This document shows positions 1-64,000 of a stretch of DNA of 64,000 nt, piece after piece. The notes under the pieces were generated by a model. It saw only the letters and a program-made list of their open reading frames with translations, searched no databases and had not been told where the DNA came from. Positions within the stretch are counted from its first letter, which is position 1, and the number at the start of each line of letters is the position of its first letter. Source of the stretch: Gelidibacter pelagius. GTDB taxonomy: Bacteria; Bacteroidota; Bacteroidia; Flavobacteriales; Flavobacteriaceae. Location: NCBI RefSeq assembly GCF_017581925.1, contig NZ_JAGEVG010000001.1:186001-250000 (forward strand), given 5' to 3'. Both the position numbers and the translations under genes were made by a program.

Positions 1-2338
1 TACAGAGGATATAGAGGGACGGCCTGTTGCATTTGCCAATGTCATTGTAATGAACGCTGCAGATTCTTCGATTGTTAAAGGGATTTCAACCAATGATAAG
101 GGTTTTTTTCTTCTCGATAAATTAGCTTCAAATACCTACTTAATAAGATTCAGCTTTATAGGCTTTAATGATGTTAATAAGTCGATTTTGTTGGATCAAG
201 AGCTTGATTTGGGAACCATAGTATTATATGAATCTTCAGAAGAATTGGATGAGGTCAGCATTATCGTAAAAAAACCTACGCTTAAAAAAGAAGCTGATCG
301 GTTGGTATTCAATATTGAAAATACGGCATTGATTGAGGGCAATATGTTTGATGTACTGAAAAGCACACCCGGTATTTTGGTGATGGACAATAATATTCAA
401 GTAAAAAATTCCGCGCCTACGGTTTATATAAACGATAAAAAAGTGCATTTGAGTAGTGAAGAGTTAGTTCAATTGCTCGAAAGTTCATCGGCAAATTCTA
501 TAAAATCAGTTGAAGTCATCACCAATCCATCCGCTAAATATGATGCTGAAAGTGGTGCCGTGATCAATATTGTAATGAGTAAAAATTTGGTCACAGGATA
601 CCGGGGCAACGTTTTTGCGAATTTCACCCAAGGCGTCTTTCCGCGTTACGATGGAGGTATGAGCCATTTTTTTAAGAACGATAAGATTGACTTTTTTGCC
701 AATTACACCTATTCGCATGACAAAATCAATAGAGGTCAAGTGGATGTGATCAATTATTTGGACGGTGCCAATACTATCGACCAAACTTTTAAGTCCGAAA
801 CCAACCGGAATACCTGGTCAAGAACGCATAATTTCAATTTCAATTTCGATTATAGCATTAACGATAAAAATACTTTGAGTTTATCTTCGAACATATTGGT
901 TTTGCCTTATTTTGAATATAAGATTAAGAACAAGACCAATGTTTATGATGCCAACCAAAATTTGGATTATTATTTTGACGCCAATAATCTTTCGGATGAT
1001 GATAAGTACAATTTAGGATTTGATCTGGATTTTGTACATCAATTTGAGAAAGCAGGGGAGAAACTCTCGGCTAACGCCCATTTCACAACGTATAATTACA
1101 ACCGGAATCAAAATGTAAAGAGTAATTATTTTGATAAGGACAATAGCTTTTTGGCAACGACGGCTTTTAGAACCGATAACCATCAAGACACTAAAATTTA
1201 TACTGCAAAAGTTGATTATAACCTGCCCATAGGTGAAGCATCATCTTTGGAGATGGGTGCCAAAGGATCGAATATTCAGAGTGCGAGTAATATCACACAG
1301 TTTGATATTGTTAATGGCACAGAAACTATTGATCCTAATAATACCAACGCCTTTGATTATGACGAAACCATTTATGCAGGCTATGTCAATTATGCTAAAG
1401 ATTGGGAAAAACTAAGTCTGACAGCGGGATTGCGGGCAGAAAAAACATTGGTTGAGGGTCATTCGGCTTTAGATAATCTCACCAACAAAAATGATTATTT
1501 AGAATGGTTTCCAACGGCGAGTTTGAATTATGCGTTTTCAGATAATTTTTCGCTTTATACCAATTATAAAAGAAGCATTGGAAGGCCCGATTATCAAAGT
1601 TTGAATCCGTTTCAATTTTATTTAAACGATGTGACCATCGTTACCGGAAATCCAAACTTGCAGCCCATTATTGTCGATAATGTGGTCTTGGGGACTTCTT
1701 TAGGCCAAGGCGTGTATACGATTGAGGCTTATTATAAAACCTATAGTAATAATATCTTTGAGTTGCCACTACAGGACAATGTCAACAATATTGTGACCTA
1801 CACACCTTTAAACCTTGATAAAACGGTCGAGTATGGCCTTGACTTCATTACCTATTTCAATATTATTGATCCCTGGTCGGTTTATTTTGTGACCTCATTC
1901 TATAACGCTGAAGATCAAGGTGTAATTGATGGTTCTGAGTTTAAGAAAAACCAATGGTCAAATTACAGTGTGTTGAGCAACGATTTGACCTTTCTTAAAG
2001 ACCGCAGTTTAAATGCCAATTTCACTTTAGTTTATTTGAGCAAAAGTATTAGTGGCTTTAGAGAGGTCAAAGATTTGTTGATGTCCAATCTATCAATTTC
2101 GAAAACCATTTTAAAGGATAAGGCCACTATTTCATTAGTAGCTACAGATCTTTTCAATACGCAAGATTATGATGTCAGATCGCGATATTTGAACCAGAAT
2201 AATTCGACCTTCTTTGATCAAGATACACGCACCATCAAGTTAGGGTTTCGATACAAATTTGGAAACACCAACTTAGAGACCAACCAACGTCGGGTAATTG
2301 AATCCGAAACGGAGCGTTTGGAGAAAAAAGAGAATTAA
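1..2338 (+). CDS. Outer-membrane beta-barrel protein, TonB-receptor-like (5' end missing)
   Basis: The reading frame is open from the first bases of the window, so the start codon and signal peptide lie upstream; the first in-window ATG at 50 is internal. The N-terminal part visible here is a carboxypeptidase-D-regulatory-like beta-sandwich (VAFANVIV, then a GFFLLDKL stretch). A plug-like segment follows (TPGILVMDNN, VEVITNPSAKYDAESGAVIN), and then a long barrel rich in alternating aromatic and polar residues ends in KLGFRYKFGN. This order matches the Bacteroidota outer-membrane beta-barrel family (OMP_b-brl_3 type), which resembles TonB-dependent receptors but usually lacks a known substrate. 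There is no SusD partner next to it. The last 20 or so residues are charged (RRVIESETERLEKKEN), extending past the barrel. The family call is firm; the substrate is unknown. Confidence 0.85.
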   Translation, partial: TEDIEGRPVAFANVIVMNAADSSIVKGISTNDKGFFLLDKLASNTYLIRFSFIGFNDVNKSILLDQELDLGTIVLYESSEELDEVSIIVKKPTLKKEADRLVFNIENTALIEGNMFDVLKSTPGILVMDNNIQVKNSAPTVYINDKKVHLSSEELVQLLESSSANSIKSVEVITNPSAKYDAESGAVINIVMSKNLVTGYRGNVFANFTQGVFPRYDGGMSHFFKNDKIDFFANYTYSHDKINRGQVDVINYLDGANTIDQTFKSETNRNTWSRTHNFNFNFDYSINDKNTLSLSSNILVLPYFEYKIKNKTNVYDANQNLDYYFDANNLSDDDKYNLGFDLDFVHQFEKAGEKLSANAHFTTYNYNRNQNVKSNYFDKDNSFLATTAFRTDNHQDTKIYTAKVDYNLPIGEASSLEMGAKGSNIQSASNITQFDIVNGTETIDPNNTNAFDYDETIYAGYVNYAKDWEKLSLTAGLRAEKTLVEGHSALDNLTNKNDYLEWFPTASLNYAFSDNFSLYTNYKRSIGRPDYQSLNPFQFYLNDVTIVTGNPNLQPIIVDNVVLGTSLGQGVYTIEAYYKTYSNNIFELPLQDNVNNIVTYTPLNLDKTVEYGLDFITYFNIIDPWSVYFVTSFYNAEDQGVIDGSEFKKNQWSNYSVLSNDLTFLKDRSLNANFTLVYLSKSISGFREVKDLLMSNLSISKTILKDKATISLVATDLFNTQDYDVRSRYLNQNNSTFFDQDTRTIKLGFRYKFGNTNLETNQRRVIESETERLEKKEN

Positions 2339-2408
2339 GTTATATAGCGAATTTTGCGTAATTTCAAATCTGTTTTCCATATTTTTATTGAAACTTAAAT
2401 CATTTAAT

Positions 2409-2630
2409 ATGACAACGATAACTGTTAAAAATGGCAGAAAACTATCCAAGACAAATTTTGACTCTTGGGAAGAAGTGCAAGCAGAACTCATATTGATGCA
2501 AGAAGATTTTGAACTTGGTAAAGAACATGCGAAAATCTTAAAAGAGAGAGAAAATGAAGCCGATAATGCAGTTGATGATGGTTATTCTTGGGAAGAGTTG
2601 AAAGCTGACTTTCGAAGAAAAAATGCATAA
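2409..2630 (+). CDS. Small antitoxin-like protein upstream of a ParE/RelE-type toxin
   Basis: A 73-residue acidic protein starting MTTITVKNGRKLSK. The frame is open further upstream, but the ATG at 2409 fits the family's length and leaves a leader after the preceding gene. It has a short beta-like N-terminus (TITVKNG) and then a charged helical part ending in ELKADFRRK, the usual shape of antitoxins whose C-terminus wraps the partner toxin. Its stop overlaps the toxin start by 8 bp, the standard coupling of such modules. Function is inferred from the neighbour and layout; no DNA-binding motif is obvious. Confidence 0.7.
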   Translation: MTTITVKNGRKLSKTNFDSWEEVQAELILMQEDFELGKEHAKILKERENEADNAVDDGYSWEELKADFRRKNA

Positions 2631-2914
2631 ACTTTCATTTAGACCACTTGCCAAAGATGATGTTCAAAGCATTATCGAATACTATGATCTCATCAACCCA
2701 AAACTCACAGAAGCTTTTCTGATCGAACTGGAGGATTCAATAATTCACATTAAAAGTAGACCAGAAGCTTTTCAAAAACGTTTTGGAGGAGATAAGATTG
2801 GTTTCTCTAAAACGCTTTAAATTCGGCGTGTTCTATAAAATGTATGGAGAGAAAATAGTAGTTATAGCTGTCCTTCATACAAGCAGAGATCCAATGATTT
2901 GGAAAAAACGCTGA
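2623..2914 (+). pseudogene. ParE/RelE-family toxin, frameshifted
   Basis: The first 50 or so residues (LSFRPLAKDDVQSIIEYY) are the typical N-terminus of a ParE/RelE-type toxin. The frame ends early at 2820, but the missing C-terminal half continues in the +1 frame to a stop at 2912-2914: a SLKRFKFGVFYKMYG segment followed by VVIAVLHTSRDPMIWKK, the conserved strand and the HxxRdP tail of the family. Removing one A from the run of five at 2774-2778 restores a continuous protein of about 96 residues, the normal family length. It is therefore either an inactivated toxin or a homopolymer sequencing error. The antitoxin upstream is intact. Confidence 0.8.
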
Positions 2915-2927
2915 TCTCTTAAACGGT

Positions 2928-4031
2928 TCAGTCTTGCCATTCTGCAACAAATAAATTGGTGTCATGACCGCCACCATTGTGTCTATTGGAAGAGAACATG
3001 AGTTTTTTGCCATCGTTTGAAAACACAGGGAAGGCATCAAAGGTATCGCTGTGGGTCACACGCTCCAAACCTTTCCCATCAATTCCGATAATATAGAGAT
3101 TGAACGGAAATCCACGTTCTGCTTCAAAATTTGAAGAGAAGAGAACACGTTCGCCATCCGGTAGAAAAAACGGACTCCAATTGGCATTTCCAAGGTTGGT
3201 CAACTGTCTTAAATCGCTGCCATCGGCATTACAGATATACAGTTCCATCTCAGTAGGCTGAACCAAACCTTCTTTGAGCAAGCTTTTGTATTCTGCAATT
3301 TCCTCATCAGTCTTTGGTCGTGACGAACGAAAGATGAGTTTTGACCCATTGGGCGAGAAGAAGGCGCCACCGTCATAACCCAACTCGAAAGTAATCTGTT
3401 TGACATCTGAACCATCAATATTCATGGTGTAGAGATCGAGATCGCCATTTCTGGTGGACGTGAATACAATTTTATCGCCTTGTGGAGAGACCGTAGCTTC
3501 GGCATCATATCCAGGTTCATTGGTCAATTGTGCAGTGATATTCCCTTCTAAATCCGCTACAAAAATGTCATAGGAATCATAGATGGGCCAAATATATTTA
3601 CCATCTTTTTTTAAAGGTGCATCCGGACATGCTTCATCACCTAAATGTGTAGAGGCGTAAACAATATGCTTGTTGTCTGGTAAGAAATAAGCACAAGTTG
3701 TTCTACCTTTTCCAGTACTGATCATAGGTGGTATTTTATCCTCAAAAGTATCGTCAGCGTTCATTAAAAACATCTGGTCGCAATTGACGTTCCAGTTGGG
3801 ATTATTGGACTGAAAGACCAATTGTTTATCGTCAAAACTCCAATACGCTTCCGCATTATCACCTCCAAAAGTGATTTGCTTTAAGGATTTGAAATGCTTT
3901 TCATCTGGAAAAATTAGGGAGTCTGTAGCTGATCTTTCAATATTTTCAACAACTTCAGGACTGGATTTCTTTTCGTCTTTACAAGAGGTAATGACGATGG
4001 ATAGGAATAGAATAATAAATAAGCGATTCAT
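2928..4031 (-). CDS. TolB-like PD40 beta-propeller lipoprotein
   Basis: A 367-residue protein. The start at 4031 was chosen because it gives a clean lipoprotein signal, MNRLFIILFLSIVITSC, with the acylated cysteine at residue 17; the frame is open further upstream without a signal. After the linker it contains repeated PD40 (WD40-like Tol) blades, recognisable as EATVSPQGDKIVFTSTRNGD, FFSPNGSKLIFRSSR, FFLPDGERVLFSSNFE and VFSNDGKKLMFSSNR, forming a TolB-type propeller. The protein is predicted to sit in the outer or inner membrane leaflet facing the periplasm. Such proteins in Bacteroidota often accompany peptidases, and an M28 peptidase is divergently transcribed from the next gene, so a joint role in peptide handling is possible but not shown. 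Confidence 0.85.
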   Translation of the reverse strand: MNRLFIILFLSIVITSCKDEKKSSPEVVENIERSATDSLIFPDEKHFKSLKQITFGGDNAEAYWSFDDKQLVFQSNNPNWNVNCDQMFLMNADDTFEDKIPPMISTGKGRTTCAYFLPDNKHIVYASTHLGDEACPDAPLKKDGKYIWPIYDSYDIFVADLEGNITAQLTNEPGYDAEATVSPQGDKIVFTSTRNGDLDLYTMNIDGSDVKQITFELGYDGGAFFSPNGSKLIFRSSRPKTDEEIAEYKSLLKEGLVQPTEMELYICNADGSDLRQLTNLGNANWSPFFLPDGERVLFSSNFEAERGFPFNLYIIGIDGKGLERVTHSDTFDAFPVFSNDGKKLMFSSNRHNGGGHDTNLFVAEWQD

Positions 4032-4165
4032 AAAATGATTGTTTAAATCTGTGGTTTGAGAATGATCAATTAAATATCCCGCCAAATATCGGGGCTGAAC
4101 CATCAAAACCTAAAATGTTTCATTTTTACAATTTAGGTTTCCATACTAAAACGACAAATAATGTC

Positions 4166-4173
4166 TAATTTTG
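4166..4173 (+). promoter_or_regulatory. Bacteroidota -7 element (TAATTTTG)
   Basis: TAATTTTG matches the TAnnTTTG -7 box of Bacteroidota promoters and lies 22 bp before the start of the M28 peptidase gene. I see no convincing -33 TTG at the right distance, so this rests on the -7 box alone. Confidence 0.4.
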
Positions 4174-4195
4174 TATAAAATTAACATATATAATC

Positions 4196-5422
4196 ATGAA
4201 ATCCATAATAGCACTAATTTTTTTCGTCTTTATCACATCTTGCAAACAAGATACCGTCAAAGAAATCGGCATCAAAGATGATATTGCCATCTTGGCTTCC
4301 GACACTTATGAAGGTCGAGAAACGGGCACAAAAGGTGAGCAGGAAGCCGCCGAGTACATCTCAGAGCGTTTCAAAGCATTGGGATTGCAACCTAAAGGAA
4401 CAGATGGGTATTTTCAGAGGTTTAGTTTTAAACCGAAATCCGATCCACATGGAGAGGTAACTTTTGAAAGCAAAGCTACCGACAGCATGATTACGGGTAC
4501 CAATGTCTTGGGATATATTGATAATAATGCGAAAAACACGATTATTATTGGCGCCCATTATGACCATTTGGGATATGGAGGAGAGGGCTCATTGTACCGT
4601 GAAAAGGATAAAGCCATCCACAATGGCGCTGATGATAATGCCAGCGGCGTAGCGGTAATGCTGAATTTAGTTGCTAAATTGAAAAAGACCAACACCAAAA
4701 ACAATTACTTATTTATGGCCTTTTCGGGAGAAGAGATGGGATTATTGGGAAGTAATTATTTTGTGAAACATCCCACCTTTGATATCAAAACAGCCAATTA
4801 TATGATCAATATGGATATGGTTGGACGCTTAAAAGCCGATAGTACTTTGGCGGTCTATGGGACAGGTACTTCTCCGCGTTTCAAACAAGTCTTGCATGCG
4901 GTAAACAACGGCTTTAAATTGGTTGAAGATGAATCTGGCGTTGGCCCATCTGACCATACGTCGTTTTATTTAAATGATATTCCGGTGCTTCACTTTTTTA
5001 CTGGACAACATGAAGATTACCACAAACCGAGTGACGATGCCGATAAGTTGAATTATGAGGGCATGGAGCTTATTTCAGATTATATTTTTGATGTGATTGC
5101 AGAGCTTGACAATAGCGGAAAATTAGCCTTTAGAAAAACAAAGGACGACAGTGGAGAAATGGCGCGATTTAAAGTGGGCTTAGGCGTGGTACCGGATTAT
5201 TTGTTTGATGGAAAAGGCATGCGGATTGATGGGCTGAGGGAAGATACACCCGCCTCAAGAGCAGGATTGTTAAAAGGTGATGTGGTGATTAAATTGGGCG
5301 ACAGCACAATTACCGACATTTATGGCTATATGCGAGCACTTTCAGTTTTTGAGGAAGGCGATCAGACCAAAGTCATTGTGGATAGGAATGGCGAAAAAAT
5401 TGAAGCGGATTTGGAGTTTTAG
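4196..5422 (+). CDS. M28-family zinc aminopeptidase with C-terminal PDZ domain, lipoprotein
   Basis: A 408-residue protein with a lipoprotein signal (MKSIIALIFFVFITSC, Cys16). The M28 catalytic domain shows all expected zinc and catalytic residues: H121 in IIGAHYDHLG, D146 in NGADDNASG, the E179-E180 pair in AFSGEEMG, D207 in INMDMVG and H276 in DYHKPSDD. A PDZ domain follows at about 325-408 (DGLREDTPASRAGLLKGDVV). The family hydrolyses N-terminal residues from peptides; the lipid anchor places it in the periplasm or on the cell surface. The architecture, M28 followed by PDZ, is common in Flavobacteriaceae. It is monocistronic here and divergent from the PD40 lipoprotein gene. Confidence 0.92.
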   Translation: MKSIIALIFFVFITSCKQDTVKEIGIKDDIAILASDTYEGRETGTKGEQEAAEYISERFKALGLQPKGTDGYFQRFSFKPKSDPHGEVTFESKATDSMITGTNVLGYIDNNAKNTIIIGAHYDHLGYGGEGSLYREKDKAIHNGADDNASGVAVMLNLVAKLKKTNTKNNYLFMAFSGEEMGLLGSNYFVKHPTFDIKTANYMINMDMVGRLKADSTLAVYGTGTSPRFKQVLHAVNNGFKLVEDESGVGPSDHTSFYLNDIPVLHFFTGQHEDYHKPSDDADKLNYEGMELISDYIFDVIAELDNSGKLAFRKTKDDSGEMARFKVGLGVVPDYLFDGKGMRIDGLREDTPASRAGLLKGDVVIKLGDSTITDIYGYMRALSVFEEGDQTKVIVDRNGEKIEADLEF

Positions 5423-5565
5423 GAAGTCACCTTATCACCTAGAGAAAGATGCAAAGAGCCTATTAGTTATTTATATACGATTTCCATGGCCAAAATTCAT
5501 TCGGCGCTCATCGTCATATTAACGGCGAAAGTATATAGGTTTAGTTATCAGAAAAACAAGATTGG

Positions 5566-5766
5566 TTAAGAGGATATTAGAACTCCACATATTCCTAAAC
5601 TGATGACAAGGTAGATCACGGCCAAAATAAAAAGCACCTTTGCGGCTTTTTTCTTTTGATTGTAATTAAGAATGCCACCAATAATGGCCAATACAATTGA
5701 AGGCCCTACCATTATTATAATAAGCACGGTCAACAAACCATCTAAATTCGGTTCGATAAACATCAT
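5566..5766 (-). CDS. Small two-helix membrane protein, copy 2 of a tandem pair
   Basis: A 66-residue protein with two predicted membrane helices (about 13-35 and 43-63) separated by a lysine-rich turn, NQKKKAAKVLF. It is a clear paralogue of the next gene upstream: both share PNLDG or MNLDG, a GP[AS]I...AIIG helix, KKAAKVLFI and a final IS-LGICG or IS-LSICG helix. It is the last gene of an operon with the Lgt-like protein and the radical SAM protein, 51 bp after its paralogue. I do not recognise a named family. The start could also be the second Met. Confidence 0.7.
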   Translation of the reverse strand: MMFIEPNLDGLLTVLIIIMVGPSIVLAIIGGILNYNQKKKAAKVLFILAVIYLVISLGICGVLISS

Positions 5767-5817
5767 AAAATTTCAGGTTTTAATGTTTCTTGAGGTTTTT
5801 TGGTATGATTGAGGAAT

Positions 5818-6000
5818 TCAAGAACCCATCCCGCCACAAATACTCAAACTGATAATAACATAAACAACTGCCATAATAAAAAGTACTTTAGCAGCTTTTC
5901 TTTTTTTAGCGAACAATAAAATAAAACCAATAATTGCAAACAAAATCGCTGGACCAAAAAGTAAAAGAACGAGAATACCGACTAACCCATCTAAATTCAT
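5818..6000 (-). CDS. Small two-helix membrane protein, copy 1 of a tandem pair
   Basis: A 60-residue protein starting MNLDGLVG, with two hydrophobic helices flanking KKRKAAKVLF and ending SICGGMGS. Its start overlaps the stop of the radical SAM gene by 4 bp (ATGA type), so the two are translationally coupled. The paralogue directly downstream suggests a local duplication. No catalytic motif is visible; a structural or accessory role in the membrane step performed by the upstream enzymes is an inference from operon position. Confidence 0.75.
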   Translation of the reverse strand: MNLDGLVGILVLLLFGPAILFAIIGFILLFAKKRKAAKVLFIMAVVYVIISLSICGGMGS

Positions 6001-7391
6001 AAGGCTTGAGCTTTTAAAATTTCTAAATAGTCTTTTTTGTCATCTCTGTAAAACAAGTTCATGGTTTCAAAAGGAATGATCTTATAATCTTTGTTGACGA
6101 TATGCACACAGGATTTTTTTATGGCACGCACATCAAAATTATAGGCATCAATAAATTGCATGATGATCACCCTAAACAAGTTATCATAACCTAAATTAGG
6201 TGCTTCAATATTGGGCAGGCAGCACATAATCGATTTTAGATTTTCTTCTGCAACTTCTACGGAATTCCCGGTACTGAACAACTCGATCATTTTACCGTGA
6301 AGCATTTCATCCTGTTCATAAACTATAGTATTCTTACTATTGTCCAATAAATCATTCGGATTGATATATCGGGTCAAAGGAAAGACTTCGTCACCTAATT
6401 TTAAGGCATAGCCCATAACCAAAGCATCAGGGTTGCAAGGCACAGGTAATAAATCATCACTGTTGAAAATCGCTGTCTGTTCTAAAATCTTGCGTCGCAC
6501 TTCCGTTAAGGTCATCCGATCGGTTTCAGGATTAAAATGTTCTAGTCGGCCAGCAATTTGTGTGGGTTGAAGCGTTACGCCCCTCACGCATTTTTGTTTT
6601 AGGGCAAAATCTATAATTTTTCCTATTTCATGATCATTCAATCCTTTTTGAAGGGTAACGACCAAGGTTGTCGAGAGATTCAGTTCATTCAAATTATCCA
6701 ATGCCTGCTGACGAATGGCTGCCAAATCCGCGCCTCTAAGTTCGCGCAATACGCTGTCCTCAAAAGAATCGAACTGTAAATAAATTTCGAAGTCTGGTGC
6801 ATAGGTTTTCAATCGGGCAGCGAACGCCTTGTCCTTTGCAATTTTTATTCCATTGGTATTGAGCATCAAATGTCGGATGGGTAATGTTTTTGCATAATCT
6901 AAAATCTCAAAGAATTGTGGATGGATGGTGGGTTCACCTCCTGAAATTTGCACCACATCCGGCTCTTTTTCGTTTTTGACAATGACGTCCAGCATTTTTT
7001 TGATTTCTTCCAAAGTCCGATGGCGCCCGTAAGTTGGTGAGGAGCCCGCATAACAGGTCGGGCAGGTGAGGTTGCACCGATCCGTAACTTCTACAATGCT
7101 CAAACAGGAATGTTGCTCATGATCGGGACACAATCCGCAGTCGTAAGGACAGCCATAATGCGTTTTGGTGTTGAAAATATAAGGCGTTTCAGAGGGTTTG
7201 TTGTAGTTGCGGATGTTCTTATAATACTCAATATCATCAGCAATCAATACCTTACTGTTACCATGTTCATTGCAGCGCTTTAGCATATACACATTCCCAT
7301 CTTCAAAGACGATTTTAGCATCCACACGTTTTAAACAGATATGGCAAAGACTCAAGGTGAAATCGTAATAAGTGTATTTTCTAAGGGGCAT
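5997..7391 (-). CDS. Radical SAM enzyme resembling the tetraether-lipid-synthase (Tes / MJ0619) group
   Basis: A 464-residue protein. The radical SAM cluster motif CxxxCxxC is C106-NLT-C110-PT-C113, followed by QISGGEPTIHPQF, the GGE motif that binds SAM. Upstream of it are extra cysteines in HYGCPYDCGLCPDHEQHSC (C81, C85, C88, C96) and an N-terminal CxxC / CxxH pair (C16, C19, C40, H43). This order of a small metal knuckle, an extra Cys-rich cluster and EVTDRCNLTCP is what I know from MJ0619-like proteins, which include the archaeal enzyme that joins lipid tails by C-C bonds. The bacterial function is not established by sequence. Its start overlaps the end of the Lgt-like gene by 11 bp, and it is coupled downstream to two tiny membrane proteins, which supports work on a membrane lipid or lipoprotein substrate. 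Confidence 0.8.
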   Translation of the reverse strand: MPLRKYTYYDFTLSLCHICLKRVDAKIVFEDGNVYMLKRCNEHGNSKVLIADDIEYYKNIRNYNKPSETPYIFNTKTHYGCPYDCGLCPDHEQHSCLSIVEVTDRCNLTCPTCYAGSSPTYGRHRTLEEIKKMLDVIVKNEKEPDVVQISGGEPTIHPQFFEILDYAKTLPIRHLMLNTNGIKIAKDKAFAARLKTYAPDFEIYLQFDSFEDSVLRELRGADLAAIRQQALDNLNELNLSTTLVVTLQKGLNDHEIGKIIDFALKQKCVRGVTLQPTQIAGRLEHFNPETDRMTLTEVRRKILEQTAIFNSDDLLPVPCNPDALVMGYALKLGDEVFPLTRYINPNDLLDNSKNTIVYEQDEMLHGKMIELFSTGNSVEVAEENLKSIMCCLPNIEAPNLGYDNLFRVIIMQFIDAYNFDVRAIKKSCVHIVNKDYKIIPFETMNLFYRDDKKDYLEILKAQAL

Positions 7392-8184
7392 ATTGGAACA
7401 GATTTATGATGGTTTTGTGGTAATAGAGCAAACAAATTAGACAAAGAATTTGGATACTGCTCAATCCGATGACAAAAAAGATATTAGGTTTGATGAATTC
7501 GATGAAAAATCGGAAGCTGAAATAGCTGATCATAAAATATTGGAAGAGCATGCCACTTTCTAAATTTTTATGTTTTTGGAGCTGTTTTAGGAAGAGGAAC
7601 AACAGTATTAAAAACATCAGTTCATATAAGGCAATGGGATGTCGATTTAAGCCATCACCTAAATCCATTCCCATAAAGAAGGTGGTCACTTTACCATAAG
7701 TGAACTCATTGATTCCAGATAGAAAACAGCCAATCCGACCAATAAATAAGCCAGCAATAATTGGAAACGTAAACAAATCGCCAGAAGAGCTGGTTTCGCC
7801 AATGATTTTTTTTACCAACTCAACACCCAATAAACCGCCAAAAAGTCCACCCATAATGGTTTTGGTATTTAGAAGCTGAATGAGGTTGACTTGAGTAAGT
7901 TCAATCATCGGATTTTCTAAAAACCCAACCAATCGAGACCCTATCAAAGCACCAATAACTGCACCCAAAATGATGGATAAGCGATTCATAGAAGAAATGG
8001 AATCTTCAGTCCCTTTTCGCAAATACAAATAATATCGGAAACCAATAAAAAACGCCAAATACTCCAATATCAAATGGATATTGATTTGGTAACCGAAAAT
8101 GATGGGCTCAAAAGGGATGGTCAAAATAACAATGTTTAGAACTTTGAAATTTAGACCAAATTTTGAAAACCACATTGAATTCAT
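7381..8184 (-). CDS. Lgt-like (prolipoprotein diacylglyceryl transferase family) membrane protein, divergent
   Basis: A 267-residue multi-pass protein with about seven hydrophobic segments. It carries the Lgt-type signature GRIGCFLSG (149-157) and the RHPIALYE motif (181-188). In canonical Lgt the GG dipeptide near the middle is preceded by a functionally essential histidine (HGG); here the corresponding segment reads TIMGGLFGG, with methionine at 111. That suggests a specialised paralogue and not the housekeeping enzyme. It is the first gene of a four-gene operon with a radical SAM protein, so it may move a glycerolipid group or bind one for the radical enzyme. The family call is good; activity is open. 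The start could be Met1 or Met4. Confidence 0.75.
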   Translation of the reverse strand: MNSMWFSKFGLNFKVLNIVILTIPFEPIIFGYQINIHLILEYLAFFIGFRYYLYLRKGTEDSISSMNRLSIILGAVIGALIGSRLVGFLENPMIELTQVNLIQLLNTKTIMGGLFGGLLGVELVKKIIGETSSSGDLFTFPIIAGLFIGRIGCFLSGINEFTYGKVTTFFMGMDLGDGLNRHPIALYELMFLILLFLFLKQLQKHKNLESGMLFQYFMISYFSFRFFIEFIKPNIFFVIGLSSIQILCLICLLYYHKTIINLFQYAP

Positions 8185-8310
8185 CTAGTTCTTTCGAGAT
8201 CATTCCATTCCTTCTTAATGGAGATTTCATGATAAAAAGTATCAAAAATTAATTGTGATTTTTAAGGGGAGGTAGTTTTAATCCCTGAAAAGGAATTAAA
8301 GACGGAAGGA

Positions 8311-8592
8311 TTAGAACACATGATCACTTTTATTAAAAATAAGCATTACAATTTCAATGGAATTTTCATTTTTTAAACGGTATATTAAGGAAATATGCTT
8401 ATTGACAACGCACTTATGTAAATCTTTGAATATCGATTTTGGGCATATATGATTATGGAAAGATAGGTTATGAAGCAAAAGATTGACCTGATTTTCAAAT
8501 CTTTCAATAATGGTTAAATTCTATGTATCAAATAGTTGCTCAATAATATTTAAGTAAGAATTTTTGGCAGCAAGAGACCAAGTTATTTGCAT
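8311..8592 (-). pseudogene. RelE/ParE-type toxin with an in-frame TAG
   Basis: Starting 4 bp after the upstream antitoxin, a 94-codon frame opens with MQITWSLAAKNSYLNIIEQL, a RelE/ParE-type N-terminus. It meets TAG at 8521-8523 (codon 24) and continues in the same frame to a TAA at 8311-8313. The second part, including KDLHKCVVNKHISLIYRLK and EIVMLIFNKSD, matches the later strands of the family. A single change from TGG (Trp) to TAG explains the break. The toxin is probably inactive; the antitoxin remains. This fills most of the 410-bp space between the Lgt-like gene and the antitoxin. Confidence 0.7.
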
Positions 8593-8595
8593 CAA

Positions 8596-8838
8596 TTACT
8601 TTTTGAGTTGCTCAATTTTCTGTCTTGCCGCCAGTATGACTTCATCGTGTGTAATGGTTCTGCCATTCTCTAAATCGTCCAGACCTTTTTGAATTTGCTT
8701 TTTTTGAACTTTGGAAAGTTGCTCATACCAATCAGAATTGCTATCATTTTTGATGGCATATAATTGGGCGATGATGGTATCATCTTGCAATGATGTCAGC
8801 CAACTTATTAAATCTAATTTTTTAGCTTCTAAAGTCAT
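8596..8838 (-). CDS. Antitoxin-like protein (addiction module)
   Basis: An 80-residue protein, MTLEAKKLDLISWLTSLQDD to AARQKIEQLKK. The frame extends further upstream, but the extension has no coding character and would overlap dusB on the other strand; the ATG at 8838 gives the normal size. The N-terminal half (KLDLISWLTSLQDDTII, with YAIKNDSNSDWYEQLS) and the C-terminal GRTITHDEVILAAR resemble small antitoxins paired with RelE/ParE toxins in Bacteroidota. Its stop lies 4 bp before the start of the broken toxin, which supports the assignment. Confidence 0.75.
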   Translation of the reverse strand: MTLEAKKLDLISWLTSLQDDTIIAQLYAIKNDSNSDWYEQLSKVQKKQIQKGLDDLENGRTITHDEVILAARQKIEQLKK

Positions 8839-8976
8839 AATATCAAATTTATGAAATATTATTATAAGGAAAAGAATTAAACATGAAAGGGTTAAAAAGT
8901 AGAATCTATTACTATAAACCAAACAGGTTTCCAAATCCTGATTGGTCTTAAATAACTGCATTTGGAGAAAAATAGC

Positions 8977-8984
8977 TAATTTTG
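8977..8984 (+). promoter_or_regulatory. Bacteroidota -7 element for dusB (TAATTTTG)
   Basis: TAATTTTG fits TAnnTTTG and ends 16 bp before the GTG start of dusB, which would give a leader of only about 10 nt. No clear -33 TTG stands at the usual 19-20 bp. Confidence 0.4.
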
Positions 8985-9000
8985 CACTAAAATTTCTACA

Positions 9001-9993
9001 GTGATAAAAATAGGCGACATACAACTTCCAAATTTTCCATTGCTTTTGGCACCTATGGAAGACGTCAGTGATCCACCATTTAGAGCCTTGTGCAAAGAGA
9101 ACGGTGCCGATGTGGTGTACACCGAATTTATCTCCAGTGAGGGATTGATTCGTGATGCAGCAAAAAGCATCATGAAATTGGACATCTACGAAAAGGAACG
9201 TCCAGTAGGCATTCAGATTTTTGGAGCCAACTTGGACAGCATGTTGAAAACTATTGATATTGTCCAAAAATCCAATCCTGATATTATTGATATCAATTTT
9301 GGCTGTCCAGTAAAAAAAGTAGTCAGCAAAGGCGCTGGTGCAGGAATTTTGAAAGATGTGTGCCTGATGGAGAAATTAACGGAAGAAATGGTCAAACGTA
9401 CCAATTTGCCCATCACCGTAAAAACCCGTTTAGGCTGGGATCATGACTCCATTAGAATTGTTGAGGTTGCTGAGCGTTTGCAGGATGTGGGTTGCAAGGC
9501 TATTTCCATTCACGGACGTACGCGGGCTCAAATGTATAAAGGCAATGCCGATTGGAGGCCAATTGCAGAGGTAAAGAACAATCCGAGGATGCATATCCCT
9601 GTCTTTGGTAATGGCGATGTAGATACCCCAGAGAAAGCCATGGAAATGCGTGATGCTTATGGACTCGATGGATGCATGATTGGCCGTGCCAGTATCGGCA
9701 ATCCTTGGTTCTTTAAACAAGTCAAACATTTTTTCAATACGGGTGAACATTTGGATCCAGTTTCGTTGGAAGAACGCGTGGATGCCGCAAGAAGACATCT
9801 ACAAATGGCCATCGATTGGAAAGGTGAAAAATTAGGGGTTTTTGAAACCCGACGCCATTATACGAACTACTTTAAAGGCATTCCGAATTTTAAGGAATAT
9901 CGCACCAAAATGGTAACGAGTGATAACGCTTCAGATGTATTTGCTGCGTTTGATGAGGTGCTGGGAGCTTTTGCTGGCTATGAGTTTGTGTAA
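9001..9993 (+). CDS. dusB: tRNA-dihydrouridine synthase B
   Basis: A 330-residue flavoenzyme that reduces specific uridines in the tRNA D-loop. The FMN-binding TIM barrel is seen in LLLAPMEDVSDPPFR near the N-terminus, the catalytic cysteine is C102 in INFGCPVKKVVSKGAG, and the later KTRLGWD, SIHGRTRAQMYKGNADW and FGNGDVDTPEKA segments are family hallmarks. The start is GTG at 9001; no ATG is nearby, and the next upstream bases are the promoter. The length is normal for DusB. It stands alone, divergent from the toxin-antitoxin remnant. Confidence 0.93.
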   Translation: MIKIGDIQLPNFPLLLAPMEDVSDPPFRALCKENGADVVYTEFISSEGLIRDAAKSIMKLDIYEKERPVGIQIFGANLDSMLKTIDIVQKSNPDIIDINFGCPVKKVVSKGAGAGILKDVCLMEKLTEEMVKRTNLPITVKTRLGWDHDSIRIVEVAERLQDVGCKAISIHGRTRAQMYKGNADWRPIAEVKNNPRMHIPVFGNGDVDTPEKAMEMRDAYGLDGCMIGRASIGNPWFFKQVKHFFNTGEHLDPVSLEERVDAARRHLQMAIDWKGEKLGVFETRRHYTNYFKGIPNFKEYRTKMVTSDNASDVFAAFDEVLGAFAGYEFV

Positions 9994-10203
9994 ATAGCTG
10001 GAAGCTGGGAGCACGAAGTTTGGAGAGGGTAGTGGGTAGAGGGTTAGAGTATGTATGTTGGACTTATAAATATTGATCACGATTGATGTTTTTGAAGATT
10101 TAATCGTAAAAAAAACAGTACCAAAAGAATTTTACCTTCCATACAATTGGAAAGTAAATGGTAAGTTTTTCAGTACCAAGTCACGCTCGAGCCGATAAAA
10201 TTT

Positions 10204-10231
10204 ATCCTGAATCCTGAATCCTGAATCCTGA
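10204..10231. repeat. Heptamer tandem repeat (ATCCTGA x4)
   Basis: Four perfect head-to-tail copies of ATCCTGA, followed by degenerate AACTTGAA / AACTCGAA / CCCGAA units up to about 10260, lie between the convergent dusB and FtsX-type genes. Similar short repeats are common in Flavobacteriaceae intergenic DNA and can expand by slippage. The rest of the 270-bp gap holds no gene that I can see. Confidence 0.8.
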
Positions 10232-10262
10232 AACTTGAAACTCGAAACCCCGAACCCGAAGT

Positions 10263-11465
10263 CTAATTCTGCATCAACTTTTCATTGATCCGTCCAGAGG
10301 CAATTTTGGAAGCAATCAGACCTAAAACCGCAATGGTTACCAAAACCAGAAGAATATTCACAACTTGGACTTTAACGGGATACGGTAGTGAGGGCGTAAT
10401 CATTACCAATGCGAATTGCTGTTGTAGCACCACAAGTATAAAACCTATCAAAACGCCGGCAAATCCACCTAAAACAGTCATTAAACTACCCTGAAGGAAG
10501 AACACACGACGGATATCTTTAGTCGTAGCACCAATATTATACAGCGTGTTTAAAGAGCCTTTTTTGTCTAAAATCATCATGATCAGGGCGCCAATCACAT
10601 TAAATAAAGCGATGATGATAACTAAAGTGAAAATGAGATAGACCACCAAATTTTCGGTATTCAACATTTTGTAGAGTGAATCGTTCAACTGTGCTCTGTT
10701 TTTGACAATAACAGCCGTATTAAAACCTTCTAAAATCGCTTTTCTAACTGTTTTTTCATCGACGTTTGGCTGGAGTTTAATTTCAATGCTGGTCACTTGA
10801 TTGTTGGCGTAATCCATCAAGTAGCGTGCGTTTACAATATCAGTATAAACATAAGTGCCGTTGAGATCTTCATTCACATCAAAAACGCCAATATTGACCA
10901 TGTTTAATGAATTGAAAGCTCCTTTTATTGAAGTGATTTGCCCCACGCCCGGCTTTGGAACATAGATGTTCAGGGCTTTTCCATAATCCAATACCCCAAA
11001 AGATAGTTTGTGCGCAATGCCCCAACCGGAAACCAATTGGCCACTGCCTTTTTCAAACCATTGCCCTTGGATGAGCATGGAATCAATGCTGGTCACCTCC
11101 AAATAATGTTCATCCACCCCTTTTAAGGAAGCCAATAAATTCTTATTATCGAATTCCATAATGATGCGTTCCTCAATGATTCTGGAATAAGATGCAACTC
11201 CCTCGATTTTTGATAACGCCGTAGAGTCTTTTTCCGTAAGTAAAAATGATTTTCCTTGAGCAGGAAGAATTTTGAGGTCAGGATCTACAAAAGAGGAAAA
11301 TTCAAGGCTAAAATCCTTTAGCCCAGCAAATCCTGAAAGAACAATAAACAAAGCCGCAGCGGCGACCACCACACCAGAAGCGGCAATAATGGTCATGATA
11401 TTGATGGCATTATTACTGCTTTTGGTAAAGAGGTATCGCTTAGCGATGTAAAGCGAAAAATTCAA
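10263..11465 (-). CDS. FtsX/LolC-family ABC transporter permease
   Basis: A 400-residue inner-membrane protein with the MacB/LolC layout: one N-terminal transmembrane helix (ASGVVVAAAALFIVLSGFAG), a large periplasmic domain of about 220 residues, and three C-terminal helices (VVYLIFTLVIIIALFNVIGALIMM in part, then GGFAGVLIGFILVVLQQQ, then NILLVLVTIAVLGLIASK). The N-terminal YIAKRYLFTK is the usual opening of LolC/LolE-like permeases. These proteins, with an ATPase encoded elsewhere, release lipoproteins or act in envelope maintenance. The gene follows rbfA with no gap (its start is one base from the rbfA stop), so the two are probably one transcript. Confidence 0.85.
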   Translation of the reverse strand: MNFSLYIAKRYLFTKSSNNAINIMTIIAASGVVVAAAALFIVLSGFAGLKDFSLEFSSFVDPDLKILPAQGKSFLLTEKDSTALSKIEGVASYSRIIEERIIMEFDNKNLLASLKGVDEHYLEVTSIDSMLIQGQWFEKGSGQLVSGWGIAHKLSFGVLDYGKALNIYVPKPGVGQITSIKGAFNSLNMVNIGVFDVNEDLNGTYVYTDIVNARYLMDYANNQVTSIEIKLQPNVDEKTVRKAILEGFNTAVIVKNRAQLNDSLYKMLNTENLVVYLIFTLVIIIALFNVIGALIMMILDKKGSLNTLYNIGATTKDIRRVFFLQGSLMTVLGGFAGVLIGFILVVLQQQFALVMITPSLPYPVKVQVVNILLVLVTIAVLGLIASKIASGRINEKLMQN

Positions 11466-11861
11466 TTACTTTTTTTTACGTTTATCCAGTAAATCAGCGT
11501 CTCTTATTGGATCTTCTTCGCCTCTTAAAGATTTATCAATGCGCTCAATATACTCAAGAGAATCATCAATAAAAAACTCCAAATTGGGCATTCTACGCAG
11601 TTGATGTCTCGTGCGTTGCGCCAATTCATGACGAATCAACGCCGTGTTGGAACGGATTCCGACCAGCAAATCTGCAGCTGCCTTATTAGGAAAAATACTC
11701 AAATATACTTTGGCCAATGATAAATCGGCCGTTACACTCACTTTACTCACCGAGATAATAATACCGCGCATACCACCTTTAGTTGCTGCACCTTGAAGCA
11801 CGTCAACCAAGTCTTCCTGCAAAATGCCTCCTATTTTTTTCTGTCTATGACTTTCTTCCAT
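11466..11861 (-). CDS. rbfA: 30S ribosome-binding factor A
   Basis: A 131-residue protein of the KH-like RbfA family, which binds the 30S subunit during late maturation. Family features visible are the N-terminal RQKKIGGILQEDLVDVL, the ISVSKVSVTADLSLAKVYLS strand region, the RHELAQRTRHQLRRMPNLEF segment, and DDSLEYIERID near the C-terminus. Length is normal. It is the first gene of a two-gene unit with the LolC-type permease, an arrangement often seen in Bacteroidota. Confidence 0.93.
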   Translation of the reverse strand: MEESHRQKKIGGILQEDLVDVLQGAATKGGMRGIIISVSKVSVTADLSLAKVYLSIFPNKAAADLLVGIRSNTALIRHELAQRTRHQLRRMPNLEFFIDDSLEYIERIDKSLRGEEDPIRDADLLDKRKKK

Positions 11862-12086
11862 GTTTCGTTTTTATAAAAAAGAGCATCAACTCTTGATTTA
11901 ATTTATTAAATTAAAGCCAAATAGGGCTTATCACCTGCAAAAATAGAGCATATTTAAGGAATATTGTATTTTTGAAAGCATAAAGTTGGAATGAGTACTG
12001 TTGTAGTGCTATGTTTTTGACTTTTGATTAATTGAAATAGAATTCCACCACTGTTTGCTGAAAACAATGCGTGGGAGATTAATAAG
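11862..12086. other. Intergenic region upstream of rbfA
   Basis: AT-rich divergent intergenic DNA between rbfA and the epimerase gene, presumably carrying the rbfA promoter. An imperfect inverted repeat (GAGCATCAACTC, TTTAATTTATTAAATTAAA) lies just upstream of rbfA at about 11880-11920. I see no gene. Confidence 0.4.
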
Positions 12087-12168
12087 ATACCTGCCTTCGC
12101 AGGTATATAAAGAGATTCCCTCCCGATAGCTATCGGGATCGCGGGAATGACAAGCCTTCGCGGGCATT
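12087..12168. repeat. Flavobacterial palindromic repeat unit (REP-like)
   Basis: It contains the palindrome ACCTGCCTTCGCAGGT (12089-12104) and the 18-bp perfect palindrome TCCCGATAGCTATCGGGA (12121-12138). The second is nested inside an ATTCCC ... GGGAAT outer stem, followed by AAGCCTTCGCGGGC. This family of GC-rich palindromes with GGGAATGAC is scattered through Flavobacteriia genomes. Here it ends only a few bases before the ATG of the methylmalonyl-CoA epimerase gene, so it forms its 5' leader. Confidence 0.75.
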
Positions 12169-12171
12169 ACT

Positions 12172-12576
12172 ATGAAAAAAATAGAACATATAGGCATAGC
12201 GGTAAAGGACTTAGATGTCTCAAACGACCTATTCGCCGCACTTCTTGGAAAACCACACTATAAAATTGAGGCCGTGGAAAGCGAAAGCGTTCGCACCTCA
12301 TTTTTTGAGGCAGGCCCAAATAAGATTGAATTATTGGAAGCAACTTCAGTTGATAGCCCCATAGCCAAATTTATAGAAAAGAAAGGGGAGGGGATCCATC
12401 ATATCGCCTTTGCTGTGGATGATATCGAGGCGGAAATTGAGCGGCTTTCAAAAGAAGGATTTGTTGTATTAAATAAAACGCCCAAGAAAGGCGCAGATAA
12501 CAAGTTGGTGGCTTTCTTACACCCAAAAAGCACCAATGGTGTTTTGATTGAGTTATGCCAAGAGATAAAATCTTAA
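12172..12576 (+). CDS. mce: Methylmalonyl-CoA epimerase
   Basis: A 134-residue protein of the vicinal-oxygen-chelate fold that interconverts (R)- and (S)-methylmalonyl-CoA on the propionyl-CoA/succinyl-CoA route. The metal-ligand positions are visible: H6 in IEHIGIAVKDL, E53 in NKIELLEA, H76/H77 in EGIHHIAFAVDDI and E127 in GVLIELCQ. The two beta-alpha-beta modules are complete and the length is normal. The start ATG at 12172 lies 3-4 bp after a palindromic repeat, so the leader is unusual. It is followed by a tRNA gene on the same strand. Confidence 0.93.
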   Translation: MKKIEHIGIAVKDLDVSNDLFAALLGKPHYKIEAVESESVRTSFFEAGPNKIELLEATSVDSPIAKFIEKKGEGIHHIAFAVDDIEAEIERLSKEGFVVLNKTPKKGADNKLVAFLHPKSTNGVLIELCQEIKS

Positions 12577-12581
12577 AATTG

Positions 12582-12612
12582 TTGTAAGATTTTAAAATTA
12601 GTAGTAATATTG
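12582..12612 (+). promoter_or_regulatory. Promoter of the CAT tRNA gene
   Basis: TTG at 12582-12584 and TAATATTG at 12605-12612, with a 20-bp spacer, match the Bacteroidota -33/-7 consensus except for one base of the -7 box. The -7 box ends 13 bp before the mature tRNA 5' end. Confidence 0.6.
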
Positions 12613-12625
12613 CATCCTCTTAGCC

Positions 12626-12699
12626 GGTCCTATAGCTCAGCTGGTTAGAGCACTTGACTCATAATCAAGTGGTCCCTGGTTCGAGCCCAGGTGGGACCA
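12626..12699 (+). tRNA. tRNA with CAT anticodon (elongator Met or Ile2)
   Basis: A 74-nt cloverleaf folds cleanly: acceptor stem GGTCCTA / TGGGACC (with a final A-T and one wobble), D-arm GCTC ... GAGC, anticodon stem CTTGA / TCAAG with loop CTCATAA (anticodon CAT), T-arm CCTGG TTCGAGC CCAGG, and discriminator A. CCA is not encoded. The loop alone does not tell elongator Met from lysidine-modified Ile2. The last 12 nt are shared with the right end of the 31-kb island, so this gene is the integration site and stays functional because the island restores its 3' end. Confidence 0.93.
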
Positions 12700-12701
12700 C
12701 A
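12688..12701 (+). other. attL core (14-bp direct repeat, tRNA 3' end)
   Basis: CAGGTGGGACCACA, the T-arm/acceptor 3' half of the tRNA plus two bases, is repeated exactly and in the same orientation at 43705-43718. The flanks differ on both sides. This is the usual core of tyrosine-integrase insertion into a tRNA gene. Confidence 0.85.
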
Positions 12702-12718
12702 ATCTACAGTACCTAAAG

Positions 12719-12753
12719 CCTTGATTGTCAATTAGATAGTCAAGGTTTTTTTT
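12719..12753 (+). terminator. Rho-independent terminator after the tRNA, supplied by the island
   Basis: The stem CCTTGA / TCAAGG encloses a 15-nt loop and is followed by eight T residues. It lies 20 bp after the tRNA inside the island, so the element brings its own terminator in place of the displaced one at 43.73 kb. Confidence 0.65.
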
Positions 12754-12768
12754 GTTGAGCTAAAACAT

Positions 12769-12782
12769 ATGCTCAAACCTTT
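12769..12782 (+). repeat. Subterminal direct repeat, left copy (possible integrase arm site)
   Basis: ATGCTCAAACCTTT occurs here, 67 bp inside the left core, and again at 43589-43602, 102 bp inside the right core, in the same orientation. This may be an integrase arm-binding site. The remaining sequence up to the first gene at 13012 shows no further gene; GTACCTAAAG also occurs twice, at about 12709 and 12905. Confidence 0.5.
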
Positions 12783-13011
12783 ACCGAAACCCTTACTGTC
12801 ATTGGCTTTCTACACATAAGGTAGTATCAAAAGATTATTATTATTATGAAGAAGTGATTAAGCTTTGTTGAAAGTAAATTTCATCGCTCCGCTTTAATAT
12901 ACTGTACCTAAAGAGGTGTAGAATGTTTCCGTTTTCGGCAATGGTTGGTTTTGACTACTTTTGATTATTAGTATTATCAAGTAGTCTCACACAAGTCCTG
13001 TTTTTTGAATT

Positions 13012-13911
13012 ATGAGTAGAAGATATTCGAGAATAAACACTGCGATAACACAGATTCCAATTGTTTCTGCGGTGAAGGTATTTAGTTTTGTAGATAAATT
13101 ATTTGAGAATAAATTTGACAAACATTACTTCAAGGACCATTTCTGGAATTATAACACAGGAGAACAGCACTTTATTTGCTACTATTTAGAACTCTATTTG
13201 AACAACTCTGAAAGAACTTCATTTTTAAATAATTGGCTTAATCAACAAGAACGCATTTATCATGATGCTGGCGCTGCAGAGGAATTTCTCGATTACAAAG
13301 AGGAATTTACGCTTAATAAACAACACTTGGTAGCAATACTCGATTCTTATAAAAAAACAGCAGAGAGACGCTTTAAAATGCTTTTGAAACACAAAGTCTC
13401 ATTTGATCAATATTCGGATTATTTTAATCAAGGACAGATTGACTATAAAATTCAGCTTCATAATAAACCTTCTGATTTTAAATTATTCTTTTTGGATGCA
13501 ATGAATGACGTAATGACAGAACAGGATGCTCTTGCGTTTTTCTTTAATGCGTTTGAATTTGGTACAAATCTCAATCATGCTAAACTACTTTTCATTGAGT
13601 TAGATAACCTTACTGATATTAAAGAGAGGATTGATTTAGTTAAGAAGCACTATGATGAGGAGTATAAATACGTGTTGGAAAGCAAACTTAAAGCATATAA
13701 TCAGAAGATAGATGAACAGATGAGTTCAAGGAAAAGTCTATCGGAGAAACAAAAAGAATTCTATACGAAAAGGGGGTTAGAACCTCCGACCCTCACCGAT
13801 TTTGCCAAAATCATGTATAATGCTTTTCCTGAAGTTCGCGATAGAGCTATTGGGAAGAACTTAGACCACTTCTTAAAAAACTATGGTTCCAATCTTTTGG
13901 ACAGAAAATAA
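13012..13911 (+). CDS. Unknown protein, first gene of the island
   Basis: A 299-residue mainly helical, charged protein (MSRRYSRINTAITQIP at the N-terminus, ending FLKNYGSNLLDRK). There is no signal peptide or membrane helix. A weakly coiled-coil-like stretch lies at about 205-245 (EEYKYVLESKLKAYNQKIDE). I recognise no family. It lies on the same strand as, and about 95 bp before, the small HTH gene and the replication genes, so a role in maintenance or regulation of the element is possible. It has Bacteroidota codon use and an open frame of credible length, so I take it as a real gene. Confidence 0.65.
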   Translation: MSRRYSRINTAITQIPIVSAVKVFSFVDKLFENKFDKHYFKDHFWNYNTGEQHFICYYLELYLNNSERTSFLNNWLNQQERIYHDAGAAEEFLDYKEEFTLNKQHLVAILDSYKKTAERRFKMLLKHKVSFDQYSDYFNQGQIDYKIQLHNKPSDFKLFFLDAMNDVMTEQDALAFFFNAFEFGTNLNHAKLLFIELDNLTDIKERIDLVKKHYDEEYKYVLESKLKAYNQKIDEQMSSRKSLSEKQKEFYTKRGLEPPTLTDFAKIMYNAFPEVRDRAIGKNLDHFLKNYGSNLLDRK

Positions 13912-14005
13912 TTATATCTCGTAATAAGTGTAAAAACTCAATAAGATTACGAGAAGGGCGAGCACGCCCAACTTCACCCTAATTTTGATCCAGAATGTAC
14001 GAGTT

Positions 14006-14302
14006 ATGGATCAGAAAGCACTACAACATCATGTTTTAAAGGTTTTTTCGGAATTAGAAAGCCGAATAGCACAGCGTATTATCGATGCACTATCCCAACA
14101 GCCTAATGCCGTTACTGGGACGCTGGTAGCGAGTGAAAACCTTTTAAAAGATGGTCAGTTGTGCGAAGCTCTTCAGATTTCAACTTCACATTTTTATAAA
14201 ATGAAAAAAGCTCACAGAGACTTCCCTGTTTATAACGTACATGGCGCCAAGCGATATAAACTTTCCGAAGTAGAGCAGTTCATCAAATCCTTAAATCAAT
14301 AA
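14006..14302 (+). CDS. Small helix-turn-helix protein, excisionase/HTH_17-like
   Basis: A 98-residue protein. The start ATG at 14006 (MDQKALQHHVLKVFSEL) was preferred to an upstream TTG at 13985. The C-terminal half, LCEALQISTSHFYKMKKAH followed by FPVYNVHGAKRYKLSEVEQF, is the MerR-like winged HTH of the HTH_17/excisionase group, in which the wing reads KRYKLSEVEQFI. In Bacteroidota elements such proteins sit next to the helicase/primase gene, as here (4 bp before the next start), and act as recombination directionality factors or regulators. Which of the two applies here is not shown. Confidence 0.75.
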   Translation: MDQKALQHHVLKVFSELESRIAQRIIDALSQQPNAVTGTLVASENLLKDGQLCEALQISTSHFYKMKKAHRDFPVYNVHGAKRYKLSEVEQFIKSLNQ

Positions 14303-14306
14303 CATT

Positions 14307-16361
14307 ATGAAAATGAGTTTACCATCAGTAAATCAAATCGCTTTTAAACCTTGGTTCGTAATTGAGGAGGGAAAAGACGTTGGAAAGGTTAAAATACCAA
14401 CTCTAAACTTCGTCAAATTTCTTGGAGAACTCGGTTTTCGATATGCACAAATAAATGGTGCTTATCAAGTCGTCAGAATCGAATGCAAGGTTGTCTACAC
14501 AATTAAAGATCATTCTGAAATTATCACTTTGATAAAAAAGTGGTTAAAAGATAATTCAGAGAATAACATCATAGATGGTTTGTTTGTTGACCAAATCGAA
14601 AGTGCTTGGATCAACAAGACACCACAATTATTCAGTCCACTTAACCTTAAGTTTTTGCCAACCACCGAAATCAAAACACATTTTGATTCAGAAGACAGTT
14701 GTTTTCTTTACTTCAAGAATACAGTAGTGAAAATAACCAAACATGATTATGAACTTCTCGATTACAGAGAACTAGATGGCTATATTTTTAAAGAGCAAAT
14801 CATTAATAAACATTTCAATCCGAAAAAAACCAAGGGACTATTCAGAAGGACCAATTTTGCTCAATTCGTTTACAACATCTCAGATCAGAAGATGAAGCGT
14901 TCTAAGGCTTTTTTATCACTTATAGGATATTTGCTTCATCGCTTTAAAAAGGCTTCAAACACCAAGGCTATTATACTTCTAGATCAAACGATAAATGAGC
15001 TGAACGCTGCACATGGTGGAACAGGGAAAAGTCTTCTAATAAAAAGCTTAAGCTATTTCAGAGAATTGTGCGAGCTGCCAGGTAAGGATTTTACTAGCAA
15101 CAGCCAATTTTCGTTTCAAAGAGCGACATCAAACACAAACATCATATCAATCAATGATGTTAGAGCCAATTTCGATTTTGAGATTATGTACGGGCGTATA
15201 ACGGATAACTTCACGATAAATAGAAAATACAAACAAGAAATTGAAATCCCATTTGAGCGGTCTCCTAAAATCATACTGTCATCCAACTTTATGATTAAAG
15301 CACCTTCTGGACATAGTACCGAACGCCGTAAATATGAGATAGAACTTTCGGAGTATTACGGACCACATTTAACGGTGCGTGATGATTTTAATCAACAGTT
15401 TTTCGAAGACTGGAATGATTTTGACTGGAACGAAGTAACATTATTTATGATCTTTTGTGTTCGCTACTACCTAAATCATGGATTGGTAGAAGCTGAGCCA
15501 ATTAACCTATTACAGCGTAGACTAATTAGTGAACTAGGCTCCGACCTTTTGGAGTTCTTGGACGAAAAATTTTTTGAAAAACTTAAACATCATAAGAAGG
15601 AACTATTCGATGAGTTTAGAAATGGTGGCTATGGGGATAAACGCTACGCACCTACTCAGCGCACCTTTACAGTGAAACTCAAGAAGTACTGTGAGTACAA
15701 GAATCTTAAATACAAGGAAACACCGTCAAATTCGAAAGCTTTTTTTGAAGTCATAAAGGATACTGAACATTGCCTGTTGACGATGGATGATGTGGATACC
15801 AATTATAAAACAGTGGACACTCCAAACAAAATGACGCGATTGGTTAATAAGATGACACGACATTTTGAGGACAATCCAAATGAAGTCTTGGCCATTGATT
15901 TGGAAACTACAGGTTTGGACTGTTTTCAGGATGACATTGTGTGCTTGGCATTGACCTTCGAAAAGCGAACTGGTTATAACGTGATTTTTCCAAAGCATAA
16001 AACCAAAGTATTATCCTTTATAGAACCCCTAATTCCATTTTTGAGTGCAGAGCATATCACTAAAGTGCTACACAATGCGAAATTCGACCTAAAGTTTTTA
16101 CATCGTTATGGCATCACCGTATTAGGACGTATTGAAGATACCATGATTCTTGATCACTTCTTGGATCCTAACCGAAAGACACATGGCCTAAAGGAGATTT
16201 CAGTAATGCATTTGGGCTATAAGCAAATCAATTTCCAACAGATGGCAGGAGAAAAGTTAATTACTGAAGTACCTATCGATGAATTGACCACCTATGCTTG
16301 TGAAGACACGGATCTCACCTATCAATTATACCATTATATCACTAATCAATTAAATCAATAA
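14307..16361 (+). CDS. Primase/helicase-type P-loop ATPase fused to a DnaQ-like 3'-5' exonuclease
   Basis: A 684-residue two-part protein. Residues about 210-420 form a P-loop ATPase of the phage/plasmid primase-helicase kind, with Walker A GGTGKSLLIKS (about 237), a Walker-B-like IISINDV and the SNF sensor in IILSSNFMIKAPSG. From about 525 comes a proofreading domain like that of DNA polymerase I: ExoI AIDLETTGLD, ExoII LHNAKFDLKFL and ExoIII TYACEDTDLTYQLY, all intact. The exonuclease is thus attached to the helicase and not to the polymerase. The stop TAA is followed after one codon by the polymerase ATG in the same frame, so both would be one protein of about 1117 residues if the stops were absent. 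It probably unwinds DNA and proofreads for the neighbouring polymerase. Confidence 0.85.
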   Translation: MKMSLPSVNQIAFKPWFVIEEGKDVGKVKIPTLNFVKFLGELGFRYAQINGAYQVVRIECKVVYTIKDHSEIITLIKKWLKDNSENNIIDGLFVDQIESAWINKTPQLFSPLNLKFLPTTEIKTHFDSEDSCFLYFKNTVVKITKHDYELLDYRELDGYIFKEQIINKHFNPKKTKGLFRRTNFAQFVYNISDQKMKRSKAFLSLIGYLLHRFKKASNTKAIILLDQTINELNAAHGGTGKSLLIKSLSYFRELCELPGKDFTSNSQFSFQRATSNTNIISINDVRANFDFEIMYGRITDNFTINRKYKQEIEIPFERSPKIILSSNFMIKAPSGHSTERRKYEIELSEYYGPHLTVRDDFNQQFFEDWNDFDWNEVTLFMIFCVRYYLNHGLVEAEPINLLQRRLISELGSDLLEFLDEKFFEKLKHHKKELFDEFRNGGYGDKRYAPTQRTFTVKLKKYCEYKNLKYKETPSNSKAFFEVIKDTEHCLLTMDDVDTNYKTVDTPNKMTRLVNKMTRHFEDNPNEVLAIDLETTGLDCFQDDIVCLALTFEKRTGYNVIFPKHKTKVLSFIEPLIPFLSAEHITKVLHNAKFDLKFLHRYGITVLGRIEDTMILDHFLDPNRKTHGLKEISVMHLGYKQINFQQMAGEKLITEVPIDELTTYACEDTDLTYQLYHYITNQLNQ

Positions 16362-16364
16362 AGA

Positions 16365-17660
16365 ATGGACCAAAATATACTGGACTTAGAATATAAAACA
16401 CTCCATGTGGTTATGAAGATGGAGCTTGACGGTGTGAAAATAGATGTTAAAAAGTGTGAACAAACACTTAAAGAGCTGAAGAAGCTTCGTGAAGTATTTG
16501 TCGAGCAAATTAATGAGTTTTCTAAAGATGAAATCAATCTAAAGAGTCCTCAGCAGTTGCATAAGCTGTTGTTTGAGACACTTCAGTTACAGCCTAAAAT
16601 AGATAAAGTGGGTAAGAACGGATGCTACTCCACAGACAAATCACACTTGAGAAAATTAACGGATCAGCACAAGATTATTCAATTATTGCTCGATTATCGT
16701 AAAACGATTAGTCTGATTAATTTCTGTAAACAGTTACAAAACATAAATCCTGTAACTAAAAGACTTCACGGACAATTTAACCAAATAGGTACAGCAACGG
16801 GACGCTTTAGCTGTAGTAAGCCTAATCTACAGAATATTCCCAATGTCAAGGTAAAGAATGGCGAGACCAATCGGCTAAAAATTCTGGAATCTTTATTCAG
16901 AGAGATGTTCATTCCTAAGAGAGGATGTCAGTTTGTTTGTGCGGATTATTCTCAGATTGAAATACGCGTCGTTACTGAAATGAGTCAGGACGAGTTTCTT
17001 TTAAAAGCATACACTACTAAAGATCAATATGGAAATAATTTAGATGTTCACAGATTAACTGCCGCAGAAATTTTTGGTATAAAGTACTCTGAAGTTGTTG
17101 ATGAACAGCGCTCAATAGCAAAGAGCATCAACTTTGGGCTGATCTATGGTAAGACTGCTTTTGGATTGTCTGCATCACTAACAGAAATAACAGACAAGCC
17201 ACATTCTGTAGAACAGGCGCAAGAGATTATGTCTAAGTATTTTGAGAGATTTAGCGGTGTCAAGCGATGTTTAGATGATTTAATAAACTGTGCTGATAAA
17301 CATGGTTATTCAGAAACCGTATAAGGTAGACGACGTCCAATTCCACAGTTATCATCGAGTAAATTACTTGAGCGTGAAGCAGGTAAACGGTTAGCTATGA
17401 ATTCTCCTATTCAAGGTACAGCAGCAGATATTATCAAAATGGCTATGGTTGCCTGTGATAATCAAATTACAAACAGAAATTTGAAATCCAAACTTATACT
17501 TCAAGTTCATGATGAGTTGGTGTTTGAGGTGCCTGATAATGAAATGGAGATCATGGAAAAGTTGGTCAAAGACACAATGGAAAATGTTGTAAGACTGTCT
17601 GTACCACTTGAGGTGAGTTTAGAAAAAAGGATCAAATTGGGCTATGTCCCATTAAACTGA
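16365..17660 (+). pseudogene. Family A (Pol I-like) DNA polymerase domain with one in-frame TAA
   Basis: The frame encodes a polymerase without 5' nuclease. Motif A is ADYSQIEIRVV (about residue 192), motif B RSIAKSINFGLIYG (about 250), then GYSETV, the stop TAA at 17322-17324, and directly GRRRPIPQLSS and NSPIQGTAADIIKMAM, with motif C as LQVHDELVFEV. In homologues the segment reads ETV-F/Y-GRRR, so the stop replaces one aromatic codon, a single-base change from TAT or TAC. The first part alone (320 codons) lacks motif C and could not polymerise. An internal ATG at 17397 could start a C-terminal fragment of 87 residues. Either the gene is freshly dead, or the stop is a sequencing error, or there is readthrough. 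The exonuclease domain lies in the gene before it. Confidence 0.85.
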
Positions 17661-17686
17661 ATTATTAACCAATAAATATTAGAACA

Positions 17687-18556
17687 ATGGAAGTGTTATT
17701 CAATTATCAATATGACTATATAAAGCTTAAGCTTTATAACGTCGATACGAACATTATAAACTGGTGCAGTTTAATACCACATGAAAACTTAAAGAGACAT
17801 TATACACTCAATTCTAACGGTCAGTATTTCGATAAAAATTTTGATTTATTTATAGACAAAGGAAATAATATTACAATCCGCACAAGCATTCCGTATTTGG
17901 TTTATGGTCATAATTTTAAATCGTTCGATTCGCAGAGTTTATCAAGAACTCTTAATTCGTTAACGGACTTATTAGGAATTGATCTATCTCACGCAAAGAT
18001 TCACGAGTTAGAATTTGGGGGATATCATAAAATTAAGGATTCATCGCAGAGTTACATTAAAAACCTTGTTGGTATAAAGGACTATGAAATAGAGAAATCA
18101 ACTTCAACAATGAAGATGTTTGGCGATAGCAGAGGATTTCATTTTAAGGTATATGATCCTATTGCTAATGCAAAATCTAAAAGAACGTTTTCAATCAGTC
18201 AGTATCCGAATAAATCTTTGATTAAATATGAATTAAAGATGTCAAACTCGAAAGACTTTACAGTGGAGGAATTGTGTACTCAAGAAACATTTGAAGATTT
18301 TAAACTAAAGTTAAATTCCGAGATAGGCAACCTGATTATTCAGGAAGAATTGAAACATGCGCCTCTTGAAACTTCAATAATCCATATTCTGTATGCAACA
18401 CTTAAAAATATGGAGCAGAAACTTGGATTGAGTGTTTACTCACAAATTTCTAATGTATTGGATAAAATGAGATTAACACCTTCTCAAAAGAGCAAGCGTA
18501 AGAAAACATTATTCACATTAGAAACCACATATAACTTACAAAGTAATAAAAGATAA
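17687..18556 (+). CDS. Possible replication initiation protein (phage/plasmid Rep-like)
   Basis: A 289-residue protein starting MEVLFNYQYDYIKLKLYN. A pattern of STSTMKMFG, GFHFKVYDP and SLIKYELKMSN resembles the middle strands of the phage/plasmid replication proteins of the gene II/X type (a small bead of identity marks, a KxYDK-like tract and a YELR-like tract). A catalytic tyrosine cannot be assigned by eye, so this call is tentative. The gene follows the polymerase by 26 bp and precedes the integrase on the same strand, which suits a replication or maintenance role. No signal peptide or membrane segment is present. Confidence 0.45.
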   Translation: MEVLFNYQYDYIKLKLYNVDTNIINWCSLIPHENLKRHYTLNSNGQYFDKNFDLFIDKGNNITIRTSIPYLVYGHNFKSFDSQSLSRTLNSLTDLLGIDLSHAKIHELEFGGYHKIKDSSQSYIKNLVGIKDYEIEKSTSTMKMFGDSRGFHFKVYDPIANAKSKRTFSISQYPNKSLIKYELKMSNSKDFTVEELCTQETFEDFKLKLNSEIGNLIIQEELKHAPLETSIIHILYATLKNMEQKLGLSVYSQISNVLDKMRLTPSQKSKRKKTLFTLETTYNLQSNKR

Positions 18557-18629
18557 CCAATTAATATCAAAACTAGGGACCTCACATAGATATATGGTGT
18601 AAGGTTGGTCCAATTAAAACTGTAAAATT

Positions 18630-19877
18630 ATGGCAACATTAAAATTTGTATTAAACAAATCGCAACATCAGAAGAAAGTTAAAAGCCCAGAATCAATGCT
18701 TATGCTGAGGTACACGCACAAGAAAAAGGTAACGTACTTTACTTCTCACAAGAACATGCGAGATGAGCATTGGGATGCTAAAAACCAAAAAGTAAAAAGA
18801 AGTTATTCAGGTTCGGATCGCTTCAACATTTATTTATCTACTATCAAACAGAAAGTAGAAGATATAGTAAATGGTCTTTTGATAAGTGGAGAGGATCCCG
18901 CTACCACTTATGTTAAGCGTTTATATAACGAAACGAAGGTTGAACAACTTAAGAAAACGCAATATACATTTTTCGAATACGCAGAGCATTATCTACAACA
19001 AAGCAAAAAGAGCAAGAGCGAAGGTACCTTAAAGACTTATCGAACAGTATTGAACCAATTAATAAAGTATAAACAGTATTCAGGAATCCAACTTGATTGG
19101 CACAATATTGATATGGATTTTTACTATGACTTTCAAGAGTTCTATACTGGCGTTCAGGGTTTTTTAAATAATGGTTTTGGTCGAGTAATAAAAAATTTGA
19201 AGGTTATACTGAATGATGCTACTGACAGGGGTTATAACACGCATTTAATGTACAGAAATAAAAATTTCAAGACTGTTAGGGAAGAAGTTAATAACATTTA
19301 TTTAACTGAGGATGAGTTGAAAAGAATGATTGACCTCGACTTAAGTTATAACAAATCAATGGAGCGTGTTAGGGATCTGTTCATTGTTGGGTGTTATACA
19401 GGGTTGAGATTTAGTGACTTTAGCAGACTCAAGAAAGAGAATATTATTGGGGAGACATTTAAAGTTAAAACGATTAAAACTAATGAATGGGTTACAATAC
19501 CACTGATGGACATTGTAAAAAACATCATGGAGAAGTATAAGGACAACCCAAACAGTTTACCTAAATCTTGTGTTAATCAAACAATGAATAAACACCTCAA
19601 GGAAATTGGTAGACGCGCAAAAATCAACGATACATTCCTAAAAGTGCGTACCAAAGGTCGGAATCGCCAAGAGATCTCTTATAGGAAATATGATTTAATT
19701 ACTACTCATACGGCTAGACGCTCTTTCGCCACCAACATGTTTAAGCGTGGTGTCCCTTCTCATGTAATTATGAAGATTACAGGGCACCGAACTGAAAGGG
19801 CATTTTTAACCTATATAAAGGTGTCGCAGGATGAAAATGCGGAAATAATGCTAAGGTTTCTATCGCAGTCGGCATAG
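18630..19877 (+). CDS. Tyrosine-family site-specific integrase of the island
   Basis: A 415-residue integrase of the Bacteroidota type with an arm-binding N-terminal domain (ESMLMLRYTHKKKVTYF), a SAM-like core-binding domain (about 110-215) and a C-terminal catalytic domain. All catalytic residues are present: R260 in GCYTGLRFSDF, H360 and R363 in THTARRSFATNMF, H386 in MKITGHRTERAF and the nucleophile Y395 in LTYIKVSQ. It can be assigned to the 14-bp core at the tRNA. It is about 6 kb from the left end, so it is not next to attL as is usual. It lies downstream of the replication genes, same strand. Confidence 0.93.
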   Translation: MATLKFVLNKSQHQKKVKSPESMLMLRYTHKKKVTYFTSHKNMRDEHWDAKNQKVKRSYSGSDRFNIYLSTIKQKVEDIVNGLLISGEDPATTYVKRLYNETKVEQLKKTQYTFFEYAEHYLQQSKKSKSEGTLKTYRTVLNQLIKYKQYSGIQLDWHNIDMDFYYDFQEFYTGVQGFLNNGFGRVIKNLKVILNDATDRGYNTHLMYRNKNFKTVREEVNNIYLTEDELKRMIDLDLSYNKSMERVRDLFIVGCYTGLRFSDFSRLKKENIIGETFKVKTIKTNEWVTIPLMDIVKNIMEKYKDNPNSLPKSCVNQTMNKHLKEIGRRAKINDTFLKVRTKGRNRQEISYRKYDLITTHTARRSFATNMFKRGVPSHVIMKITGHRTERAFLTYIKVSQDENAEIMLRFLSQSA

Positions 19878-20349
19878 GTTGGTATCGCGTAGTGCATAAA
19901 TATAAAAGCAGACGGAGCAAAATTCCATAGTAAATCCTCAAAGACTTTACACAATGAGCGTAAAAAGAGCAGATTTTGAAATCATGGAACAAGAGACTTT
20001 GTTGCATACTTGGATGATTGTGACATATCCTATTCAAAACTTAAGCACGTCCCTTTACTCTGTTTAAGCATCACTGATATTAAAACAAATTTCATGTCAT
20101 AAAACACTATAGGCAGGGATTATTGAATATCCCACAATAACTGATTACCCTCAAAATACGATCATGGAATACAGTATTTAATTGAAAAAAGTGTATTGAG
20201 TGATTGATTGAAATTTTTAGTCATAAGTTCTATGTATATGACCGAAAGATGAGAATTAACCTAAATAGTTTATTAACTTTACGATTGAAATATTAAAGAT
20301 ATAGCGTTAGCTATTTATTCTGACTCGAGAAAACTGGTAATTTTTGAAC
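19878..20349. other. Non-coding stretch after the integrase
   Basis: About 470 bp of AT-rich DNA with no frame that I can support on either strand. It holds only a short inverted repeat, ATAGC GTTA GCTAT, at about 20301. Confidence 0.4.
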
Positions 20350-20410
20350 GTGTACAAGATAAATGGACTCAACGCTCACGCTTTGGCGTGGGCTTGGTTT
20401 ATTTGTACAC
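20350..20410. other. Long imperfect hairpin upstream of a secreted-protein gene
   Basis: The ends GTGTACAA (20350-20357) and TTGTACAC (20403-20410) pair perfectly. An inner stem GCTCACGC / GCGTGGGC (20374-20381, 20386-20393) pairs with one wobble around a TTTG loop. The overall 61-nt folded shape recalls recombination or RNA hairpins, but no known family was recognised. It lies about 100 bp before the next gene. Confidence 0.5.
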
Positions 20411-20507
20411 GGGTATACCAGTACCTCTCGAACGGTAAGCTAAAGTTCCACGCTTTTTCGTTTGTAAAACTCTCTATTCGGAACTATAGAGTCTAAATTC
20501 CTTAATC

Positions 20508-21686
20508 ATGAAGAAAGTAATTATTGTCGCTTTCCTTTTATTCGGTCTAAATTCATTTTCTCAGCAGAAAAAATTAATTGATTACTTTTTTTCAAGCGAG
20601 TATTCTGAAAAAGAATTTAAATGGAATATCGGGGTTTCGGAGCTTCAGATGCTTAAAAAGGATAGAGAACTCATTGCCTCTGCTATCAAGAGATACTTAC
20701 CTAATGGATCGGAAATAACCCTAGTGGAATACTATCAACCTTATAATAACAAAATTGTACACACAGTACAAAAAACAAGTTTGACAAATCAATTCAAACG
20801 AATTGATGAAACTGTTATGCAGTACCCAGATTCTGACTGGGAAATTTTATCTGATAAGTACAAGAGTACTTTTACTTCAACTAAAACAGATTACAACGAG
20901 TATATTGACTGTATTGCCGTAAGCAAACATTCTAATGATTTCGGCTTAAACACTGTAACAAAATATTATGCTTATGGCATTGGGCTGGTAAAAGAGGTTG
21001 CTTTTGATTCTAAAGACAAGTTGGTCTATAGTAAGCAATTAGTTGATAAAAGAACACCTCCATCTGATGAGAGCGTAACAATTGAAAGAAAATTAGATTC
21101 GTTAAGAAAAAATACATATTCTTTTAGTGAGCAGCATCCTGAATTATTTGATGAGTTCGTCAAGAAATATACTGATGAGGTGATTTTAAGATTAAAACGT
21201 TTGCCGCAAATGCAATTGAATACACGTGGAAGTTATTGGAAGTATGCTTTCAAGCCGACTGAGAAAATAGATGAGCAACCAACAATAAAGTATGAGAGGT
21301 TTTATAACAGAGTTTATTCTGATGTTTCTCCATCAATTAAATACCTCAAAGACCGTGAAATTAACAAACTACTTAGAGTTGCCATCAAGGATGATGAATT
21401 TCCTTTGGTATGTCTTAGTTTTCTTGGAGAGAATGACTGTTTTAAAATGTCAACAATTATAGATATTGAGAACTTCAGGATTGCGCTAAAAAAGGGTGTA
21501 ACTATTATAAAAAAGTCCTCTAAAGATAAATTTAGATTTTTTGAAAAGAGTTTAGATGAGAATGTAAAGTATAAGATCGAGGATTTGATGAAAGCGCATC
21601 AAAAAGGAAAGTATCTCGTCAGTTATTATATTGGTGATGTAAATAATAAAGATGCGTCAGAGATTGCAGTTGAGATTATGAAATAA
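20508..21686 (+). CDS. Secreted protein of unknown function carried by the island
   Basis: A 392-residue protein with a clear signal peptide (MKKVIIVAFLLFGLNSFSQ, cleavage before QKK). The mature part is basic and mixed alpha/beta, without membrane helices, ending ASEIAVEIMK. No domain is recognised. It stands alone between two regions of extended hairpins and is followed by a terminator-like hairpin, so it looks like an independent cargo unit between the integrase and the iteron region. Confidence 0.75.
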   Translation: MKKVIIVAFLLFGLNSFSQQKKLIDYFFSSEYSEKEFKWNIGVSELQMLKKDRELIASAIKRYLPNGSEITLVEYYQPYNNKIVHTVQKTSLTNQFKRIDETVMQYPDSDWEILSDKYKSTFTSTKTDYNEYIDCIAVSKHSNDFGLNTVTKYYAYGIGLVKEVAFDSKDKLVYSKQLVDKRTPPSDESVTIERKLDSLRKNTYSFSEQHPELFDEFVKKYTDEVILRLKRLPQMQLNTRGSYWKYAFKPTEKIDEQPTIKYERFYNRVYSDVSPSIKYLKDREINKLLRVAIKDDEFPLVCLSFLGENDCFKMSTIIDIENFRIALKKGVTIIKKSSKDKFRFFEKSLDENVKYKIEDLMKAHQKGKYLVSYYIGDVNNKDASEIAVEIMK

Positions 21687-21688
21687 AG

Positions 21689-21737
21689 AGTTTCTTTCAG
21701 TGTCTTTTTATTAGAGAGGAAGGCACTCAAAGAAACT
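21689..21737 (+). terminator. Hairpin after the secreted-protein gene
   Basis: AGTTTCTTT (21689-21697) pairs perfectly with AAAGAAACT (21729-21737), and the stem continues inward through AGTG / CACT and CTT / AAG with one mismatch and one wobble. It starts 2 bp after the stop codon. There is no T-run after it, so it may be a transcript-stabilising hairpin or a weak terminator. Confidence 0.5.
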
Positions 21738-21887
21738 TCGGAAGATCAATGATTTAATCTAAGTTCTCCGTACGAAAGAAATACGACATAACCTCTTGAA
21801 AAGCTAACTTGCAAGTTATTGCTGCTTCTTTTTGTAAAGGCCGGTCTATTAGAAAAGATACGCAACAGTTATCTTATATGAATATAA

Positions 21888-22370
21888 ATGGTGAAGGTTA
21901 CCAAAACTTTTATCATGGATATTTTTGACGAAACACCGCAACAAAGAGAAATTGCAGACCATAATGTATACTTACAGCTAAAGGATCTTAACTATACTAA
22001 TGAGGAGATTGCTAACCACATGAGTTACTCAAAGGAGAATTTGGGTTATCTTATCAGTAGGTTCACATTCATTAATAGTTTAGAATATAAACTTCAAGAA
22101 AAAGAGGGTACCTATCAATTCAATGGAAACTTCTACATCACTCAATCAGTTCGTAATTTACTGGATGCAGAAGAGATATTGGAAATCTATACCTTTACAC
22201 AAGACTTGGTCAAACAACATAAAGGGGTAGATTATTTACAGTCGTTTTATCATATTGAGCAAGACTGTGAGCTTTTTTTTATTGATCAGCTGAGTAAATC
22301 GATGAAGGATACTAATCAGTATTCTGAGGATGACAATTACTGTACATTGATGTTAGCAAGTGATTATTAA
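21888..22370 (+). CDS. Unknown acidic protein with an HTH-like segment
   Basis: A 160-residue acidic protein. A segment at about 32-60 (LNYTNEEIANHMSYSKENLGYLIS) has the periodicity of a helix-turn-helix of the sigma-region-4 kind. The rest is helical and acidic (EEILEIYTFTQDLVKQH; the end is DDNYCTLMLASDY). The start is uncertain: ATG at 21888 or the Met at 21915 (MDIFDETPQQ). The gene precedes the hairpin and iteron block, so a copy-control or regulatory role is an inference. Confidence 0.55.
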   Translation: MVKVTKTFIMDIFDETPQQREIADHNVYLQLKDLNYTNEEIANHMSYSKENLGYLISRFTFINSLEYKLQEKEGTYQFNGNFYITQSVRNLLDAEEILEIYTFTQDLVKQHKGVDYLQSFYHIEQDCELFFIDQLSKSMKDTNQYSEDDNYCTLMLASDY

Positions 22371-22389
22371 TTTTTTCAAAAAATGAAAT

Positions 22390-22438
22390 GCGGATAACTG
22401 GCTGTTGTTAGCCGAAGGCGTTACAACAAGTTATTCGC
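22390..22438. other. Extended hairpin upstream of the iterons
   Basis: The outer stem GCGGATAACT / AGTTATTCGC (22390-22399, 22429-22438) pairs over 10 bp with one G-T. An inner TGTTGT / ACAACA and an apical GCC-GAA-GGC complete it. The shape resembles integron attC hairpins, but the conserved end boxes are not canonical, so I leave it as a hairpin near the putative origin. Confidence 0.5.
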
Positions 22439-22484
22439 CAATTCTTCTTTTTAATTAACTACTTAACTAAGTATTTAATTATAA

Positions 22485-22617
22485 GTGCAAAATTGGTGTT
22501 ATTGAAATGCACAATTGGTCTTTAATAAAGTGCGAAATTGGTGTAAATGGAGTGTAGGATTGGTGTTTTTTCAGTCCTATAAATCTGTTCAATAATATTG
22601 GGGTGCAAAATTGGTGG
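22485..22617 (+). repeat. Iteron-like repeats, consensus TGCaaAATTGGTG
   Basis: Five direct copies start with their TG at 22486, 22508, 22531, 22553 and 22604: TGCAAAATTGGTG, TGCACAATTGGTC, TGCGAAATTGGTG, TGTAGGATTGGTG and TGCAAAATTGGTG. The first four are spaced 22, 23 and 22 bp apart, two helical turns, as in iteron origins. They lie directly before a winged-helix-type protein gene. This is a good candidate for a replication origin or an autoregulatory operator of the element. Confidence 0.7.
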
Positions 22618-22651
22618 TTTTGTAAAATTTAAGGAAGGTTACATAGGAACT

Positions 22652-22691
22652 AAAAAGGAAGCGTCATTTTGGGTCGACAGCTTCCTTTTTT
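22652..22691 (+). terminator. Terminator-shaped hairpin between iterons and the downstream gene
   Basis: AAAAAGGAAGC (22652-22662) pairs with GCTTCCTTTTTT (22680-22691), an 11-bp stem ending in a T-run, the form of a rho-independent terminator. It ends 16 bp before the ATG at 22708, so it lies in the leader and could act as an attenuator of the putative Rep gene. Confidence 0.6.
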
Positions 22692-22707
22692 AACAAACCA
22701 TAAAAAT

Positions 22708-23373
22708 ATGTACAACCATCTCCTTTCTAAAGAGAACAAGCAACTTGTTCTAAAAATTCCGGCAACAATTCTTTCGGATTGTCAGTTATCGTTTAATGAG
22801 AAATTAATTCTTGGTTTGGATTATACTTTTCAATCCAAGAAGGGGTATACCCAACTATCAAATTCCAAAATTGGTCAGCTTCTCAATCTTCATATAAATA
22901 TAGTGGCATACAGCCGCAAAAATCTTGTTCAGATGGGATTTTTGTTAAAGGAGGGAAGGAAGTATACATTAACGGATAAGCACAAACAACTTGAAGTTGA
23001 TGATAAAAGAGAAATTTATTTGCCTTATGAAATTTATAGGCATGAGGACTTATTGACGGGATCGAAATTGTTATGGGGTGAATATAATTCTTTAAGTAAA
23101 GGACGAAGAGAGTATTTTGCAAAAAGGAGCTATACCTCCAGGCGTATGAATGCCAGTGTGGAGAGTATCACAAATTGGACAAATCAGCTTAATGATTATC
23201 GATTATTTAAAAAATACGAACATAGGAAAGGGTATTGTACAAGTCAGAAGGTTGTCATCACTTGCGAGTTTAAGGATGGACAGAAAATTTTAGATATCAC
23301 CCACATTCAAAACCCTCGTGGAGAATGGGTTTTAAAACGAGCTAAAATGCTTGGATTAGACGAATGGGAATAA
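22708..23373 (+). CDS. Winged-helix-type protein downstream of iterons, candidate replication initiator
   Basis: A 221-residue basic protein. The ATG at 22708 (MYNHLLSKENKQLVLKIP) was preferred over a TTG at 22669 that lies inside the upstream hairpin. A winged helix is suggested by SFNEKLILGLDYTFQSKKGYTQ, LSNSKIGQLLNLHINIVAY and LVQMGFLLKEGRKYTL, the helix-turn-helix pattern of plasmid replication and primosomal DnaD-like N-domains. A second basic region (GRREYFAKRSYTSRRM) follows. With the 22-bp iterons directly upstream it is a candidate initiator or a regulator binding them. It is the last gene on this strand before the convergent type I restriction operon. Confidence 0.6.
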   Translation: MYNHLLSKENKQLVLKIPATILSDCQLSFNEKLILGLDYTFQSKKGYTQLSNSKIGQLLNLHINIVAYSRKNLVQMGFLLKEGRKYTLTDKHKQLEVDDKREIYLPYEIYRHEDLLTGSKLLWGEYNSLSKGRREYFAKRSYTSRRMNASVESITNWTNQLNDYRLFKKYEHRKGYCTSQKVVITCEFKDGQKILDITHIQNPRGEWVLKRAKMLGLDEWE

Positions 23374-23560
23374 AAGGTCAATACTTTGTGGACCACTTAA
23401 CACCATTGTTAACCCGCACCAATAATGAATTTATTATTGCTGACTTGGGAAGAGCTCAAGTATATGCTAAAACTTGGTAATAGAAATGATTCTTGAGGGT
23501 CGATTTTCTATTATCTTAAAATTCTATAGGAAGATTGGTTGTAAAAACAAAATGAGTTCT

Positions 23561-23764
23561 TTATTGCGTAACTTCTCCTGCGGCAAGGGCATATGTGGTT
23601 GCGATATCTGAAAGTCTATCACGAATATCTTGAGCATTCTGTGGAGTCAACTCAATATTTGGGGGTAGATGCAGTTCTAGCCTTGCTAAAAGTCTAGGTT
23701 TAGTAATTTCGAGATTGTTTTGATTGACTTCTGGAGCGGCGGAAATTTCGATAATCGTTGGCAT
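23561..23764 (-). CDS. Small unknown protein at the end of the hsd operon
   Basis: A 67-residue acidic protein, MPTIIEISAAPEVNQNN to LAAGEVTQ. It begins 59 bp after hsdR in the same direction and has a coding-like composition. A LLARLELHLPPN strand is followed by a helical NAQDIRDRLSDIATTY. I do not recognise it. Its position makes a link to the restriction system possible, for example as an accessory or control factor, but no evidence beyond adjacency exists. The 187 bp between it and the convergent gene at 23373 hold nothing else visible. Confidence 0.5.
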   Translation of the reverse strand: MPTIIEISAAPEVNQNNLEITKPRLLARLELHLPPNIELTPQNAQDIRDRLSDIATTYALAAGEVTQ

Positions 23765-23823
23765 AAATTAAATATTTTAAGTTGTTATAAAGGGAGCTTT
23801 ACCATTTATTGGTTCTCCTGTTT

Positions 23824-26800
23824 TTAAGCTACAAGAGCTGTATTTTTTAAAACGTTATAAGCTGTTCTGTTTATATAAGACAAAACATTATCTGTCATAA
23901 TATCTCCATATTTTTCAGGGGATTTGGACATAATTGTATCTACAAGTTTATTGGTTAATTGCTCTTTAATAATTTCATTGTATACTTTTTCAGCATCTTT
24001 ATTTTTATTATTTAGCATTATGGAAATCAATATTTGATCATTCGCTACATTTTCCAAAAATTCTCCAACGATCGCAACACCTTCTTCTCCGATCTCAGAT
24101 TTAAAATTAAGATTAATTTCTTCAATAACTTCCTTAACAGTTTTTGTGACTCTTACTCTCGTTACAGATCCATGACCTCCTGTACTACCTCCACTTGAAT
24201 TGTTATCATCTTCCTCCTCGGGATCTATTTCAACTTCAGGAATAGAAAAGTTAACAACACTTACATCTCTTAGCTCCTTTTCTAAATCTTTATTACCACT
24301 ATTAGACAGCTTATTACTAAGATAAATACAGAAAAGTTGAAATTGATGTAATTCTTTATCTCTTAAGTTAAACAATGCATTTATATACTTGAAGATTCCT
24401 AAATACCTTCCTAAGAGTGTTCTAAACTCGTCTCTTTTTTCCCGTGTTAAATTGCTTTCAAAGTTTGACTTTATTCTGAAAGTTAACCCTGCAATAGCAG
24501 GCATATTTTTACCGTCACCTGAGGTAGCTAATTCTAAGAGTTTTGTAACATCATCTTCAGAAAAAATTTCAAATTTTATTAATGCTGCTTTTAATTCATG
24601 TAATTGATTCGGATCACTTGATTTGTTCGATGTTACATCTTTTTGGTATTTCTTATATGCTTTTATAATTTGCTTATATGAATTTGTAAAATCGATTGCT
24701 AATGTATCTACTTTGCCTGGATGCATTCTGTTTAATCGACTTAAGGTCTGAACTGCATTTTTGTCTCTTAGTGGTTTGTCAACGAACATGGTGTGTAATA
24801 GTGACTCGCTAAACCCTGTTTGGAATTTATTAGCAACAATTAAAAAACGGATATCATCGGTTTCCTCAAATAAATCTTCTATTTTGAGATTTCTTGGATT
24901 GAGCTCTTTGTTCAAACCATCTTCAGTGAATTTAGATCCTTTTAAATCGTCAATTCTTAATTGTTTAAGCTCATCATCAGTCAATTCTAATTTATCTACA
25001 TCTACTCCACCTGAAAAAGCGATTATGGTTTTATAATTTAATCCTTGTTTTTTAATCTCTTCATCCATAAACAACTTGTATTTACATGCAGCTATTCTAC
25101 TACTTGTAACCACCATTGCCTTGGCTTTTCCGTCTATTTTATGTGCAGACTTATTTTTAAAAATGTTTACCATTCGGTTACATTTCTCTTTTATTATTCC
25201 TGTGTCTTGAAAAGCTTTTTGACGGAGCGCTTTACGTACCATCATTGGTAGATATTCCTTTTTTGTGTCTACTCCTTTATTTAATTCATAGAGGGTATTA
25301 TAGCTATAGATATGCTTTGCGACATCCATTATATATCCTTCTTTTATGGCTTGATCCATGGAATAAACATCAAATGCTTCCCATGTTTTATTTCCCTTCT
25401 TATCTAAAATGATTTCTCCATTCTCATCCTTTTTGGCAACCCCAAAGTGCTCTAGTGTTTTATCACTAGGTGTTGCAGTAAGTGCAATAAATGCCATGTT
25501 TGGAAATTCCTTTCTTGAAATTTCTTCAATCAATGCATCTTGTTTATCTGGTGCGACTAATTCTACGCCTTCTTCATCTGTTTGAAAAGTATCTGTTAAC
25601 CCATCATGTAGTTTTCCCTCTTGGGATCTATGTGCCTCATCTATTAGTACACAAATTCTTTTATTGGTTTGGTCTGAAAGTTCCTTAAGATGTGAGAACT
25701 TGTGTATGGTAGAAATAATTACCTTTTTATTTTGTTCAAGTGCTGTTTTTAATGCAGCTGTATCTTCTGCATACTCTGCAACGCCAGGAGTTAAAATCGC
25801 TTTTTGAAAATCTTTAGATATTTGATCGTCTAAATTAATTCTATCCGTAAGCACGACAACACTATCAAAAATAGTATTATCGCCATCAAATGCATTACGT
25901 AGGTTCTGAACCAACCATACAATAGTGTTACTTTTTCCTGAACCTGTTGAATGTTGGATTAAGTAATTTAAATTCAGTTCACCTGTTTCTGCAATTTGCT
26001 TTTTAATATCCTCAACAACATTACGAGTTGCCCGTTGCTGGTGGTATCTAGGGAAAATCCAACTATTGCCTTTACCAGGATATAAATAGGATTCTAAAAA
26101 ATTTAATAAACTGTCTGGAAGTAAAATATCGTGATACAAATAATGAACAGGATACTCATGTTCATTAGGTGCGACGTTTACCAAATCCATATTAAAATCA
26201 CGGAAATTACTGTCTGAAGGTGGCTTACCAAAGGCAGCAGCCATTTTTACCTTATCATTATCACAAACAATGTGTAAGAATGGTTGACGAAATATTGGTA
26301 AGTCTAAATCTCTGCCTAAATATTGTTCTATAGCTTCTTCAATAGTGCCACTTGTACCTTGATTTTTAAGCTCAATGGTTACAATAGCAAAACCATTGAC
26401 CAGTAGTACAATGTCTAAACTTTTATTTTGTGCTTTTCCTTCGGAACCAAATGTCCATTGGCGAATGGCTGTAAAACGATTTTTTTTATATAATCCACTT
26501 TGAATTGTATTTGATTCTTTGTTGGGCTTAAAATAAATTAGATCGAAATGTAAATCATTTACTTCTATTCCATCTTGCAAAACCTGAAACAACTGTTTTG
26601 TAGCAAGTGCTTGTTTAAAATGGTTTTGAAACTCTTCTCTCCATTTTGTATGATATTGCTCTTGAAGTTGCCTTAATTTTTCTTCTTGGGTATTATATAA
26701 AAACTCTTCTAAATCATTTGGGTAAAGACAAAGTTCTTTATTGATAAAAACATCTCTGTTTTTATCTAAACGGTATTTACCAAAAACTTCTAATTGATGA

Positions 26801-26859
26801 CAGAAATGTTTTTCAAATTCCGTTTCGTTATCAATAACTAAATCTTTTTTCTTTGCCAT
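23824..26859 (-). CDS. hsdR: Type I restriction endonuclease, R subunit
   Basis: A 1011-residue protein combining nuclease and translocase. The PD-(D/E)xK nuclease is at the N-terminus (D149, then E163-x-K165 in TIELKNQG). Walker A is HSTGSGKSN (303-311), the DEAH box is in VLIDEAHRSQEG, and the SF2 C-terminal motor shows VANKFQTGFSE and QTLSRLNRMHPG. With HsdM and HsdS it cleaves unmodified DNA far from the recognition site. It starts one base after the hsdS stop. A low-complexity acidic linker (PEEEDDNNSSGGSTGGHGS) joins the C-terminal part, which binds the methylase complex. All motifs are intact. Confidence 0.95.
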   Translation of the reverse strand: MAKKKDLVIDNETEFEKHFCHQLEVFGKYRLDKNRDVFINKELCLYPNDLEEFLYNTQEEKLRQLQEQYHTKWREEFQNHFKQALATKQLFQVLQDGIEVNDLHFDLIYFKPNKESNTIQSGLYKKNRFTAIRQWTFGSEGKAQNKSLDIVLLVNGFAIVTIELKNQGTSGTIEEAIEQYLGRDLDLPIFRQPFLHIVCDNDKVKMAAAFGKPPSDSNFRDFNMDLVNVAPNEHEYPVHYLYHDILLPDSLLNFLESYLYPGKGNSWIFPRYHQQRATRNVVEDIKKQIAETGELNLNYLIQHSTGSGKSNTIVWLVQNLRNAFDGDNTIFDSVVVLTDRINLDDQISKDFQKAILTPGVAEYAEDTAALKTALEQNKKVIISTIHKFSHLKELSDQTNKRICVLIDEAHRSQEGKLHDGLTDTFQTDEEGVELVAPDKQDALIEEISRKEFPNMAFIALTATPSDKTLEHFGVAKKDENGEIILDKKGNKTWEAFDVYSMDQAIKEGYIMDVAKHIYSYNTLYELNKGVDTKKEYLPMMVRKALRQKAFQDTGIIKEKCNRMVNIFKNKSAHKIDGKAKAMVVTSSRIAACKYKLFMDEEIKKQGLNYKTIIAFSGGVDVDKLELTDDELKQLRIDDLKGSKFTEDGLNKELNPRNLKIEDLFEETDDIRFLIVANKFQTGFSESLLHTMFVDKPLRDKNAVQTLSRLNRMHPGKVDTLAIDFTNSYKQIIKAYKKYQKDVTSNKSSDPNQLHELKAALIKFEIFSEDDVTKLLELATSGDGKNMPAIAGLTFRIKSNFESNLTREKRDEFRTLLGRYLGIFKYINALFNLRDKELHQFQLFCIYLSNKLSNSGNKDLEKELRDVSVVNFSIPEVEIDPEEEDDNNSSGGSTGGHGSVTRVRVTKTVKEVIEEINLNFKSEIGEEGVAIVGEFLENVANDQILISIMLNNKNKDAEKVYNEIIKEQLTNKLVDTIMSKSPEKYGDIMTDNVLSYINRTAYNVLKNTALVA

Positions 26860-26860
26860 A

Positions 26861-28135
26861 CTATGCCACTTTAATTTTACCTGTTACTGCATTGTAAATC
26901 TCAATTTTACGTATTTCTTGTAATTGTTTTATTTGATTTTTAAGATTGCTCGTTAATTGATCAATCTTACTTGTTCTATCTAATAAATGATCAGTAATAT
27001 CATGTTGCTCATTAATTGGAGGACAAAGTACTTTAATAGCTCCCAACGCCTCTAAAGTTAACTTAGGTTGAGCAGAACCTGTTACGCTGACAGTATAATC
27101 AAGCATTTCTAATTGAAAAGTAAAAAATGATATGTTTCCATTTTTTGGTTTTAAAATATGAGCGTGATTATTTACCCAAAACTTACCGCTGGCAATAAAA
27201 GCAAGAGGACTGCTTCTTGCTAGTAAATTTGCTCCATCTTCGCCAATAAGAATATAGGTTCCGTCAAAAATAAAATCTTCAACCTTGTCAATTACACCCG
27301 AAGCGCCATAGTAATCATATATACGTTTTTCCATTGAGCCTCTTACTTCAGAACTTAAAGGAATACGAACATTATTGTGAAAATTCAAAGCATCCTTAAC
27401 CCTCTTTACTTCCCAATGCTCAGGAATACTACCTAACCACTCTATACCAGACGGTTTTAGTCTTGCATTTGGGTTTAAGCCTTTAGTAATAGCTGTATTT
27501 ATTTCTATTTGGCGTACTTCTTTAAGCCTTTTAATTTGCTTTTTTTTGTTACTAATTAATAGATCTAATTTGCTTGTTTTTTCATCTAAATAATTTGCGA
27601 TTGCGGTTTGTTCTTTGATCGTTGGAACGGGAAAAGGCATTCTTTCAAAAACATTTTGATATAAATGAAGAATTGTACTACCAGATTTTGTGTACTCATT
27701 ATACTGATAGAAAACTTCTGAATTTAAAATCCAATAGAGAAAATGAGTATGAAAAGCGGATGTTGTTGGTCTAATTAACATTATGCCACTATTTAGAGTT
27801 GCTTTATAAGGCATATCAGTTACTCTCGCCACTTTACCTATGGTTCCATCTTTTGTAATTATTAAGTCACCTTCTTCTAAATGGATGTTGTGATCAATCT
27901 CATATCTCTCTTCAGTGACTCTATAAGGAGATTTCCAATTAATAATTCCATCTTTAAAATCCGTTCCTGTAATGCAGTACGGTCCTTCTTCAACAAATTC
28001 ATCTGCTCTTAGGTTCTGCCAACCAATTCTGCCTTTAAGGTACGTATTTTGCTTAAGTCGTTTGATTTCCCAATCCAGTGGGATTTCTCCTATCCAATTT
28101 ATGTTTGTAGGCTTTAATTTTGAATATGTACTCAT
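26861..28135 (-). CDS. hsdS: Type I specificity subunit
   Basis: A 424-residue protein with two target-recognition domains and conserved helical spacers. Each half opens with the same kind of motif: KPTNINWIGEIPLDWEIKRL at the N-terminus and KPSGIEWLGSIPEHWEVKRV in the middle. Each ends with an IANYLDEKTSKLDLLI / ITDHLLDRTSKIDQLT helix. The domains decide the bipartite DNA sequence methylated by HsdM and restricted by HsdR; the sequence itself cannot be read from the protein. The gene overlaps hsdM by 4 bp. Confidence 0.95.
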   Translation of the reverse strand: MSTYSKLKPTNINWIGEIPLDWEIKRLKQNTYLKGRIGWQNLRADEFVEEGPYCITGTDFKDGIINWKSPYRVTEERYEIDHNIHLEEGDLIITKDGTIGKVARVTDMPYKATLNSGIMLIRPTTSAFHTHFLYWILNSEVFYQYNEYTKSGSTILHLYQNVFERMPFPVPTIKEQTAIANYLDEKTSKLDLLISNKKKQIKRLKEVRQIEINTAITKGLNPNARLKPSGIEWLGSIPEHWEVKRVKDALNFHNNVRIPLSSEVRGSMEKRIYDYYGASGVIDKVEDFIFDGTYILIGEDGANLLARSSPLAFIASGKFWVNNHAHILKPKNGNISFFTFQLEMLDYTVSVTGSAQPKLTLEALGAIKVLCPPINEQHDITDHLLDRTSKIDQLTSNLKNQIKQLQEIRKIEIYNAVTGKIKVA

Positions 28136-30111
28136 AGCTTTAAACCTAAACCGTTCAACAACTCAACATTTCCAATGACACCTTCTTCTTTATTTCCCCT
28201 TTCTAGGTTTTTAAACTCATCCAAGACAGTTTCTAACTGGCGTAGGGGGTGGTACACATAAAACTCACGTGTAAAAGGTATTTCATAACCTTTCTTCTCA
28301 TCCATATAGGTCCATTTTTTTTCAACTTCTTTGTTGAGCCATCTGGTCATATCCTCTTTCCAAGGAATAATCTCCGTATCTCTAACAATAACTGGTACGT
28401 TAATAAAGGCGGTTAGTTTTAGTTTGTTACCATCTACAGCTTTAATAACTTCAATTTCCTTATCTTTAGTTCTATTTTTAATAGCAAAATCACTATCGAT
28501 TTTAAGCTCAAAAGAAAATATCTCTTGTTTAGTATTCTTTTTGTCTTTTAGTACTTTAATTTGTGCAGGTGTCGCTTTTAAAATTTGTGCTAAAGCATTT
28601 TGAGCAACTGTTACTTCTTTCTTTTCAAACAGCTGATTACCTTCTTCATCTAATTCCTCTAACTCAATAGTCACTTTACGATATGCAAAATCGTCAAGAT
28701 CAAAAATCTTACTATATTCTTCTTTTTGGAAATCTTTATGGATTTGCACTATTTTTTCTACATCAGGATCTGCAATAAACCGTCTTTTATCTCCTAAACT
28801 CTTCTTCATTGGTGTCCAAAAATCAATTGCATTTATCAACTGTATTTTACCTTTACGTTCAGCAGTTTTATTGTTTCTAATAATCCAAATATAGGTTGCA
28901 ATACCTGTGTTGTAAAACAAGTTGGTTGGTAGGGCAACTATGGTTTCTAGCATATCATTTTCAATAATATGTTGACGAATAGTACTTTCTCCACCACCTG
29001 CATCACCACTAAATAAAGGAGAGCCATTATGTACAATAGCAATTGCAGAACCTCCTTTTTTAGGATCTTTCATTTTAGAGATCATATGCAGTGTAAACAA
29101 TAATTGACCATCTGATGTACGAGGTTGGGCAATCTCGAACCTGCCATTACTATTTGCCATTACTTTTTTCTTAATCTTAGACCAAGATTTACCATAAGGC
29201 GGATTAGAAATCATGTAATCAAACTTCTCATTAGGGAAGCCATCTTCAAAAAGCGTATCACCATTTACTACTTTAGCGTCTTCTCCTTTTATCATTAAGT
29301 CGGCTTCACAAATAGACCAAGTTTTATCATTTACTTCTTGACCATATAGGCGCACGTTTGCTTTTTCATTTACATTCACCTCAATGAACTCTTTTAAAGC
29401 TGTTAACATCCCTCCTGTACCGCAAGCAGGATCGTAAATGGTTATTAATTCGCCATCTTTAAGTTTACGCTGATCAATATCCAGCAAGTGCGTCATTAAA
29501 TCAATAACTTCTCTTGGGGTATAATGCTCTCCAGCTTCTGAGTTATTGGCTTCTGAAAAACGTCTTACTAATTCCTCAAAAATATACCCCATTTTAATAT
29601 TGGAGACTGTTTCAGGCTCTAAGGGGATATTTGTAAATTCTTCGATTACAGAATACAGAATATGGTTTGTATTCAACTTATCTACATGTTTCCTAATTCC
29701 TGAAAACTTGATAACATCTTGAATCTTGTCTTTATCTTCCTTTTTTGCTTTCTTGCTTTGGAAACCATTTAAATAGCTTATAAAGTTGTTCTTGATGCTT
29801 TTTTCTCCTTCGTCCTTTAGCCCTTGTAGCGTAAAACCCGAATTGTTAGTAAAACCAACTCTACTAAAAAGCTGATCATTAATAAATTGTGCAGCTGCAT
29901 TTTCAGTCATTCTAGATATACCATCATCAAACTTCTTTTCAATCTCTTTTATCTCAGATTGTAGAACGCATTCTAATCGTCTGATTAATACCATTGGATA
30001 AATAATGTCTGGATATTCTGTTCTTTGAAAAATATCTCTTAACACATCATTTGCTACTTGCCATATTAGACCAGCTTCTTTTGATACGTCTATATCTCTT
30101 TTTTTAGTCAT
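28132..30111 (-). CDS. hsdM: Type I DNA N6-adenine methyltransferase
   Basis: A 659-residue protein. The N-terminal helical bundle (LIWQVANDVLRDIF) is followed by the SAM-binding motif DPACGTGG (227-234) and the catalytic NPPY (303-306), the gamma-class adenine methylase order. It methylates adenine in the site chosen by HsdS and is the first gene of the hsdM-S-R operon. The C-terminal extension (KKEVTVAQNALAQILKATP and beyond) is as in large Bacteroidota HsdM proteins. All motifs are intact, so self-DNA protection should function. Confidence 0.95.
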   Translation of the reverse strand: MTKKRDIDVSKEAGLIWQVANDVLRDIFQRTEYPDIIYPMVLIRRLECVLQSEIKEIEKKFDDGISRMTENAAAQFINDQLFSRVGFTNNSGFTLQGLKDEGEKSIKNNFISYLNGFQSKKAKKEDKDKIQDVIKFSGIRKHVDKLNTNHILYSVIEEFTNIPLEPETVSNIKMGYIFEELVRRFSEANNSEAGEHYTPREVIDLMTHLLDIDQRKLKDGELITIYDPACGTGGMLTALKEFIEVNVNEKANVRLYGQEVNDKTWSICEADLMIKGEDAKVVNGDTLFEDGFPNEKFDYMISNPPYGKSWSKIKKKVMANSNGRFEIAQPRTSDGQLLFTLHMISKMKDPKKGGSAIAIVHNGSPLFSGDAGGGESTIRQHIIENDMLETIVALPTNLFYNTGIATYIWIIRNNKTAERKGKIQLINAIDFWTPMKKSLGDKRRFIADPDVEKIVQIHKDFQKEEYSKIFDLDDFAYRKVTIELEELDEEGNQLFEKKEVTVAQNALAQILKATPAQIKVLKDKKNTKQEIFSFELKIDSDFAIKNRTKDKEIEVIKAVDGNKLKLTAFINVPVIVRDTEIIPWKEDMTRWLNKEVEKKWTYMDEKKGYEIPFTREFYVYHPLRQLETVLDEFKNLERGNKEEGVIGNVELLNGLGLKL

Positions 30112-30655
30112 GTAATGTCTTTAATTATTGCTGATTGCAGTTAGGGTATGGATAAATCGGAAGAGTCTAATCCCAATTTTACATATCCTACAAATCTAAA
30201 GAATAACTTATATAAATGACACTTTAAGACATAAACATAATTAATGTGATAGGTAGGCATTGTCTTTTCTTGAATATGCTTGGATGGACTTCTATATTTA
30301 TGATAGAAATTAAGTTAAGTCAGGTTTGAGTAATTCGAGAGAATAATCAACCATCTTTTAATAGATTAGAAATATTTTCATGATGAAAGATGTGTAATAC
30401 CAAGCTTTTATTTGCATAGTTAATAGAAACTGGCATCCCAAATAATATTTCGTAATTAAAAACAGTTCGAAATCTATATTGAATTTTTGAATTCACATTT
30501 TGATTTCTTAATATAGCGTATAATTGTGTGGTTTTTCTTTATAATGAAAGTAAATTCGAATTCAATAAATCCCATATAAATAATAAGTGGAGAACGATGC
30601 TAATGATAGTTTGATGTATATAAGCATGTCATGAGTTCTCAAATAAAAAGATAAT
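30112..30655. other. Divergent intergenic region between hsd and the helicase/CARF operon
   Basis: The 544 bp are AT-rich and hold the promoters of both divergent operons. No gene, CRISPR repeat or strong terminator was found. Only weak promoter-like motifs were seen, so no specific site is called. Confidence 0.5.
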
Positions 30656-33600
30656 ATGCCAAAAGGAAAAATAATCCTGAAATATGACAAATTGGGTTAT
30701 ATTGAATACGATGTAGATTATAGGGTGTCATATTTGGTCGAGGATTATTTAGACTTCAGTATAGGTGAGAAGGTAGACTTTGATCTCATAAAAACTCGTG
30801 TTCCTGGTACGGAAAATACTTTTAATCGAGCAATTAATTTAAGGTCGATAGAACATAAGAGTGGTTTAGTAGAAAGTGATTCTACCAACGGGGAGATAGT
30901 TAAATCCCGTGCTATTGTTGGGGAAAGAGGTTCAATCATAAACACCAAAGTCATTGAAATTCTAAAGCCTTCTGCAATAATATTAGAGTTTTTCGATGAA
31001 AGAATAGCCATACTACCGTTGCAAAACATTTCTTGGAGTCTTCCGAGTTCTGAAAAACGTTTTAAGAAGTATAAAGTTGGAGACAGGACTGACATAGTGG
31101 TCTTGGAGAACGAACCAAATAAACCAGCTATAGTAAGCAGAAAGCATTTAGATCCTAGACCTAGCGAAGCAAAAGTATGGCAGGATTTAAAAGTTGGTAA
31201 TACTATAAAAGGAACTATTGTTCAGGTTCTAAATACAGAAGTGGTATTTAGTTTTCCTAGTGATCTTTACGGGACTGCATCAATTTCTAAAGACTTTTCC
31301 AATAAGATAGGTGACCAGATGGAAGTTCAAGTGCTTTCGAAATCTGTAGATAGATTTTTACTTAGTACTACTTTTTCTTTCGAGCCTGAAAGGTCAGAAA
31401 TCAAAACTACCCAGAAATTTAATGATGATTCTCTTTTAAAACCAGAAATCACGTATGAACATGGAGATGAATCTTTAAAAGACCAGGACTCTTTTTTTAA
31501 TTCTCTGTATTACGATTTTTGCGAAGAGAGTGAGTCTAATAACGAGAAAAAGTTTTTCCAGGAGGCATTTGCGGAGAATCATAATTTGTTTGATTTAGCA
31601 ATTTCATTAAAATTGCCACTATACATCCAATTTACTTCTACGAGCTGGGAAGGAGACTTCAAGACAAAACTATTACCATATTTATCCAGTCTTTTTTCGG
31701 AGATTGACTCTGAGAAAGAAGCGATTGATTACCTAGTTGAACAGAAGTATTGGATTAATATTAATTCCTCTAAAGACGATAGGCACTTTTGGACATTATT
31801 CAATGATGAGTTATACATTTCGGGTTTTGTTACAGAAGAGCCAGATGAACATTTCTTTTTTGTAACTAAACTGGAGATAGGTAGAAAAAATAAGGATTCA
31901 TCATACTATAAAGAGAAATCACAAAAGAATGGGTGCTTTTTGTTTGAATCTCAAATATTATTTTTAGGTCTTCAATCTAATAGGCCAATAGATAAACCTT
32001 TCGAGAGATTATTCGATTTATTAAAAACAAAATCTGAAGCATTTTTGCTTTACGGAGAGCTTAAAAAGAGAGCTGGTGCGATTTTAATGGAAGAGGGTGA
32101 GTCCTTGAAGATTTTTGATAAATTTTTAGAGTTTCAAATTTTTACAGAAAAGGAAAAGAATAAGCAGAAAGCAATTTGGATTTCAGGACAAATTTCAAAA
32201 ATTCCTGCAATTGATTGTGAAGCATCTATCGAAATATTAGCTACTGAATCTTTAAAGGATATCTACGAGGCAAGTGAGTTTGAAAAAATATTAGTGTCAA
32301 TAAAGACTTCTACGGGTTCCTTGAAAGAGAAGAAGGATGGAAATGAGCTTGTGTGGTTCTATGATGCTGAATTTGAAATTGTGGATAATATTGCTCGTTT
32401 TCATTTTTCCGAGATGGATAAAAGTATTGAAGACTTAGAAAGTGGATTTTATGTAGAGCCTAAAGTTTCACTTAAGCAGTGGCTGGTACAACGAAAGGTT
32501 ATACAGGACTTTTTTGATAAACGTATTAATATTTCTCATATTGAGACAATGTTTTTGAAGCCAGATAAAATTGAAGCTCCGAGAATGGAGTCGTTTAATT
32601 TCAGTAATCCATTGCTGAATAAAGCCCGAATAGAAACTCCTGATAACAATCAAGTAAAATCAGTTATCAAAGCCGTTGGAAATAAAAATATATTCTTAAT
32701 TCAAGGCCCCCCGGGAACTGGAAAGACGACTGTGATTGCTGAAATTGTTCAACAATTAACGAATAAAGGAGAAAAAGTATTAGTTACAAGTCAAACTCAT
32801 ATTGCAGTAGACAATGTTTTAGATAAATTATCAAGTTTAAGTCATTTGACTTTAGTTAGATTCGGAAATAAAAAAAGAATTATGTCTGGATTAGAGGGTT
32901 TTCATATTGATAATCAAGTTGATTCTTTAGCAATGTATTATGGAAGTGTAGTCGAAAATAATATTAAGCTTGTTTTAAAGAATATAGAATGTATCGATTT
33001 ATCAGACGAAGAAATAACTAAAATTTTATTAGAGCATATAAATAATTTATCGGTTTATTATCCATCAAATTTTAAAAAGAGACTTACAGAGTTAAATAAA
33101 GATTTTATATCAGCACTCAAAGGTCTAGATATTGACCGATTAAGAGATTTAATTAATGTTCTAAAGAGTTGGCAAAATGAGATAGCTTTAGGTCTTGAAG
33201 ATATTGCACGTCCAATAATTTATGATTCAATGAATGTTGGTTTTGCTACTTGTATTGGTGTTCGTATAGACAAAGGCTTATCGGATAGAGACATAAAATT
33301 TGATACTGTTATAATTGATGAAGCTGGTAAAGCAAATTTATCTGAATCTATTGCAGCGGTTTCTATGGCGAAAAAAGTAATTCTAGTTGGAGATCATATG
33401 CAACTTCCTCCATATATAGATAGTACTTTAATTAACCCTAAAGATAAAGACAGCTTTCCAAATAGCGTTAGATTTAATAGAAGTAAATTTGACCAAGAAG
33501 CAATAAATCATGCATTAACAACTTCTTTATTTGAGTACTTAGTAAATAAGAATAAAGCTAATTTATTTCCGTCCACTAATATTGAATTACTGAATTTCCA

Positions 33601-34780
33601 GCATAGAATGCACCCAGATATCGGAGAGTTTGTATCTAAAGTATTTTATGATAGTAATATCCAAATGGGGGCATCAACTTCAAATAATACATTGCCTTTA
33701 TCTTTTCCTTTTGATAAACAAGTAATATTTATTGATACAGCCAATAGTAAAACGCCATATGAATCAAAAGAGGGTATATCTTATAAGAATGATATCGAAG
33801 CCCTCTGTATATCGGAAATAGTAATTCCAAAGCTATTTGAAGAAAAAGTAGACAAAGACAGGTTTGCTGTGATAGCTCCATATAAAGCCCAAGTAGCCAA
33901 CATAATTGATAAATTAAAAAAGAGTAATATAGGCGGTGTTGAAGTTTCAACTTTAGACTCCTTTCAAGGAATGGAATTTGACATTATCATATTTAGCTTT
34001 ACCAGGTCACAAAGGTCAAGTAAAGTAGGCTTTTTAGATGATGCACGTAGGTTAAATGTGGCGCTTTCAAGAGCAAAAAAGAAATTAATACTTGTAGGTA
34101 ATAGTAAGACTTTAATGGATTGGAGAAGTCATTTTGATGAATTATTCAACTATACTAAAATGTATAGAAATCTTGTGAAACTCAGTAAGAATGAGGAAAA
34201 AGGAAACTTCATAGATATTAATAATCTTTCAGGCGTAAGTCCTTTTGAAAAGGCTCAGAGGATTCTAAATATAGGAGCAAAATATTCTTGTATTTACAAG
34301 AACAGTATAGATTCTAAGGGAGGAAGTGTAATTCACTTTTTCAATGTAGATGGTTTAATTGATGGTAGTTTATATGATTATGAAGGAACAAAATCATTCA
34401 TAAAAGGCGAGGAAACTATGCTTTTGATAAAAGATTTAGATTCAAAATCAGAAAGGGTATATCTAAAGGAAAATTCAGGAAATTTTAAAAAGAAAATTCA
34501 GAATAGCTCATATAAAAAAACGAGAGATTCTCAACTCAGAACAAAAGCGTTTCAATTGAAGTTTTTTCTTGAAAAAAAGGTTGGGGATAAAGTAATGTGT
34601 CGCTATAAAAATTACACAGAAAATCTTGGTCATTTTTTTATTATTTATAATGGTTTTGATGGACTTCTTTATGATCCAAATAATAAAGAAAAGAGTTATA
34701 TAAATGACATTGAATATGAGATGATTATCCATAGTATAGATAAGTCTAAACGACAAGTTTCTCTAAAAAGCAAAAAATAA
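30656..34780 (+). CDS. Upf1-like SF1 helicase flanked by S1-like domains
   Basis: A 1374-residue protein. The N-terminal 260 or so residues contain up to three S1/OB-like repeats (YIEYDVDYRVSYLVEDYLDF, INTKVIEILKPSAIILEF, GTIVQVLNTEVVFSFPSD). After a spacer of about 400 residues comes the SF1B helicase core: Walker A FLIQGPPGTGKTTVIAEI (about 685), Ia VTSQTHIAVDNVLDKL, Walker B IIDEAGKANLSES (about 887), motif III GDHMQLPPYI, QHRMHPDIGEF, and motifs V-VI STLDSFQGMEFD and NVALSRAKKKL. Another S1-like domain follows at about 1190-1260 and a further beta-rich part to the end. The S1 domains suggest RNA or single-strand binding. It is the first of five closely packed genes ending in a Card1-like nuclease. 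Confidence 0.85.
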   Translation: MPKGKIILKYDKLGYIEYDVDYRVSYLVEDYLDFSIGEKVDFDLIKTRVPGTENTFNRAINLRSIEHKSGLVESDSTNGEIVKSRAIVGERGSIINTKVIEILKPSAIILEFFDERIAILPLQNISWSLPSSEKRFKKYKVGDRTDIVVLENEPNKPAIVSRKHLDPRPSEAKVWQDLKVGNTIKGTIVQVLNTEVVFSFPSDLYGTASISKDFSNKIGDQMEVQVLSKSVDRFLLSTTFSFEPERSEIKTTQKFNDDSLLKPEITYEHGDESLKDQDSFFNSLYYDFCEESESNNEKKFFQEAFAENHNLFDLAISLKLPLYIQFTSTSWEGDFKTKLLPYLSSLFSEIDSEKEAIDYLVEQKYWININSSKDDRHFWTLFNDELYISGFVTEEPDEHFFFVTKLEIGRKNKDSSYYKEKSQKNGCFLFESQILFLGLQSNRPIDKPFERLFDLLKTKSEAFLLYGELKKRAGAILMEEGESLKIFDKFLEFQIFTEKEKNKQKAIWISGQISKIPAIDCEASIEILATESLKDIYEASEFEKILVSIKTSTGSLKEKKDGNELVWFYDAEFEIVDNIARFHFSEMDKSIEDLESGFYVEPKVSLKQWLVQRKVIQDFFDKRINISHIETMFLKPDKIEAPRMESFNFSNPLLNKARIETPDNNQVKSVIKAVGNKNIFLIQGPPGTGKTTVIAEIVQQLTNKGEKVLVTSQTHIAVDNVLDKLSSLSHLTLVRFGNKKRIMSGLEGFHIDNQVDSLAMYYGSVVENNIKLVLKNIECIDLSDEEITKILLEHINNLSVYYPSNFKKRLTELNKDFISALKGLDIDRLRDLINVLKSWQNEIALGLEDIARPIIYDSMNVGFATCIGVRIDKGLSDRDIKFDTVIIDEAGKANLSESIAAVSMAKKVILVGDHMQLPPYIDSTLINPKDKDSFPNSVRFNRSKFDQEAINHALTTSLFEYLVNKNKANLFPSTNIELLNFQHRMHPDIGEFVSKVFYDSNIQMGASTSNNTLPLSFPFDKQVIFIDTANSKTPYESKEGISYKNDIEALCISEIVIPKLFEEKVDKDRFAVIAPYKAQVANIIDKLKKSNIGGVEVSTLDSFQGMEFDIIIFSFTRSQRSSKVGFLDDARRLNVALSRAKKKLILVGNSKTLMDWRSHFDELFNYTKMYRNLVKLSKNEEKGNFIDINNLSGVSPFEKAQRILNIGAKYSCIYKNSIDSKGGSVIHFFNVDGLIDGSLYDYEGTKSFIKGEETMLLIKDLDSKSERVYLKENSGNFKKKIQNSSYKKTRDSQLRTKAFQLKFFLEKKVGDKVMCRYKNYTENLGHFFIIYNGFDGLLYDPNNKEKSYINDIEYEMIIHSIDKSKRQVSLKSKK

Positions 34781-34782
34781 CG

Positions 34783-36102
34783 ATGGCAAACTATAGACTA
34801 GACATAGCGCGTTTTATTGATTTAGAATCTGAAGCTAATAATAACTTAAAAGCAGTTGTAAGTATTCAATATCCTATTTATTATATCCATACTGAGATAG
34901 TTGACACTAAACCTCATATTCTTTATGGATTAGATAAAGTAGTTTTAAATAGTTCTAAAATCTATCGATCTTTTAATGATGATGACATAGCCAAGTTACT
35001 TTCTTTACCGTCTTCTGTCATTTCCAGCAGAAAAAGCTATATGCATAAAAATGAATATATAGATAAAGACGATGTGTTAACTAATTTAGGTCTGAACTAT
35101 ATTAATATCGAGGAAGAGAAAATGGAACATCATGTCTCTCAAGATTTTATTATTGATGGGATAAGCCTTAAACCACTTCCTAAAGAGCTTTATGGTATTA
35201 AATATAAAGAAGAATATATTTTTGAGAGTGATTATAATCACTTCACAAACAAGAATGGAGAGACTGTTTCCAATAGACCATTTTCTCCAGACTTAACTCA
35301 TCAGCCTATTCAAAGGCAGATTATCGAAAAAAATCTTTTAGACGTGCAGATAAATGAACGAGGCGACTATAATATTCCTTTAGGGTTAAAAACATTATCT
35401 TCTCTTACTTACAGCGTATGCACCTTACCTGTTTTTATTGGTTTGTTTGAAAATAACGGTGTTTTAAAACGTAAGTTAATTAACGGTTTTGATTCTTTAG
35501 GAAAAGATGATCACCTCACCGTATTTCTTCCAAATTTAGAAAAGAGAATTAAGAATTTAGAACTTAGATTAGATGAACGAAATTCGAGAGACGGTAGTAC
35601 TCAATATAATTTTGAATCGAATTGGAGAGAAATAGATTTAATAAGAGATGAGGATAGATTGTTTCTTTTTTCTAAAGAAGACTTAAAAGGTTTCTTTTGT
35701 AAGCAATATCAAATTGAAGACTTAGAACTAACAGATGTTAATCGTGAGTCAAATTCTATTGGATTAAAAGTTACCAAGGAAGTATTTCAAAAAACAAAGT
35801 TAAAAAAGAAACTTCTTGAAAATATAAAACGAGGTACAGATTATTTTTTAAAAAACAAAATAACATCCGGCGTTTGGATCATATTCTTTGATTTCATTGC
35901 TGACGATGATTTTATAAAAGATGCTGTTGAGCTTTCTATCCTTGTCGATGATTTAACTAGCAAACGCTTTCCTGAAGAAAAAATACTGCTTAAGATTATG
36001 GCTTATAATAATCATAGACATATTTTAGTTGCATTAGAAGAATACAGATTATTGGAAGAAATAGATATATCTAATCATATGTTAAACCTAAAAAATGAAT
36101 AA
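34783..36102 (+). CDS. Unknown 439-residue protein of the helicase/CARF operon
   Basis: The gene starts 2 bp after the helicase stop and its end overlaps the PLD-gene start by 8 bp, so it is translationally linked to both. Residues about 50-105 (SKIYRSFNDDDIAKLLSLPS, then SSRKSYMHKNEYIDKDD, then LGLNYI) have the pattern of a winged helix. The middle has several strands, and the C-terminal part is a mixed alpha/beta domain (GVWIIFFDFIADDDFI, MAYNNHRHILVALEEY). I recognise no family and see no catalytic signature. It could be a DNA-binding or adaptor component of the system. Confidence 0.6.
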   Translation: MANYRLDIARFIDLESEANNNLKAVVSIQYPIYYIHTEIVDTKPHILYGLDKVVLNSSKIYRSFNDDDIAKLLSLPSSVISSRKSYMHKNEYIDKDDVLTNLGLNYINIEEEKMEHHVSQDFIIDGISLKPLPKELYGIKYKEEYIFESDYNHFTNKNGETVSNRPFSPDLTHQPIQRQIIEKNLLDVQINERGDYNIPLGLKTLSSLTYSVCTLPVFIGLFENNGVLKRKLINGFDSLGKDDHLTVFLPNLEKRIKNLELRLDERNSRDGSTQYNFESNWREIDLIRDEDRLFLFSKEDLKGFFCKQYQIEDLELTDVNRESNSIGLKVTKEVFQKTKLKKKLLENIKRGTDYFLKNKITSGVWIIFFDFIADDDFIKDAVELSILVDDLTSKRFPEEKILLKIMAYNNHRHILVALEEYRLLEEIDISNHMLNLKNE

Positions 36103-37516
36103 CAGCTTAATAGATAAAGAGATTTTTGAAGGGGGTTATTTTGTCTTGAATGATAATAGAACACAAGCTAAATTAGGAGAGTACCCTAACTTATTATTCA
36201 CACTTGATGGATATCCTCAAATTAAAAACCATATAATTAAACTTATAAGAAGTTCAGTTAAAGTAATTAAACTGTGTTCTTTTATAATTAGTGATGAGGA
36301 AATTGCTTTTGAGTTATTAGAGAAATGCAAGAATACAGATGTGGCTGTTTTTTTACTTACTCAACTAGATGATAAAAAATTCAATTTTGACTTTTTACCT
36401 GAAGAAGTATCTTCTAGACAAGGTAAAGAGCATATGTCAATTATTACAAGGCTTTATGGTCTTGGTGCACACGTGAGAGCGGCAACTTCGGCACATGCAA
36501 AGTTTATTGTTTGCGATAATTGTGACGCACTACTTATGAGTGCGAATATTACATCTCCATCTTTAAATACGAATCCAGAAACAGGTGTTATTCTCAAAAA
36601 AGAGAAAGGCTATAGAGAGTTAGATAAGCTTTTTGATATTCTTTTTCAAAAAGGAACAGAGTATGTCGGTTTTACAACATCAGGAAAAAAGCAACTAATC
36701 TCATCGCGTTCTACACATATTACAGAAGAAATACTCGAATTAATTGATGAATCAAGCATAAAATTCACTTGGGAAAACTTAAACAACTCTTTGTACGAAA
36801 GCATTGTTCAATTGATTAAAGAGGCTAAATCCGATATTTTTATTTCAACGTATTCTGTTGTAGGATTAGATGAAATTTCTGAATTTGTAGAAGAGCTCAG
36901 AAAGGCTAACAATAGAGGCCTTGCAATAAAACTATTTTGTAGAGCAATGAATCATAGAAAGGATCATTTAGAAAGTTGTTTGAAATTAAAGCAAATCGGA
37001 ATCGAGATTTATGGAGATTACTTTAATCACTCAAAAGGTATTTATTCAGGAGACAAAGGCATTTTGTTTACGGCAAATATTGATGGTAATCACGGTCTAA
37101 TAAATGGTTTTGAGGTTGGCGCAATAATACAGGAGAACCAGCTTACTGACTTTAAGAATTTTGTAGAATGGCAAATTGAAACGGCACCTTTCTATTTTAC
37201 TATTAATCCTTCTAAGCAAACATATTATGATATGTATGATGTTTATGCAGGATTTAAAAACATCGAAAAACCTAGTTTTCCTTCGAGCTGTATAATCTAT
37301 ACCGATATTGAGATTAAAGATGAGGTTTTTAAAAATCCTATATATTTATTAACTGATGAGGATAAAAATGTTTTGAAAATGAGAATTTCAGATATCGAGT
37401 ACGACGTGGAAATGGAGAGAAGTAATATTAATGTTATTAATAAATCAAAAAATAAAAGTTACAATATGCAATCTTACTTACTAAAGTATAAAGAAATAGA
37501 TGTAGTAAACAATTAA
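36095..37516 (+). CDS. Phospholipase-D-family (HKD) protein, likely nuclease
   Basis: A 473-residue protein with two HKD motifs. The first is H134-A-K136 with D141 and the following SAN in AHAKFIVCDNCDALLMSAN; the second is H312-S-K314 in NHSKGIYSGD, with D320 and a TANIDG loop. Two motifs in one chain form the usual PLD catalytic centre. In defense operons PLD proteins act as metal-independent nucleases (for example DrmC of DISARM), though the family also includes lipases. The gene overlaps its upstream neighbour by 8 bp and abuts the CARF gene with no gap. There is no signal peptide, so it acts in the cytoplasm. Confidence 0.8.
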   Translation: MNNSLIDKEIFEGGYFVLNDNRTQAKLGEYPNLLFTLDGYPQIKNHIIKLIRSSVKVIKLCSFIISDEEIAFELLEKCKNTDVAVFLLTQLDDKKFNFDFLPEEVSSRQGKEHMSIITRLYGLGAHVRAATSAHAKFIVCDNCDALLMSANITSPSLNTNPETGVILKKEKGYRELDKLFDILFQKGTEYVGFTTSGKKQLISSRSTHITEEILELIDESSIKFTWENLNNSLYESIVQLIKEAKSDIFISTYSVVGLDEISEFVEELRKANNRGLAIKLFCRAMNHRKDHLESCLKLKQIGIEIYGDYFNHSKGIYSGDKGILFTANIDGNHGLINGFEVGAIIQENQLTDFKNFVEWQIETAPFYFTINPSKQTYYDMYDVYAGFKNIEKPSFPSSCIIYTDIEIKDEVFKNPIYLLTDEDKNVLKMRISDIEYDVEMERSNINVINKSKNKSYNMQSYLLKYKEIDVVNN

Positions 37517-38095
37517 ATGGAAAACACACTTAAATATCTAGAAGAATGGCGTGATTTGGCAAGCCAGGGTAATTTTAAATTGGCTGAAAATTTATACTAT
37601 GAGAAATTATTTCCCGAGGTAATTTCTATTTTTTGCGATAAATACCAATCTGAGTTTTCAGAAAGTGGAGTCTTAATATCATTACTAGGCTTTTCTCCTG
37701 AGCCGCTTATATTAACTGCTAGAGCGGTTAAACCAGCTCATCATTATATTTTGACTACGGAGATTCGAGAGGATATTCTTGATCGCATCCACCAGCATCT
37801 GGATGATGATTTTGAGCTTATTATAGTTGATTCTCCGGATTTTCAATCTATTTACAAATCGTTGAAAGAAATCTTGTATAAAGTAAATACGACAAATATT
37901 ACTCTTGACATAACAGGAGGCAAAAAATCTATGGTTGCCTCAGCCGCCATTTTTGGGAAAGACTATAGATTTAGAATCACATATGTTGATTTTGAAGAGT
38001 ACATAAAAGAACTCCGTAAACCGCTACCAGGATCCGAGATATTAAAGACTGTATATAATCCTGACGTAGACCAACCAGAAATATTTTTAAAGTAA
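37517..38095 (+). CDS. Single-domain CARF-like protein
   Basis: A 192-residue protein. After a helical N-terminus (WRDLASQGNFKLAENLYYEK) it has a Rossmann-like strand SLLGFSPEPLILTARAVKP and, at 129-142, LDITGGKKSMVASA, the TGGKK loop typical of ligand binding in CARF domains of the DUF1887/Card1 group. No effector domain is attached. It lies directly before a full CARF-nuclease gene (TAATG overlap), so the two may form a heteromeric sensor or one may act as ring-nuclease or decoy. The start abuts the PLD stop. Confidence 0.6.
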   Translation: MENTLKYLEEWRDLASQGNFKLAENLYYEKLFPEVISIFCDKYQSEFSESGVLISLLGFSPEPLILTARAVKPAHHYILTTEIREDILDRIHQHLDDDFELIIVDSPDFQSIYKSLKEILYKVNTTNITLDITGGKKSMVASAAIFGKDYRFRITYVDFEEYIKELRKPLPGSEILKTVYNPDVDQPEIFLK

Positions 38096-39189
38096 TGACG
38101 CATCAAATTGTTTTATTAGGAGGTCAACTTCTACCTGTATATCTTGGTGTGCTTGAAAGGAAACCGAAAGTTGTTCATATTCTTTATACGAAAGAGACAG
38201 TTAGACATAAAACTCGTTTAGTTAGATTGTTTGAAGGTGTTCGGATATTTGACTATCAAATTGATCCTTATGACTATGACTCAATTCAAGAAACAGTTAC
38301 TGATATAATTTGTAATTATGAGGGTGTTGATTTTGAATTAAACTTAACCAGTGGAACCAAGTTAATGGCATTGGCCAGTCAACAGGTTTTTAAGAGTTTA
38401 GACTGTTTTAGTTTTTATGTTGATCAAAAGCAAAATATTATCGATTTATCCGATGGTTCCAAAACCAAAATAAGTTCCTTAATTTCGACTAAAATGTTTC
38501 TTTCCTTATCTGATCATAATAATTTCACCTCATCTACTTTGAAAGCATTTAATGAAGAAGAGATGAAATTGGCAAACTCAATATTAGAGTTAAGGAAGGA
38601 TAAGTCTGGGATAGGTGAATTATTCAAGTTATTTAGATCCTTGAGAATAGATTCTGAGTTGAGGAATTTTTCTTTCTCTAATTCAAAATATGAAATCTCT
38701 TGGAGATCTAATATCCTTTGTGTAAAAGCACCAAGATTTAGCCTCAATGCTGAGGGGAAAAATTCCTTTAAGATTTTGACAACTGGGTTATGGTGGGAAC
38801 TAATTATAGGTATGGCTATCAGTAAATGGAAATCGGCTGTGGACGTACATATGAGTCTGGCTATTAAGTCAAATAAGGATGCGAATATGGACAAAAATGA
38901 AATAGATATTCTTGTTAATACAGGTCACAATGTTTTTTTTATTGAGTGTAAATCAGGTATTGTAACTCAATCAGATTTAAATAAAATTAGAACTGTTAGT
39001 AAACTTTATGGCGGTCTTAGTTCAAAATCAATACTTGCTTCATTTTTTAAACCGAAGGATCATCTTTTAGAAAAATGTCAGGATTTAGGTATAGAGGTAT
39101 TTTGCTTGAACGGAGATTCAAATATTCCTGTTGAGCTGAATTCAATTTCAAAAAGTTTGGATCGATTATTAAGTCGAGTTGAGTTATAG
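38095..39189 (+). CDS. CARF-PD-(D/E)xK nuclease, Card1/Can2-like (DUF1887 type)
   Basis: A 364-residue protein. The CARF half has QIVLLGGQLLPVYLGVLERK at the N-terminus and the loop LNLTSGTKLMALASQQVF (82-99). The C-terminal half is a PD-(D/E)xK nuclease with an early E235 in GLWWELIIGM, an acidic E269/D271 in NEIDILVNTG and E284-x-K286 in FFIECKSG. This is the architecture of Card1/Can2, which degrades nucleic acid after binding cyclic tetra-adenylate in type III CRISPR immunity. Here no cas gene is near, so the ligand is unknown. It is the last gene of the five-gene operon; McrBC begins 131 bp later. Confidence 0.75.
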   Translation: MTHQIVLLGGQLLPVYLGVLERKPKVVHILYTKETVRHKTRLVRLFEGVRIFDYQIDPYDYDSIQETVTDIICNYEGVDFELNLTSGTKLMALASQQVFKSLDCFSFYVDQKQNIIDLSDGSKTKISSLISTKMFLSLSDHNNFTSSTLKAFNEEEMKLANSILELRKDKSGIGELFKLFRSLRIDSELRNFSFSNSKYEISWRSNILCVKAPRFSLNAEGKNSFKILTTGLWWELIIGMAISKWKSAVDVHMSLAIKSNKDANMDKNEIDILVNTGHNVFFIECKSGIVTQSDLNKIRTVSKLYGGLSSKSILASFFKPKDHLLEKCQDLGIEVFCLNGDSNIPVELNSISKSLDRLLSRVEL

Positions 39190-39320
39190 GTAAGTTGCAA
39201 TACTATAGCTTCTTTACCATAAAGTTCAATTGCTGTGTTCGAATTAGGGATTATAAAGAATAGTAGAGCGCGTCATGGTTTGGCGATGATAAATATTAAT
39301 TTGACGAAAAACTAGAAAGA

Positions 39321-40982
39321 ATGAATAATCGACTGGCAACAATATATACATATTTAGTAGATAATAGAAAACATGAACTAACAGCTTGGCATAATGAATA
39401 TAGAGAATTTACAACGGACGTTCAGAGGATAAGAACAGCTTTAGAGTCAGGTAAAAAACTTCGTGATAGCTCTACATATGCTGATACCATTTTCGGTAAA
39501 GAGGAATCTCCTTTTGATGCTTTTATTAAAAAGCTACTTTACGACCAATCTAATGGCATTTCGTCTCGAGGCCAGTCAGTGCTTAGTGAGAATTATCTGC
39601 AGAAGTTTAAAGATTCTGTTAGTTTTGATGAGGTTATTGAAGACCTTATTCTTGATCCAAATTCCGAGACATATCAAAAGCTAAAGGACTTCTGGTCATC
39701 CACAAAAGAAAGTAAAAATCCTGTATTAGTTAATAGGGCAATTGCGGCATGCACTTTAACTGTAACTAGTACTGTTGATGAGGGTAAATTTAATCAAGTA
39801 TATAGATGGCTCGAAGATCAAGAATTGGTCGAACCTTATCCTCAAAATGCTCCCTTCGATTGGTTTAGCAGGAGTCAGTTTGTAATGGAGCATCTTAAAA
39901 GCAGTTTAAGCAATGTTGCAAAAGTTGATGATTATTGGATTAGTCTGTTTTATTGGGAGATGTATACAAATCTTTCAAATCCATTTAGTCTAAAAAAACA
40001 AATTGTAAAGTATGGGGCTCCAGGAACTGGTAAGACCTATAAGGCTAAAGAAACATGTAAGCTACAATTCAGAATTTGGAAAAACAACTATCCTGAGTTG
40101 ACTGACATAACTATTGATGACGTCATTGAGACAGTTCAATTTCATCCCTCATATTCTTATGAAGATTTTATAGAAGGACTACGTCCAAATTTGGAAGGAA
40201 AACTGACCTTAGAGAATGGTATTTTCAAGAACATATGTATCGAGGCGGGGAAATGGGAGGTTGATATGGCTAAAATTGATGTAGAATTTGAATTTCATAA
40301 AGCAACTGTGAGCGATATTATACCTTATAGAGAAAAACTCTCTGGAGATTACTGGGAATTTATATTTTCTGAGAATCCAAATAAAAAATTGATTGACGTA
40401 GTGCCTCCATATTTTATTGTAATCGATGAGATAAATCGAGCCGAGATCAGTCGAGTCTTTGGAGAATTAATGTATTGTTTGGAGTATCGAGGGGTTGCAG
40501 GTAAATTAAAAACACAGTATGCTCAATTAAATTCTGAGCATTCAGGTATGATTAAACTTGGAAATGGTTATCAGTTTTTTGTTCCGAATAACCTTTATAT
40601 TATTGCAACCATGAATACAATAGATCGTAGTGTAGAAAGCTTTGATTTCGCCTTACGTAGAAGGTTTAGATGGGAAGAGGTAATACCTGATACTCAGCTA
40701 TTAAAATATCATTTAGAAGAATACAATAAGAAATGGGTCGACTTGTCTAAAAGCTTAAAAGCACTAAATGATGCAATTGAGAATGAGCCTTTGCTTGGCA
40801 AAGACTATTGTATTGGTCATGCCTATTTTTGGGAACTTCCTTATGCTGAAGATTTATCATTATCGGAGGTTAAGAAAACAATTTGGAATGATAGCTTATG
40901 TTCTCTACTTGAAGAATATTTAAGAGGTACAGGTCGCAATGATATTATGTCAACATTGTCAAGTAGCTTTGGAATTAGATAA
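39321..40982 (+). CDS. mcrB: McrB-type AAA+ GTPase motor of a modification-dependent restriction system
   Basis: A 553-residue protein with a unique N-terminal domain of about 220 residues, which in this family reads the modified DNA, then the McrB motor: Walker A GAPGTGKTYKAK (about 233), QFHPSYSYEDFIEGLRP, Walker B IVIDEINRAEISRVFGEL (about 367), and the GTPase signature ATMNTIDRSVESFDFALRRR (about 430). It moves DNA and activates McrC when methylated or otherwise modified bases are met. It overlaps mcrC by one base. The N-domain is not the one of E. coli McrB as far as I can tell, so the recognised modification is not known. Confidence 0.9.
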   Translation: MNNRLATIYTYLVDNRKHELTAWHNEYREFTTDVQRIRTALESGKKLRDSSTYADTIFGKEESPFDAFIKKLLYDQSNGISSRGQSVLSENYLQKFKDSVSFDEVIEDLILDPNSETYQKLKDFWSSTKESKNPVLVNRAIAACTLTVTSTVDEGKFNQVYRWLEDQELVEPYPQNAPFDWFSRSQFVMEHLKSSLSNVAKVDDYWISLFYWEMYTNLSNPFSLKKQIVKYGAPGTGKTYKAKETCKLQFRIWKNNYPELTDITIDDVIETVQFHPSYSYEDFIEGLRPNLEGKLTLENGIFKNICIEAGKWEVDMAKIDVEFEFHKATVSDIIPYREKLSGDYWEFIFSENPNKKLIDVVPPYFIVIDEINRAEISRVFGELMYCLEYRGVAGKLKTQYAQLNSEHSGMIKLGNGYQFFVPNNLYIIATMNTIDRSVESFDFALRRRFRWEEVIPDTQLLKYHLEEYNKKWVDLSKSLKALNDAIENEPLLGKDYCIGHAYFWELPYAEDLSLSEVKKTIWNDSLCSLLEEYLRGTGRNDIMSTLSSSFGIR

Positions 40983-42385
40983 TGCAGGATTGGCTATTTA
41001 ATATACTGCACAATAATACACTTGTTGATAATCAACGATACGAAGTCTTAGATGCAATTTTTACCAATCAGAGGTTATTTAAACCTATTCGATTAAATAA
41101 AAAAAGTAGGGGACAATGGACCAATAAATGGAATAACGAAGACTCTATATGGCAATTTTTGAATACTGTCAATTCAGAAGTGAATTCTGCTATTAAGGGT
41201 AATAAGGAGACGTCAATTATTCTATTTAATAATAAGGAATATGAGCATAACACAGATGATGATTTCATTAATGTACAAGGCATAAATATTAATCAATTTA
41301 CCTTAACCACAGGTAATTTGATTGGGTTTGTTAAACAAGGTGATAATAGCTTAAAGATTTCTTCGCGCTTCGGAGATAGCTTTTTAAGACAAATCATATC
41401 TGATGCAGATGGCTTTGTTGAGGCCGATAATCTGGGTGGAACTTCAGGCTATGAAGGTTTTGAATGGTTATTGGTTTATTTATGGAAGACAAAGCTTAAA
41501 AAGGCGTTTCGTTTAGGATTGCCCAAGCAATATATTAACAAGAAGAGTCGATTAAATAAAGTCAAAGGTCAATTAGATTCATTAGACTATTACATGTCCA
41601 GAGATGGTAAATATCTATGTAATTATCGTGAGCATAGCTATAATAATAGGGCTGCACAATTGATACTTGAGGTGTTTAATCAAAAGAAAGGTAGTCCGTT
41701 TTTGGAAGATTTGAATTCTGTTAAAAATGCTTTTGTTTCTGCAACAGAGGGAAAGAGGTCAACCCTTCGAGACTTAATAAATACTCCATATTTCTCTAAT
41801 CCATTTTATAGTGATTACAATGATGTAATTGATCTGTCCAAACTTCTAATTAAACAACAATCAACAGAATTTGGTAATGCCGAAAATAACAATGCTTTCT
41901 TTTTTGATGTGTCCATGTTATTTGAATATTTCATTCGAAAACTTCTAATTCGCAAGAAGTTTCATGTCAACAGTAAGTTTGATAAACGATTACAAATACC
42001 TACAGGAAATATAGATTTTAAAAGAAAACTTGAACCCGATATCATAATCGATAGTGATAAAGGGAGATTTGTATTTGATGTGAAATACAAGTCATTTGAT
42101 TTTAGGTATGGGGCTAATCGAGAGGATCTTTTTCAATTACATACTTATGTTGGTCAATTTGGTAACAAACAAAAGATAGGCGGTTGCGGGTTTATATACC
42201 CAATTTTAGAAGATAGACTTAAAACTGCTGATTCCGTAATTACAGAATACATGAGTGTAATGGGAAAGGAAATACCTTTTTATGTTATTTTTTTGGTCAT
42301 TCCTCCTTCTGAGAAAGATTATAGTATCCTATTTAAAAGAAGTAGTTCTTCTTTTATAGATCAAATGAGTAAAATTATTTTTTAA
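40982..42385 (+). CDS. mcrC: McrC-type nuclease subunit
   Basis: A 467-residue protein with the McrC N-terminal beta region (LTTGNLIGFVKQGDNSLKIS) that contacts McrB, a helical middle (LPKQYINKKSRLNKVKGQLD), and a C-terminal PD-(D/E)xK nuclease, LEPDIIIDSDKGRFVFDVKYK, with the catalytic D, D and K. It cleaves DNA when driven by McrB. The TAATG overlap with mcrB shows one operon. It probably complements the type I system by attacking modified phage DNA. Confidence 0.9.
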   Translation: MQDWLFNILHNNTLVDNQRYEVLDAIFTNQRLFKPIRLNKKSRGQWTNKWNNEDSIWQFLNTVNSEVNSAIKGNKETSIILFNNKEYEHNTDDDFINVQGININQFTLTTGNLIGFVKQGDNSLKISSRFGDSFLRQIISDADGFVEADNLGGTSGYEGFEWLLVYLWKTKLKKAFRLGLPKQYINKKSRLNKVKGQLDSLDYYMSRDGKYLCNYREHSYNNRAAQLILEVFNQKKGSPFLEDLNSVKNAFVSATEGKRSTLRDLINTPYFSNPFYSDYNDVIDLSKLLIKQQSTEFGNAENNNAFFFDVSMLFEYFIRKLLIRKKFHVNSKFDKRLQIPTGNIDFKRKLEPDIIIDSDKGRFVFDVKYKSFDFRYGANREDLFQLHTYVGQFGNKQKIGGCGFIYPILEDRLKTADSVITEYMSVMGKEIPFYVIFLVIPPSEKDYSILFKRSSSSFIDQMSKIIF

Positions 42386-42510
42386 TCGAAAACCTATTTT
42401 TAAAAAAATGCAGTCTTACTTTCAACGGATTAAAAAGTGGCTGTGTGACAATTTAATGGATTTTTGAATATATATTTAAGGCTGATTGTTTAATTTATAC
42501 TACTTGTGAA

Positions 42511-43572
42511 ATGGTTTTAAGAAAAATAGATCCTAACATGAACGAAGATCATTATTTAAATTCTCTACAAGAAAATAACCAGAGTTTTATAGATCAACTG
42601 ATAGAGGACGATTTCCACTTACCTCAAGAGCCTCCAGTGGAAATTCATCCTTATTTAAGCGAAATCAAGCTAAAGGATTATGATAAGTATATTGTAGGAA
42701 CGTTTCCACCAATCAGTTATTTGAATGACAATCAAATTTTGGTAAATAACGGTTTGGACATCTTATTTAATGCCAATGAAGGAATAATAACTAAACCTGC
42801 TATTCCTTTCTTTCACGGTAATTCACCTCAGGCTAGTATGTGGAATTTATTGTTGGATAATGTTTTTGAAAATCCAAATCGACAAGATGCAAAACATTCA
42901 CTAATTGATTTTCTACAAAATAATGAAATTAATTATTCGGATATAATTTATTCAACCAAAAGGATGGATTATGGGCATGAAGATAGCTACTTAAGAAATA
43001 TTCAGATTTATAAAGGATTGTTAAAACAAATTATCAATAACATTAATTTGAATAGAATTCTATTTAACACTTCCAGTACATTTAGTGTTAGAGGGCTATC
43101 TACACATGCAAACAATGGGGCCAATGCCCTTGTTGGGAGGATAAATGTTAATTCACACGCAAATGCTTTTGATTTATTTGTTAGAGGTCTACAGGATTTG
43201 GGTTGTTCAATTCAATTTTTTTTGGAAGATAATAATGGTCGAATAAGGCTTAATTGGGCCGAAGCGAATATAGACAACAGGATTATAGTTCGAAATATTT
43301 TAAAGACAAAAATCATTTTTCAAGCAAGAGTTATAATCCCTCCCAATCACGGACTATTTGAAAACGATAGGGTAATAGAAAAAATTTTTCATGTAGTGAC
43401 ACCTTTTAGCATGGCAGCACGAGGTAGAGTTGAATTAAATCCTATTATAAACAATTGGAGAGAGGAGAATAATAATCTTGAAAGAAATGTTTTGCTTAGA
43501 CACATCTATCAAGCATTTGTAAGATTTAATGATGTGGATGTCAATTTTCTAAATGGATTAAACGCTTTCTAA
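42511..43572 (+). CDS. Uracil-DNA-glycosylase-superfamily-like protein
   Basis: A 353-residue protein. The segment YDKYIVGTFPPISYLND (58-74) followed by AIPFFHGNSPQASMWNLLLD (about 97-116) matches the GtFPP ... FxGNprnxfW pattern of the MUG/TDG-like branch of the uracil-DNA glycosylase superfamily in which a catalytic residue sits in the first loop. The N-terminal 50 or so residues and the C-terminal 120 are specific to this protein and have no family that I know. It lies last in the defense block, 126 bp after mcrC. A role in attacking uracil- or base-modified phage DNA is an inference. The alternative start is Met10 at 42538. Confidence 0.5.
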   Translation: MVLRKIDPNMNEDHYLNSLQENNQSFIDQLIEDDFHLPQEPPVEIHPYLSEIKLKDYDKYIVGTFPPISYLNDNQILVNNGLDILFNANEGIITKPAIPFFHGNSPQASMWNLLLDNVFENPNRQDAKHSLIDFLQNNEINYSDIIYSTKRMDYGHEDSYLRNIQIYKGLLKQIINNINLNRILFNTSSTFSVRGLSTHANNGANALVGRINVNSHANAFDLFVRGLQDLGCSIQFFLEDNNGRIRLNWAEANIDNRIIVRNILKTKIIFQARVIIPPNHGLFENDRVIEKIFHVVTPFSMAARGRVELNPIINNWREENNNLERNVLLRHIYQAFVRFNDVDVNFLNGLNAF

Positions 43573-43588
43573 GCTAAAATTTCAATTG

Positions 43589-43602
43589 ATGCTCAAACCT
43601 TT
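43589..43602 (+). repeat. Subterminal direct repeat, right copy
   Basis: ATGCTCAAACCTTT is identical to the copy at 12769-12782 and lies 102 bp inside the right core. It is followed by TTACGCCTATTGC, a different sequence from the left flank. Candidate integrase arm site. Confidence 0.5.
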
Positions 43603-43704
43603 GTACGCATACTGTTACGCCTATTGCTGTTTTTTATTAATCGAATTCAAGTAATCACTCCGTTCTAGTATATAACACTCTTTATTGGTCTATTAGTTTG
43701 AATT

Positions 43705-43718
43705 CAGGTGGGACCACA
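43705..43718 (+). other. attR core (14-bp direct repeat)
   Basis: CAGGTGGGACCACA, the same 14 bp as at the tRNA 3' end, with island sequence GAATT before it and chromosomal sequence TCAGTAAAG after it. It marks the right end of the island. Confidence 0.85.
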
Positions 43719-43730
43719 TCAGTAAAGACA

Positions 43731-43757
43731 AGCCTTTCAAGAAATTGAAAGGCTTTG
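43731..43757 (+). terminator. Displaced terminator of the tRNA gene
   Basis: AGCCTTTCAA-GAAA-TTGAAAGGCT (43731-43754) is a perfect 10-bp stem followed by TTGTTGTTT. It lies 13 bp after attR, so before insertion it stood just downstream of the tRNA gene. Confidence 0.75.
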
Positions 43758-44135
43758 TTGTTTATGCCTCTGTACAATATGAGTACAACAATACATCTTT
43801 CTTTTGCTTTCATTTATTCTTATCTTTATGTTGTGGAACGCTTAGGAGAAATATGTGCCAATTGGCTATATCAAAGTAAAGGTGATCTGAAATTATTATG
43901 TTTAAAGCATGGTACTTTGACAACCAACAGACTTTCTTTTCTTCGTAATATGCGTTTTTGGTATAGTGCCGTTGACACTTTATTTCTTAATTTCAGGTAG
44001 CGATTATTCGATAACACAAATTATAGCAAGCTATATTTTCGTTTCTTTATTGTTCAGTTTATCCCTCTTGCTTGTAATTACTTGGTTCAAGTCCGAGAAA
44101 TTATTTAAGAATAATGTCCAAGGATTTTCTTTTTT
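43758..44135. other. Decayed DNA after the island
   Basis: No frame here has convincing coding character on either strand; short hydrophobic frames are probably chance. The stretch together with the next 1.5 kb looks like relics of an earlier insertion. Confidence 0.4.
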
Positions 44136-44516
44136 GTGCCATTTACCCCATCGAGAATCGATACCGTTTTTTTTGGTTTTGACAGTAATGATGTAGAGAA
44201 CTCACTTCGACTCATTAATGGACTACCAACAGAGCAAAAAATCGTCATCAGGGAAATCCCAAAGAACAAACAATCAGGAAACATTAGATTTCTATTTACA
44301 TTTTTCGACCTGATCGTCCGAGGTGGCATCTTTAGAATGGACACTAAACCCAAGGAGGCGTTGAACATGCTTATCTGCGAACGTTTTACCTTTCAGAATG
44401 CCGAAATAAATCTGAAAACAATTCCCACAAGTTATTCCAAATGGTCTTTAGTTATCCATGATGGCGATTATGACGATGTTCGAAAGGAAGTCTCAATAGC
44501 ATTAGCTATCATCTAA
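44136..44516 (+). CDS. Hypothetical protein, possibly a fragment
   Basis: A 126-residue frame beginning with GTG at 44136; no better start is visible, so the N-terminus may be missing. It contains a regular strand-helix-like pattern (VFFGFDSNDVENSLRL, ERFTFQNAEINLK, YSKWSLVIHDGDYDD). I recognise no family. It lies just upstream of a primase relic on the same strand, so it may have belonged to the same old element. Confidence 0.35.
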   Translation: MPFTPSRIDTVFFGFDSNDVENSLRLINGLPTEQKIVIREIPKNKQSGNIRFLFTFFDLIVRGGIFRMDTKPKEALNMLICERFTFQNAEINLKTIPTSYSKWSLVIHDGDYDDVRKEVSIALAII

Positions 44517-44614
44517 TAATTTCCCAATTTAATTTTTTTATAAAGAAAACATTAGAGGAATTCTAAAGCACTCGTTATTTCCCTATTGTTGCTGTCCAAT
44601 AAAAAATATAGATC

Positions 44615-45274
44615 ATGAAAACATCAACTTATATCCGGTTGGGTACGACGTATTATAAATTGATGCAAATTCCAACCATCGCCTGACACTTCAACGAGAC
44701 AATCGTCCCCTATTCCATGGAAACCATCCGGTAGGATTATGGAAGAAGTTTATTGGAATGATCAAAAAATATGATGGGTTTACCTGTCTTCTCAGCAATC
44801 TTAACTTTGTAAGGGAATGCATGGGTTCTATAACATATATTCGCCCTTGCTCCACCAACCAAAAGAAGGTGAGTTTTTCTATACGATGCGACTGCTGGAA
44901 CATGTTTTTGGTGAGCAGCTCAACCTGGGACTGGATTATGGGCAACTGTTGATTGAGCAGCCGATTCAGATCTTGCCCATTCTCTGTTTGTTCTTCAAAG
45001 AGCAATCTACGAGCAAAACCACCTTACTTAAATGGTTTAAAATTGTTCTTGACAACAAACATGAGCTAATTGACCAACGGCAGCTTCCGTAGCCAGTTCA
45101 ACGCAGATTGGGCGAACAAACTCTTGATCTGCATAGATGAAGTGCTTTTCAATAAAGAAGAACTACCGAGGGGATCAAGTACTTGAGCATGACGAATTTC
45201 AACAAATTGCAAACCAAGGGTAGGGACAAAAGGAGATAGAGTTCTTCGGGAAGTTTATCTTTTGCAACAATTAA
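44615..45274 (+). pseudogene. Decayed primase-helicase gene (DUF5906-type) from an older element
   Basis: Fragments in several frames line up in order with the phage/plasmid primase-helicase proteins of Bacteroidota: TYIRLGTTYYKLMQIPTI at 44615, GMIKKYDGFTC, HGFYNIYSPLLHQPKEGEF, GLDYGQLLIEQPIQILPIL, then the P-loop relic KEQSTSKTTLLKWFK (the family has STGKTT), SQFNADWANKLLICIDEV, TNFNKLQTKGRDKR and EFFGKFIFCNN. Several stop codons and frameshifts break it and the N- and C-terminal parts are shortened. It is dead. It is different from the island's helicase and lies outside the island, so it marks a second, earlier mobile element at this tRNA. Confidence 0.75.
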
Positions 45275-45623
45275 TTTGTTTTTACTGTTGTTCTCGTGAA
45301 TTTAACATGCGTGTTAACTCCAATGATAGAATTTAGTTTTAAGTTTAATCCTGCCTGATATGCTTCTATTTAATATCTTTGTTTTATGGTCAATTGCTTC
45401 TGATTTTTCATAGTATAAAATTTATGATGTGGACTTGAATTCTGAGAATTTACCTTAAGTTTTCAAGTTTTTAATCGCAAATTATGGTTGAATTAAGAAG
45501 ATTCAATAAATTAACAAATTATATGTTTTTTTGATTCTTAATAAAGAAATCTTTTTTACAACTTTGCTGAATACGTGAGTATTTTTAAATTCATATTTAA
45601 TGGAAGGGAGTTTTGTAGGGTAA
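45275..45623. other. AT-rich upstream region of the sigma-factor gene
   Basis: About 350 bp with no gene; it must carry the promoter of the sigma/FecR unit, but no site matched the consensus convincingly. Confidence 0.4.
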
Positions 45624-46154
45624 ATGGAAAAAATAGAGAGTATATATAAGAAACACGTGGATGATTTATATGCTTATGGTCTACACCTTGGTTTTAATAA
45701 TAGTACAGTTATGGATGCTATTCATGACGTATTTCAAAAACTGCTTAGTAATAAGGGGCTAAATTATAAAAACAATTCAAAAGCTTACTTATTAAAAAGT
45801 GTTAGAAACGAACTTTTAGATGAATATAAAAGAAGTAAAATTTATTCAGTATATGACCTTGAAAAAAATGATTTGCCTTTTGAATTTGAGGTTAATATCG
45901 AAGATGTATTAATGGATCAAGAGTATAAAATATTTCTAAAAACTAAAATGCAAGAGGTTTTACAAAGTTTGACCCCCAGGCAAAGAGAGATAATTTATTT
46001 ACGTTTTACTCAAGAATATAATTACCTGCAAATTTCTGAAATTTTGGAAATCACCCTACCTGCATGTAGAAACCTAATGTTGAAAGCATTAAAACATCTT
46101 CGTAAAAATAACATTGGTAATTTTTACCTATTCTTAACCTGTCCCAAGAACTAA
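45624..46154 (+). CDS. ECF-type RNA polymerase sigma factor (FecI-like)
   Basis: A 176-residue sigma-70 factor with region 2 (YAYGLHLGFNNSTVMDAIHD, AYLLKSVRNELLDEYKRSK) and region 4 (LTPRQREIIYLRFTQEYNYL, then a helix-turn-helix ISEILEITLPACRNLMLKAL). Its anti-sigma partner, a FecR-type protein, is the next gene, and SusC/SusD follow, so this is the regulator of the transport cluster. In such systems a signal at the outer-membrane receptor with its STN domain reaches FecR and frees the sigma factor. Confidence 0.9.
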   Translation: MEKIESIYKKHVDDLYAYGLHLGFNNSTVMDAIHDVFQKLLSNKGLNYKNNSKAYLLKSVRNELLDEYKRSKIYSVYDLEKNDLPFEFEVNIEDVLMDQEYKIFLKTKMQEVLQSLTPRQREIIYLRFTQEYNYLQISEILEITLPACRNLMLKALKHLRKNNIGNFYLFLTCPKN

Positions 46155-46267
46155 TTCCTCCCCTGATTTTATTTTAACAAATCATTAACGTTTAAATAGG
46201 TGATATACTAGTGATATCTCAGTCTTGTATATAGAGTGAAAACTTTTTAAACAAGGACAACCAACAA

Positions 46268-47380
46268 ATGACCGTAGAAGACTTCTTAGAAAATGATGTT
46301 TTTATTTTCTATATGCTTACTAAAGATCCTGATTCTGTATGTTATTGGGAAAAGCACCTAAAGAATCATCCTGAGGACAACTCCAATTTTGAGAAGGCTG
46401 TTGCTATTTTGAATACAGTTAAAGTCAACAAGGAGTTTATACCGTCTGAGGATCGTAAGCATTTACATAACAGAATTTTTAAAGAACCAGCCACACATAA
46501 CATTATAAAACGACGCAAGCGACGAAAATCTTTGTTTGTGGCCACCGCTGTTGTTTTTGTTTTTCTGTCGTTAGGGATCTTTACAACATTAAATCAACCA
46601 AAAGATTTTGAAGTTTTGGTTGAGAAATCTAATGAAAAGCTTCCTGTACAGTTGATTACAAATAATAAAACCTTTTTGTTTTCAGATAATGAGGTGTTGA
46701 CCGTAAAAGAAGAAGGTGTCATAAATTTACAAGGGGAGAACATAGAATTGAGTGATACCACCACGTATAATATTTTGAAAGTTCCATTCGGGAAGCGCTC
46801 CGAATTAGTATTGGCCGATGGGTCAAAACTGTGGATTAATTCAGGCTCTACCGTTAAATTTCCTTCCAAATTTAATGACAGCACTCGAAATGTTTATATA
46901 GAGGGTGAAATTTATATTGAAGTTTCAAAAAATCAATTAAAACCGTTCATAGTAAATACTTCTAATTTTGATGTCAATGTGTACGGAACGGCATTTAATG
47001 TAAAAGCTTATGAAGGTTCTGAAAACCAAAGAGTCGTTTTAGTAGAAGGCTCTGTGAATGTTACTGCGCAGAATGATATGAGTTCTCTTATGACGCCCAA
47101 CGAATCTTTAGAAATTACACCATCACAATTGGTGAAAAAAGGGGTTGATCCTAAATTCTACACCTCATGGAAAAATGGCTATTTGGAATTTGATGAAACA
47201 CCTATAGAAGATGTTTTGTTAGAATTATCAAGATATTACAATGTTACTTTCTTAGAGACTGAAAATGAATTTATTGGTAAGACCTGTACCGGTAAAATTT
47301 ATTTGTCGTCAAATCTTAGAGATGTATTAGAAACACTTTCCACATTATCAAACACCTCGTTTAAAGTGAAAGAGAAATAG
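46268..47380 (+). CDS. FecR-type anti-sigma factor
   Basis: A 370-residue membrane protein. An N-terminal cytoplasmic part binds the sigma factor; one membrane helix lies at about 83-103 (KSLFVATAVVFVFLSLGIF); a periplasmic FecR domain follows (VPFGKRSELVLADGSKLWIN, SGSTVKFPSKF, EIYIEVSKNQLKPFIVNTSN, VNVYGTAFNVKAYEG). The C-terminal DUF4974-type domain reads FDETPIEDVLLELSRYYN and GKTCTGKIYLSSNLRDVL. It lies between the sigma factor and SusC, as in polysaccharide or peptide uptake loci of Bacteroidota. Confidence 0.92.
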   Translation: MTVEDFLENDVFIFYMLTKDPDSVCYWEKHLKNHPEDNSNFEKAVAILNTVKVNKEFIPSEDRKHLHNRIFKEPATHNIIKRRKRRKSLFVATAVVFVFLSLGIFTTLNQPKDFEVLVEKSNEKLPVQLITNNKTFLFSDNEVLTVKEEGVINLQGENIELSDTTTYNILKVPFGKRSELVLADGSKLWINSGSTVKFPSKFNDSTRNVYIEGEIYIEVSKNQLKPFIVNTSNFDVNVYGTAFNVKAYEGSENQRVVLVEGSVNVTAQNDMSSLMTPNESLEITPSQLVKKGVDPKFYTSWKNGYLEFDETPIEDVLLELSRYYNVTFLETENEFIGKTCTGKIYLSSNLRDVLETLSTLSNTSFKVKEK

Positions 47381-47423
47381 GCTATTTAACTAATATATAA
47401 ATGTCACTTAGAAACCATTAATA

Positions 47424-50400
47424 ATGAACCAAAACCTTCCAAGCAAATTTCTTTTCAATATGTTACCATCTATTCATAAAAGGCTTTTAAGTCATTGTTT
47501 AATTCTATTGACTGCAACATTATCAACTTTACATGCCACTTCAGCAAATTCACAGTCGGGTAAAATAACCTTAAGCATTCAGAAGGGAACTATTAAAGAT
47601 GTTATTGATGAAATCGAAAAGACTTCTGGTTATGTATTTGTCCAATCTGGTTTAAATACGTCAGATTTAAGTCAAGAAGTAAGCTTTAATGTGATCGATA
47701 AAGATATCACAAGTCTGTTGGGGATAATCCTAATCGGAACAGATATTAAACATCGTGTGGTTGGTAAACAGGTGGTGCTTTATAAAAATGAAAGTCAGAA
47801 CACGAAAAATATTTTCAGCAAACTTTTCCAACAACTATTTGACATTTCTGGTGTTGTAACGGATGTTTCTGGTGAACCCTTGAGTGGCGTAACCATTGTG
47901 TTAAAAAATGATACAAGTAAATGGGCCATTACCGATTTTGATGGAAATTTTAGTATTAAGGGCGTTTCTACAGGGAGTGTGTTGCAAATAACCAGCATGG
48001 GTTTCATAAATCAAGAATTAGTAATCAATGATGCGACAGAAAAACGTATTATCCTAAAAGAAGATGTCCAATCTCTTGACGAAGTGATTATTACCAGTAA
48101 TTATGGTACCACTCAAAAGAAATCTAATTTAGTATCCAGTGCCTATCAGATTACCTCAAAGGACATATCCAACCTGCCACAACAACGTATCGACCAATTA
48201 TTGGAAGGTATAATTCCGGGCTTGGAAATAAAACCACAAAGCACTGGCGCGTCGAGCGCGAGGCCAAGATACTCTGTAACTGTTCGAGGAAAAGCTTCGT
48301 TAACTGCATCTAATGAACCTCTTTGGATTGTAGATGGGATCCCAATTAATACGGGAAATAACACGAATATGATCTCAGGTATAGAAACGAGCGTGAGTCC
48401 ATTATCATTTTTAAATCCAGATGATATTGAGTCGATGACGGTACTCAAAGACGCATCTGCTACCACGATATATGGCGCCGATGGTGCCAATGGTGTGATA
48501 TTAGTCACCACAAAAAGAGGCAAAGCAAATAAAACTCAAATAAATCTGTCTTTAAAATCGGGAGCGTCATTTATTAATAGAGGAACACAGTTTAAGGTGC
48601 TTAATGCAGACCAATATCTGACCTTGGCTAAAGAATCGTTCGCAAATGCAGGAAATCCAATGGATCTCTTCCCCTTCACAGATAATGACTTGAACAGTTA
48701 TTCAACTACAGATACAGATTGGTATGATGTGTTTTTTGATGTGGGCACAACATCCCAGATAAATTTATCAGCTTCTGGCGGTAGTGAAAAATCAACCTAC
48801 CGTATCTCAGGTTCATATTTTGAAAACGATATGGCACTAAAAGGAAATAAGCAACAACGTATGTCTTTGCGGTCTAACAATAATGTCAAATTATCAGATA
48901 AGTTAAGTTTGGATTTTTCATTGGTTGGATCTTATAACATTAATTCAACGTTTACACCACGTGAGGATTATCACAGTGCCTTACCCATTATTTCGCCATA
49001 CAATGCAGATGGGACCTATAGACAGATGTATAAAATTATAGATGGTAGAAATCCAGACGGAACTCCAAGATGGATAGAAAGAAAATTTTTTAATAGACTT
49101 GCCGAGCGCGAACAAAATGATAACGGACAAAACGCATTGGCCTTACAGGCTGCAACACAATTAAGTTATAAAATTAATGAGGTGTTTACCTTGAGTTCTC
49201 AAATTGGAGTGGACTATAATAATTATATTGAGAACATTTATAAATCCATGAAAAACTGGTCTGGAATTAATTTGGAAGGGAAACCTGAAGGCTATGCTTA
49301 CGCTTCAAATTCAAACTTTTTAAAGTGGAATGTTATCAATAGAGTGAATTTTAATAAACAATTTGATAAGCATGAAATTTCTGGAGTGGCAGGTCTTGAA
49401 TTTGGGGCAGATCATTATTCAACTATCGGATCTTATGGATCAGGTTTTGTCAATGACCATATTAGGGAGGTGAGCTATGCCTCGTTCAGAAACGGAAACA
49501 GTAGTAAAAGAAAAACAACCAAAGCATCCTATTTAGGTCAGCTATCTTATAGCTACGATAACCGTTACAATTTATCTCTAAATGGTAGAAATGACGGAAA
49601 TTCTAATTTTGGACAAAATGTGCGTCGTGCCAGTTTTTTATCCGCAGGTGCTTCTTGGAATATTCATAAAGAATCATTTTTCAATAGTAATGTTATAAAT
49701 ATTTTAAGTTTAAAAGGGAGTTACGGAACCAATGGAAACTCAAGATTTGGAAATCAAGATCCGGAAGGCGTATATGTTATCAATGATTCTTATCAATACG
49801 GTGATTTAAATGGAGCAGGAATTTCTACGGGTGCAAATCCTGATTTGAGTTGGGAGACTACTTATATGACCAATATAGGTGTTCGAATTGCCTTATTAGA
49901 AAATCGTTTAGATATTTCAGCAGAGGTGTACCAAAATAGAACTAAAAACTTAATCAGCAAATTGGATGCGTCAAGATTAACAGGTGTTACAACAATGGTT
50001 AGGAATGTCGGAGAACTTGAAAACAAGGGAATTGAAGTCACTGTTGAAACCAAAAACATAATGACCAAAAACTTTAATTGGCAAACACGCTTGATTGCTT
50101 CCCATAACCAAAATAAGTTATTGAAATTATATAATGATGTTCCTAAAAATTTAGGCAACGAACGTTTGGAAGTTGGTAAAAGCACAGACACTTACTACTT
50201 AGTTAATTGGGCAGGAGTAGATCCTCGTGATGGGTATCCGATGTGGTATGATGCTCAAGGAAATATTACTAAAGAATTTAGCAATAACAATAGAGTGGCT
50301 GAAAAATCATCCAATCCAAATGTCTTTGGAAGTATGACGAACACTTTTTCCTATAAAAATAGAGTTAGTTTTAGTATAACTGCTGGGTACACCATTGGTG

Positions 50401-50801
50401 GATACAGTTTTAGTTCATTTGCAAGAAGTGTAAATTCGGACGGTTATAGTATTGATAGAGCAAATCAATCTATTAATCAATTAGACAGATGGCAAAATGA
50501 AGGGCAACTTGCACTGGCTCCCAAACCAATGTGGGGCGTAAGTACAGGATCAGTTAGAAACTCTACACGATTCTTGTACAGTAAAACCAATATCAAAATA
50601 CAGAATGCCGCGTTTAACTACAATTTTGATGATGGTCTCACCAAATCATTGGGTCTACAATCATTAGCGGTATCACTGATCGGTAATAATTTGTTGGTTT
50701 GGACACCTCATGATAAGAAAAACAGAAACTCATACAAAAGCAATATAGGAGGATATCCTATGGAAACAGAAATTTCTTTGGGTATTAATGTAACTTTTTA
50801 A
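47424..50801 (+). CDS. SusC/RagA-type TonB-dependent transporter with STN signalling domain
   Basis: An 1125-residue outer-membrane protein. Its N-terminal region has a signal peptide, then the secretin/TonB short N-domain (about 55-120: KITLSIQKGTIKDVIDEIEK), which reads out to FecR, then a carboxypeptidase-regulatory-like domain (ISGVVTDVSGEPLSGVTIVL), the plug (RIDQLLEGIIPGLEI, MTVLKDASATTIYGADGANG) and a 22-strand barrel up to SLGINVTF. With SusD it forms the outer-membrane uptake complex. The STN domain agrees with the upstream sigma/anti-sigma pair. The substrate cannot be read from sequence; the peptidases nearby suggest peptides. Confidence 0.93.
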   Translation: MNQNLPSKFLFNMLPSIHKRLLSHCLILLTATLSTLHATSANSQSGKITLSIQKGTIKDVIDEIEKTSGYVFVQSGLNTSDLSQEVSFNVIDKDITSLLGIILIGTDIKHRVVGKQVVLYKNESQNTKNIFSKLFQQLFDISGVVTDVSGEPLSGVTIVLKNDTSKWAITDFDGNFSIKGVSTGSVLQITSMGFINQELVINDATEKRIILKEDVQSLDEVIITSNYGTTQKKSNLVSSAYQITSKDISNLPQQRIDQLLEGIIPGLEIKPQSTGASSARPRYSVTVRGKASLTASNEPLWIVDGIPINTGNNTNMISGIETSVSPLSFLNPDDIESMTVLKDASATTIYGADGANGVILVTTKRGKANKTQINLSLKSGASFINRGTQFKVLNADQYLTLAKESFANAGNPMDLFPFTDNDLNSYSTTDTDWYDVFFDVGTTSQINLSASGGSEKSTYRISGSYFENDMALKGNKQQRMSLRSNNNVKLSDKLSLDFSLVGSYNINSTFTPREDYHSALPIISPYNADGTYRQMYKIIDGRNPDGTPRWIERKFFNRLAEREQNDNGQNALALQAATQLSYKINEVFTLSSQIGVDYNNYIENIYKSMKNWSGINLEGKPEGYAYASNSNFLKWNVINRVNFNKQFDKHEISGVAGLEFGADHYSTIGSYGSGFVNDHIREVSYASFRNGNSSKRKTTKASYLGQLSYSYDNRYNLSLNGRNDGNSNFGQNVRRASFLSAGASWNIHKESFFNSNVINILSLKGSYGTNGNSRFGNQDPEGVYVINDSYQYGDLNGAGISTGANPDLSWETTYMTNIGVRIALLENRLDISAEVYQNRTKNLISKLDASRLTGVTTMVRNVGELENKGIEVTVETKNIMTKNFNWQTRLIASHNQNKLLKLYNDVPKNLGNERLEVGKSTDTYYLVNWAGVDPRDGYPMWYDAQGNITKEFSNNNRVAEKSSNPNVFGSMTNTFSYKNRVSFSITAGYTIGGYSFSSFARSVNSDGYSIDRANQSINQLDRWQNEGQLALAPKPMWGVSTGSVRNSTRFLYSKTNIKIQNAAFNYNFDDGLTKSLGLQSLAVSLIGNNLLVWTPHDKKNRNSYKSNIGGYPMETEISLGINVTF

Positions 50802-50811
50802 AAGGAAAAAA

Positions 50812-52230
50812 ATGAAATATATAAAGACCTACATCGCCATTTTCAGTGTTCTTTTATTCAGCAGCTGCAATGATTTTTTAGAAGTTGATCAAACCGGAAA
50901 ATCTACCATCCCTGTCTTCTTTTCTGATATGGACGGTGTTCGAGCAGCGCTCCCTGGGGCCTATAGTTCGGTTTATAAATACTATGGCGAAGAGTTTGTT
51001 CTCTATCCAGATGTAGCGGCAGACATGCTTGATTTAAACGCCGTGGGAGATAACTCGATGATAGCCCAATACAATTATGATTCAAACCCTGATCAAGAAA
51101 TAACTGCTGTAGGAGGTATTTGGACCGATGCCTATGAAGCATTGGTGAACGTCAATAATATCCTCTACTATTACCCGTCCTTAGTTGAAGCTTACCCAAA
51201 AAGCGAAGACGAATTAAGGATTATCAAAGCAGAGGCCCTCTTTTTAAGAGCGCTTATTCACTTTGATTTGGTAAGAGTGTATGCACAACCGTATAATTAT
51301 ACTACAGACGCCAGCCATATAGGGATTCCTGTTTTATTGAAAACGCCAGGTTCAGATGATGATGTTCCAAGAAGTACTGTAAAAGAAACCTATACGCAAA
51401 TTCTGAAGGATTTAAAGGAATCTGAAACTCTTTTTGCTGATAATTTAAGTGGCGAATCTACTTATTACGCTTCAAAAAATGCAGTGTATGGTTTGCTGGC
51501 ACGTACCTATTTATATATGGAAAACTGGGCTGAAGCTGTTCAGTATTCATCTTTAGCTATCGCAAGCACACCATTATCAGAGGGGCAAGAGTATTTGGAT
51601 ATGTTTTTAAAAGTGCCTACTAAGGATGAGTCGTTATTTAAATTGAATGGAAAATTAAAGAACCCTGAAATCATTAAATTTTATAATCTGCAAAGTCCTT
51701 CAGGCTATGCAAGTGATAAACTAATGGGCCTTTTAAATGAAAACCCTGACGATATTCGATTTCAATTATTAGAATTAAATACACTAAATAATTTATCCGG
51801 CACTTTAAAATATGTGAAAAAGGATATGCCCACTGCCGAAAAATATTATAACATCATCGTATTGAGAACCTCTGAAATGTACCTGATAAGAGCAGAAGCC
51901 AATAACAATTTAAACATTATTGATGTTGCAATTGATGATATCAAAACACTCTTAGCTCGTAATTACCAGAAAGATGTTGGTGACATTTCTATCTCGGAAA
52001 ACACCAAAGCGGAGGTGGCACGTTTAATAGACAAAGAACGAGCAAAAGAATTAGCTTTTGAAGGTCACCGATTATACGATTTAACACGGACTAAACAAGA
52101 TATGATTCGTAATGACAATACAACCTCCAGTGTAAAAGAGGTGCTGTACCCAAGCCACAAATTTATCTTACCAATTCCTCAAAAGGAAATGGATGTCAAC
52201 ACAGCCATGATACAAAATGAAGGGTATTAA
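50812..52230 (+). CDS. SusD/RagB-type surface lipoprotein
   Basis: A 472-residue lipoprotein (MKYIKTYIAIFSVLLFSSC, Cys19), the lid of the SusC transporter. The TPR-rich SusD fold is seen in YEALVNVNNILYYYPSL, ALFLRALIHFDLVRVYAQPY, AVYGLLARTYLYMENWAEAV and the C-terminal IDKERAKELAFEGHRLYDLTR. The gene starts 10 bp after the susC-like gene and is cotranscribed with it. The protein captures the substrate on the cell surface. Confidence 0.93.
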   Translation: MKYIKTYIAIFSVLLFSSCNDFLEVDQTGKSTIPVFFSDMDGVRAALPGAYSSVYKYYGEEFVLYPDVAADMLDLNAVGDNSMIAQYNYDSNPDQEITAVGGIWTDAYEALVNVNNILYYYPSLVEAYPKSEDELRIIKAEALFLRALIHFDLVRVYAQPYNYTTDASHIGIPVLLKTPGSDDDVPRSTVKETYTQILKDLKESETLFADNLSGESTYYASKNAVYGLLARTYLYMENWAEAVQYSSLAIASTPLSEGQEYLDMFLKVPTKDESLFKLNGKLKNPEIIKFYNLQSPSGYASDKLMGLLNENPDDIRFQLLELNTLNNLSGTLKYVKKDMPTAEKYYNIIVLRTSEMYLIRAEANNNLNIIDVAIDDIKTLLARNYQKDVGDISISENTKAEVARLIDKERAKELAFEGHRLYDLTRTKQDMIRNDNTTSSVKEVLYPSHKFILPIPQKEMDVNTAMIQNEGY

Positions 52231-52268
52231 CCTTGTTTATAATGTATACGAAATAAAAAAATAAACCC

Positions 52269-52730
52269 ATGAAAAATATAGTACTGCCAATATTGGTTTT
52301 ATGCCTCACATTAAGTTCTTGTAATAAAGATGAGATATCTGTATTTGATGAACCTTTTGTACATATCAACTTCAATAATGTATCTACGGCAAATATCAAC
52401 TCAAGTAGAAGAGATATTGCTTCTTATTATATCTACTTAAGCTCAAAACCGCTTGAGCAAGATATGCAATTAGATTACTCCATAATTGTGGGTGACGGCC
52501 TAAAGGAAAATGTAGATTTTAAAATTTTAACCACGGAGTATCCTATGGTTTTTCCTATAGGAATCAACAGACGCCCTATTCAAATTCAATGGATGGACAA
52601 TGTTGTAGATCCTTCAAAAGATAACACTTTGACCATTCAATTAAATTCTAATAACTTAAATATAACAGTTGGGTTTCCAGGGCCAGATGCGAATCAAAGT
52701 AAATTGGTATTAGAAAAAGTTAATAATTAG
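52269..52730 (+). CDS. Small beta-sandwich lipoprotein of the SusCD cluster
   Basis: A 153-residue lipoprotein (MKNIVLPILVLCLTLSSC, Cys18). The mature part is strand-rich with SRRDIASYYIYLSSKPLEQD and FKILTTEYPMVFPIGINRR, like the DUF4843 or BACON-type surface lipoproteins that accompany SusCD pairs. Such proteins may bind the substrate on the surface. It follows the SusD gene by 38 bp and the M16 peptidase starts 3 bp after it, so it belongs to the same operon. Confidence 0.75.
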   Translation: MKNIVLPILVLCLTLSSCNKDEISVFDEPFVHINFNNVSTANINSSRRDIASYYIYLSSKPLEQDMQLDYSIIVGDGLKENVDFKILTTEYPMVFPIGINRRPIQIQWMDNVVDPSKDNTLTIQLNSNNLNITVGFPGPDANQSKLVLEKVNN

Positions 52731-52733
52731 ACT

Positions 52734-55523
52734 ATGCGCAACATCTTGAGTTTTATAATATATTTTATTGCTCTATCAGGATTTTCACAGGGTCTGGTTC
52801 AAGACAGTGTGCTTATAAAAAAGCAATTGAATAATGGTTTGACTTATTACATCTATCCAACAGATAAGGTTGAGGGAGAGGCTCATTTTCAGTTGTTTGT
52901 AAAAGTGGGCTCCTTACAAGAAACAGAAGACCAACGTGGTTTAGCACACTTCTTGGAACACATGGCCTTTAATGGAACAAAACATTTTGAAGCCAATGAA
53001 CTCATAGAGTTTCTTGAAAACAAAGGTTCAAAATTTGGTCATGATTTAAATGCACACACGTCTTTTGAAGAAACAATTTACAAATTAAAGATTCCAACAA
53101 AAGATGTGACTGTAGTGGACTCTACACTGACAATAATGTCTGATTGGGTGAATGGTTTATTATTGGATCCTTTAGAAGTGGAAAAAGAACGGGGTGTTGT
53201 TTTGTCTGAATGGCTTTCTAAACAATCTCCTAAAATTCAAAGCACTCAAGTGTTTTTGGATGTATTGTTGAATAAGTCCTTTTATAGCGAAAGAAAAGTT
53301 ATTGGAGACACGACGAGTTTAAGGCATTTTAAGATAGAAGAATTAAGAGCCTTTTATGAAAAATGGTATGATCCATCTTTAATAGCCGTTGCGATAACCG
53401 GAGATATCAATCCCAAAATGATAGAGCAAGCTATCATAGAAAAATTTGCGGACATACCTTCAAAAAAGCCAGTGCCCACCATAGGAAGCATTCCTGATTA
53501 TACCATAGACAGCTTAATTGTTTATAGTGATCAATGGACAAAAAAAACAGAATTGAATTACATTCAATTACAAGATGTTTTTAAAGGTGTCAATACTGAA
53601 ACTGCCTATGAGAATTACTTGATGCGTAGTGTTTTAAACAAACTAACTTCAGAACGATTGGCAAAATTATCTTTTGATGATAACCATTATACTCAGGGAA
53701 ATATTAGTATTGGTAATTTTTTAGAATCTAAAGGTGCATTAGTCGCTACAATTGAATTAAAACCAGAAAAGGCTTTAGAAGGCATTAATGAATTCAACAC
53801 CCATTTTCAGCAAATTTTCCAGTATGGTTTTTCATCCTTAGAAATAGAAAAAATTAAAAAAACCATGCTTGGTTCTTTTAAACGGTCAGTATCTGATCAA
53901 AAATCAATTTCAGCATCAGGTATGATAAGGCAAATGTATCAGGATTTCTTTTACGGAAATATGATTATATCCTTAGAAGATGAATACCAATTAATGAAAA
54001 ATAGCTTTTCAAAATTAGATTCTATTCAAGTTCTGAAAGCGCTTAAAGCAAACAAAAAAGATACGCCTTTTCATTATCTACTGACTACAAATAGTGACGA
54101 TTCAAAACGCTTACCCAATAGGCAAGAGTTAATAAGTGCAGCAAAAAAAATCAAAACACAAAAAGCAACTCCCTATAAAGACACTATCGATGTTCCTGAA
54201 GTATTACTAAATGAAACGCCAAAGGGTGGTACTGTTCAACGTGTTGTAGCTATCCCGGAAATTGATGCGCAAGAAATACATTTAAGTAATGGAGCAATGG
54301 TGGTTTATAAAAAATCACCTCTAGATCAAAATAAAATTTTACTGGCTGGATTTAGAAAAGGTGGTTTTTATGCTGTAGATAGCACCAACTACCTTAATGC
54401 GCAATACACAGCGCCTACGGTTTCAATGAGTGGTTATGGCGACTTCTCCAGAGAAGCATTAAGTTATTATTTAGCAGGTAATAGCGCGAAGGTTCAGTTC
54501 CTGATTGATAGAACACGATCTGGCCTTTTTGGAAGTACCAATACTAAAGATATTAAAACATTTTTCGAATTGTTTTATTTGAAAGCCACACAGCCAAGAG
54601 TAGACAGTCTGCTTTTTAACCAATTAAAAGAAATGGCCATAGCTAAGATCTCAAATAAACCAGAATCTGCTAAAGAGAAATTTCAAGAAGAGTTTAAATA
54701 TATAGTTCGCGGAAAAGATTACACAACCGTATCACAGTCTAAAGAAAGCTTAGAAACAAACTTACAACAGCAGGCAATAACAGACATTTATAATAACTAT
54801 TTTGGTGTTGCAGACAATTATGTACTGACACTTATTACAGATAAAGAACTGGAGGACATCCTACCGTATATAAAAACCTATATTGGAGGCATTCCAAAAG
54901 GAGAATTTGACAATTCTTACAAATATAAACCACACCCCATTCATAAGAAGGATGTTGATTATATAAAACACAATGGCGATTCACCTAAGGCGGTATTCTC
55001 ATTAGTTTTTCAACAAGACCACAAGTTAAAAGACATTCCAAACTTGGAAGTACAGAACCAACTTTTAGAAGCAATATTAAAACTAAAACTTAATAAGCGA
55101 CTACGTGAAGAGTTGGGCGTTGTATACGGGGTCAGTGTATCCATAAGTGCTACAAGCCATCCTACGCCCTTAAGCAGACAAACCATTGCTTTAGTTTGTG
55201 ATCCTTCAGATGTAGACATGATCACTACTGAAATAAAATCCATTCTAAAAGGTGTCGGTTCAGGAAAAACTAACATCGCACAACATCTGGAAACAGTAAA
55301 AACAAATCTAATTAAGAACTTCCACATTAATAAGCAAAGAAATTCTTTTTGGACAAAGAGTATTAGGGATTATTATTTTAATCAGTATGATAATTGGGAA
55401 TTCGTTACTGATTATGAAGCATTAGTAAACAAAGTTTCTGCAACAGATTTATCAAAAAACGCTAAAACATATTTTTTAAAGACACCGCGAATTAAGGCCG
55501 TCTTATATCCAAAAAATTATTAA
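52734..55523 (+). CDS. M16-family zinc metallopeptidase (PqqL-like)
   Basis: A 929-residue protein with a signal peptide (MRNILSFIIYFIALSGFSQ). The first M16 domain has the inverted zinc motif H72-FLE75-H76 in LAHFLEHMAFNGTKHF, and the third zinc ligand is E159 in GVVLSEWLSKQSP. Three further M16 domains lack the motif, as usual. It cleaves oligopeptides in the periplasm or at the surface. Being cotranscribed with SusC/SusD it would process imported peptides, which suggests a peptide or protein-derived substrate for the locus. Confidence 0.9.
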   Translation: MRNILSFIIYFIALSGFSQGLVQDSVLIKKQLNNGLTYYIYPTDKVEGEAHFQLFVKVGSLQETEDQRGLAHFLEHMAFNGTKHFEANELIEFLENKGSKFGHDLNAHTSFEETIYKLKIPTKDVTVVDSTLTIMSDWVNGLLLDPLEVEKERGVVLSEWLSKQSPKIQSTQVFLDVLLNKSFYSERKVIGDTTSLRHFKIEELRAFYEKWYDPSLIAVAITGDINPKMIEQAIIEKFADIPSKKPVPTIGSIPDYTIDSLIVYSDQWTKKTELNYIQLQDVFKGVNTETAYENYLMRSVLNKLTSERLAKLSFDDNHYTQGNISIGNFLESKGALVATIELKPEKALEGINEFNTHFQQIFQYGFSSLEIEKIKKTMLGSFKRSVSDQKSISASGMIRQMYQDFFYGNMIISLEDEYQLMKNSFSKLDSIQVLKALKANKKDTPFHYLLTTNSDDSKRLPNRQELISAAKKIKTQKATPYKDTIDVPEVLLNETPKGGTVQRVVAIPEIDAQEIHLSNGAMVVYKKSPLDQNKILLAGFRKGGFYAVDSTNYLNAQYTAPTVSMSGYGDFSREALSYYLAGNSAKVQFLIDRTRSGLFGSTNTKDIKTFFELFYLKATQPRVDSLLFNQLKEMAIAKISNKPESAKEKFQEEFKYIVRGKDYTTVSQSKESLETNLQQQAITDIYNNYFGVADNYVLTLITDKELEDILPYIKTYIGGIPKGEFDNSYKYKPHPIHKKDVDYIKHNGDSPKAVFSLVFQQDHKLKDIPNLEVQNQLLEAILKLKLNKRLREELGVVYGVSVSISATSHPTPLSRQTIALVCDPSDVDMITTEIKSILKGVGSGKTNIAQHLETVKTNLIKNFHINKQRNSFWTKSIRDYYFNQYDNWEFVTDYEALVNKVSATDLSKNAKTYFLKTPRIKAVLYPKNY

Positions 55524-55555
55524 TTATTAACCTTTATAAATTTAACAGAATGATT

Positions 55556-57016
55556 ATGAAAAAAACACTCAAACATTTTTTTGCTTTAACAGCAATTTTT
55601 TCGCTAGCAGTAAGCTGTAGTAGCGACGATGATGCGACAGATCCGGTACTTCCAGCAGAAGTGGGGATGACAAGTTTTGGTTTTTATGCGAACGACAATT
55701 CAGGAGTCTTGCTTAGTGATTATGTTATAGAAAATATAACATCGACCGAGATTAGTATATCTCTGCCTAATGAGACTGATTTGTCAAGCTTAGTAGCAAG
55801 CTTTACCACGACAGAAGGGGATGTTGTGAAAGTTGGTTCTATAGTACAAGTTAGTGGTACAACGGCCAACGATTTTTCTGCCGCGGTAGAATATTTAGTT
55901 ACCGAAGGTACCACCAATAAAATTTACACGGTATCAGTAGGTAAGATGGCGAGTTCTGTGTGGAGTCTGTTCTCTTCTTATACTGAAGATGACATATCAG
56001 ATATTTCATTAAGAATTAACCCATCAAACTCTTTGCCTTACATTGCTTATATTAGTCAAAGGGAAAGCCCTGACGATCGAAAAATGAATCTTATTAACTA
56101 TGATGGTACTACATGGAGCAGAATTGGAGCTAAAGATTTTTCAAATTTCAGAGCGCGATCTGTTGATTTAGAATTTAACTCAACAGGAACACCTTATGTC
56201 AGCTTTATGGAAGATACAGACATCAAGGAAGCGTCAGTAATGGCATATGAAAGCGGCTCATGGGACTATGTAGGAGGCGTTCCCTACACGGGCACTAAGG
56301 CAGGTGACAATACATTAGCTATTACTAGTGATAATACAATTTATGGCTTCTATGTACACGACGAAAGAGATGATGATAGACGAAGTGTGTTTTCGAAAAC
56401 TTTTTCTGGTGGTGCATGGTCAGATCTTACCATAACTGGAAGAACTGGAGCAGCAAGAGTTGTTAAATCTAAAGTAGTCAATGATGTGGTTTATCTTGCA
56501 GCACTAGACTTCGGAAACCTTCAATCTGTATCAGTATATAAATACGAAAATGGCGCATGGACGACATTAGCTGATAAAATGAAAGAAAATGAAGAAAACA
56601 CCATTTATTCATATGATTTAGAATTGGATGTTGACCAAGACGGCAACGTTTATTTAGCCTATGCTGAAAATAACGGACCAAGTACAGATTATCAAATTCG
56701 TGTTAAAAAATACGATGCCGAAGCAGCTACTTGGAGTACGCTTGGTGATTTAGTAGTGACGTCTCAAGTTAGAGATTTTGCTCTTGCGGTAAACAAGTTC
56801 AAAGTTCCAATGTTATTGTATCAAAACGATACCAAAACACCAGTTTTTCTACCATTTGATAATGATGTTAATAACTGGGGAACTCCGGTAACGTTTGCAG
56901 CATCAGATGCGAGTAGCTTAAAACTTGAAGTGGCACCTAACGGAATTTCGTATGCGTCATTCTTAGTAAGCAATCAATTAAGTTTACATAAATTTGATTC
57001 TCCAGATAATCAATAA
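55556..57016 (+). CDS. Surface lipoprotein with a Bacteroidota repeat (beta-propeller-like) domain
   Basis: A lipoprotein of 486 residues from the second Met; the preferred start MKKTLKHFFALTAIFSLAVSC has its acylated Cys at 21, next to SSDDDATD. Residues about 35-130 form an immunoglobulin-like module (VIENITSTEISISLPNETDL, VEYLVTEGTTNKIYTVSVGK). The rest shows repeats of about 45-60 residues with the pattern of beta-propeller blades (LRINPSNSLPYIAYISQ, DLEFNSTGTPYVSFMEDT, LELDVDQDGNVYLAYAE). It is exported and probably binds the nutrient. Part of the uptake operon. Confidence 0.75.
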   Translation: MKKTLKHFFALTAIFSLAVSCSSDDDATDPVLPAEVGMTSFGFYANDNSGVLLSDYVIENITSTEISISLPNETDLSSLVASFTTTEGDVVKVGSIVQVSGTTANDFSAAVEYLVTEGTTNKIYTVSVGKMASSVWSLFSSYTEDDISDISLRINPSNSLPYIAYISQRESPDDRKMNLINYDGTTWSRIGAKDFSNFRARSVDLEFNSTGTPYVSFMEDTDIKEASVMAYESGSWDYVGGVPYTGTKAGDNTLAITSDNTIYGFYVHDERDDDRRSVFSKTFSGGAWSDLTITGRTGAARVVKSKVVNDVVYLAALDFGNLQSVSVYKYENGAWTTLADKMKENEENTIYSYDLELDVDQDGNVYLAYAENNGPSTDYQIRVKKYDAEAATWSTLGDLVVTSQVRDFALAVNKFKVPMLLYQNDTKTPVFLPFDNDVNNWGTPVTFAASDASSLKLEVAPNGISYASFLVSNQLSLHKFDSPDNQ

Positions 57017-57039
57017 AGTAGTCTAATGCAATAGTATAA

Positions 57040-57077
57040 AATAAGCGGGGTACAATAAACTCCGCTTATTTATTTTT
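57040..57077 (+). terminator. Rho-independent terminator after the lipoprotein gene
   Basis: AATAAGCGG (57040-57048) pairs with CCGCTTATT (57062-57070) and is followed by TATTTTT. It lies 23 bp after the stop, so the phosphoesterase gene downstream may have a promoter of its own. Confidence 0.7.
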
Positions 57078-57089
57078 AAAATAATAGAT

Positions 57090-58577
57090 ATGGACTTCAT
57101 TTTTAAGTTTCTTATTATATGTTTCTTATCATTAACTACCTTTTCTCAAGCTCAAAATTCAGTAAATTGGGCTAAGGGAAATGTATTAAAATATACCAAG
57201 TCATTAAAAAAAAGTAAGGGACTCAATAATGTACTGGTTTCTAATGGTGATACGATTGTCGAGACCAATAGAAAAGGAGCATTTAAAATTCCAATAAAAG
57301 CTGGACAGGTAATTTTTCCTATTCTACCTTCTGGTTATAAATACACCAATCCAGAAAAATGGTGGTTTAATGTACCCGATAGTTTAGAGGGAGAGTCATA
57401 CATTGATATAACTTTTGGACTGCAAAGAGTTAAAAAGAAGAAAAAGTTTAAATTCTTGGCAATAGGTGATATTCAAGTTGGAACCAATGAGGAGTTAACC
57501 CAAGCCACAAAATCTATATTGCAGGAACTGCTTAATAGAAATGATTATGATTTTAGTATCTATTTAGGCGATTTAGTAAATGATTCCCCAGAATTATTTG
57601 TACCTCTAAAACAATTAATAGATCATGTCCCTCAACAATCATGGGTAGTTTATGGCAACCATGATAGAGATTTTACGGGCGATAAAACAAAACAACCTCA
57701 AAAGTTTAGAGAACATTTTGGATCAGAAACCTATGCCTACTTTTATAATAAGGTGCTGTTCATTTCATTAAACAGTATCACGCCTGAAGGAAAATTTGGT
57801 TATTCAGGTAGATATCAAAATAGTCAACTTCGATTTTTATCCCAACTACTAAAAACAATAGACTACGAGTATCCTATAGTAATTAATCAACATATCCCCC
57901 TTATGTGGATGAAAAACAAACAAGATGTCCTCAATATCTTAGACTCGTTTAAAAACGTTTTGTTTTTAACAGGACACTCTCACACTGTATTTCAAAATAA
58001 TATTGAAACACCATCGGGCAATACTATTCACGAACTTACAGCTGGTGCTGTGTCCGGGAACTGGTGGACAGGGCAGAAAGATTGGCAAGGTATTCCTGTC
58101 TCTTTAATGAGCTGTGGGACGCCAAAGGGGTATTTTGAAATCGAATTTGATAAAACAGAGTATAAAATTAATTACAAGGGAGTAGACTTGCCAAGTAACA
58201 AGCAGTTTAGTGTTTGGCTTGGCGATATGGATGCAGAGCCATTAGCATCCTTGTCAAAAAATAATGAGTTTTATATCAATGTTTTTGCTGGTTCAAATAG
58301 TACACAGGTTTCTATAACATTACCCAATGGTGAAATTATTTCATTAAAAAAGGACTTCGTTGTTGATCCTCATGTGAATTACATAAGACGTTCTCAAATT
58401 GAAGGGGACAGTCCAGATAAAAACAGTAAAAAAGCACCTTACCTAAGGAGAAAATCACATCATATATGGAAGGGAGTGTTACCAGATAATATAGCCGCAG
58501 GCTATCATAAAATTGAAATTTTAATCCAAGACCCTCATTTATCGACAATTAAACAGTCTTTTTGGATCCAAAAGTAA
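57090..58577 (+). CDS. Secreted calcineurin-like metallophosphoesterase
   Basis: A 495-residue protein with a signal peptide (MDFIFKFLIICFLSLTTFSQ). The central phosphoesterase carries D127 in AIGDIQVG, D161 in YLGDLVNDSP, N190-H191 in YGNHDRDF, then the NQHIPL and TGHSHTVF histidines, so the two-metal centre is complete. An N-terminal beta domain precedes it and a C-terminal domain (INYKGVDLPSNKQF and beyond) follows, the MetallophosN-metallophos-MetallophosC form found in Bacteroidota. Substrate unknown; it may work on phosphorylated material entering through the SusCD system. Confidence 0.88.
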   Translation: MDFIFKFLIICFLSLTTFSQAQNSVNWAKGNVLKYTKSLKKSKGLNNVLVSNGDTIVETNRKGAFKIPIKAGQVIFPILPSGYKYTNPEKWWFNVPDSLEGESYIDITFGLQRVKKKKKFKFLAIGDIQVGTNEELTQATKSILQELLNRNDYDFSIYLGDLVNDSPELFVPLKQLIDHVPQQSWVVYGNHDRDFTGDKTKQPQKFREHFGSETYAYFYNKVLFISLNSITPEGKFGYSGRYQNSQLRFLSQLLKTIDYEYPIVINQHIPLMWMKNKQDVLNILDSFKNVLFLTGHSHTVFQNNIETPSGNTIHELTAGAVSGNWWTGQKDWQGIPVSLMSCGTPKGYFEIEFDKTEYKINYKGVDLPSNKQFSVWLGDMDAEPLASLSKNNEFYINVFAGSNSTQVSITLPNGEIISLKKDFVVDPHVNYIRRSQIEGDSPDKNSKKAPYLRRKSHHIWKGVLPDNIAAGYHKIEILIQDPHLSTIKQSFWIQK

Positions 58578-58879
58578 TAATAGCAGTTTATATCCTGTTA
58601 GAAATGAATTTCAAGACTTAGATCCTTGATTTAAATTAATCTCTTGAATTTTGTGATATCCCATTTCCAGCTGCCAGTTTTCTCATCGCGTAAATCGGTT
58701 AACAACTGTCACTTGGCAATTTCGGTATCCTAATTCCAAGATGTTTTTTTAGGTTCTTTTCTCCGCATTGCTTATGATTATTGAAAGAATGTAATTGTAT
58801 TAGGCCCTGTCACTATTTTTAGCGCAAAAGTCCTTCAAATAGGCGTGAACAAGCCATAGCTTACATGCTTCTTAAAGAC
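58578..58879. other. Non-coding relic DNA after the phosphoesterase gene
   Basis: About 300 bp with no intact gene. On the minus strand a short frame reads LTDLRDEKTGSWKWDITKF, which looks like part of a protein, but I cannot name it. Confidence 0.35.
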
Positions 58880-59355
58880 TTAATAATTCATAAGCCCCAA
58901 CGAGCTCGGGCGATTCAAATGGGTTTTGGTAGTACTCAATTTCTTATGCCCTAAACTAACACTGATAATTTCAGTGGAGCAACCATTGTTCCTCATGGTA
59001 TTTGTTAGGGTATATCTTGCTACCTAACTCGTTAACCTTCCAGTAATGACATATAGTTTTCCGATTTTTTTAAGTCTTTATTAAATGTCCTTAAAACTTT
59101 ATCCTTTCTATTTTTGATCTGTATGGGACTAATCTTTTCTTTTAAAAGGATCGGAAGTACATAATGACTTAGAGAATTTTAAGCTTTATATGAGTCTAAA
59201 ATATTTCTTATTGGCTCTATTATTTTCATTGAAAAATGAGCTTGAGTTTTGGATCTCGTATAAAATATTCTACCGTCCGAAACGTCTGATCATACGAGTT
59301 TTAGCATATCAGAAAAGTTCATTCTTCTGGTGTAGAGGCTAAATAAGAAGTAATC
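58880..59355 (-). pseudogene. Decayed tyrosine integrase, catalytic domain
   Basis: On the minus strand broken frames line up with the integrase catalytic domain in the right order: a FLFSLYTRRMNFSDMLKL block with the first arginine, SDVSDGRIFYTRSKT, KIIEPIRNILDSYK, ILLKEKISPIQIKNRKDKVL, LTS-stop-VARYTLTNTMRNNG, and TEIISVSLGHKKLSTTKTHL with the GH motif but histidine at the place of the nucleophile tyrosine. Stops and frameshifts interrupt it. It is different from the island integrase. With the primase relic at 44.6 kb it points to an older element that enclosed the SusCD cluster. No intact gene is here; the sequence to 59572 shows nothing else. Confidence 0.75.
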
Positions 59356-59572
59356 ATGGGGTACCTGATTTGAGATAAGGTATGTCCACAAAAAATCTTC
59401 ACATCGAACGATTTTTTATTAACACCAAATCCTATTTTCCTATAATTGCCAATCCTCAATTTCCCTTCAAATACTAATTCATTCCTGACGAATACTAAAA
59501 CACCACCAACTCAAGCAAAACATCATACTACTTTAGAGGTAAATAAAATATAAACCTTTAAAACATAACAGT

Positions 59573-60226
59573 ATGAAAACCTTAAAAAACAGTATGTTCA
59601 TCGGATTGCTTCTCTTGGCAACGTCCGTATTTTCACAAAACAAAGAAGTAGAATTTGACATTTACACCACGTCAGCCTCCAAGGCTTCCCGCTACCTTTT
59701 GGCAGATCATGTGGCGCTTAGAGATTGCCCTGCAACACAGTGCCAACAATTGACCACCATTGCCATTGGTACCAATGTGCGATTATTGGCAAAAAGCGAA
59801 AGCCCACAAACCATTGATGGCGTTACCAGCAGATGGTATAAAGTAAAAATGGGGCCTCAGATAGGATGGATTTGGGGTGGTTTGATTTCCCAAAAAACAA
59901 TGGTCAGTAACACTAATCCTGAAATTAGATTCGTTTTTGGTGAAGCAGGGTTGGACAGTAATTCGCAACAACAATTCCAAATTAGAGCCATCAAGAATGG
60001 CGTTGAATTGGATAAAATTTTGCTCAGATCAAATACCTTAACGTATTCTGGAATAGAACTACTTAAAAATCAAGATCAGGATATCATCAGTTTGAGCTCA
60101 AATGAAGAAGGCAACTTTAATGTGATCGACAGTCCAATGTTCGTGGTTTTTAAAGACGACAGATTACAAAAAACGACCTCTTTAACAAGTTCAACGGAAG
60201 TACAAAACGATGCTTTTAAACTTTAA
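59573..60226 (+). CDS. Secreted SH3-domain protein
   Basis: A 217-residue protein with a signal peptide (MKTLKNSMFIGLLLLATSVFSQ). Residues about 40-105 form a bacterial SH3 domain (LADHVALRDCPATQCQQL, AIGTNVRLLAKSES, WYKVKMGPQIGWIWGGLI). The C-terminal half is a strand-rich domain (FGEAGLDSNSQQQFQIRAIK) without a known name. Bacterial SH3 domains often bind peptidoglycan or protein ligands in the envelope. It is monocistronic and ends in a strong terminator. Confidence 0.85.
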   Translation: MKTLKNSMFIGLLLLATSVFSQNKEVEFDIYTTSASKASRYLLADHVALRDCPATQCQQLTTIAIGTNVRLLAKSESPQTIDGVTSRWYKVKMGPQIGWIWGGLISQKTMVSNTNPEIRFVFGEAGLDSNSQQQFQIRAIKNGVELDKILLRSNTLTYSGIELLKNQDQDIISLSSNEEGNFNVIDSPMFVVFKDDRLQKTTSLTSSTEVQNDAFKL

Positions 60227-60265
60227 ACTTCAGAATCTGAGAATTAAAATCAATTGGCCTATGGC

Positions 60266-60303
60266 AAAAAAGTGCTGTTTCATTTTTGAAACAGCACTTT
60301 TTT
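60266..60303 (+). terminator. Strong rho-independent terminator
   Basis: AAAAAAGTGCTGTTTCA (60266-60282) pairs perfectly with TGAAACAGCACTTTTTT (60287-60303), a 17-bp stem with a TTTT loop and T-tail, about 40 bp after the SH3 gene. The AAAAAA/TTTTTT ends make it usable in both directions. Confidence 0.9.
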
Positions 60304-60651
60304 ATTAGTTATAGATTGGAATTTTTATTTTAGAAAACAATAAAAGAACAAGTAATAAATGATCTATTGATTTGAAAAGAAATGTTTAGAAAATCAAAAT
60401 AATCAAGTCTATGTATTTAAGATTATGATTGTTAAGAATATAAATCTTCTACTAAAAAGGCATATATTTAATTTATAATTAAAATGGATTTAGAACGAAT
60501 GCTATTTTATAGTCTTTCATGTTCTTTAATTATCCAAATGCAAATTGGAGATTATATTCGGGATGCATTTCATTAAAAATTGCGCGGGGAGAATCAATTG
60601 TCTACTCTAATATTTAAATTATCGCTTATCCTAACTGTTATAAACACTTTT
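60304..60651. other. Intergenic region before the DUF1343 gene
   Basis: About 350 bp of AT-rich DNA without a supported gene. The frame of the next gene is open from 60580, but the upstream Met gives no proper signal peptide, so this part is read as leader. Confidence 0.45.
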
Positions 60652-61920
60652 ATGAAATCTTCAATCCATCTTTATTTGTTTCTCATAATTCCCATATTTT
60701 TTTCATGTCATCAGATCAAAAAAAATCAAAAAATAAGCACCGATAAACCGACTGAATTCTCACGTGTTATAGTTGGAGCGGAACAATTATTTTCATCAGA
60801 ATTCTTTTCTAAAATTCAGAATAAACGAATTGGCTTAATTACAAATCATACAGGCTTGTTGCCCGACGGTCAGCATATCATAGATGTTCTTTATAAACAT
60901 CCAGAAGTTGAATTGACTTTACTCTTTGGGCCTGAACATGGACTACGAGGAGAGGAAGATACTCACGTTGAGCATGGCGTGGATTTTGAAACTGGTTTAA
61001 AAATTATTTCACTTTACGGCAAAACACGTAAACCTACCGCTGAGACGTTAGCCCATGTAGACGTCCTGATTTTTGACATACAAGACATAGGTGCAAGATA
61101 TTACACTTATATAAAAACCATGTTGTGGGCCCAAGAGGCGGCGGCGGAACAAAAAGTACCATTCATCGTCTTGGATCGTCCAAACCCTATTGGGGGAGAA
61201 TATGTAAATGGACCGGTTGAGCCGATTGCCGAAAACGGATCGATTCCAATTACCCATGGCATGACCATTGGGGAACTTGCACTCATGTTCAATGAAAATC
61301 GAAAAGATAATGGACTTGCAAAAGCGGACTTAACAGTCATTCCCATGAAAAACTATGGCAGACAGCAATGGTATGACGAAACAGGGCTGCCTTGGATAAA
61401 ACCTTCTCCAAATATGCTTACTCTTAAAACCGCAACGATGTATCCTGCCACCTGCTTAATTGAAGGCACCAATGTATCGGATGGTCGGGGAACGATGCGT
61501 CCATTTGAACAGATAGGTGCGCCATGGATAAACGGCACTAAATTGGCCGAACATTTAAATAGTTACCAATTGGATGGAATAGAATTTAAACCAATCCGCT
61601 TTGTACCGGATAGTATTGTAGATGGCATTAAAATTTACCCTCCAAAATTTCTGGGTGAAGAAGTGGAAGGGATTGAAATGATAGTAACTGATAGGAATAC
61701 ATTCAAATCGGCCCATGCAGGCATCTATATCTTACACGCGTTAAGAACATTATATCAAGAACGACTTGAACTAAGACCGCGAAGGTTAGATGGTTTGCTC
61801 GGTACTCCAGAAATTCGTTTGAAATTAGAGGCTGGCGAATCCCCAAAAACAATAATAGAGGACTGGGCAATCGAAGTCGATAGTTTTAAACAAAAAAGAA
61901 AGCGTTACCTACTTTATTAG
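60652..61920 (+). CDS. DUF1343 (NamZ-like) lipoprotein, putative exo-N-acetylmuramidase
   Basis: A 422-residue protein from the Met at 60652, chosen because it gives the lipoprotein signal MKSSIHLYLFLIIPIFFSC (Cys19). The domain is DUF1343, seen in NKRIGLITNHTGLLPDGQH, LLFGPEHGLRGEEDTHVEHG, VDVLIFDIQDIGARYYTYI, VLDRPNPIGGEYVNGP, PSPNMLTLKTATMYPATCL and EGTNVSDGRGTMRPFEQIG, all strongly conserved. NamZ of Bacillus subtilis belongs to this family and removes N-acetylmuramic acid from cell-wall fragments; hence recycling or turnover of peptidoglycan is a reasonable inference. The gene is convergent with pldA. Confidence 0.88.
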   Translation: MKSSIHLYLFLIIPIFFSCHQIKKNQKISTDKPTEFSRVIVGAEQLFSSEFFSKIQNKRIGLITNHTGLLPDGQHIIDVLYKHPEVELTLLFGPEHGLRGEEDTHVEHGVDFETGLKIISLYGKTRKPTAETLAHVDVLIFDIQDIGARYYTYIKTMLWAQEAAAEQKVPFIVLDRPNPIGGEYVNGPVEPIAENGSIPITHGMTIGELALMFNENRKDNGLAKADLTVIPMKNYGRQQWYDETGLPWIKPSPNMLTLKTATMYPATCLIEGTNVSDGRGTMRPFEQIGAPWINGTKLAEHLNSYQLDGIEFKPIRFVPDSIVDGIKIYPPKFLGEEVEGIEMIVTDRNTFKSAHAGIYILHALRTLYQERLELRPRRLDGLLGTPEIRLKLEAGESPKTIIEDWAIEVDSFKQKRKRYLLY

Positions 61921-61967
61921 CTATTTGATATTTTATTATGGATGATGGCTTCATGCATCGAAGTATT

Positions 61968-62870
61968 TTACCATTCAACAAAAGAAATCCCCAGACCCAC
62001 GGTAGTTTGATAGTGGTTATAATCGATCAGATTTTCGCCATAACCGCTAAATATCTGTAAATGGCCTCTCAGGTTATTTCTGATCGGGTACATATAATTA
62101 AATTGAACGCTCCCATGATTGTCCTTAAACGACAATGAGTTACGTAACAAAAGATTCAAACTATGGCCATTTTTTCTATAGATAACGTTGGCTTCAGCAC
62201 GTCCAAGATAATCTTCAATCTCTGGATTGTCATCTTCTTCAGAGCCCCCGCCAACCCTAATCCAAGGTTTTACATAAATTTGGAAATTATCATGTTCCAT
62301 TGCAAAATGAAAAATTAGTCTATTCCAGCTCCTTGAAATAGGATCAGGTCTTCCATTCGATTGATGATTAAAAGCAAAACCAGCCATTTTAGCTTCAAAA
62401 CCTAAAAAATTAAAATTAAGAGGATAGTTGAAAATAAGCTCAGGTTCGTAATTGAGTTCTCTAAAAGGTCGTGATAATTGCTTGTTATAAACTTGCCAAT
62501 GGGCTATTTGTGTATAGCCTACCCAAATGTCTCCTTTTCCAAATAAAAACGATTGGATCAACTTGGTTTTGAAACTGATCTGAAATTTAACTTCGGTAGA
62601 ATGAAGTCGAATCGGTTCGTCAAAGGCGGGCTCTTGTCCCACGCTTTGAGGCTGTGTATTGATGCGATTGGTCCAATGTACGGGCATCACGTAAAAGGGT
62701 TGGTAGGAATTCAACCTGAAGGTACCATTTCTATCTTTGCGATCGAGTTCCCAAGCTTGCGATAGGGTCTGGGTAACTATGGAATCTTTTTTCCTAAATA
62801 AGCCTTGGGCTTTTATATTGGTAGTAACTGTTACAAAAATGATAATAAAAGAAAGTCTTATAAATGGCAT
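61968..62870 (-). CDS. pldA: Outer-membrane phospholipase A
   Basis: A 300-residue outer-membrane barrel with a signal peptide (MPFIRLSFIIIFVTVTTNIKAQ). The catalytic triad is intact: H169 and S171 in FAFNHQSNGR and N183 in SRSWNRL, with the same spacing (2 and 12) as His142, Ser144 and Asn156 of E. coli OMPLA. Calcium-dependent dimers hydrolyse phospholipids that reach the outer leaflet. The family length is normal. It lies 32 bp after the helical-repeat gene on the same strand and may be in one operon with it. Confidence 0.92.
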   Translation of the reverse strand: MPFIRLSFIIIFVTVTTNIKAQGLFRKKDSIVTQTLSQAWELDRKDRNGTFRLNSYQPFYVMPVHWTNRINTQPQSVGQEPAFDEPIRLHSTEVKFQISFKTKLIQSFLFGKGDIWVGYTQIAHWQVYNKQLSRPFRELNYEPELIFNYPLNFNFLGFEAKMAGFAFNHQSNGRPDPISRSWNRLIFHFAMEHDNFQIYVKPWIRVGGGSEEDDNPEIEDYLGRAEANVIYRKNGHSLNLLLRNSLSFKDNHGSVQFNYMYPIRNNLRGHLQIFSGYGENLIDYNHYQTTVGLGISFVEW

Positions 62871-62902
62871 AAAATAGTGGTGATGATTACGTTATTATGT
62901 CG

Positions 62903-64000
62903 CTATTTCACAAACTCAGCCAAATATTTATCTCTTATTATTTGTCCAACAGGTTTGTTCTCAATTTTGCTTTCCAACCATGAAATGATGTCTAAATACA
63001 AAAATGCGCGGCGCTCATAAGGATGATCCTCATAAGTTTTTAAAGTTTTGTGAAGTTCAATGAATGCGTTTTTCAAATCGTGCGGATAAATATCCTGCAA
63101 GCCTTTGATAAACTTTATCATTTCCTTTTGAACTTCATACAGATCGTTAATTTTGATAAGGAACTTATAGGTGCTTTTCAATAGACTATCCATATGATAA
63201 TCCACTCCAGCCTCATAATGTGCCACCAAATTTAAAACGCGGGCAAAAGTCTGCAAATCTTCACGCATGGACAGTGATTTATTAGAAATAATCTTATCCA
63301 AATAGAAAATACAAGCTTTGTTATTTCCTGCTCCAAATTGTAAGCTTGCAAATTTATAGTAAAAAATCATTTTATGGTGCTCATCCAGACGATTGTTGTA
63401 CTTTTTTAATTTATTTTCAATTCTTGGGATGAGGTTCAAGCCTTCATCAAAACTGCCGTCAATAAAATGCTGATTGATTCTGTGAAAATTCAAATATAAA
63501 AAGACCAATGCATCCACGTTTTCGTCCTTAGGGAAATCTGGTGCTTCCAATTGATCTTCTAAAATTTCAAGCTGTTTTAAAAATCTCGGCTTATTTCTGA
63601 TGAAAAATAGGGCTTCCAAAAGGTAATTATTTCCTTTTAAAAAGAATACGGGATTCAAGCTGATCATGTGCGGATTGTCATAAAACAAATGCACCCATTT
63701 TGAAGCGTATTTATAGCAGTTTAAAAAGTCCTGCAACAAAAAACTGTACCACAAATAGGAGTTATAGAGCCATAATTTCTCTCTGAAGCCAATCTGCGAA
63801 ATTTCAAATTTTGGCAATCGATCATTGAAATAGGTTTTTATTTTTTGTCCTTCTTCTGCATTTTTTACGTAACCCGTTTTTAGGATAATACTGTACAATT
63901 GCAGTGATAAATTGGAGAGCTTACTGGTTATAACATTCAATTCACTCAATTCTTTAGCTTGAATGGTGAGCTCATCGGCACGGGTACTGATGCTTCGTGT
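62903..64000 (-). CDS. Helical-repeat (TPR-like) protein, 5' end outside the window
   Basis: The frame is open to the window end on the minus strand; the residues before MSELNVITS (a TTG codon at 63949) read TRSISTRADELTIQAKEL, clearly part of the protein, so the start lies beyond 64000. The visible 365 residues are almost all helical with paired aromatic/leucine heptads like TPR repeats (YKFASLQFGAGNNKACIFYL, VLNLVAHYEAGVDYHMDSL). No enzyme motif is visible. Similar proteins of unknown role exist in Flavobacteriaceae. The stop precedes pldA by 32 bp. Confidence 0.75.
   Translation of the reverse strand, partial: TRSISTRADELTIQAKELSELNVITSKLSNLSLQLYSIILKTGYVKNAEEGQKIKTYFNDRLPKFEISQIGFREKLWLYNSYLWYSFLLQDFLNCYKYASKWVHLFYDNPHMISLNPVFFLKGNNYLLEALFFIRNKPRFLKQLEILEDQLEAPDFPKDENVDALVFLYLNFHRINQHFIDGSFDEGLNLIPRIENKLKKYNNRLDEHHKMIFYYKFASLQFGAGNNKACIFYLDKIISNKSLSMREDLQTFARVLNLVAHYEAGVDYHMDSLLKSTYKFLIKINDLYEVQKEMIKFIKGLQDIYPHDLKNAFIELHKTLKTYEDHPYERRAFLYLDIISWLESKIENKPVGQIIRDKYLAEFVK

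Follow-up and report, generated by a model that had tools for sequence, protein, structure and literature searches.

The window, a 64,000-nucleotide stretch of a Gelidibacter pelagius contig, carries five closely packed ORFs on the forward strand at positions 30656-39189. Gene 1 (30656-34780, + strand) encodes a 1374-aa S1-containing, Upf1-like SF1 helicase resembling Mokosh MkoA; gene 2 (34783-36102, +) a 439-aa protein with an embedded winged helix and no assigned family or overall fold; gene 3 (36095-37516, +) a 473-aa double-HKD protein of the PLD superfamily; gene 4 (37517-38095, +) a 192-aa Csm6-type CARF protein that stands alone, with no HEPN; and gene 5 (38095-39189, +) a 364-aa CARF plus PD-(D/E)xK nuclease of the Can2/Card1 type. 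The ORF coordinates and the gaps of +2, -8, 0 and -1 were reproduced, in agreement with the original prediction of one coupled five-gene operon. Altogether 13 cassette loci, spread over 12 Bacteroidota genomes, were analysed, and two of them, the second a diverged copy, were found in the Gelidibacter pelagius genome. Gene order 1-5 was identical in 12 of the 13, the remaining locus ending at a contig edge; intergenic spacing ranged from -25 to +6, and in 12 of 12 loci genes 4 and 5 shared an overlap of 1 or 4 bases. Since the same gene order recurs elsewhere, a chance arrangement was excluded, and the five genes form one unit. The hosts were labelled as Flavobacteriales, Sphingobacteriales and Cytophagales (lineage was looked up for three names), and an incomplete copy was found in a contig labelled Bacteroidales. 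The distribution was patchy, and in the family samples relatives of gene 4 and gene 5 were restricted to cassette carriers (3 of 397 and 3 of 339 genomes, respectively). In one search, 14 of 17 genomes gave nothing beyond weak hits to parts of the query (E 1.4e-4 to 9.3e-4), interrupted by stops in several cases, and were dropped.

The assignment of gene 1 as an Upf1-like SF1 helicase was borne out by Pfam (PF13087, 1.6e-51; PF13086, 8.6e-38), the helicase core lying at 32642..34108 (+; aa 663-1151, with PF13086 at 663-923 and PF13087 at 955-1151). When fixed patterns were applied to 12 cassettes, helicase motifs I, II and VI were recognised in all 12, motif III in 9 and motif V in 6. Gene 1 matched the PADLOC MkoA profile PDLC03920 at 5.1e-115, and its counterpart in locus L031 matched MkoA at 3.7e-123 over 831 residues; to judge from these matches, it is a Mokosh MkoA-like SF1 helicase. 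Several S1-like domains had been predicted, and this held for the family (four clear stretches in L003, three in the C-terminal piece of L031 and two in that of L030) and only partly for the window copy, in which one S1 domain (30929..31141, +; aa 92-162) was above the Pfam cut-off (PF00575, 23.4 bits vs 22). The C-terminal piece of the window copy (34160-34777) matched no Pfam family. Pfam detected no kinase domain in two N-terminal fragments (aa 1-340 and aa 341-665), nor was one among the best 25 of 51 Pfam families for the whole protein.

Gene 2 was the least conserved member of the cassette, and Pfam, PADLOC and further profile searches gave no family over the cut-off. A winged-helix segment (34918..35067, +; aa 46-95) was indicated by profile matches to AsnC/Lrp-type and other HTH chains, the best at E 0.0011. 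The AF2 model, built on an alignment of 11 of the 13 distinct proteins (L003 and L021 were left out), reached a pLDDT of 84.2; Foldseek against the PDB returned 0 matches at E <= 0.001, and the entries listed were mostly wHTH proteins. Neither by profile nor among the listed fold entries was a nucleotidyltransferase or palm match obtained, leaving a cyclase role for gene 2 unsupported. No match was obtained for gene 2 to DUF1998/DrmB in Pfam or PADLOC, or to the plasmids and phages searched. Gene 3 matched PF13091 across two stretches (2.4e-21). Its first HKD motif (36494..36547, +; H134-x-K136, D141, N151) and second HxK motif (37028..37078, +; H312-x-K314, N328) both have an H-x-K that did not vary among the 10 proteins aligned, in line with the double-HKD protein originally predicted; the listed residues were likewise invariant, and the trailing D was kept in the first motif only. 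Among PADLOC profiles, DrmC (1.4e-16) scored better than MkoB (1.5e-6), and the closest solved chain is named a virion nicking-joining enzyme (3.5e-8).

Gene 4, the most conserved member, resembled the Thermus Csm6 by profile (1.2e-14) and chain 8jbb by Foldseek (2.7e-14). The AF2 alignment covered 10 of 12 distinct proteins (L003 and L021 were left out); the predicted TGGKK loop was invariant in the 10 aligned rows, as was the whole CARF motif II region (37907..37939, +; aa 131-141), and the model has a CARF fold. The 192-aa protein stops after the CARF domain and matched no HEPN family, and no Csx1_HEPN was found in the one genome searched for it, that of Gelidibacter pelagius. Compared with TtCsm6, gene 4 keeps S60, T81, T133, G135, K137, Y161, Y167, R172 and E179, has K in place of R173, and has T59 and N164 replaced. 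Of the 12 contact columns, 9 were thus kept, vs 43 of the remaining 153 (p 0.0017); when G58 (kept) and E83 (lost), also named in the paper, were added, the figures were 10/14 vs 42/151 (p 0.0016), and among columns invariant in gene 4 the enrichment was weaker (9/11 vs 21/47, p 0.043). All 12 distinct proteins carry F at the N164 position. According to the available text of PMC10897365, TtCsm6 N164A retains cA4 binding and loses cleavage, while K137A loses binding. Because the cA4-binding residues are mostly kept (10/14) and a cleavage residue is replaced, we read gene 4 as probably a sensor rather than chiefly a ring nuclease. With most of the reported cA4 contacts of Csm6 retained, cA4 or an oligoadenylate close to it is favoured as the putative ligand over an unrelated one.

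The prediction of a CARF plus PD-(D/E)xK protein with an intact active site was likewise supported. Gene 5 matched Card1_endonuc in Pfam (5.7e-9) and CARF4--CARF_PDDEXK in PADLOC (3.6e-101); its nuclease domain (PF09002) lies at 38776..39102 (+; aa 228-336), and E235, E269, D271, E284 and K286 were invariant in 10 of 10 proteins. Its best solved chains were 8bao (5.6e-56), for which no relevant paper was found in the literature, and Can2 7bdv (3.9e-26). The E-x-D aligned with E276/D278 of SthCan2, as these residues are given in the available text of PMC7969007. By its residues and domain matches, gene 5 is a Can2/Card1-type CARF nuclease. Constrained tree searches revealed that the gene 5 grouping was rejected by genes 1-4 (p-AU 0.0034, 0.00078, 1e-6 and 0.0071, respectively) and the genes 1-4 grouping by gene 5 (p-AU 9e-7). 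This test replaced a whole-gene-tree AU test, which had rejected the gene 5 tree for all other genes and, for gene 5, the trees of all the others, and had also rejected several pairings among genes 1-4, with uneven likelihoods for similar topologies. The trees of genes 1-4 differ in some branches; they retain a clade that gene 5 breaks, showing that gene 5 was swapped between cassettes. That gene 5 moved while gene 4 stayed behind argues against close co-evolution of the two.

Ligand makers were then sought in 11 host genomes, the genome of L024 being outside the set; a completeness figure was given for two of the 11, that of Gelidibacter pelagius being 99.99%. The Cas10 palm domain PF22335 was matched in 0/11 hosts and in 5/14 controls, the Csm1 model TIGR02578 gave two weak sub-threshold matches and none above the cut-off (0/11), and mCpol was found in 0/11. 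SMODS-family CD-NTases were present in 3/11 hosts and Cas1 in 5/11, neither occurring in the Gelidibacter pelagius genome. Eight of the 11 hosts, including Gelidibacter pelagius, matched neither Cas10 palm2, mCpol nor SMODS, and reading through the ORFs flanking the cassettes brought up no recognisable cas gene. A type III accessory module (Cas10 palm and Csm1 over cut-off both 0/11), an mCpol system (0/11) and CBASS (SMODS confined to 3/11 hosts, Gelidibacter pelagius not among them) were rejected on these counts. The original prediction of a self-contained module had named rare co-occurrence, or constant placement beside a type III cas locus, as evidence to the contrary; in fact, the five genes occurred together in 12 of the 12 loci on long enough contigs, and the 11 hosts searched carried no detected Cas10 palm domain, which supports a self-contained module.

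Several cassette copies adjoin restriction genes. Type I restriction genes were not counted as cassette parts, being near several copies and absent near others, nor was the McrBC-like pair at 39321-42385, which lies 131 bp away and was unmatched in the flanks of other copies. The neighbours of L027 are presumably metabolic, and were counted against a defence cassette. Searches of viral contigs with gene 2 alone and with the gene 5 alignment gave no confirmed match; one viral contig matched by the gene 2 and gene 4 alignments was not counted, as a 21 kb stretch of it is identical to MAG contig L028. Among plasmids, gene 4 matched only Thermus/Meiothermus records (13/13), mostly annotated as Csm6; one such region sits beside Cas6.

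Literature searches on the subject brought up no description of the cassette. Mokosh type I, which the available text of PMC11672841 describes as an MkoA helicase with the PLD protein MkoB, is alike in pairing a helicase with a separate PLD gene; the cassette differs in that the serine-threonine kinase domain of Mokosh type I was not found in gene 1, its PLD protein is closer to DrmC than to MkoB, and it has gene 2 and the CARF pair in addition. The compound type III-A CoCoNuT operons, in the available text of PMC11090510, encode a 2xCARF D-ExK protein together with CnuH, a Upf1-like helicase, and so share a CARF-PD-(D/E)xK nuclease with an Upf1-like helicase outside CRISPR. Unlike them, the cassette has no VWA, no kinase and no McrB/McrC homologue (CnuB/CnuC, the coiled-coil McrBC homologues that accompany CnuH in CoCoNuT types II/III, were not among the five genes at 12 loci), places its CARF domains on separate genes, and includes a PLD protein and gene 2. 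The plasmid loci L055-L057 resemble the CoCoNuT layout. DISARM likewise has a helicase and a PLD gene, DrmC being the best PADLOC match of gene 3, whereas gene 2 lacks a DUF1998/DrmB match. The DISARM helicase is also unlike the Upf1-like SF1 type of the cassette. Gene 5 shares with Can2/Card1 the N-terminal CARF, PD-(D/E)xK, E-x-D and E-x-K, and gene 4 resembles the Csm6 CARF but misses the HEPN RNase; unlike type III CRISPR effectors, the two belong to a fixed operon that also encodes a helicase, a PLD protein and gene 2, and the Cas10 palm domain was not matched in the 11 hosts.

We give about even probability to a stand-alone immune cassette in which a Mokosh-like detector is joined to a CARF sensor and an exchangeable nuclease. 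A defence role is suggested by location, with restriction genes by several copies, and by kinship with Mokosh, Can2 and Csm6. The S1-bearing helicase, the fast-evolving winged-helix gene 2 and the PLD nuclease would form a Mokosh-like complex, which may engage foreign RNA or single-stranded DNA. The Csm6-type pocket of gene 4, its binding residues kept and a cleavage residue lost, would bind cA4 or an oligoadenylate closely related to it. Going by Can2 biochemistry, the same ligand would activate the nuclease of gene 5, which would cut DNA and/or RNA so that the infection or the cell is stopped; the gene trees suggest that gene 5 is an exchangeable effector on a core of genes 1-4. As far as searched, Cas10 and mCpol would not be the source of the ligand, and in most hosts a CD-NTase would not be either; this absence of a candidate cA4 source is a serious gap in the explanation. 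One variant, decidedly unlikely in our estimate, is that the helicase/gene 2/PLD core makes the ligand itself without a nucleotidyl cyclase: the helicase might, for instance, feed RNA to the PLD protein (the one with a so-named nicking-joining enzyme as its closest solved chain), which would cut and rejoin short oligo(A) into cyclic or cyclic-phosphate oligoadenylate.

A possible, though rather unlikely, alternative is that the CARF arm senses RNA damage, as linear oligoadenylates or RNA ends with 2',3'-cyclic phosphate released from RNA cut during infection. Linear A4>P is named among the Csm6 activators in the available text of PMC10897365. An S1 helicase would suit RNA, and Cas10 and mCpol were found in none of the 11 hosts; however, gene 4 matches Csm6, with the RtcR family absent among its matches. 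Leaving 2',3'-cyclic phosphates behind is not a known activity of PLD enzymes, and this too counts against the alternative. Gene 4 might instead be a ring nuclease, a brake clearing the ligand so that gene 5 is kept off, in an antitoxin-toxin-like pair. The 1- or 4-base overlap of the two genes, the retained equivalents of S60, K137 and Y156 and a weak kinship with Crn1 (6e-4, 19.6 bits, far under the cut-off of 125; SSO2081 8.1e-4) agree with this, but the replacement of cleavage-important N164 by F throughout and the exchange of gene 5 without gene 4 make it improbable.

That the cassette borrows a cyclic oligonucleotide, from a CBASS synthase or from a type III CRISPR system that is plasmid-borne or was not captured by the assemblies, would fit the three hosts with a SMODS-family CD-NTase and the completeness figures stated for just two of the 11 genomes. 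We consider it very unlikely in view of the eight hosts that matched none of the three ligand makers, among them the nearly complete Gelidibacter pelagius genome with its two cassettes, and of the flanks, where no cas gene was recognised. A role outside defence, as an RNA-damage or stress regulator with the helicase and PLD protein serving nucleic-acid repair, draws on the winged helix of gene 2 and on Upf1-like and S1 domains being common in RNA metabolism, and appears extremely unlikely against the patchy distribution, the adjoining restriction genes and the exchange of the nuclease gene.

Current understanding of CARF nucleases rests mostly on cyclic oligoadenylate made by Cas10. In this conserved cassette, a Mokosh-like helicase and a PLD protein are permanently coupled to a sensor of the Csm6 type and a nuclease of the Can2 type, which makes testable both the signals that CARF proteins respond to outside CRISPR and how Mokosh-type helicase-PLD machines act after detection. 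A self-made ligand, if true, would be a further route of second-messenger immunity beside Cas10/mCpol and CD-NTases. With hosts that mostly have no known signal maker, the cassette points to an undescribed switch for bacterial immune nucleases.

The original prediction of five open reading frames at 30656-39189 of the window, with spacings of +2, -8, 0 and -1 bp, was borne out, and the neighbourhood survey proposed along with it found the five genes together and in the same order in 12 of the 13 cassette loci obtained, which lie across 12 genomes. In the phylum sample of 395 genomes, gene 2 was present only in that of G. pelagius itself, in two copies; the second belonged to another complete five-gene cassette (L003, on contig C57; 8211-17117 in locus coordinates), whose gene 2 was 32% identical to that of the window. 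Full-length strong gene 2 matches were obtained in three of the 397 genomes of the family sample (the own genome, G467 and G713), the loci of the latter two both being complete cassettes. The genome contigs of 84,980 species were also scanned with a four-row gene 2 alignment, and 11 of the resulting 69 pattern stretches were confirmed, giving 10 distinct loci, a lower bound since the pattern scan was strict; L025 was judged from its identical scores to be the G467 locus again and was counted once. The contig of the thirteenth locus, L032, stops after gene 2. Neighbouring genes were spaced by -25 to +6 across all 12 complete cassettes, counted from first possible starts. The complete loci were labelled as Flavobacteriaceae genera, Pedobacter, Sphingobacteriales and Roseivirga, and the contig-end-cut L032 as Bacteroidales; lineages were checked for Roseivirga, Pedobacter and Ulvibacter, the other taxa being taken from record labels. 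Within the family samples, relatives of gene 4 (3/397 genomes, E <= 1e-6) and of gene 5 (3/339, E <= 1e-10) were found only in cassette carriers and at cassette positions. The cassette is real, recurrent and stand-alone.

The window cassette is flanked on one side by a divergent type I restriction system (PADLOC: HsdM 6.3e-195, HsdS 6.4e-99), whose 1011-aa neighbour is, by its position, presumably HsdR. On the other side, 131 bp downstream and on the same strand, lies a pair at 39321-42385, presumably McrBC-like; in PADLOC, the first of the two proteins matched restriction enzymes and the second had no match. Flank genes of L003, L031 and L032 matched each other or genes of type I restriction systems. 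At L003, an apparently HsdR-like gene lies on one side of the cassette and what looks like a short HsdS remnant on the other, with putative mobilisation genes close by. L022 and L023 had a gene pair in common, which we take to be PglZ and BrxL of BREX; mutually matching flank genes in L028 (a cassette on a MAG contig), L030 and L031 are presumably recombinases, and the flanks of L027 appear to us metabolic. An all-against-all comparison of flank ORFs, read to at most about 7 kb past most cassettes, gave no gene common to all loci, which suggests that the cassette moves on its own. At L022, TOTE-type conflict genes (S1CSD-TOTE, TBP-TOTE, DUF7017) at 962-4679 directly adjoin the cassette. The record IMGVR_UViG_3300024996_000127 (L033, L054) is filed as viral, a doubtful label because the 21 kb of L033 that were compared proved identical to a MAG contig from Flavobacteriia.

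Gene 1 (1374 aa) has an Upf1-like SF1 helicase core (PF13086, aa 663-923; PF13087, aa 955-1151). One S1 domain of the window copy exceeded the Pfam cut-off (aa 92-162), and S1 repeats were clear in its relatives, with four stretches in L003 and, in C-terminal pieces, three in L031 and two in L030. It matched MkoA of Mokosh at 5.1e-115, the L031 copy covering 314-1102 of that profile; a kinase domain was sought and not found in the N-terminal pieces of gene 1. For gene 2 (439 aa), no above-cut-off family was obtained in Pfam, PADLOC or NCBIfam, and no PDB match at E <= 0.001 with its predicted structure (AF2, pLDDT 84.2); winged-helix proteins made up most of the 50 matches listed for this model, over about 50-80 columns. 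Gene 3 (473 aa), a double-HKD PLD protein, matched DrmC of DISARM (1.4e-16) more strongly than MkoB (1.5e-6), and its best solved relative was, by name, a virion nicking-joining enzyme (3.5e-8).

Gene 5 (364 aa) is a CARF-PD-(D/E)xK protein with 8bao, titled Dysgonamonadaceae CRISPR ancillary nuclease 2, as its nearest solved relative (5.6e-56), followed by SthCan2 (3.9e-26) and Card1 (9.5e-14). Its E269-x-D271 aligned with E276/D278 of SthCan2, whose double change gives an inactive protein according to PMC7969007.

The CARF protein of gene 4 (192 aa) had Csm6 of Thermus thermophilus (TtCsm6) as its top profile match (1.2e-14), and its AF2 model (pLDDT 89.5) matched the same protein (8jbb, 2.7e-14). 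Plasmid relatives of gene 4, mostly annotated Csm6, were from Thermus and Meiothermus only (13/13 records, 27.8-32.8% identity). PMC10897365 names as ligand or motif residues of TtCsm6 G58, T59, S60, T81, E83, T133, G135, K137, Y161, N164, Y167, R172, R173 and E179. Identical residues stood in gene 4 as G58, S60, T81, T133, G135, K137, Y156, Y162, R167 and E174 in 12/12 distinct proteins (alignments A8 and A4), and R173 was replaced by K168 in the same 12/12. T59 was replaced by F (Y in one protein), N164 by F in all gene 4 proteins, and the position of E83 varied. In the window copy, 10/14 named residues were identical versus 42/151 other aligned columns (Fisher p 0.0016); a first set of 12 residues gave 9/12 versus 43/153 (p 0.0017), and restriction to gene 4-invariant columns gave 9/11 versus 21/47 (p 0.043). 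In the same source, K137A of TtCsm6 loses cA4 binding, and N164A loses cA4 cleavage with binding retained. With most of the named residues kept and N164 replaced, gene 4 is a putative sensor of the cA4 type whose ring-nuclease activity would be weak or absent, and the predicted ligand of the cassette is probably cA4-like.

Possible makers of such a ligand were searched for, together with Cas1, in 11 host genomes, that of L024 being left out; completeness figures cover G000 (the own genome) and G713 only. The Cas10 palm domain was found in 0/11 (positive controls 5/14), as was mCpol, a weaker test because its control matched in 1/14, none above cut-off. No Csm1 model match was above cut-off in the 11, and two weak N-terminal matches were seen, in G780 and G781. 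A SMODS CD-NTase was present in 3/11 and Cas1 in 5/11, the own genome having neither.

Relatives of gene 5 were also present on plasmids (15 records, 22.7-25.4% identity), in an operon unlike the cassette in the three regions read (L055, L056 and L057, all on proteobacterial plasmids). Its genes encode a VWA protein, an AAA or FtsK-type ATPase, a longer CARF nuclease (CARF-PDDEXK), a VWA or hypothetical protein, a PP2C phosphatase, a kinase and a protein with AAA_11/AAA_12 helicase domains, the latter tested in L055 and L056. A PP2C phosphatase gene (PF13672, 7.1e-17) was likewise seen at cassette locus L021, at 3293-4000, ending 1 bp before the cassette helicase. The plasmid operons are similar to compound type III-A CoCoNuTs, in which, according to PMC11090510, a 2xCARF D-ExK protein is paired with the Upf1-like helicase CnuH; a CARF nuclease near an Upf1-like helicase outside CRISPR had, on that account, already been noticed. 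Compared with the CoCoNuTs as described there, the cassette differs in having a Mokosh-like helicase, a PLD protein and gene 2, and in carrying its two CARF proteins as separate genes. No earlier description of the cassette was found in the literature searched, which mostly leaves out subscription papers. Judging by the existence of PADLOC models with the names CARF1 and CARF4, at least the single CARF proteins had probably been catalogued.

Mean pairwise identity among the 12 cassettes was 45% for gene 1, 39% for gene 2, 45% for gene 3, 61% for gene 4 and 41% for gene 5; the rapid divergence of gene 2 would suit a subunit that faces the invader, and the slow change of gene 4 a small-molecule sensor. 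Identity matrices correlated at 0.915-0.974 among genes 1-4, versus 0.583-0.671 between gene 5 and genes 1-4. In constrained searches, the clade of the window, L021, L003 and L024 was rejected by genes 1-4 (p-AU 0.0034, 0.00078, 1.0e-6 and 0.0071), and the clade of L003, L022, L023 and L024 by gene 5 (p-AU 9.2e-7); other branches differed among the trees of genes 1-4. Between L024 and L023, 94% of gene 4 was shared and 41% of gene 5, the difference spanning the whole of gene 5. Given this clade conflict and the contrast between L024 and L023, gene 5 appears to be an effector that can be exchanged, and gene 4 to belong to the core of a cassette whose predicted function is probably defence.
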